This document shows positions 1 to 24,749 of a DNA stretch of 24,749 bases, one piece after another. Source of the stretch: a virus. Location: positions 1 to 24,749 of IMG/VR virus record IMGVR_UViG_3300030110_000852; one strand, written 5' to 3'. The notes beneath the pieces were generated by a model. That model saw only the letters and a program-made list of their open reading frames with translations. It did no database searches and was not told where the DNA came from. Position 1 is the first letter of the stretch; each line of letters starts with the position of its first letter. A program made the position numbers and the translations under genes.

Positions 1-1
1 G

Positions 2-1207
2 CCCACTAGTGACCATACCCAAATAGAGAAGGACTATGCCAAGACGTTTGAAGTATCTTTATCCGATGCCAAGAAAGAATTGGCTTCTAACGTAAAGAAG
101 TACGAGATAGAAGGCAAGGACATTCCTGATATGGTCAAGAGCCTACGGAATTTCAGAAGGACTCTCAAGGGAGATGAGAAGAAGGCAATCACTGTATCCA
201 TCGACAATCTAATCAAAGCCTATTCTGACCATTTAGATTCTGCCATTGATGACATCTATTGGGTTTCAAAGTACAAACCTCTTGTTAAGGAGATGAATTG
301 CACTGAGACTGATTTGATTAAACTGTCTTTAATTTCGTCAGAAGGAAAGAGAAGAGACACAATCGATTTACTCTGTAAGTATTGGGAGACAAAGTTGGAC
401 AGGCAGGATGCGGACTTCGGCCCTGAGTATGCTAGAATGGCGAAGGACATGACTAGTATGAAGAGGGAATTCAAACACAGCATAAAGAGCATGAAGATAT
501 CAAAGAGTCAGAAAGAGACAATCTTTGACCATATACTGAAATCTGTTACTGAGGAGCCGGGGATATCATCTAGGCAGATACATGAGAGATTACCAAAGAG
601 ACTCTTCAAGAAAACCTCTCCCAGCATGATATCTAAGATTGCAGTGGGGAATGACATAACTCATGTGGATGGTTCGTTCTACAAATTCAATGATGATATC
701 AAGAAGGATATCTATGCATACACTGCGGCATTCATAGACTCAGATGGATACATCACGATGGACAAGAACTACAATCCGAGAGTCGGATTGATTGCTACAG
801 GCAATCGTGGTAAGGCATTCATGTTGGAGATGAAGAAGTCCCTCGGTTGTGGAAGATTACATCTAGACCAGAAGTCACCACAGGATACCAGACCAGTGAA
901 CAGGCTGAACTTCTATTCTGCGGCAGATGTTGGAGAGATTCTTACGAAGTGCCTACCACATCTAAGACTAAAGAAGACTAATGCTGAGATACTACTTGAA
1001 TTGTTGAGGATGAAGAAGTCCCATAAGAAAGCAGATTGGTACAATGCAAGAAAGGACGAGTTGTTCAAGTTGATGAAATACGAGAATCACAAGGACAATG
1101 TTAGATACGACTTTGGTAAGTACAATATTGATATTGATACCGTAGCCAAACTACATGACAATTGTAAGATGGTTGAGATGGACAAACTAGAGGGGGTACT
1201 AGCATGA
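2..1207 (+). CDS. LAGLIDADG-type homing endonuclease-like protein with winged-helix segment, 5' truncated by window edge
   Basis: The frame is open from base 2 with no stop before 1205, so the true start lies outside the window; a TTG at 80 is the first possible internal start. The first roughly 160 residues are helical and charged. A winged-helix-like stretch follows (around 525-700, containing GISSRQIHERL). Then comes a LAGLIDADG-type motif, TAAFIDSDG at 722-748, with downstream strand and helix elements typical of a single-motif LAGLIDADG domain (GCGRLHLD, a leucine-rich helix near 985-1010). One motif per chain suggests a homodimer cutting DNA. The gene overlaps the next start by ATGA and reads as part of the operon. 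A terminase gene usually sits just upstream of a portal, so this may be a free-standing homing endonuclease next to it, or a domestic DNA-binding protein of the same fold. The family is seen in the motif; the activity is inferred. Confidence 0.7.
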   Translation, partial: PTSDHTQIEKDYAKTFEVSLSDAKKELASNVKKYEIEGKDIPDMVKSLRNFRRTLKGDEKKAITVSIDNLIKAYSDHLDSAIDDIYWVSKYKPLVKEMNCTETDLIKLSLISSEGKRRDTIDLLCKYWETKLDRQDADFGPEYARMAKDMTSMKREFKHSIKSMKISKSQKETIFDHILKSVTEEPGISSRQIHERLPKRLFKKTSPSMISKIAVGNDITHVDGSFYKFNDDIKKDIYAYTAAFIDSDGYITMDKNYNPRVGLIATGNRGKAFMLEMKKSLGCGRLHLDQKSPQDTRPVNRLNFYSAADVGEILTKCLPHLRLKKTNAEILLELLRMKKSHKKADWYNARKDELFKLMKYENHKDNVRYDFGKYNIDIDTVAKLHDNCKMVEMDKLEGVLA

Positions 1208-1557
1208 ATTGGTTTGATGTAGTTAAGGCTCCCTCACAAGAAGGCGATAGTTTTGGGACAAGGCAATATAATTTGGGTAAGGATTTAGAGACTAAACTTG
1301 TTGATATGATGGTAGAGATTACTAACAGTAATTTTGGTATTAATGCAACAAGAGAGTCTTTTTTCAAATTCAGCAACAATCGCTTGCCAACGGGATTCAC
1401 AGATTATGGATATCCCGCTAGTGGTAGAAAAATCAGTGAGGGTGGAGTTCCGCTCCATCATATAACAGACAAGATTGAAAAAGCCATTTTTAATTATGTT
1501 AGCAATTATGAGCAGGAATTGAAAGAAAAATACAAATTGGAGAGGGATAGTCAATGA
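1204..1557 (+). CDS. Small protein with N-terminal W-tag (MNWFDVVK), unknown function
   Basis: 117 residues. The start at 1204 overlaps the previous stop (ATGA) and has a strong GAGGGGGT ribosome site six bases upstream. It begins with MNWFDVVK, the first of a series of shared tryptophan tags in this window. The body is mixed alpha/beta, with a C-terminal amphipathic helix rich in Lys and Glu (around residues 85-117). I do not recognise a family. The next gene starts inside its stop codon (ATGA), so translation is probably coupled. From the tag and its place next to the portal I infer a minor capsid-associated or packaged protein. Confidence 0.8.
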   Translation: MNWFDVVKAPSQEGDSFGTRQYNLGKDLETKLVDMMVEITNSNFGINATRESFFKFSNNRLPTGFTDYGYPASGRKISEGGVPLHHITDKIEKAIFNYVSNYEQELKEKYKLERDSQ

Positions 1558-1757
1558 GTTGGTTTAATGTCTTGAAGAAGAAGGGCAAGTCCAAGGTGAA
1601 TCAGGCTGGTAATTATACTAAGCCCGGTATGAGGAAGAAACAGTTTCAGAGAATCAAAGCGGGGAGTAAAGGTGGCCCTGCTGGGAAGTGGTCAGCACGT
1701 AAGGCACAGATGTTAGCCCAAGCCTACAAGAAAGCAGGTGGTGGCTATCGTGACTGA
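1554..1757 (+). CDS. Small basic W-tagged protein, resembles a WSARKAQ-type family of marine viruses
   Basis: 67 residues, strongly basic. It starts with the tag MSWFNVLK, followed by a lysine-rich linker. The body carries the pattern K-x-x-x-x-x-I-K-A-G-S-K-G-G, then GKWSARKAQ, then an aromatic and glycine ending (AGGGYRD). I recall this body as a small conserved family found in many marine phages and giant viruses (possibly the group named DUF5872; the name is from memory and not checked). Its function is unknown; the charge suggests nucleic acid binding. The start overlaps the previous stop, and a GAGAGGGAT ribosome site lies just upstream. It is the first of three consecutive small basic tagged genes. 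Confidence 0.8.
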   Translation: MSWFNVLKKKGKSKVNQAGNYTKPGMRKKQFQRIKAGSKGGPAGKWSARKAQMLAQAYKKAGGGYRD

Positions 1758-2022
1758 TTGGTTTACAACTCTCAAGGCCAAGAAGAAGACACAACAGGAC
1801 TTGGCTACTTGGACAAAAGAGGAGTGGGGAAGCCAAGAGCAACACCGTAAAAAGGAGAAAGGAAAGGAAGCACCTTCCAAAACCAAAGGAAGATACATGC
1901 CTAAGAGAAAATACCAGTCTACTCCAAAAAAGACCTTAGACTATCAGGATAGTAAGAAAAGAAAAGGTCGTAAGAAAGGCAAGCAACATGTCCCAACAGG
2001 AAAGAAGTTCTCTCAGAGGTGA
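1750..2022 (+). CDS. Very basic W-tagged small protein (GTG start)
   Basis: 90 residues from GTG at 1750. Other in-frame GTGs at 1738 and 1741 would add four or three residues. I chose 1750 because it puts MTDWFTTLK at the N-terminus, as in the neighbouring tagged proteins, and leaves an eight-base overlap with the previous gene. The rest is dominated by Lys, Arg, Gln and Ser with few hydrophobic residues, so it is probably disordered and nucleic acid binding. No known domain recognised. It ends five bases before the next gene, whose ribosome site overlaps this stop codon. Confidence 0.72.
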   Translation: MTDWFTTLKAKKKTQQDLATWTKEEWGSQEQHRKKEKGKEAPSKTKGRYMPKRKYQSTPKKTLDYQDSKKRKGRKKGKQHVPTGKKFSQR

Positions 2023-2026
2023 TATC

Positions 2027-2314
2027 ATGGATTGGTTCGACGTTCTCAAGAAAAAGAAGAAGCCCTTCAAGGGATACAACAAGAAAATCCATGCGAGAAC
2101 AGGAGGACTGAGTGCCAAAGGGCGGGCTAAGTTCAAGCGTGAGACTGGTGCGAATCTAAAGAAGCCAGTCACCACTAAGCCTAGTAAATTGAAACCCGGA
2201 AGCAAGGCCGCTAAGAGGAGAAAGTCATTTTGTTCTAGGTCAAGGGGGTTCAAGCGGGATGATGGCACTTATAGCGAGAAGGCTAGAGCGGCAAGGCGCA
2301 GGTGGAATTGCTAA
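2027..2314 (+). CDS. Basic W-tagged protein with C-terminal KRRKSFC...RWNC family signature
   Basis: 95 residues. The start at 2027 (MDWFDVLK) is preferred over the upstream in-frame ATG at 1988 because GAGGTGAT lies directly before it and it places the tag at the N-terminus. After a run of lysines comes a segment GGLSAKGRAKFKRETG, then SKLKPGSKAAKRRKSFCSRS, and a C-terminal RRRWNC. I recall this as a widespread small family in marine phages and giant viruses (I believe DUF6321; from memory, not checked), usually without the W-tag. The two cysteines in the conserved parts (SFC and WNC) are typical of that family. Its role is unknown; DNA compaction or packaging is a guess. The stop and the portal start share a base (TAATG). 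Confidence 0.8.
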   Translation: MDWFDVLKKKKKPFKGYNKKIHARTGGLSAKGRAKFKRETGANLKKPVTTKPSKLKPGSKAAKRRKSFCSRSRGFKRDDGTYSEKARAARRRWNC

Positions 2315-3960
2315 TGGCAGAAAAAAGAAGATTTTCAATAGCGCGACTATTCAGAGACACTACCCCTAAACCGGAAGACAGACAGGTATTCAATCCGGGG
2401 ATTCAGGAAAAAGACACTTCTTATTTCCTCACTACTCCCATCATATACAACCTAGCGAAGCAGTCTACTATTGTCAGGACATGCACTACCCAACTCAAAC
2501 AAGAGATATTCCGAAGAGGGTATATTTGGGAAGAAGCGTTTGTCTCTCAGTGTAATGAATGTGGAAACAGTCATCAGAGTCCAGTAGACCAATGTGTTGA
2601 TTGTGGTTCTACTGATTTGAGGAAACCAGACAAGAATCAACTAAAGTACGCTCACAAGTTCCTAGAACAACATGTAAACAAATCAGAGCAACTCTTTATT
2701 GATGTACTCAAGGAACTAGAAGATGACCTGAATATTATTGATGATGCATATCTAGTGATGGTCAAGGAATACTACTTGGATAACAACAACAACATAAAGA
2801 TGCACAGAATCAAGGAAATATACAGAGGTGACCCTGTAACTTTCCACCTATACACAGATGACGTTGGACAGAGAGGAGTAAAGGGATTCACCTGTCTTAG
2901 ACACCGAAACCAAATTACACAGGACAAGCACGAATGCTGTGAAGAATGTGGAAGTGCAATGTTCCCTGTCCATTACGTCAACAGAGTCAAGGGAGAGGAG
3001 CAGTATTTTATTGAGGGGGAAGTTCTGCATTTCAGCAAGTACTCTCCGTCTAGATTGTATGGTACTTCACCGATAATCACCCTATGGAACAACGTCACTA
3101 CGCTAATGGCAATGGAGAACTATGTCAACTCATCTTACACCAAGGCTAGAATGCCAAGGGGATTACTAGCAGTGCAGACTAGGAACATCGATTCGATGAA
3201 GTCATTTTGGCGAGGGGTCAAGGAGAAAATTGAGCAAGACCCTCACTTCATACCAGTGATGGGAATAGAAGCAGAGAATGGTAAAGGCTCTGTTGAGTGG
3301 ATTAATTTTATGAACACTCTGAAAGAGATGGACTACATCGCTGTCAAGGAAGACTTGCGAGATAGGATTGCCGCATTCTATGGAGTCAGTAAAATCTTCA
3401 TGGCAGATAACTCTGCTAGTGGTGGGTTGAACAACGAAGGCATGCAGATACTCGTAACCAACAGAGCGGTCGAGATGGCACAGACGATTTGGAACAACTA
3501 CGTCTTCCCGTTTATGACTCTAGAGTTCGGCATTACCGATTGGAAACTCAAACTGCCGCCATCAGAAGAAGAAGATGAGATTGCTAAACTGAGGAAGAGG
3601 GAGATAGAGGTCAACGTCGCAGGAGCCATCAAGAACCTAGGCTTTGAGGTTGACATGGACGACGAAGGCAGATTCACCTACTACAAACCAGAACCAAAAG
3701 AAGACCCCAATGCAGAACAAGGAGCAGAAGGGGAATTTCAGTTGGACCCATACGCAGGTACGGATATCGACCAATCACAATTAGGTCAAATGATGGAAGC
3801 CGGAACAAGACCAACAGCCGAGCAAGCAGGAAAACCTGCGACTGTGAAAGGCAGAAACAAACCTAGCATGAGCGAGGGTCCAGATAAGAGATTCACAGGT
3901 TTACCGAAGGAGGCAGGTAATCGCAATGTCGATAGGCGGACAGAGAGGCGGGTCGGTTGA
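2314..3960 (+). CDS. Portal protein with two embedded zinc ribbons
   Basis: 548 residues from ATG 2314 (TAATG overlap; AGGTGG eight bases upstream; an in-frame GTG at 2302 is the alternative). Portals form the dodecameric DNA entry ring of the prohead and dock terminase and connector. Family features: a strand and loop near residues 235-254 (GEVLHFSKYSP followed by LYGTSPI), a long helical stem, the segment FYGVSKIFMADNSASGG (355-371) before a conserved NNEG, and an acidic low-complexity C-terminal tail after residue 420. Unusual for a portal are two cysteine clusters: C80-x2-C83 with C94-x2-C97, and C194-x2-H197 with C209-x2-C212, consistent with two zinc ribbons in the wing region. Its place upstream of protease and capsid genes supports the call. 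It is very likely a portal; the zinc binding is inferred from spacing only. Confidence 0.85.
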   Translation: MAEKRRFSIARLFRDTTPKPEDRQVFNPGIQEKDTSYFLTTPIIYNLAKQSTIVRTCTTQLKQEIFRRGYIWEEAFVSQCNECGNSHQSPVDQCVDCGSTDLRKPDKNQLKYAHKFLEQHVNKSEQLFIDVLKELEDDLNIIDDAYLVMVKEYYLDNNNNIKMHRIKEIYRGDPVTFHLYTDDVGQRGVKGFTCLRHRNQITQDKHECCEECGSAMFPVHYVNRVKGEEQYFIEGEVLHFSKYSPSRLYGTSPIITLWNNVTTLMAMENYVNSSYTKARMPRGLLAVQTRNIDSMKSFWRGVKEKIEQDPHFIPVMGIEAENGKGSVEWINFMNTLKEMDYIAVKEDLRDRIAAFYGVSKIFMADNSASGGLNNEGMQILVTNRAVEMAQTIWNNYVFPFMTLEFGITDWKLKLPPSEEEDEIAKLRKREIEVNVAGAIKNLGFEVDMDDEGRFTYYKPEPKEDPNAEQGAEGEFQLDPYAGTDIDQSQLGQMMEAGTRPTAEQAGKPATVKGRNKPSMSEGPDKRFTGLPKEAGNRNVDRRTERRVG

Positions 3961-4079
3961 GCAGACTGCTTGACGCGGCAAGGAAATGGAAAGAAGAGAT
4001 TGACAAATTGAATGCGGAGACAGATGAGAGAATCAGATTATTTGTGGAGGAAGGAATATGGAATGGCAAAAAATATTGA
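3957..4079 (+). CDS. Short helical protein, 40 residues, TTG start
   Basis: A 40-codon frame starting at TTG 3957 that overlaps the portal stop (TTGA), with the G-rich GAGGCGGGTCGG immediately upstream. The product begins SRLLDAARKWKEEIDKLN and is a single charged amphipathic helix with an aromatic end (IWNGKKY). It fills the gap between the portal and the next small gene and overlaps that gene by 22 bases. The evidence is position, an overlapping start and helix-like composition. It could be spurious, but otherwise this stretch would be noncoding in a genome with almost no spacers. Confidence 0.5.
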   Translation: MSRLLDAARKWKEEIDKLNAETDERIRLFVEEGIWNGKKY

Positions 4080-4177
4080 AGTTGACAGAAAAGCAAAAGA
4101 AAAATCTTGATGTGGATGATGATGGAGACATTGACGCAAAGGATTTCAAAGAACTAAGGAGGAAAAAAGATGAGTGA
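4058..4177 (+). CDS. W-tagged 39-residue protein with one EF-hand/dockerin-like calcium loop
   Basis: ATG at 4058 follows GGAGGAAGGA. The product begins with the tag MEWQKILK, then a lysine-rich helix (TEKQKKN), then DVDDDGDIDAKD and the helix FKELRRKK. The 12-residue loop has Asp at positions 1, 3, 5, 9 and 12, Gly at 6 and Ile at 8, which fits a canonical EF-hand or dockerin calcium loop apart from Asp instead of Glu at 12. The stop overlaps the next start by eight bases. One EF-hand would normally pair with another, so the protein may dimerise or dock onto a partner. The coding call is strong despite its length, because tag, ribosome site and motif agree. Confidence 0.78.
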   Translation: MEWQKILKLTEKQKKNLDVDDDGDIDAKDFKELRRKKDE

Positions 4178-4394
4178 TAAAAGCGTAAGACAATTGGAAA
4201 GAGAGTTAAAGGCCGCTAGGATAGAAGAGAGAAGAGAGCAGAAGAACAGGATAGAGAAGAATCGAGACTATTCTGTTGGTGGCATCGACAAGGATACCAC
4301 AGTGGAGAAGAAGATACCATCCTCTGCTGACATCCCTGATGTAATCATACTTCCCAAGAAGTCCAAGAACAGAAAAGAGAACATCCCATTCTAG
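4170..4394 (+). CDS. Small charged protein, unknown
   Basis: 74 residues from ATG 4170, preceded by an AAGGAGG site and overlapping the previous gene. The first 30 residues form a charged helix (heptad-like, rich in Arg and Glu). A flexible middle and a short hydrophobic stretch, IPDVIILPKKSK, follow near the C-terminus. No tryptophan tag and no recognised domain. It lies inside the cluster of small head-region genes; a structural or assembly accessory role is inferred from position only. Confidence 0.72.
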   Translation: MSDKSVRQLERELKAARIEERREQKNRIEKNRDYSVGGIDKDTTVEKKIPSSADIPDVIILPKKSKNRKENIPF

Positions 4395-4403
4395 GTGAGT
4401 GAG

Positions 4404-7070
4404 ATGATACTTCTGAAAGCGGACACTAAGTACGACAAGAAACTTAGGACTGCTATTGGAAAACTTGATGGAAAACAGAAAAAAAAGTTTGATGAAGAAG
4501 TCAAAAAAAGAATGGAAGCATGGACTAGGGATTACATTGCTGGAAAGACTGCTCCATTCATGGATGACATAATATCTGGTAGAGAAAGGATTCCACCAGA
4601 ATACCAGAAGAAATATGATAAATTAAAAGATACAATAGAAGAGCAACTCAAGTATCCGGGCATCAGTAAACTAACTGCAACAAAAGACGACTTGTTCGAT
4701 GATGAGTTTGATGTTGCTGACTTAAGCATAGGTGACATCACCATTGATTTCGATGATGTAATCAATAGAAATCAATTGAAGAAACTATGGATAGAGAAGA
4801 CCAAAGGGGCAGACAAGAAGTTTCCAGATGTTAAGACGGCAGACTACGATTATCTTGTAGAATATGATGAAGATGACGAGGAACCAAGTGATTACACATA
4901 TGAGTCTAGAAGAAGAAAGTTTTTTCCTTTTAAGAAATCAATTAGTGATGTAGAATACAAGAGCAAGTATTCCAAGGAGGCTCTCAAAGCCCCTAAGAAA
5001 AAGAAAGGTGAATCTGCTGAGGATTTTGCAAGGCGCAAGAAAGAACACAAGGAACTAAAGTTTGAATTTAAAGCAGAGAAGGAGAATTGGGAAGAGTATG
5101 TCGATAGTTTTGGTAAGAGATATCCTGAATATGTAGAGAACATCATTGAGGATTCCGTATCAAATCAATCTAAATTTAGAAATGCCGTTATGATGGACTT
5201 TCAGAAAAAAATGACAGAATTGCTGAAAGACACTAGTGCATATGATGCCAAGAAGGTAAAGTCACAATACCAATCCAAGAAACTCGCAGAGATGCTTGTG
5301 AAGAACGAATCAATGAGAAAACTACTTGAGGAGATTAGTCGAAAGGAACTAGCCCCTCCTCAAGATAAGGTAGATGCAAAAAGGAAGAGAGTAGAGAAAG
5401 CGGTTTACCTAGGTTTGTCTGGTACGGAAATACCTGTCCCTGATAACGCCATGAGAGATTGGGTAAGAGACAGCAATCTAAGAAGAGAGTTCCTAGATGC
5501 TAGAAGCAAGAATCAATCTGAGGTCACTTTGGAGAATGAAGTTGAAGAGTATAATGATTTGATAAACACATTATTCGACCCGAAGAGAGCAAAGTACTTG
5601 AGAGATAGAGGTAAAATAGAGAGTAGAAAACAAGTCATAGGAAGCAAGAAGGGTGCTGAGACTGAAATCAGAAAATATCTGAGCAAGGAGTTTGGAGTAA
5701 AGGGTATAGCCATAAAACAAAGTGGCAGGGACATTATTATAGAATTCTCAGACAGGTCAGAAACCCGACAAGAGAATATTGAAAAGGTCAAAAGAGCATT
5801 GAATGCTCAGGCTAGATATGAATCAGCACCAGATTCAGGGAAAGTGGTAGCAGGTAGAGAAAGAAAATTACAGAGGGAGGCTGTTGCGGCATACGAGAGG
5901 ATATCTCCAAAAGTAAGAGATTTACTCAAGAAACTACTCTACAAGGGTAAAGTTGCGAAGGATGCCATAGACCTGAGTGAGTTGTTCATCACCAAGGACA
6001 GTGAATGGAACGGAACCTCATGGGACAATCCAGTAGTGAGAGAAGATGCAAATGGTATGGAAGCCACTGAGATGATGAAAGATATTATGGAATCGGCTGG
6101 CGAGGACAGGATGAAACCACCAAGGAAGGTGAAGGAGATAGATGTCGCTAGGAGAAAGGGTAGATTCGTACAGGATGTACAAGGCGAGGATAGAGGTTTA
6201 ACTAACATTGAATTACTTGTAAAAAATAAGCCTAAGTATGATACGATTAGGAAGACCTTGGTTTTCTTAGAAGATGAGATTGAGGACAACGTAAAACTTC
6301 TTGACCGTCGTAAGAAAGTCGAAGGAGCAGGAGAATTAATCAAAACACAATTAAAGGGAGTTGCTAATGTTGTTGCTTATTCCCAAATAAGTAGGAGAAA
6401 CCAGATTGGTCGTAAAAAGTACCGTGGTATGAAGAAGATAATACAACAACTGCAAGAACTCAAGGGTGATTTTAACGCAGAATTGCAAATGCCACTTGTT
6501 ACTACAACAGAAGAACAAAGTCAACAGGATAGAAAGGCGAAGGCAATAGCAAGAAAATATGATAGGAATTCCAAGAGGTTATTTGATGATTTTGGACAAG
6601 CAGAAGATGTTGAACTTACTAGTCCCGGTGGTGAGCAGAAAGGCAAATCTCCATTTAGAGGTTCATTGAAACAAGACCTACTTTCACATGCTACTAAGAT
6701 TGACTTTGATTTAGACGAGGCTATAGAAAGAAGTGAATATGAAATAAGGAGAACAGAATCCACCCTAGTCCCACTGAATGATTCTGATTTTAAACCGATT
6801 ATCGAAGAATTCAATCGCCTTTACGAGTCATTACAGAAAATAATTGCAAATCCTACTGATTACATAGAGTCGTTTGATAAGGACAAACCCGAAGATAAAC
6901 CTAGATTAAGAAGGCGTAGGAAAGGCACTGAGCAATCTGCTAAAACCATAGCCCAAGAGAAGAAGAAACTTGTAGCGCAATTGAAAGAGAAGAATCCCAA
7001 AATGAGTCTTGCACAAATAGAGGACATGGCAACTCAACAACTACAGGAAAAAATGAACAAGCCTAATTAG
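4404..7070 (+). CDS. Large charged helical protein, unknown (possible internal head protein)
   Basis: 888 residues from ATG 4404, where GGTGAG lies five bases upstream; GTG 4395 would add three residues. It begins MILLKADTK, close to the ILKAD tag of the gene at 7092, and soon after has GKQKKKFDEE, matching that gene's DKQKKKIKKL. The protein is rich in Lys, Glu, Asp and Arg with long predicted helices and several arginine/lysine-rich linkers (near residues 170-215 and 855-870). A small alpha/beta stretch occurs around residue 435 (GIAIKQSGRDIIIEFSD). It has no transmembrane segment, signal peptide or enzyme motif that I can name. Position between portal and protease, size and tag-like N-terminus suggest an internal head or ejected protein. 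The DNA is more AT-rich than the capsid genes. Confidence 0.75.
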   Translation: MILLKADTKYDKKLRTAIGKLDGKQKKKFDEEVKKRMEAWTRDYIAGKTAPFMDDIISGRERIPPEYQKKYDKLKDTIEEQLKYPGISKLTATKDDLFDDEFDVADLSIGDITIDFDDVINRNQLKKLWIEKTKGADKKFPDVKTADYDYLVEYDEDDEEPSDYTYESRRRKFFPFKKSISDVEYKSKYSKEALKAPKKKKGESAEDFARRKKEHKELKFEFKAEKENWEEYVDSFGKRYPEYVENIIEDSVSNQSKFRNAVMMDFQKKMTELLKDTSAYDAKKVKSQYQSKKLAEMLVKNESMRKLLEEISRKELAPPQDKVDAKRKRVEKAVYLGLSGTEIPVPDNAMRDWVRDSNLRREFLDARSKNQSEVTLENEVEEYNDLINTLFDPKRAKYLRDRGKIESRKQVIGSKKGAETEIRKYLSKEFGVKGIAIKQSGRDIIIEFSDRSETRQENIEKVKRALNAQARYESAPDSGKVVAGRERKLQREAVAAYERISPKVRDLLKKLLYKGKVAKDAIDLSELFITKDSEWNGTSWDNPVVREDANGMEATEMMKDIMESAGEDRMKPPRKVKEIDVARRKGRFVQDVQGEDRGLTNIELLVKNKPKYDTIRKTLVFLEDEIEDNVKLLDRRKKVEGAGELIKTQLKGVANVVAYSQISRRNQIGRKKYRGMKKIIQQLQELKGDFNAELQMPLVTTTEEQSQQDRKAKAIARKYDRNSKRLFDDFGQAEDVELTSPGGEQKGKSPFRGSLKQDLLSHATKIDFDLDEAIERSEYEIRRTESTLVPLNDSDFKPIIEEFNRLYESLQKIIANPTDYIESFDKDKPEDKPRLRRRRKGTEQSAKTIAQEKKKLVAQLKEKNPKMSLAQIEDMATQQLQEKMNKPN

Positions 7071-7091
7071 CGAGGTAAGGGTGGGACAAGT

Positions 7092-7415
7092 ATGAGTTGG
7101 CAATCTATTCTCAAAGCCGACTCTGTTCTAGATAAGATGGGTGACAAGCAGAAGAAGAAAATTAAGAAACTCCTGCAAGCCTCACAACCAACCGAGATGT
7201 TCGGTAAGGACATGACCAGACTATCTGACCTGATAGACGAACTGAGTGGCGTTGACTTCGTTAAGTCAAACAAGGCACTACAGAAGAAAGTCACTAAGTT
7301 TGAGGAAAAGAATTTAGACATCATGGCTTCTGCCGCAGAACTGAGGAAGGACTACGAGACACTTTACTTGCAGATTAGAGAACAGATATATCCGAAGAAG
7401 AAGGGGGATAAGTAG
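7092..7415 (+). CDS. W-tagged helical protein (MSWQSILKAD)
   Basis: 107 residues with the ribosome site GGGTGGGA upstream of ATG 7092. The N-terminus is MSWQSILKADSVL, followed by a basic helix, DKQKKKIKKLLQ, and then two more charged helices with heptad character (around residues 45-95). The tag plus KQKKK arrangement also occurs at 4058 and, without the tryptophan, at 4404. No catalytic motif is visible. Probably a small coiled-coil protein of the head region. Confidence 0.78.
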   Translation: MSWQSILKADSVLDKMGDKQKKKIKKLLQASQPTEMFGKDMTRLSDLIDELSGVDFVKSNKALQKKVTKFEEKNLDIMASAAELRKDYETLYLQIREQIYPKKKGDK

Positions 7416-7416
7416 G

Positions 7417-7929
7417 ATGAAAAATGATTGGTTTAACATGCTAAGGAAAAACTACGTGCCTAGTTTTTATCAACAGTCACAGGATGCTCAGGCGGAAAAT
7501 GAATATAACGAAACGATGGAAGAAGCAAATCAAAAAAACCGAGCCAAGCAAAGTATGAGAGGTGCTAGGAACAGACTAGGATTAGGGCAAAGACTACTCG
7601 GAGAAGGTCGTTCTGCTGACAAAGAAATACAAGAATTGCGTGGCGAAGAAAAGGATTTGAAACATCAGGCTAGTATTATGAGAAGAAATATAGACGAAGG
7701 TAGAGCGAGAGGATTTCCACACAGAAGGGAAGTCATGGAAAGACCTACTATCTTGGAGGGTGTTGAAGACATGAATTCACTCAGTACAATGGGCCAAAAT
7801 TTTACCAACTTCCCACCGTCAGACGCAAATGAAGCAAGTCGTTCTGCTGACCAACGAACTAGACAACGAAGTAGAGGGGATGCACCAGAAGCAATGGAAA
7901 ACTTTAGACCGAGTTGGATGGGGAGATGA
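7417..7929 (+). CDS. W-tagged Arg/Glu/Gln-rich protein (MKNDWFNMLRK)
   Basis: 170 residues starting one base after the previous stop, with GGGGGAT upstream. It begins MKNDWFNMLRKN, a variant of the tag with two extra residues. The body is highly charged, rich in Arg, Glu, Gln and Asn, and probably coiled coil (around residues 20-90) followed by a disordered tail. The short segment RSAD occurs twice, encoded by the same 14 bases (gtcgttctgctgac, near 7607 and 7838), a small internal repeat. It ends SWMGR. No family recognised; a head-associated role is inferred. Confidence 0.75.
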   Translation: MKNDWFNMLRKNYVPSFYQQSQDAQAENEYNETMEEANQKNRAKQSMRGARNRLGLGQRLLGEGRSADKEIQELRGEEKDLKHQASIMRRNIDEGRARGFPHRREVMERPTILEGVEDMNSLSTMGQNFTNFPPSDANEASRSADQRTRQRSRGDAPEAMENFRPSWMGR

Positions 7930-7934
7930 GTAAG

Positions 7935-8198
7935 ATGAGTTGGGAAAACATACTAAAATTCGATTTCTCAGGTGACATGGATGGGACAGCCGCAAATATG
8001 GACAGAGAAAACTCTGACAGAATCGCCGAGTATACCAAGGCTAAAGGCTTCTTGGAGGGAGATATCGCCAATGTCATTAGTGAACTACAGGAATTAAAAG
8101 AGAGGATGGAAAGTGGACAGTCTATTGATAACTATAGCACTGATAAAATGAAACAACTCAGCGATGCACTAGGAAAGGTAAGCGTAATACTACAATGA
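7935..8198 (+). CDS. W-tagged small acidic protein (MSWENILK)
   Basis: 87 residues. Three in-frame ATGs exist (7914, 7926, 7935). I chose 7935 because GGGGAGATGAG lies at normal distance and the product then begins with the tag MSWENILKFDF. The remainder is two acidic helices (around residues 25-85) that look like a coiled-coil hairpin. Start 7926 (ATGA overlap with the previous stop) is a close alternative and adds three residues. No known family. The next gene follows after nine bases. Confidence 0.75.
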   Translation: MSWENILKFDFSGDMDGTAANMDRENSDRIAEYTKAKGFLEGDIANVISELQELKERMESGQSIDNYSTDKMKQLSDALGKVSVILQ

Positions 8199-8207
8199 GA
8201 TGATAAA

Positions 8208-8438
8208 ATGAGCGAAGAACAAAATGAAATGTTAGTTCTACTGAAAGAACTAGTAGACAAGGTGAAGAATCTAGAACAAGCAGTGTACAACAAGGACAAC
8301 CTACTGATGAAGTCAGGCTTCGTTGTTGCAGACTCCCCAACACCATCTATGGGTAGCAACGATGATATGCCAAGTGGCGATGTCATAGCGAAGATGGATT
8401 GGGAAGACATACACAAGATAGTCGAGACAATGGGGTGA
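8208..8438 (+). CDS. Small coiled-coil protein with scaffold-like C-terminal W-E-D-I-H motif
   Basis: 76 residues with GAGATGAT upstream of ATG 8208. The first 30 residues are a leucine-heptad helix (LLKELVDKVKNLEQ). A flexible proline and glycine-rich linker follows, then the C-terminal motif MDWEDIHKIVE at 8394-8426. The same plan, coiled coil then linker then SWDDIH, forms the end of the scaffold encoded at 11877-12569. This suggests a mini-scaffold, or a protein using the same docking site on the capsid protein. The similarity is seen in the sequence; the function is inferred. Confidence 0.75.
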   Translation: MSEEQNEMLVLLKELVDKVKNLEQAVYNKDNLLMKSGFVVADSPTPSMGSNDDMPSGDVIAKMDWEDIHKIVETMG

Positions 8439-8442
8439 TTAG

Positions 8443-8676
8443 ATGCCGGAGAAAATAAACAAAGAAGAGATGCTTGTCCACGCAACAATAGACAAGGCCA
8501 AGAAAGTAATTCAGGAAGCAAACAAGTTAGGCATCCTTGAGAACAAAGACCCTGTGATGGGAGAAGAGGTCAAAGTGAAGAGGCCCAACAAGAACCCCAA
8601 AGAAGAGAAGGTCGATAATCCAGTATCAACTGATGATATTAACTCAGGATACGGACTTGCTGGCGGTACTAACTAA
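8443..8676 (+). CDS. Small hydrophilic protein, unknown
   Basis: 77 residues with a clear GGGGTGAT ribosome site upstream of ATG 8443. There is an N-terminal helix (EEMLVHATIDKAKKVIQEAN) followed by a lysine, proline and asparagine-rich disordered tail ending GLAGGTN. No tag and no recognised domain. It is the last gene of the small-gene cluster before the ligase. Confidence 0.68.
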   Translation: MPEKINKEEMLVHATIDKAKKVIQEANKLGILENKDPVMGEEVKVKRPNKNPKEEKVDNPVSTDDINSGYGLAGGTN

Positions 8677-8692
8677 GGGGGCATGTTGTTGA

Positions 8693-11290
8693 ATGCCCAT
8701 ATCTGGACTTGAATTTGAGAAGGAGACAGAAGACCTAACGAAAGAGGTCTTGGATTTCTTTGAGAAAGTCCGATACGCATACCTGTCTGCTAGGAACAAC
8801 CCATCGGAGTATTCCGATGATTGGGCTGACAGTGTGGAACACATCAAAGACAAGTATGATTCCCTAAGTGACTTCTCCTCTGAGTTGAAGGATTATGTTG
8901 ATGAGAAGTTAGTCTTCGACAAAGGAGCCAAGAAGCCACAATCCGTTGAGGCCAAGAAACTGTTTGAGGCTGTCAAGGACATGAGGTTCAGGTCAGATAA
9001 GGTGACTGACCCGTTCTCCAAGAAGTTCGGGGAGGATGATGTGATACCTACCATGTTGGAGAACGAGTCTATCCTTATTGCATTCTTACATTACGCATTA
9101 CGCTCACATTCCAAAGCACTGCCTGACAAGGCATGGGATACCAAGAACTTAGATTCTGATGAGATAACTGATGGGTTCATGGGACTGGACTTGGATGAGG
9201 ATGACTTGGGACTCTACATCATAGAGCATTATGGCAAGGAAGACGAGGACAACAAGAGAATAGAATCCAAAGTCAAGAACGGGTTGAAGACGTTGAAGGA
9301 AATGTTCCTGAGAGAATACGAGAAGCCTAAGTGGGACAACTTACTGGAAGTCGATATAAAAAAAGAAGAGAAGAGCGATGAGGAGAAGGCTGAGATTGAC
9401 TTCATCGTTCCCAACAAACCAATGTATAGAATCTTTGAATTAGAAGACATGGAGAGCATAAAGGGTCTTTCCGGTGACTTTCTAGTGCAGGAGAAGTACG
9501 ACGGAATGCGAATTCAACTTCACAAGAAGGGAGAGAGCATCAAGGTTTACTCGTACAACAAGAAGGATATCTCAGATGCATGCAAGGAGCAGATAAAGAA
9601 ACTCAAGGAGAAGCAGTTTGGTGATTGCATATTAGATGCTGAACTGGTTCTGTTCGATGGTGACGAGCCATTGCATAGGGCAGATACGATAACTCACGTA
9701 TTCAAGAAGAAGAAGGGAGGGCAACTCAGAGCGCATGTGTTTGACATTATGCACCATGAGGGAACCGACCTACATAGCGAACCTCTGAGAGAGAGAATCA
9801 ATACGCTTCTCTATCAGTTCAGCCAACACTCCTCCGAGCAACTAGCCTTCCCATCCAAGAAGGATACAAGGATGGCTGATTCGATTAAGGAAGTCGGTGA
9901 ATATGCTAAGGACATAATGGAACTACCTGCCTCCGAAGGTGTCCTGATAAAAGACCTAGAGTCTACCTATTACATAGGAAACAGAAAGAATCCCAAGTGG
10001 ATTAAGTGGAAGAAGTTCGTTGACTTGGATGTTATAGTACTCGATAAGAAGTCCACTAAGAGCGGTATGAAGTCATACACCCTAGGTGTTGGCCCTGTCA
10101 CTGCTGAGGTTGCGAGAACCTACAAGACCACTGAGTATAATGACAAAGAGTACCTTCCAGTTGGCAAGGCACTGAACACCAAAGAGAATGTGGATGTCGG
10201 AAGTATAGTCAGAGTCAAGGTCGATGAGGTGAAGAAGAACAAGCAAGGCTTCACCCTGTACTCTGCTAAACTGATAGAGATACCAGAGGTCGATTCATCT
10301 GACAAGGTTGAGACTTTGGAGCAACTTGCAAGTAAGACGAAGAAATCCTTGTCGTCTGACGCTGGTGAGGCAATTAGCAGTCTTAACCCATTCAAACTAG
10401 TCAGCGGCGTAACTCAGTCTACGAACAATCAGAAGAAGGTGAAGAAAGGATTCTTCATCACCGATGGAATACATGGTGAGGCAGAGGTAATTGCCAAGAG
10501 CGATTTTGATGGATTTACAATCTATGGATTTGATGGTGACTCTCTAATGGTAAAGAATGCCCTTTACAACATAGATGTCTGGAAGAATGAGATGGAGGCT
10601 CTCGTTAAATCCAGAAGGTCTGAATTGAGAATCGCAATCCGTAATGAAATCATAGAGACATATGATAACAAGAAGACACCATTCGGTAAGATAGTAGAAT
10701 TCGTGAAGAAGGAATATCCAGAGATATTTGAGGATGTATTCAACTCCTCTGATGAGAGTCTGATGGGATGGATGAAGGAGCAGGAGAGTCTTAGATACCA
10801 TCATCCCAACAAGTTTACCGCATTGGATGATGTATTGGAGAAGGATGTTGAGGAACCAGAGGTTTCCAAGGTTGACTCTGGTAGATTCAGCATCATGCTC
10901 AGAGAAGATGGCAATCTGGACTTCATCTTGAAACTAGATGAATCTAGGAATTTCTGGATGATTGATATTACAGAACTGGACGACGTATACGATTTGTTCG
11001 GTAAGTCACAGAAGTTCCCTGCTATTGTCGGTAAGGACTTAGGCCCACATAGAAAGGAGATAGATTCTGGTGATGTCGAACTAGGAGTTCAGCGCGAAGG
11101 CTATCACGAATACAAGATTACAGGAGATAAGTTCGATACTAGATTCCATGTTAGAGTTGTACCACTAGATGAGAAGAAAACTTGGGTAGTCTGGACAGGT
11201 AAGAAGCAAGAGATGTTAGACTTAGACTCAGATGAGAATCTGTGGGATATCACAGAAGACAAATATGCAAAATTAGAACTTCCAGAGTAA
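8693..11290 (+). CDS. ATP-dependent DNA ligase with extra N- and C-terminal domains
   Basis: 865 residues; phage and archaeal ligases are usually 350-600. It seals nicks in duplex DNA by a lysine-AMP intermediate. The nucleotidyltransferase core spans roughly residues 240-445. It holds motif I KYDGMR with catalytic K268, DAELVLFDG (315-323), AHVFDIMHHEG (347-357), motif IV SEGVLIKD (414-421) and motif V KWIKWKK (435-441). An OB-fold follows (about 442-530). The first 210 residues are helical and unlike the usual DNA-binding domain. They end in KPKWDNLLEVDI, which echoes the W-tag. Residues 585-865 form an added region with a helical part and a beta-rich end (730-840), which I do not recognise. 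Its place inside the head operon is odd. The ribosome site is weak. The core call is firm; the extra domains are unassigned. Confidence 0.93.
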   Translation: MPISGLEFEKETEDLTKEVLDFFEKVRYAYLSARNNPSEYSDDWADSVEHIKDKYDSLSDFSSELKDYVDEKLVFDKGAKKPQSVEAKKLFEAVKDMRFRSDKVTDPFSKKFGEDDVIPTMLENESILIAFLHYALRSHSKALPDKAWDTKNLDSDEITDGFMGLDLDEDDLGLYIIEHYGKEDEDNKRIESKVKNGLKTLKEMFLREYEKPKWDNLLEVDIKKEEKSDEEKAEIDFIVPNKPMYRIFELEDMESIKGLSGDFLVQEKYDGMRIQLHKKGESIKVYSYNKKDISDACKEQIKKLKEKQFGDCILDAELVLFDGDEPLHRADTITHVFKKKKGGQLRAHVFDIMHHEGTDLHSEPLRERINTLLYQFSQHSSEQLAFPSKKDTRMADSIKEVGEYAKDIMELPASEGVLIKDLESTYYIGNRKNPKWIKWKKFVDLDVIVLDKKSTKSGMKSYTLGVGPVTAEVARTYKTTEYNDKEYLPVGKALNTKENVDVGSIVRVKVDEVKKNKQGFTLYSAKLIEIPEVDSSDKVETLEQLASKTKKSLSSDAGEAISSLNPFKLVSGVTQSTNNQKKVKKGFFITDGIHGEAEVIAKSDFDGFTIYGFDGDSLMVKNALYNIDVWKNEMEALVKSRRSELRIAIRNEIIETYDNKKTPFGKIVEFVKKEYPEIFEDVFNSSDESLMGWMKEQESLRYHHPNKFTALDDVLEKDVEEPEVSKVDSGRFSIMLREDGNLDFILKLDESRNFWMIDITELDDVYDLFGKSQKFPAIVGKDLGPHRKEIDSGDVELGVQREGYHEYKITGDKFDTRFHVRVVPLDEKKTWVVWTGKKQEMLDLDSDENLWDITEDKYAKLELPE

Positions 11291-11301
11291 TTTTGCATGT
11301 T
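11262..11301 (+). terminator. 14-bp inverted repeat spanning the ligase stop codon
   Basis: ATGCAAAATTA (11265-11275) and its exact reverse complement TAATTTTGCAT (11288-11298) flank a 12-base loop. Counting one G-T pair and two further A-T pairs, the stem reaches 14 bp (11262-11275 with 11288-11301). The ligase stop codon lies in the right arm. It is AT-rich and lacks a clear T run after it, so it may be a weak terminator, an mRNA 3'-end stabiliser or a protein-binding site. Confidence 0.5.
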
Positions 11302-11304
11302 ATG

Positions 11305-11312
11305 TTAAATAG
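11305..11312 (+). promoter_or_regulatory. Possible archaeal TATA-box-like promoter before the protease-capsid genes
   Basis: TTAAATAG lies 40 bases upstream of the protease start at 11352, in a 61-base spacer following the inverted repeat. The spacing fits a TATA box with transcription starting about 25 bases downstream and a short leader. It separates the ligase from the highly expressed capsid genes. AT-rich words like this occur by chance, so this is only a candidate. Confidence 0.3.
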
Positions 11313-11351
11313 TAAGACTTTACACTTTTGGGAGTGTTAGTTTCAGGAGAC

Positions 11352-12569
11352 ATGCTACTAAAGGCAGAAAACAACAATGAATTTAAGATTCTAAAAGCAG
11401 ATGAACTGGTCATAGGAGGATATGCATCAATAGAAATGGTCGATAAGCAAAACGACATGATTACCCTTAGTGCATTAGATGAAGCAGTCAAACAATACAT
11501 GGTAGATAAGAAGTACAGAAACGTAATGTCAAATCATTCAAATGTTCAAGTCGGGGAGGTAATCGAGAAATATCGAGACAAAAACGGAACTCTACACAAG
11601 ACTACAGTAGATGACGTTGGGTTCTATGTCGTAATCAAAATGAGAGATGACATAGAAAAGGCAAAAGAAATTTCACGAAACATCCGAAAAGGAACACTTA
11701 GGTCATTTAGTATAGGAGGACAGGCAATTTCTAAGAAGCAGAGAACATCTGACGAACATGGAGAGTACAACGAGATAGACCGTTTGGAATTACATGAAGT
11801 CACAATCTGCGAGAAGGGAATTAATCCAGAAGCGAAATTCGACATTTTGAAAAGAGATGTTGGAGGTGAAAAACAAATGAGTGAAAAATTGGAAAAAGCA
11901 CTTGAGGAATTGAACGACTTGATGAAGCAGGTCGGACAAATCAGCAAGGAAGAAGATGATGAAGTGGAGGACCAGTACATGAAAGAATCACCAGAAGGTG
12001 AGAATGAAATGGAAGATATGGAACCTACCATGAAGGAAGAAAGCGAAGATGACGATGAGAACTTGGACGGCGAGAAGAAGGGTCTACCCGGCGGCGATGA
12101 CGCACCTACCGAGGCTGAAGGAAACGAAGCCGGAGAGGAAGTTGTTACTGGTGGAACACCCACGGCCTCTCCAAAGGCTCTCTCTGTTAGCAAGGGACTA
12201 GAGGACAGTGATTTCACTACCCTCAATTTGACTGCTGAGAATGTCGAGAAGGCATACGAGGCATTCAAGGCCGAGCAACTGGAGAAGATGGCGTATGAGA
12301 ACCTAAGCAAGACTTTTGCTACGAGGTTCGCAGACGAACTCGATGTCAAGAAGTCCACGGCTGAGAGAGCAGAGTACGATGCTCGCGACGACGTTGCTGG
12401 ACTAAAGGCAGAGTTTGCAGAACTACGCAAGTCTCTTACCGAGCAAGATGATGATATTCGTAAGGCACAGGAAGTCGCCTTTGGTATCCCTGAAGGGTTC
12501 CCAACAACTGTTGAGGAAGCCGGAGAGATGTCATGGGATGATATCCATAACCTAACGAGGGGCAACTAG
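11352..12569 (+). CDS. Prohead maturation protease (HK97/U35-like) fused to scaffold
   Basis: 405 residues from ATG 11352, preceded by AGGAGA; TTG 11328 is an in-frame alternative. The protease, residues 1-170, carries NHSNVQVGEV (likely catalytic H62), LRSFSIGG (likely nucleophile S118 or S120) and ELHEVTICEKGINPEAKFD (147-165), the usual order for HK97-type serine proteases. These enzymes digest the scaffold and trim capsid proteins inside the prohead. The C-terminal 230 residues are an acidic coiled-coil scaffold ending in MSWDDIHNLTRGN. It starts MLLKAE and repeats ILKADE at residues 13-18, both like the tags on other proteins. The nested start at 11877 probably makes the scaffold alone. 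The major capsid gene follows after 13 bases. Confidence 0.87.
   Translation: MLLKAENNNEFKILKADELVIGGYASIEMVDKQNDMITLSALDEAVKQYMVDKKYRNVMSNHSNVQVGEVIEKYRDKNGTLHKTTVDDVGFYVVIKMRDDIEKAKEISRNIRKGTLRSFSIGGQAISKKQRTSDEHGEYNEIDRLELHEVTICEKGINPEAKFDILKRDVGGEKQMSEKLEKALEELNDLMKQVGQISKEEDDEVEDQYMKESPEGENEMEDMEPTMKEESEDDDENLDGEKKGLPGGDDAPTEAEGNEAGEEVVTGGTPTASPKALSVSKGLEDSDFTTLNLTAENVEKAYEAFKAEQLEKMAYENLSKTFATRFADELDVKKSTAERAEYDARDDVAGLKAEFAELRKSLTEQDDDIRKAQEVAFGIPEGFPTTVEEAGEMSWDDIHNLTRGN
11862..11869 (+). promoter_or_regulatory. Internal Shine-Dalgarno site for the nested scaffold start
   Basis: GGAGGTGA, matching eight bases of the usual 16S rRNA 3'-end complement, sits seven bases before an in-frame ATG at 11877. 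It is the longest ribosome-site match I found in the window, and it lies inside a coding region exactly at the protease-scaffold boundary. Confidence 0.75.
11877..12569 (+). CDS. Scaffold protein from nested in-frame start
   Basis: 230 residues beginning MSEKLEKALEELNDLMKQ, in frame with the protease and sharing its stop. Scaffolds direct capsid protein into a closed prohead and are then degraded. The sequence shows an N-terminal coiled coil, a very acidic flexible region (around residues 22-85), a second long helical part with heptads (about 120-195) and a C-terminal capsid-docking candidate, SWDDIH. The strong internal ribosome site supports separate translation, as for the lambda C/Nu3 pair. 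Codon choice becomes more GC-rich from about 12060 onward, similar to the capsid gene, which fits high expression. The nested start is inferred from sequence alone. Confidence 0.75.
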   Translation: MSEKLEKALEELNDLMKQVGQISKEEDDEVEDQYMKESPEGENEMEDMEPTMKEESEDDDENLDGEKKGLPGGDDAPTEAEGNEAGEEVVTGGTPTASPKALSVSKGLEDSDFTTLNLTAENVEKAYEAFKAEQLEKMAYENLSKTFATRFADELDVKKSTAERAEYDARDDVAGLKAEFAELRKSLTEQDDDIRKAQEVAFGIPEGFPTTVEEAGEMSWDDIHNLTRGN

Positions 12570-12582
12570 GAGTTGATGAAAG

Positions 12583-13953
12583 ATGACAGGATATATTAAG
12601 ACGATGAAAGACCTAGAAGCGGCAACCTACGGACTACGTGGAAGTTCCGCTCTATTGAAGAGTGCCGGAATTGTTGGAGGATTTGGAACTCCTCACGACG
12701 ACGCTTCCGGAAACCCGTTTAGCGGCAGTGCGGCCTCTAACTTGGGCGACCTATACAACGTTCTCTACGGACAGAAAGTTTGGTCGATGCTAAACCAAGA
12801 GGTAAACGCGCTATCGATTATGGCTAAGAGGCCATACACCTCTAGCGGGTGGAGAGTGCTAAAGAGCCGACCTCAAGGTGGCTCTGGAAGTTCATTCGGT
12901 ATTGGTACAGGAGCAGTCGGCTCCGCCGCACCAAAGGCTGACCTAATTGGTGGAGTGCCTGAGAATGAGTCTCTTAGCAACATCTCTGCACTAGCACCTG
13001 AGTATGCTAAACTCTACATCAGCCCAAAGACCGTTGCTCACAAGTTTGAGTTCTCGGAACTTGGTATGGAACTAGCCGCTATTGACGACGGTGTTGGTGA
13101 CATCAGGGCTATTGTCCGTGAGGACATGGGTAAGCATCACGCAGAGTCGCAGAACGTTATGCTACTGATGCCTCTTGAGAAGATGAGTGACCTACAGGGC
13201 GCAACTAACTCTGACAGGAACTACACTTCTCTGATGAAGATAGTTTCATCGGCAAGTGAGATTGGACAGATGTACCTAGACAACGTTACCGAACTAGGAG
13301 CAGATGACTCTGGTACGCCAGCAGTATCCGCCGAACTAACAAGAATCTTCGGAGATGTCAGGCCAGTAGCAATTGGAGGTTCGCACGGAAGCGAGACTGC
13401 AACTGCAACTGCCACTTTCCTAGATGCAGAGGTTGACTTCGGTACAGGATACGCAGATGGAACCGCAAGGGTTCTGACTCTCTCCATACTGAACGACATG
13501 ATTAGGAGAATCAGGCAGAACGGTGGAAGCCCCAAGGTAATGATAACTGGATACGATACCATCCAGCACATATCTGACCTACTACAGAGCCAAGAGAGGT
13601 TTATGGACAGGAAGGAGATTGTCCCAACCCACAACGGCGTTAGGGGTCCAAAGGGTGCAGAGGTCGGCTTCAGGGTCGCAACCTACTACGACATACCCAT
13701 CATCCCAGCAAAGGACATGCCATCAACTGGTCTGTCAACAAGCAACAGGCTGACTGACATCCTACTGCTAGACACTGACCATCTGTGGCTATCAGTGATG
13801 AAGCCTACTCAGTACTTTGAGGATGGTATTTCCAACGGCAACCCATTCGGTGTTGGCAAGTTGGGTAACCAAGGGCTGTACAGGACAATGGGCGAGACTG
13901 CTTGCTCCTTCTTCAAGGGACAAGGTAAGATTACCAACCTAAAGAGTGCTTGA
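12583..13953 (+). CDS. Major capsid protein, HK97 fold
   Basis: 456 residues. It forms the icosahedral shell. It directly follows the protease/scaffold gene, the standard order. Supporting features are an N-terminal helical segment (about residues 1-27), a glycine-rich loop region (about 85-115), a long central helix containing VREDMGKHHAESQNVMLLMP (residues about 178-198), a variable insertion near 245-290 and a C-terminal beta part with FRVATYYDIPIIPAKDMPS, typical of the P-domain to A-domain end. The sequence ALLKSAG at residues 23-29 resembles the tag endings elsewhere and could be a protease site that removes a short delta domain. Codon use is more GC-rich than in flanking genes, consistent with high expression. 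An AGGAG site lies ten bases upstream of the ATG. Confidence 0.85.
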   Translation: MTGYIKTMKDLEAATYGLRGSSALLKSAGIVGGFGTPHDDASGNPFSGSAASNLGDLYNVLYGQKVWSMLNQEVNALSIMAKRPYTSSGWRVLKSRPQGGSGSSFGIGTGAVGSAAPKADLIGGVPENESLSNISALAPEYAKLYISPKTVAHKFEFSELGMELAAIDDGVGDIRAIVREDMGKHHAESQNVMLLMPLEKMSDLQGATNSDRNYTSLMKIVSSASEIGQMYLDNVTELGADDSGTPAVSAELTRIFGDVRPVAIGGSHGSETATATATFLDAEVDFGTGYADGTARVLTLSILNDMIRRIRQNGGSPKVMITGYDTIQHISDLLQSQERFMDRKEIVPTHNGVRGPKGAEVGFRVATYYDIPIIPAKDMPSTGLSTSNRLTDILLLDTDHLWLSVMKPTQYFEDGISNGNPFGVGKLGNQGLYRTMGETACSFFKGQGKITNLKSA

Positions 13954-13962
13954 GGTGTTTGA

Positions 13963-14313
13963 ATGACACACACGACAACCATAATAGCAGACCACAAAGG
14001 TATAAGTGCGCCTAAAGTAACAGGCGATGAATACTACGTTGATGCAAACATAAACATCACTTCTTACACAGAAGACGGCGAAATAATTACTGCGACTGAA
14101 TTGGGTCTTAGTAGAGTAACTGCCGTGATGATTACTGGTTGCGAGGTTGCTTCTGGAGTCGCTTTGGAAAGGTTTGTAGTGGAATTGAGTGCTACGGGTG
14201 AATATGAGAGTGGAGCATCTTTTGCTCTCGTAGGAACAACTGCATCTTCTGGTGCTGAATCTGCTAACGGCGATTTAGGATTCGTAAGAGTCCGAGCCTA
14301 CGGGCTTATTTGA
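13963..14313 (+). CDS. Probable capsid decoration protein
   Basis: 116 residues with GAGGTG upstream of ATG 13963, starting nine bases after the capsid gene. The sequence is almost all beta strands with many Thr, Ala, Gly and Val and few charges, typical of small beta-sandwich or beta-tulip proteins that sit on the capsid surface or cement it. No signal peptide is visible. A strong hairpin follows the stop, so this gene ends the highly expressed capsid unit. The role is inferred from position and composition; a head fibre or other minor head protein is possible. Confidence 0.6.
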   Translation: MTHTTTIIADHKGISAPKVTGDEYYVDANINITSYTEDGEIITATELGLSRVTAVMITGCEVASGVALERFVVELSATGEYESGASFALVGTTASSGAESANGDLGFVRVRAYGLI

Positions 14314-14332
14314 GTAAAACATAAAGTAGCGG

Positions 14333-14371
14333 CCCTCTTCCTAGAACAACAGGAAGGGGGTTGCTACCCCC
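14333..14371 (+). terminator. Two overlapping, mutually exclusive hairpins after the capsid genes
   Basis: Hairpin A pairs CCCTCTTCCT (14333-14342) with AGGAAGGGGG (14351-14360) around an 8-base loop, giving 10 bp with one G-T pair. Hairpin B pairs GGGGGT (14356-14361) with ACCCCC (14366-14371) around the tetraloop TGCT. Both need the G run at 14356-14360, so only one can form at a time. No long T run follows. It lies between the decoration gene and the SAP-domain gene, and could attenuate transcription after the capsid genes or protect the mRNA end. Confidence 0.6.
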
Positions 14372-14388
14372 AATTAAAGGGTGTAAAT

Positions 14389-14844
14389 ATGGTTAAACTT
14401 AGGTTGAAAGAAAGGAAACTAGACGGCCCACTGGTAAGAATGCTAGGTGGGAAGAAATACGAAATAACATATGAGAAAGATGTTGACGTACCACTGATTT
14501 ATGCAGTGAGCATCATGTACAGTTTGGACTACAAGTTCACTGATGAGGACCGTAAGGACTTCTCACTACTAGGAGAACATAAGTTAGGTACTCTCAAGAT
14601 GGTGACAAATACTCACACTGTTGATGAGTTGAAGGATAAACTCTCCATTAGGAAATCTATGTTCGCTAGTAAGAAACCTAAGATTGCAGAGAAGAAAGAG
14701 AAACCAAAAAAAGAGGTTGGTCCGTTGCCTCCTGATTTAGAGAAACTAACGGTGAAGAAAATTCAAGAATTACTGGATGAAAGGGGAATATCTGCGAAGG
14801 GTAAAAAAGCAGACCTCATCAAAGCACTCATGGGGAGTGAGTGA
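14389..14844 (+). CDS. SAP-domain protein, probable virion or DNA-binding protein
   Basis: 151 residues with AGGGTG six bases upstream of ATG 14389. The N-terminal 90 residues form a small alpha/beta region of unknown family. A lysine and proline-rich linker (about 92-112) leads to a SAP domain at residues 117-149 (LEKLTVKKIQELLDERGI, then GKKADLIKALMG). The SAP domain is a helix-extended loop-helix motif that binds DNA. A DNA-binding tail on a protein of the head region may anchor genome ends or bridge capsid and DNA. The domain is clear; the role is inferred. Confidence 0.78.
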   Translation: MVKLRLKERKLDGPLVRMLGGKKYEITYEKDVDVPLIYAVSIMYSLDYKFTDEDRKDFSLLGEHKLGTLKMVTNTHTVDELKDKLSIRKSMFASKKPKIAEKKEKPKKEVGPLPPDLEKLTVKKIQELLDERGISAKGKKADLIKALMGSE

Positions 14845-14846
14845 TT

Positions 14847-15158
14847 ATGGCAGTTTCAGGATGTCTATCAAGTGGGGTATTTGCTTCTAGCAAACTAGTC
14901 TCTTCACAGAGAACCAAGTTAGTTAGTATCCACGTAACATCGAATGCAAATGCCGCTAATATCATCAAGGTGTTCGATAGCAGTGATGCTAGTGCTTCGG
15001 GTGATGTGGAGATTGTCAGGATAAACACTCGTTCGGACAATAGCGGTACTAACGTGTTCAACCAAGAGTATGACATGCATGGGGTAGTGGCGGCTAAGGG
15101 ACTATGGGTTGAAATAACAGGTAGTGGTTCTGTCGCGGTAACGGTAACCTTTGTGTGA
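14847..15158 (+). CDS. Small beta-rich structural protein, likely virion-associated
   Basis: 103 residues from ATG 14847, after GAGTGAGTGAT; GTG 14841 would add two residues. The sequence is beta-rich with Ser, Val, Ala and Asn, and carries SSKLVSSQRTKLVSIHVTSN, then ANIIKVFDSSD. I recall similar short proteins in structural modules of marine phages, but no family name. A small beta-sandwich decoration or connector accessory is likely. Its stop is followed closely by the first membrane-protein gene. Confidence 0.6.
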   Translation: MAVSGCLSSGVFASSKLVSSQRTKLVSIHVTSNANAANIIKVFDSSDASASGDVEIVRINTRSDNSGTNVFNQEYDMHGVVAAKGLWVEITGSGSVAVTVTFV

Positions 15159-15162
15159 TATT

Positions 15163-15576
15163 ATGCCAAGTTTAGAAAATGATACGAGAATGATAATGGC
15201 GATACTGTTCGTTGGAGCAGTAAGCGGAGTGAATGTACTAGCATATGCTGAATATGGGATATCCTTCCCATATGGAGCAGAGGCACATGCAGTGTTGTTT
15301 GGGATTAGCACCATCGGTGCTATACTAATGGTGAAGGTGTTGTTCGATGTCTTCATCAGTGATTACATCGAGGACTTCCTACTAAGAAGAGCAATAGATG
15401 GATATTGGGGTAGGAAGCAGAGAGAGGAGGAGAACAAGCGCAGAGTAAAGGAATCGCTCAAGCAGTTCAATACTAACTATGCAGTGACACCTGCACTATA
15501 TGGTGACCAGAACCTACCGACCATAAAAGCAGAGGAGCAAGGAGTCAGTCCCTCTTTCTTAACCATAGAGAACTAG
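15163..15576 (+). CDS. Small membrane protein with two transmembrane helices and charged tail
   Basis: 137 residues from ATG 15163 (GTGATATT upstream); TTG 15151 is an in-frame alternative. Two hydrophobic helices are visible: residues about 9-29 (IMAILFVGAVSGVNVLAYA) and 41-65 (AHAVLFGISTIGAILMVKVL). A strongly charged helix follows (RRAIDGYWGRKQREEENKRR), then a flexible C-terminus. By the positive-inside rule the charged tail is probably cytoplasmic. It stands before a second membrane protein and an Arf-like GTPase. It could be a holin-like protein, a virion membrane component or the GTPase's membrane partner; nothing in the sequence decides this. Confidence 0.75.
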   Translation: MPSLENDTRMIMAILFVGAVSGVNVLAYAEYGISFPYGAEAHAVLFGISTIGAILMVKVLFDVFISDYIEDFLLRRAIDGYWGRKQREEENKRRVKESLKQFNTNYAVTPALYGDQNLPTIKAEEQGVSPSFLTIEN

Positions 15577-15592
15577 TGAGGGAGTGATGTGA

Positions 15593-15817
15593 GTGGTCAG
15601 CGAAATCCTATTTGGAATGGATGAGTCAACTCTCGCATATGACTTACAACGAGCGCACTCTGCTGACATCTGGTTTCTAAGGGCTAGGTTTTGGTTTTGG
15701 GGAATAATATCCTGTCTCTCTAGTTTTGTAATAGGACAGGCATTTGCCATAGCGGGTTTGAATACTCTGTCTATTGCATGGAACGGCTTAACAGATTTCT
15801 GGAATCATCTGTGGTGA
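15593..15817 (+). CDS. Small single-pass membrane protein
   Basis: 74 residues from GTG 15593, with a GAGGGAGTGAT ribosome site. There is one aromatic-rich hydrophobic segment at about residues 33-58 (FWFWGIISCLSSFVIGQAFA), and the C-terminus is again tryptophan-rich (DFWNHLW). The stop lies inside the ribosome site of the GTPase gene, so the two are probably translated together. Size and topology would fit a holin or a membrane anchor for the GTPase. Function unknown. Confidence 0.68.
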   Translation: MVSEILFGMDESTLAYDLQRAHSADIWFLRARFWFWGIISCLSSFVIGQAFAIAGLNTLSIAWNGLTDFWNHLW

Positions 15818-15821
15818 TATC

Positions 15822-16493
15822 TTGTCAGTGATGGCGGGATTCGCCATACTCATTGTCGAGGGACTGAATAAGATATACCAGAGAGTCCATGCGATAAACT
15901 TCGGAATATATGGTGCAACAAGAGCAGGAAAGACTACCCTCAATCACCAATTAAGAACTAGAGGAGAAGTACCAGATATCAAAACTAGGACAGTTGGTAA
16001 AGGTAGAGCAACTAGAAAGTACGTCAAACTAGACGGTGATGCACATACAGTGAAAACTGCTGACATTGGTGGGCAGACAACATATTGGAACGATTGGATT
16101 CAAGATATGCGAAGTCGTAAAGTAAAATACATCATATTTATGATTGATGACAGGCATATGGACAAGCACTTCGATATTGAACAACAACTTTGTTGGACTT
16201 TCCTAGTAGATACAGTCTGTGCAAGTGAGTGGAATGTCAATGGCAAGAGAAGGAAGAAGCGTGAAGCAGACTATCCTATCGCCGTAGGCATATGGGCTAA
16301 CAAGTACGATTTGTGGAAAGACAAGTACAAACACGATGGGCCAATAGAACAGCATCCTATTTTCTCCGCATTTAGGGACGGTATTCAAAGACTCAATGAC
16401 AAAGGAATTCCTTGCTACAAATACATAGTGAGTGCCAAATCGGACTCTGAGATGGTATACAGAGGAGTCCTAACTATGATAAAGGACTACTAA
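15822..16493 (+). CDS. Arf/Sar1-like small GTPase
   Basis: 223 residues. The TTG start at 15822 is supported by GGTGATATC at the same spacing as before the ATG at 2027; ATG 15831 is an alternative. All GTPase boxes are visible: P-loop GATRAGKT (31-38), switch II DIGGQ (81-85), G4 NKYD (160-163) and G5 SAK (204-206); a switch I Thr is probably T54 or T56. The DxGGQ form is characteristic of the Arf/Sar/SRP-beta branch rather than Ras or bacterial Era types. The first 22 residues (AGFAILIVEGLNKIYQRV) form an amphipathic or hydrophobic helix, as in Arf proteins, which insert such a helix into membranes. It follows two small membrane-protein genes. A role in membrane binding during assembly or exit, or in disturbing a host GTPase, is inferred. 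Such a gene is unusual in a tailed-virus structural cluster. Confidence 0.85.
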   Translation: MSVMAGFAILIVEGLNKIYQRVHAINFGIYGATRAGKTTLNHQLRTRGEVPDIKTRTVGKGRATRKYVKLDGDAHTVKTADIGGQTTYWNDWIQDMRSRKVKYIIFMIDDRHMDKHFDIEQQLCWTFLVDTVCASEWNVNGKRRKKREADYPIAVGIWANKYDLWKDKYKHDGPIEQHPIFSAFRDGIQRLNDKGIPCYKYIVSAKSDSEMVYRGVLTMIKDY

Positions 16494-16505
16494 TTCGGTG
16501 TTATA

Positions 16506-17192
16506 ATGTCAATGTCATTTCAACCGCCAAGTTTGATTGGAGCAACAACACCGTCTGTTAGTAATAATGCATTCATGGATAGATACGATGCGGCTAGGTC
16601 GCCCGGTTCTATAATGACCTATGAGTATAAGAATACTAAACCAAAGAAGCAACTCAAGGAAATCACCAAGATTCTAAAACCAGAAACGAAGACATTCTTG
16701 AAACTCCCATACAAATTCAAGTACAACATAAAGGATAGATGTGTAGTATGCGGAACTCACAAGGTTTGGGAAGCAGGTGACAATCTAAGACCCCCGCTTC
16801 CATTGCACAAGGTTCGCAAGGGATACCCAATGAGAGGAACGTACTGTGAGAAGCATGCGGCAATACACAGGCAATATGAGATGTTAGAGCAACAGATACT
16901 AGCAGAGGAACATGGGCTTTCCTTTAGTGCATATGTCCCAAAGGCTCCTTCTATGCAATCCTTGAATCCATTGAATATGGTTACTGGCCCATTGACTACA
17001 CTGAAAGAAAGCGATATCACTTCTCTTTCAAGTAGTGGTTGGACAATCAAGCCACCACAATCAGGAAATGAGAACAAGGAAGAAGAGTTGTTTAGGTTGA
17101 TGGTTGAAAGTGATGCAATCAATAAGAGGGTGAAAACATTATTGACTGAAGGGGCTAAGGTCGCTACCGTAGAAGAGGCGGGTGAGCAATAA
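16506..17192 (+). CDS. Protein with CxxC...CxxH zinc-binding cluster
   Basis: 228 residues from ATG 16506 with GGTG upstream; ATG 16512 is also possible. The N-terminal 40 residues are low complexity. Cys79-x2-Cys82 and Cys114-x2-His117 flank a basic, proline-containing loop and suggest one structural zinc site, of treble-clef or HNH-like shape without a recognisable nuclease motif. A helical part follows (about 120-135), then a Ser/Pro/Leu-rich linker and a C-terminal helix. Its stop overlaps the next start (TAATG). It belongs to the accessory island with the GTPase; function unknown. Confidence 0.72.
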   Translation: MSMSFQPPSLIGATTPSVSNNAFMDRYDAARSPGSIMTYEYKNTKPKKQLKEITKILKPETKTFLKLPYKFKYNIKDRCVVCGTHKVWEAGDNLRPPLPLHKVRKGYPMRGTYCEKHAAIHRQYEMLEQQILAEEHGLSFSAYVPKAPSMQSLNPLNMVTGPLTTLKESDITSLSSSGWTIKPPQSGNENKEEELFRLMVESDAINKRVKTLLTEGAKVATVEEAGEQ

Positions 17193-17902
17193 TGGGACTA
17201 TTCGGAACTAGTAATGGTACTTTGATGAACACAATGCAGAACAATCAACAGGCCCAATTCAAGACAATGAACAACCTGTTGACTCTACAAGAGAACCACG
17301 TAGAGGACTTCTTCCAGTATCACGGTGAGGCATTCCTAGCCGCATTATCACAATTAGTTGGAGATGTGGTACAGAAGACAGTTAGTGAGATACTAACCAA
17401 TCTAGAATTCGTGTCTGCAAGTAACGGCAACTTAACTCTAAGCAATGATGCAGTATCAAACCTAAATAGCATTACTCAAGCAAACATAGAATTGGATTTG
17501 CAAACTCTACTTGCTTCTGCAATAAACTCAGAGGTAGTCATGCAAAGAAGAATGGCTAAGACACAATACCTAGAATCTCAAGGCTTCACCATGCCGCAAG
17601 AACAACAGATGGCACAGATGTCAATGGGCGGTATGGGGGCCGCTAATCCGGGTGGCGTAGACCCGTCACAGATACAGGGCAACAGTGCCGCAGTCGGCAT
17701 GAACAATGCCATGATGCAACAGCAGATGGCATTCAACAACCAGTCTGGATATCCGATTCCCCCTGCTGGTTATGATAACATGAACAACCCGTATTGGATT
17801 GACCCTCAAACTGGTCAGATGTCATACACCCCACCTACAAGCGGTCTAGGTTTAGCCTCTGCAATGAGCAAAGGTATTGCTTGGGCAAAGTGGCTTGCTT
17901 AG
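17192..17902 (+). CDS. Helical protein with Gln/Asn/Met-rich C-terminal half
   Basis: 236 residues with GGGTGA upstream and a TAATG overlap with the gene before. Residues 1-125 are helical with regular leucines. From about 130 to 215 the sequence is rich in Gln, Met, Asn, Gly and Pro (for example MQQQMAFNNQSGYPIPP), a prion-like low-complexity region, and it ends in a short aromatic helix (GIAWAKWLA). The C-terminal helix might touch membrane. No family recognised. It could be a virion protein whose flexible part mediates assembly; this is inferred from composition. Confidence 0.72.
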   Translation: MGLFGTSNGTLMNTMQNNQQAQFKTMNNLLTLQENHVEDFFQYHGEAFLAALSQLVGDVVQKTVSEILTNLEFVSASNGNLTLSNDAVSNLNSITQANIELDLQTLLASAINSEVVMQRRMAKTQYLESQGFTMPQEQQMAQMSMGGMGAANPGGVDPSQIQGNSAAVGMNNAMMQQQMAFNNQSGYPIPPAGYDNMNNPYWIDPQTGQMSYTPPTSGLGLASAMSKGIAWAKWLA

Positions 17903-17911
17903 GTGAAGTAG

Positions 17912-20266
17912 ATGGTATTGATTAAGAGAGAAACTTCTGTTAATCTCAATCTAGGAGAGGGTAACAACCTAGGAATATTCAACTACAACGCTAGTGCCAA
18001 GGAAAACCTAGACAAGTCAGAAGCATTGAGGATGGTTGCATTCCAGATATTCAGGGATGTGCAGAAGGGGAAGAACAGAGAAACAAAAATGAAAACCGCA
18101 ATCAGGAAACACTCTCAGGTACTATATCTCACACAGAAGAGTTTGAAGGAGGAAGACAGAGCAGAGTTTCTTGCCAAGGACTATCGAAAGGCTTTGACTA
18201 AATTCATAGACGACCTAGAAGGCATGAAATTACCTGAACTTATACAAATCGCTTCTGACAAACAGTATCTAGATGAGGATGATGACAACGTTGAGCAATT
18301 GAGTAAGTTGAATCTGACTATAGGTCAACTAGGAAGTGAAGGTCAAGTTCGCAGGGAATTGCAATTGCCTCTAGGTCAGATGACAGATGAGCCTGATGAC
18401 CTGTTGGGAACGTCATTGGCAAGAGCCATGATGGGCAACAAGAACCTAGCACCCCCTAGGGATTACAAGGAGATAATAGAGCATATCGACATAAGGACGG
18501 AAGGGGATGCCACTCTTCTCGTATTCAGAGCGAAGGACTACCTTCACAGGCTTTTGGATAGCAATGGGTACATGGCTAGTGAAAGCACTTCGGACAATCC
18601 AGTTGTCAGAAAGGGATTGGAGTATCCGATGGTCAATAACAAGGGTGTCAAGGATAAGAAACCTGTTGTTGAAGATGACGAAGAAACCGAAGAACAAGTA
18701 AGAACTAGAGAAGAGGCTGACATTGGTAGAGAACTAGAAGCAGATATGTCAATAGAGGATGACTCGGAAGGAGTTGAAGTAACTGGTGAAGATGATAATC
18801 TAGAAGACCTGTCCGACGAAGAGTTTGCAGACGCATTAACTGAACAGACAAAGAAGGTCAAGAAACTACTAAAGGCGAAAATGGGAGACAAACTAGACCC
18901 TGATAAGTTAGACCCTACCGGACCATCAGAAAGCATTCTTTCATTCATCACTTACAAGGATGGTACATTCACACTAGTAAAACCAGATGGAACGGAAATT
19001 AAAAGTAAGTCTGTATCGGATATAGCGAATGATGGTGAGGATGTCACTATCACTAAGACCATGCTTGAGAAGATATTGAAGAAGCCAGTTCCATCTAAGG
19101 AAGAAATGAATCCCATACAGAGATTGGTATTCGATTCCTTACAACCATCAGAGGGAGAGATAACTGTCAAGAACTACAGCATGAAATTGAAGATAGCAGG
19201 AGACACTCCTGCCATAGATATCTATGATAGCGTTCTACAGTTGACGGAGACAGAAGACCCTGATGAGTTCACAGAAGACCAAGGTAAAGAAATCAAAGCA
19301 AGCATTCGGTCTAATCTGAGAGACTTCTTAAAAGAACTAGTTGAGTTCCACAAGTTATTGAAGACCGAGGAACTAAAGCGAATGTTCTACGCCGCAGACA
19401 GCCGACAGGATTTCATCGATAACATGATTGAGTTCAGAAACATTCCATATGTCTCTCAGGATGATGAGGACGATGAAGAAGAGCAACCAGAAGAAAGTCT
19501 ACCAGAAGAGGACTATAGGGCGATAATGGCTAGAGTCGGAATGAAGACAAGAGCAGGAAAGACCACTACAGGCCAACCATCTCCATACTTTCAATCAGGA
19601 GCGGCCAGTGACTCCCCGTTTGGTAAAGAAGGTGCAGAGAAAATTATGAACACCACTTTGGATATAGGAGACAAGGAGCAGAGAGTAGCCTTGATTATCC
19701 CTAGGATGAGGGGTGTCACTCCCACTGTTCAAAACTTCTCTGATGCCATTTATGATGCTAATTTCCAAAGAAAGCCAAAGGATGGTAAGATTGATTTTAC
19801 TAGAGAGAGTGCCATATTGATACCAAATAAAGATGTAAGATTTGGTCCCTATGGACTAGCCCCTCCGAATCCTGATTTACTAGAAACGACTACTAGCAAA
19901 TATAACAAATTTAAACGCCCAAAACAAGGACAGGAACTCAGTAAACCATCAGGACTCAGTATTAGTTCTACAGAAGATGGTGTACCTAGTGGTCAATACG
20001 AATACTCAGATACCGAGTTAAGGGAGATGAGGGGAAGCGAACCAACAAACCCAAGAACGATGGTCAAGTTAATCTCCGTGACAGAAGACATCAAGCAGTT
20101 GGCTGGTAAACCACTCTTCGTCAGTTTCCGAACTTACAAGAGACAGAGGAAAACCACAGAAAGAGATAGGACACCAAAGAAAACTCGCTATACGGAAAAC
20201 CTACTAGGCGTATTGCAGAAGGTAAAGATTCTCTTCGATAAATTGAGAACAAATACAAAGAGATGA
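17912..20266 (+). CDS. Large acidic protein of unknown function
   Basis: 784 residues with AGGTGA five bases upstream of ATG 17912. Three parts can be seen: a helical N-terminal region (about 1-230), a long acidic stretch rich in Glu and Asp (about 255-320), and mixed alpha/beta parts with further acidic linkers (about 520-545). The last 60 residues are basic (RTYKRQRKTTERDRTPKK), giving strong charge separation between middle and end. No enzyme motif, signal or membrane segment is visible. It closes the accessory island before the connector gene. Candidates are a minor structural protein or an assembly factor; no function can be assigned. Confidence 0.72.
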   Translation: MVLIKRETSVNLNLGEGNNLGIFNYNASAKENLDKSEALRMVAFQIFRDVQKGKNRETKMKTAIRKHSQVLYLTQKSLKEEDRAEFLAKDYRKALTKFIDDLEGMKLPELIQIASDKQYLDEDDDNVEQLSKLNLTIGQLGSEGQVRRELQLPLGQMTDEPDDLLGTSLARAMMGNKNLAPPRDYKEIIEHIDIRTEGDATLLVFRAKDYLHRLLDSNGYMASESTSDNPVVRKGLEYPMVNNKGVKDKKPVVEDDEETEEQVRTREEADIGRELEADMSIEDDSEGVEVTGEDDNLEDLSDEEFADALTEQTKKVKKLLKAKMGDKLDPDKLDPTGPSESILSFITYKDGTFTLVKPDGTEIKSKSVSDIANDGEDVTITKTMLEKILKKPVPSKEEMNPIQRLVFDSLQPSEGEITVKNYSMKLKIAGDTPAIDIYDSVLQLTETEDPDEFTEDQGKEIKASIRSNLRDFLKELVEFHKLLKTEELKRMFYAADSRQDFIDNMIEFRNIPYVSQDDEDDEEEQPEESLPEEDYRAIMARVGMKTRAGKTTTGQPSPYFQSGAASDSPFGKEGAEKIMNTTLDIGDKEQRVALIIPRMRGVTPTVQNFSDAIYDANFQRKPKDGKIDFTRESAILIPNKDVRFGPYGLAPPNPDLLETTTSKYNKFKRPKQGQELSKPSGLSISSTEDGVPSGQYEYSDTELREMRGSEPTNPRTMVKLISVTEDIKQLAGKPLFVSFRTYKRQRKTTERDRTPKKTRYTENLLGVLQKVKILFDKLRTNTKR

Positions 20267-20270
20267 TTGA

Positions 20271-21377
20271 ATGGTAAAACTAGGCTCCCCAAGTGACTTT
20301 ACAGCGATAAACCCTAATTATTCAATAGGCAATGGACACTACACTACACACACTGATGTATCCAACCTCCTGCAAATAGAGTCATTCACGGACTACACAA
20401 CACCAACAAGGGCAGAAGTTGGCAAACTGATAAAGAGAGCAGAGGAGAAGATAGACGACGCTACAAAGCACTCCTACAGGCCACTAATCTACAAGCATGA
20501 GTATGCCTCCTTCGATAGTCACAGAGAGAGACAGTATCCAATCAGCACACACAAGGATTATGTTGGATTCATACAGTTGGATTTCCCCAAGGTGCAGAAG
20601 ATTGTTCGTTTACAGGTTTGGCAAGGAACCGAATGGGTAGACCTAGCATCAGCCACCGCTAAGATAACCGTTCCTGATGCCTCGACTACCAGTTCCCAAT
20701 CTTGGAGAATTAGATTGACTGCTGGCACGTATACATTTGACTTGGTTGAGGGTAGCCATTTCTTTGATACGTTCGGGCCTAAGACCACTGTGAGTCAGAT
20801 AGTAGATGCTATCAATGAGGTGTTTCCAATGAAGACAGCGAAGTTCACTGGTGAGACTGCCGCAAAAACCGTCACGGCTAATGGCAACGCGAGTGTAAAT
20901 ATATCTGATTTCTTCTATGCCACTGCTGAGACAGATGATGGTAAGTCTGTCGTTATCTCCTCGCTTCTGTTGGGTGATGATGGGGCCAATTGCACCATCT
21001 CCTCTCAAGATACTGATAATGGCAATGTGACAGTAGGCACTGTTTCCGCTTTCGTTGACAATGAGGACAAAGGCAGAGTCAAGGACTTCTGGACGATAGA
21101 TGCCGAGGGTAAGATATTCTTCTTGAATGAGTACCCCTTCATACAGAACCACTCTATCAAAGTCACGTATGTAGCAGGTGACGGTAGAGTACCAGCACCG
21201 ATACATGAGGCCGCTACTAAGTTAGTAGCCGCAGAGGTGATACGTCACGATGATAATTCGATTCTGATTGCTGAGACTAACTCTAACATCGACTTGAAGA
21301 CCAAGCATGACATACTGCTAGAGGAGGCAAATGCAATCCTAAACGGCAAGAAGAACCTCATACATTTCATTTCGTGA
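20271..21377 (+). CDS. Head-tail connector (adaptor, HK97 gp6-like) with inserted beta domain
   Basis: 368 residues; typical adaptors have about 100-200. The N-terminal helices (TRAEVGKLIKRAEEKIDDAT, residues about 45-64) and the late segment IKVTYVAGDGRVPAPIHEAA match the usual adaptor plan: alpha helices, a beta part with an aromatic and glycine turn, then a helix beginning after a conserved proline. The protein forms a ring under the portal and receives the tail. About 130 residues of Thr, Ser and Val-rich beta sequence (around residues 130-265) lie between the two halves and look like an added Ig-like or beta-sandwich domain. The following genes are a small helical protein, the tail terminator and the tube, which supports the call. 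Confidence 0.78.
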   Translation: MVKLGSPSDFTAINPNYSIGNGHYTTHTDVSNLLQIESFTDYTTPTRAEVGKLIKRAEEKIDDATKHSYRPLIYKHEYASFDSHRERQYPISTHKDYVGFIQLDFPKVQKIVRLQVWQGTEWVDLASATAKITVPDASTTSSQSWRIRLTAGTYTFDLVEGSHFFDTFGPKTTVSQIVDAINEVFPMKTAKFTGETAAKTVTANGNASVNISDFFYATAETDDGKSVVISSLLLGDDGANCTISSQDTDNGNVTVGTVSAFVDNEDKGRVKDFWTIDAEGKIFFLNEYPFIQNHSIKVTYVAGDGRVPAPIHEAATKLVAAEVIRHDDNSILIAETNSNIDLKTKHDILLEEANAILNGKKNLIHFIS

Positions 21378-21381
21378 TACT

Positions 21382-21570
21382 ATGGCAGAGAGATATTCCC
21401 GAATACTCACCGAGATTCTAGAAAGAGAGAAACAACGAAATGAGATGTTGTTAGATAGTGAGTATGCTGAGTTCGCTCTATCAGAAGAGGGAGTTGTCGA
21501 AGAGGCAATGAGGGCTTTCGATAAGGCGATAACCAAGAAACTACAAGAGGCAGTAGGAGAGATTTCCTGA
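21382..21570 (+). CDS. Small helical protein between connector and tail terminator
   Basis: 62 residues with GTGAT upstream of ATG 21382; the stop overlaps the next start (TGATG). The sequence is a charged amphipathic helix (RILTEILEREKQRNEML), then an acidic stretch and another helix. Tailed viruses often encode a head-closure or tail-completion protein here, but those are usually beta-rich and longer. Its function is therefore left open. Confidence 0.68.
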   Translation: MAERYSRILTEILEREKQRNEMLLDSEYAEFALSEEGVVEEAMRAFDKAITKKLQEAVGEIS

Positions 21571-22127
21571 TGGATGAAGTTACTTTCATAGTGAGGCTAT
21601 TGACTGACCAATGGACTACTGCTGGTAATGCACTGGTATCCTCTGGTGACATTGTATCTGCACACAATGTAACTCCTAGAATCGTAGATGTTAGGTCAAT
21701 CAAACCAAACGAAGGTAGGAGAGTAGATGGTGACTTGCAAGCACTGATTGTGGTGTTTGAAGATAGCAACTCAATAGAATACCCTACAATTGACTATGCA
21801 GTTAGAAATGAGAACTATGACTTCACTCTGCATCTGAGGGTATTACACAGAAGGGACTTTGCTCAAGATGGGTCACAGAGCAATTATGAATCAGGATTAG
21901 TCTATTCCAGAGATAGACTACAAGCACTTTACAAAATAGCAAGGAAGATTCTAGAAGAGAACACTCTGAATCCAAGAGTGTACGTTGGTGGTGGAACATC
22001 AGGAACAGTTGAGGAATCGGCAGAATTGATAAAATTGAACAGTAGGTCCGAAGCCAATGATAGAGGTAAAAGGTTATTGGGCTACAAGTTGTCCGTTGAG
22101 ATGAAGAGGATGGCGAGAGCCACATAG
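21570..22127 (+). CDS. Tail terminator / tail completion protein
   Basis: 185 residues. Mixed alpha/beta: an N-terminal helix with conserved-looking WTTAGNAL, a strand LQALIVVFED, and a beta strand pair ending in a long helix (RDRLQALYKIARKILEEN), then a final strand, LLGYKLSVEMKRM. This matches the alpha/beta plan of lambda gpU/SPP1 gp17-like proteins, which form a ring capping the tail tube and fix its length. Its place directly before the tail tube gene is the normal position. The fold is inferred from pattern and context rather than a signature motif. Confidence 0.7.
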   Translation: MDEVTFIVRLLTDQWTTAGNALVSSGDIVSAHNVTPRIVDVRSIKPNEGRRVDGDLQALIVVFEDSNSIEYPTIDYAVRNENYDFTLHLRVLHRRDFAQDGSQSNYESGLVYSRDRLQALYKIARKILEENTLNPRVYVGGGTSGTVEESAELIKLNSRSEANDRGKRLLGYKLSVEMKRMARAT

Positions 22128-22138
22128 GGGGAATGAAT

Positions 22139-23752
22139 ATGGCTACACTAGCAGAACTACAATCAGAAGTATTTACGGGCGTAGGTGCAGGAGCGTCACT
22201 GATACCAGAAGCGGATATCTTCCTAGAGAGTTGCTCATTTGCCGCAAGTGACCACACAACAGTTACTATAGATGATTCAGATTTACAGAATACTCTAGTT
22301 CCTAATATATACGTTGGATGTATGGCAAAGATAGCAAATGCTGATTCGGCAACATTCGATGGTTTCTATCTCATAAAATCGAACACATCTAACACTATAA
22401 CATTCAATGAGACAGTAGGTGACGCAGATACCGATGATAACATCGATGTTACCATACTAGCATTTGGCGCACCGACACCTGCCCCTACTGTAGATGGAGA
22501 ACTCACACTTCTATCTGACAATTGGCTAGGTCTTGTGAATTCAATAACGCCACCTTCCGTAGACGTAGAGTTAGGACAACTAAATCTAGCCGTTGCAGGA
22601 AGCAGGAATTTCCAATACCAGTACAAGAAAGGAGAGACTGTTACTGGTGGTGCTATGGACATATCCATCAACAATGGCATGTGGCTATATTACGCATTAG
22701 GTAAGTACACCACTAGCGTTACTGGATATTCCATGTCTGGTACTTTAGGTACCCACACCGGGTTCGCTAGAGAAACGGACAATGGTAAACTATTCCGATT
22801 GATATCTGGTAAGGAGTTCCCACCTCTAGGTGAGACTAATACTAGTACTAGGCTAGAAACTGCTGACTTGGAGAGACGCTCTAGTGGCACTGGTAACTTA
22901 GTCTATACCTTCACAGAAGCAAACGGAGACTCTCTGCCTTCCTTCTCATTAGATGTCGCCTATGAGAAGTCGAACATTGCCGATGCAGACTACTATGTTG
23001 GGTCAGCAGGAACGAATACGGACACTAGTGATACTGATACAAACCATGCAGACATCTACTCTAGAATCTTCACTGGATGTCAGGTAAACAGTCTGACATT
23101 GAGTTTTGAGGAAGGGCAGGAACTCAGAGGAAGCCTAGACTTCGTTTCCAGAAGAGCCTTTGACTCACCAATAAATTACGCACCAAAGAGAAAGGTGAGA
23201 AGTGCGTCATCCATGTTCAACTATGGTGACAATGCTAGTGGCAGTGCCGCAACTGCTACAGACATAGAGCCGTATCTCTTCTCCGGCGGAGCAATCAAGA
23301 TATTCGGAAACACCGTGGCTAAGATAAAGTCAGGCTCAGTTGCGATAAACAACAACATCACACCTCAGAGGTTCATAGGGAATTACAGTAGACAAGTGAC
23401 CTCTCAACACATACCCGGTCAGAGAACCTACGAGATGTCATTCACGATGCTGATTACTGATACGCAACTCTGGAACAACCTGAGAGCGCAGGGAGAGACT
23501 ACTGGTAGCACTGCTTACAGTTCAGGTAATGCCGCTCCACATACAGGAAGACTGGAATTGAAGTTTGAGAAGTCTGCTACTGATTTCATCGAGTTGAAGT
23601 TTGAGGATTACATAATACAGGGGGTCACTGTTCCCTTCCCCGAAGACAAGGGACCATTAGAAGTGGAAGCCACTATATCCGCTAGAACTCTTAACACGGC
23701 AACTTATTCAGGCAATTGGGTAATACTTCACTCAAACACTGGTAGTGTATAG
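22139..23752 (+). CDS. Major tail tube protein with N-terminal inserted beta domain
   Basis: 537 residues from ATG 22139 (AGGGGG seven bases upstream; ATG 22133 would leave only one base of spacing). Tube proteins stack as hexamers around the DNA channel. The second half shows the usual pattern: LRGSLDFVSRRA, then FSGGAIKIFGNTVAKIKSGS, then NNITPQRFIGNYSRQ, and GQRTYEMSFTMLITD before a final strand-rich part. Residues about 30-115 (DDSDLQNTL, FDGFYLIKSNTSNTITFNET) look like a small added beta-barrel domain, which accounts for part of the extra length. No sheath gene is seen before it, so a siphovirus-type tail is likely. A hairpin follows the stop. Confidence 0.85.
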   Translation: MATLAELQSEVFTGVGAGASLIPEADIFLESCSFAASDHTTVTIDDSDLQNTLVPNIYVGCMAKIANADSATFDGFYLIKSNTSNTITFNETVGDADTDDNIDVTILAFGAPTPAPTVDGELTLLSDNWLGLVNSITPPSVDVELGQLNLAVAGSRNFQYQYKKGETVTGGAMDISINNGMWLYYALGKYTTSVTGYSMSGTLGTHTGFARETDNGKLFRLISGKEFPPLGETNTSTRLETADLERRSSGTGNLVYTFTEANGDSLPSFSLDVAYEKSNIADADYYVGSAGTNTDTSDTDTNHADIYSRIFTGCQVNSLTLSFEEGQELRGSLDFVSRRAFDSPINYAPKRKVRSASSMFNYGDNASGSAATATDIEPYLFSGGAIKIFGNTVAKIKSGSVAINNNITPQRFIGNYSRQVTSQHIPGQRTYEMSFTMLITDTQLWNNLRAQGETTGSTAYSSGNAAPHTGRLELKFEKSATDFIELKFEDYIIQGVTVPFPEDKGPLEVEATISARTLNTATYSGNWVILHSNTGSV

Positions 23753-23754
23753 GG

Positions 23755-23820
23755 GGTTCTCAAAGCAGGAGAACCGTTCTCAATTATTTTCCACCAACAC
23801 ACGTTTGTTTGTTTGTTGGT
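23755..23820 (+). terminator. Two hairpins in the spacer after the tail tube gene
   Basis: GGTTCTC (23755-23761) pairs with GAGAACC (23769-23775) around a 7-base loop and is followed by GTTCTCAATTATTTT, so it may end or attenuate transcription from the very highly expressed tube gene. A second stem pairs ACCAACA (23793-23799) with TGTTGGT (23814-23820); its loop contains a run of TTTG repeats. The AGGTGG ribosome site for the next gene (23828-23833) lies eight bases after the second stem, so folding could affect translation. Confidence 0.5.
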
Positions 23821-23839
23821 TTGATGTAGGTGGAAGAAA

Positions 23840-24193
23840 ATGACAAATGTAGTAAATGATAAGAGTAAGTTGTTTGCGAAAGCGAACACAGAATGTTTTG
23901 AAATAAAAGTGAACGCGGAATCTGATGAGGTTCTGAAAGTTTGGGTGAAGGAGCCTACTTGGTTACAAGTGGAGCAAGCCCTCTCTACTGTGATGGATAT
24001 GACACAGGAAGGGATGAACCTTGACCTGAACAAGATGTACAAGTACATGGCAGAGGAATTCATAGAGAAGACTGAGCCATCGTTGACAGCGATTGAGATA
24101 CTACAGTTGAGTCCATTCGTTGGTAATCAACTAAAGGAAATACTACCAAACCCGTTTGAGGAACTCATGGGTAGTGATAAGGGAAAAGCCTAG
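23840..24193 (+). CDS. Tail assembly chaperone, G-type (zero-frame product)
   Basis: 117 residues with AGGTGG six bases upstream. It has beta-rich and helical parts (FEIKVNAESDEVLKVWVKEP, then a helix TWLQVEQALSTVMDM) like lambda gpG relatives, which bind the tape measure protein and the tube protein during tail assembly and are absent from the virion. It lies between the tail tube and tape measure genes, as expected. It ends GSDKGKA just after a slippery heptamer, and a second frame continues as the T part. Confidence 0.82.
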   Translation: MTNVVNDKSKLFAKANTECFEIKVNAESDEVLKVWVKEPTWLQVEQALSTVMDMTQEGMNLDLNKMYKYMAEEFIEKTEPSLTAIEILQLSPFVGNQLKEILPNPFEELMGSDKGKA

Positions 24194-24396
24194 AAATTAG
24201 AAAGGGACTTCAAGGAAGAGCGATAAATCCAAGCACAATGATGGAGGTGACATTATATTCGTATTGTATGGCATTCAAGATAGACCCGAATATTGCGAAG
24301 CACACACCACTAGATTTTATGATGAACATGCTCTTGATACACTCAGAAGTAGAGGCAGAGAAGGCTAGACAGATAGAGAAGCAGACAAAGAAGTGA
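23840..24396 (+). CDS. G-T fusion tail assembly chaperone made by -1 frameshift
   Basis: If ribosomes slip at 24181-24187, codons 1-116 of the G part continue with 69 codons in the -1 frame from 24187, giving 185 residues and ending at TGA 24394. The T part reads SLEIRKGLQGRAINPSTMM, then AFKIDPNIAKHTPLDFMMNM, and a charged helix. The frame has no ribosome site of its own and is too short to be noticed alone, yet it is clearly coding. In lambda the G and GT ratio controls tail assembly, with the T part recruiting the tube protein. The tape measure gene starts five bases after the stop. Confidence 0.82.
24181..24187 (+). other. Programmed -1 ribosomal frameshift site GGGAAAA
   Basis: In the zero frame the bases read G GGA AAA, followed by GCC TAG. 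This is a canonical X XXY YYZ slippery heptamer in the right register, differing from the lambda G/T site (G GGA AAG) by one base. The -1 frame stays open to 24396. I do not see an obvious strong stem downstream. Confidence 0.82.
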
Positions 24397-24400
24397 TTGA

Positions 24401-24749
24401 ATGGTTGAGAATGTCGGTGCATTGACCAGTGCTATCGAACTACTCAATAAAGAAAGCGATTCTCTGGTTAATAGTTTTGGAAGGCTTGCAGATACCTCAA
24501 AAACATGGAACATAATCTCTAGATTGCTATCCGGTTCAGGGCTGTGGCAATTGCAGAATAGAGTCAGGGCTATAGGAAACGTAGTGAATCTATACAACAC
24601 CAACCTAGCGAAGACTCTAGAGAGGCAGATGGATGGAATAACATCTACAAAGAAAATGGCTGAAACAATAGCCGACCTTAAGGCAGAACAGGCCTCTCTA
24701 ATGAACTCAGAGTATTTTGATGCTTTAGAAAAGGGATTAATTGCTCAAG
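24401..24749 (+). CDS. Tape measure protein, N-terminal part (runs off window)
   Basis: 116 complete codons from ATG 24401 (GTGATTGA upstream) with no stop before the window end. The sequence is helical: SAIELLNKESDSLVNSFGRL, then TWNIISRLLSGSGLWQLQNR, then a heptad-rich region (RQMDGITSTKKMAETIADLK). This matches the start of tape measure proteins, whose length sets tail length. It directly follows the G/T chaperones, which is diagnostic of position. Confidence 0.78.
   Translation, partial: MVENVGALTSAIELLNKESDSLVNSFGRLADTSKTWNIISRLLSGSGLWQLQNRVRAIGNVVNLYNTNLAKTLERQMDGITSTKKMAETIADLKAEQASLMNSEYFDALEKGLIAQ

Follow-up and report, generated by a model that had tools for sequence, protein, structure and literature searches.

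The question raised by this locus is why eight otherwise unlike proteins should begin with the same short tryptophan motif, and why two further proteins, one of them the scaffold, should end with it. The locus is a 24,749-nt stretch of DNA, here called the window (IMG/VR record IMGVR_UViG_3300030110_000852, positions 1-24,749), and it is a magrovirus fragment. Magroviruses are abundant tailed viruses whose hosts are ocean archaea, the Poseidoniales, which rank among the most abundant archaea of the surface ocean. The Magrovirales are defined by a capsid protein related to that of the haloarchaeal Druskaviridae, a PolB, an ATP-dependent ligase, a genome of ~90-110 kb, and the separation of morphogenesis and replication modules onto opposite strands (PMC12999244). 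The window fits this definition, with strand layout, PolB and size checked on 12 relatives (the window itself being a 24.7-kb fragment); in 12 of 12 near-complete genomes, the genes for polymerase B and the capsid protein are on different strands.

All ten tryptophan motifs of the original prediction are in frame where they had been placed (Table 1). The eight N-terminal tags had been written as W-x-x-[IVML]-L-K; five fit this expression strictly and three are near variants. The protein at 1204 has V for L at W+4 (WFDVVK), the one at 7417 has R for K (WFNMLR), and the one at 1750 has a GTG start and Thr at W+3, while a similar protein in a related locus reads MISSWFDMLK. An EF-hand body had also been predicted among the tagged proteins, and the protein at 4058 does match Dockerin_1 (E = 2.3e-5).

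Table 1. Tag-bearing genes and head genes of the window.
Feature	Position	Strand	Remarks
Tag MNWFDVVK	1204-1227	+	N-terminus of 117-aa protein (1204-1557)
Tag MSWFNVLK	1554-1577	+	N-terminus of 67-aa basic protein (1554-1757); tagged orthologues exist
Tag VTDWFTTLK	1750-1776	+	N-terminus of 90-aa protein (1750-2022); GTG start; non-canonical Thr at W+3
Tag MDWFDVLK	2027-2050	+	N-terminus of 95-aa basic protein with DUF6321 domain (2027-2314)
Portal protein	2302-3960	+	Marker of head module; rival candidate receptor
Tag MEWQKILK	4058-4081	+	N-terminus of 39-aa dockerin/EF-hand-like protein (4058-4177)
Tag MSWQSILK	7092-7115	+	N-terminus of 107-aa protein (7092-7415); most widespread cargo family
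Tag MKNDWFNMLRK	7417-7449	+	N-terminus of 170-aa protein (7417-7929)
Tag MSWENILK	7935-7958	+	N-terminus of 87-aa acidic protein (7935-8198)
Small conserved coiled-coil protein, 76 aa, probable core protein	8208-8438	+	C-terminal motif MDWEDIH at 8394-8414
Prohead protease (Peptidase_S78) fused to helical scaffold	11328-12569	+	C-terminal motif MSWDDIH at 12528-12548
Major capsid protein (SU10/HK97 fold)	12583-13953	+	Favoured candidate receptor of the tag

The consensus tag is eight residues long, M-[STND]-W-x-[DENS]-[IV]-[LIV]-K, or roughly M-S-W-x-x-I-L-K. Within the first 10 residues of the predicted proteins of 160 related loci, there are 429 occurrences of W..[IVLM][LIMV][KR] and 0 of the reversed motif. 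At the DNA level, in 14 large contigs, the corresponding ATG-x-TGG... pattern is almost always on one strand, and its back-to-front control gives only 0-1 matches per genome. When only M-x-W was fixed (653 unique proteins), the rest of the motif was recovered, with I/V at W+3 in 69%, L/I/V at W+4 in 83% and K at W+5 in 75%; thus, the pattern is no artefact of the search expression, and circularity of the search was rejected. A capping residue is present at W-1 in 82% of families versus 23% in the background, and D or E at W+2 in 55% versus 18%. There is no restriction on the residue that follows the tag Lys (K, N, E, A, R and others occur). The I, L and K codons of the tag vary synonymously, which indicates that the signal resides in the protein and not in the DNA. 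This variation, together with the C-terminal copies described below, led us to reject a common 5' sequence or translation signal as its origin.

The proteins behind the tag have little else in common. Related IMG/VR loci encode 453 distinct tagged proteins, which represent 174 body families, 109 with a single member, and have only the N-terminal tag in common; an alignment of 134 tagged proteins gives the consensus MSWxxILK and nothing conserved beyond it. A short N-terminal segment common to otherwise unrelated proteins is also what characterizes the capsid-targeting sequences (CTS) of the T4 type. Pfam searches with the 134 proteins matched only 33 families at E<=0.01, and the 25 families listed have one member each, so that no common cargo function is apparent among them. 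Each of 12 genomes has about 5-24 tagged genes. Tandem paralogues occur, for example, the MMWWNIIK genes of one relative.

Two proteins have the same motif near their C-termini. In the related loci, W[ED][DE][IVL]H is found 102 times within ~10 residues of a protein end and 4 times elsewhere, and the proteins are the same two as in the window. The motif is present in 157 of 158 C-termini of the scaffold-protease and in all 129 distinct C-termini of the small coiled-coil protein. These copies need no start codon, yet the Met at W-2 is retained in 143 of 157 scaffold-protease copies and 128 of 129 coiled-coil copies. A single expression covering both ends, M[STDNEAK]W..[IVL][LIVHNGM], gives 121 matches in 12 genomes, 98 of them N-terminal and 20 at the C-terminus of just these two proteins; the control with W and M swapped gives 1 match. 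W403 is invariant across 103 protease-scaffolds, the motif is the most conserved end of the scaffold, and the predicted scaffold structure has a helix (403-411) that begins exactly at W403. The scaffold and coiled-coil copies read I-H or I-N where the cargo tags have I-L-K.

The original prediction had also raised the question of whether the motif is equally common in replication or host genes. It is not: in the 12 near-complete genomes, the tag is on 120 of the 809 genes of the capsid-gene strand versus 4 of the 736 of the replication (polymerase B) strand, and a search of cellular genomes gave chance matches only. Nearly all tagged genes lie in the 35 kb that precede the major capsid gene (118 of 462 upstream versus 2 of 323 downstream), with almost none among the tail genes. 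Outside this group, the head genes inspected in HCTV-1 and HVTV-1, haloarchaeal relatives with the same capsid family, have no such tag. Among at least 118 viral loci with the tag, at least 106 are magrovirus-like, and one further locus has several tags; the remaining 11 of the loci listed are unrelated contigs, several of which have a single membrane-protein family starting MSWKEIFKD.

On the whole, we consider it probable that magroviruses use the tag as a short linear motif for capsid targeting, by which cargo and scaffold dock on one prohead site, although there are points against this reading, including the four tagged genes on the replication strand and the lack of the tag in the HCTV-1 and HVTV-1 head genes inspected. 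The original prediction had proposed such a tag shared with the scaffold. Its confinement to the head region and its close likeness to T4 bear this out, and the link to the scaffold is stronger than had been claimed, given the retained Met; the binding to the shell is what we infer. The tag would form a short helix, with Ser, Thr, Asp or Asn before the Trp as N-cap and with Trp, Ile/Val and Leu on one hydrophobic face. The N-termini of the cargo and the C-termini of the scaffold and coiled-coil proteins would all dock on a single receptor as the prohead assembles; the docked cargo would be loaded during shell formation, retained inside and, like T4 internal proteins, delivered together with the DNA. 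Loading of the tagged proteins into the prohead, as judged from sequence comparison, is very probable; their delivery into the host cell is favoured only slightly.

The capsid protein, on its inner face, would most likely be the receptor; we give it about an even chance. The natural read-through of the scaffold C-terminus into the capsid protein in one relative (stop codons read as Gln; 85 sequences) was used as AlphaFold input. The capsid core of this model is recognizable as an HK97 fold, whereas the tag and the capsid N-arm have low confidence, and so the receptor was not identified from it and no docking is claimed. In T4, the core and not the shell is what the targeting sequence has affinity for (PMC9026906); this counts against a shell receptor here.

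The tag might instead bind the portal, or a core protein at the portal, and the cargo would then consist of ejection proteins attached to the portal instead of internal proteins attached to the shell. The portal and terminase genes have many tagged genes as neighbours, and T4 internal proteins associate with the core (PMC9026906). However, a scaffold normally must bind the shell too, and the motif is the scaffold's best conserved end, so we regard a portal receptor as unlikely.

Slightly less likely still is that the tag is primarily a substrate signal for the prohead protease, [IV]-[LI]-K being recognized and cut after the Lys, with the Trp serving protease recognition and not shell docking. 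At both borders of the protease domain (residues 21-23 and 173-175) ILK never varies, and the capsid N-arm has an LLK that hardly varies; these are places where a maturation cut would be plausible. In addition, the 7092 cargo family keeps W and [FI]ILK at spacings of 3, 4 or 10 across relatives, like two separate elements. However, each ILK site of the protease is an edge strand in the model and could be conserved on structural grounds, the residue after the tag Lys is free, and the scaffold and coiled-coil copies, with I-H or I-N instead of I-L-K, would not be cut at the motif.

A role unrelated to capsids, such as a late-gene signal for localization, stability or translation, or the binding of a host factor, is quite improbable; the capsid role does derive from comparison of sequences, but the tail genes downstream of the capsid gene are on the same late strand and practically lack the tag, host genomes lack it, and a translation signal makes no sense at the C-termini of the scaffold and coiled-coil proteins. 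Shared ancestry, whether by recent divergence of a single family with a retained N-terminus or by copying of 5' ends through DNA recombination, is hardly credible. Some tagged genes are tandem paralogues, but the bodies of the 174 families show no similarity that could be detected (their matches include zinc-binding, EF-hand, GNAT and PAP2), codons vary synonymously within the tag, and the same motif is also at C-termini.

Within the capsid-targeting reading, we propose only tentatively that the prohead protease cuts the tag off behind its Lys. Equally speculative is a two-part label, in which M-x-W-x-x-I would dock cargo, scaffold-protease and core protein, and a releasable [IL]-L-K would be present on cargo only; the scaffold (I-H) would dock unreleased, the cargo would be cut free by the prohead protease, and any gene gaining the label would become virion cargo. 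If true, magroviruses would have a fast-evolving protein set that is delivered into marine archaea.

We found no earlier description of the magrovirus tag in the searchable literature. As far as we could find, it would be the first general cargo-loading code recognized in archaeal tailed viruses. With the tag, sequence alone is enough to pick out, from the hundreds of magrovirus genes that have no annotation, those for candidate virion proteins that are probably injected into Poseidoniales. As scaffold and cargo apparently use one site, what a capsid-targeting sequence binds becomes directly testable.

The tag would also provide a short label by which proteins could be placed in an HK97-fold shell. 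By description, it can be likened to the cargo-loading peptides of encapsulins, short peptides that dock cargo inside such a shell; however, these are usually C-terminal, are on one or a few cargo enzymes and are not shared with a scaffold. The giant phage SPN3US also has many cargo proteins in its head, and its prohead protease cuts N-terminal propeptides off some of them, but these propeptides are 20-254 residues long and cleaved at A-X-E, and the available portion of that account describes no short shared tag (PMC10052503). In phage P1, an N-terminal signal of DarB is by itself enough for a reporter to be loaded into the head, and BLAST gave no consensus among the Dar proteins (PMC9024508), in contrast to the strict magrovirus consensus over 174 families.

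The closest counterpart is the T4 CTS, MKTYQEFIAE in ipII/ipIII and MKTFKEFT in ipI, which is likewise an N-terminal tag of roughly 10 residues on otherwise unrelated small proteins (IPI, IPII and IPIII). The layout is alike, with a capping Thr/Ser, an aromatic residue, Q/K/E, an acidic residue and two hydrophobic residues (T-Y-Q-E-F-I versus S-W-Q-D-I-L). Residues 4 and 7 of the T4 sequence are required for targeting (PMC9026906); the magrovirus W and I/V, also three apart, match Y4 and F7 and by analogy may have the same function. The residues themselves differ, as do host and virus lineage, and the two tags show no sequence homology; we claim a functional counterpart, not common descent. 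Cleavage of the CTS is proven in T4, whereas cleavage of the magrovirus tag is our proposal. The magrovirus tag is also on many more cargo families and recurs at the C-terminus of the scaffold-protease and core protein, whereas the termini of T4 gp20, gp21, gp22, gp23, gp67 and gp68 that we inspected have no evident copy of the targeting motif. This comparison points to convergence of T4-like and magrovirus heads on one helix layout for loading.

The window carries genes for a portal (match to phrog_18178, 2e-63), an S78-family prohead protease with a fused scaffold, an ATP-dependent DNA ligase, tail proteins and a major capsid protein of SU10 type, whose relatives include those of haloviruses HCTV-1 and HVTV-1. 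Relatives of the capsid protein are encoded in about 480 IMG/VR stretches, and 12 near-complete relatives (90-101 kb) were analysed over their full length. In all 12, the strand with the head and tail genes is opposite to the one that encodes DNA polymerase B, as in Magrovirales, the viruses of marine Poseidoniales archaea (PMC12999244). In 10 of the 12 genomes the polymerase B matches lie in two separate stretches, mostly in different ORFs (about 550-576 and 305 amino acids), and this pattern suggests that their polymerase is split or interrupted.

Features of the window
Feature	Position	Strand	Remark
375-aa protein	80-1207		directly 5' of first tagged gene; residues 212-333 weakly match an HNH-endonuclease family (phrog_5046)
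Portal	2302-3960	+
Tagged protein of the commonest cargo family	7092-7415
Small coiled-coil protein	8208-8438	+	MDWEDIH
Protease-scaffold	11328-12569	+	MSWDDIH in C-terminal (scaffold) half
Major capsid protein	12583-13953	+
Two small, apparently membrane-type proteins	15151-15817		precede GTPase gene; same trio in related loci L157 and L114
Arf/SRPRB-like small GTPase	15822-16493		weak Pfam matches; between capsid gene and tail genes

All ten tryptophan motifs of the original prediction were found at their positions; five of the eight N-terminal tags fit the motif as it was proposed and three are near variants (WFDVVK, WFTTLK and WFNMLR). Among 160 related loci the motif occurs 429 times within the first ten residues and the reversed motif never. 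Related IMG/VR loci encode 453 distinct proteins that start with the motif, and these form 174 families, 109 of them single-member, when clustered by the part behind the tag. Tag counts are approximate and prone to miss short tagged genes, because genes were called as simple longest ORFs; 116 tagged ORFs lie outside the called genes. An alignment of 134 representatives gives the consensus MSWxxILK and then no conserved position, and a search fixing M-x-W alone still returns I/V at W+3, L/I/V at W+4 and K at W+5. Synonymous codons vary freely at the I, L and K positions, which argues that selection acts on the peptide.

Most cargo bodies have no recognisable domain, and single matches were obtained to, among others, EF-hand/dockerin, GNAT, PAP2 and zinc-binding families. 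Some of the tagged proteins (L027:14-124 and L180:12915-13088) contain small modules, CWDGYEQIGMK...VPNCVP and CAKLADKKYG..., that match segments of longer phage proteins whose function is unknown (phrog_727, phrog_9737).

The tagged genes are confined almost entirely to the head module. The capsid strands of the 12 genomes have the tag on 120 of 809 genes and the other strands on 4 of 736 (Fisher p ~1e-30), so the motif is not equally frequent on replication-strand genes. On the capsid strand, the predicted enrichment near portal and capsid genes is seen in the 35-kb stretch preceding the capsid gene, the head module with portal, ligase and scaffold (118/462), versus the downstream region, the site of the tail genes (2/323). 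The sole exceptions on the replication strand are four genes (G001, 68.4 kb; G003, 3.0 kb; G007, 66.2 kb; G002, 13.3 kb), two of them with perfect tags, MTWEDVLK and MSWFSILK. Genome G002 also has tandem tagged paralogues at about 0.5-3.3 kb (locus L166; MMWWNIIK, MWWWNIIK, MMWFDILK, MMWWDIIK and MWWDILK), a set that suggests local duplication of cargo genes.

Beyond the magroviruses, the canonical DNA pattern of the tag gave only 37 matches across the 84,980 cellular genomes; hardly any of these sit at a plausible gene start, and none is in a Poseidoniales record; the motif is thus not equally frequent in host genes. The pattern is common in viral contigs, where 106 of the 118 loci fetched, among the matches listed, are magrovirus-like. 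Four loci without magrovirus-like proteins (L398, L401, L442 and L443) encode a membrane protein of about 73-88 amino acids starting MSWK[EN]IFKD, which is a chance look-alike. No tag was found in the head genes inspected of HCTV-1 and HVTV-1.

The scaffold and the small coiled-coil protein carry a version of the motif at their C-termini: 157 of 158 and 129 of 129 distinct C-termini, respectively, over all loci. A scan of all 1545 proteins from the 12 genomes for the extended motif M-[STDNEAK]-W-x-x-[IVL], at any position, gave 121 matches (98 N-terminal, 20 C-terminal and three others), versus one match for a W/M-swapped control; all 20 C-terminal matches are on exactly two proteins, the protease-scaffold and the coiled-coil protein upstream of the ligase. 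W403 is among only a few invariant residues of the scaffold half (103 aligned proteins). Met at W-2 is present in 143 scaffold and 128 coiled-coil C-termini and, being internal there, is apparently part of the motif and not just a start codon.

In 82% of families the tryptophan is preceded by S, T, D or N (23% background), and 55% have an acidic residue, D or E, at W+2 (18% background), a bias that is the signature of a predicted capped helix start. Such a helix would place W, W+3 and W+4 on one greasy face. In the scaffold structure model, a helix (403-411; block confidence about 80) begins at the Trp after a long helical hairpin. The same peptide at cargo N-termini and at the scaffold C-terminus is best explained by one receptor. 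We favour the capsid protein, since the scaffold carries the same end; possibly the portal or core proteins serve instead, and a model of the scaffold fused to the capsid protein gave no confident tag placement and did not settle the choice.

There are also hints in the sequences that the tag may combine a docking part with a cutting part, because the protease domain has an invariant ILK at each of its edges, LLK is nearly invariant in the capsid N-arm, and W and ILK are separable, with a spacing of 3, 4 or 10 residues in the commonest cargo family (MSWQSILKADS, MSWQYTLQKADS and MTWDYYGEGDNFILKE). However, the residue after the Lys is unrestricted and the ILK sites of the protease are edge strands in the structure model.

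No description of this tag was found in the open-licence full-text literature on magroviruses and capsid-targeting sequences, nor is such a motif or N-terminus mentioned in the magrovirus survey. The nearest parallel is phage T4, whose tag reads MKTYQEFIAE in ipII and ipIII and MKTFKEFT in ipI; T-Y-Q-E-F-I and magrovirus S-W-Q-D-I-L have a common layout, although we do not claim common descent. In T4, residues 4 and 7 are for targeting and 8 and 10 for processing (PMC9026906), and the cargo proteins are diverse, with roles in genome protection or host takeover (PMC3012670, PMC9026906). The P1 protein DarB has an N-terminal signal of a similar kind, and the other Dar proteins have no consensus (PMC9024508). 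The capsid-targeting reading of the original prediction is partly supported, by the head-module confinement, the scaffold link and the T4 layout, with the shell as a putative receptor, and from the likeness to T4 and P1 we infer that the magrovirus tags would load cargo into proheads.
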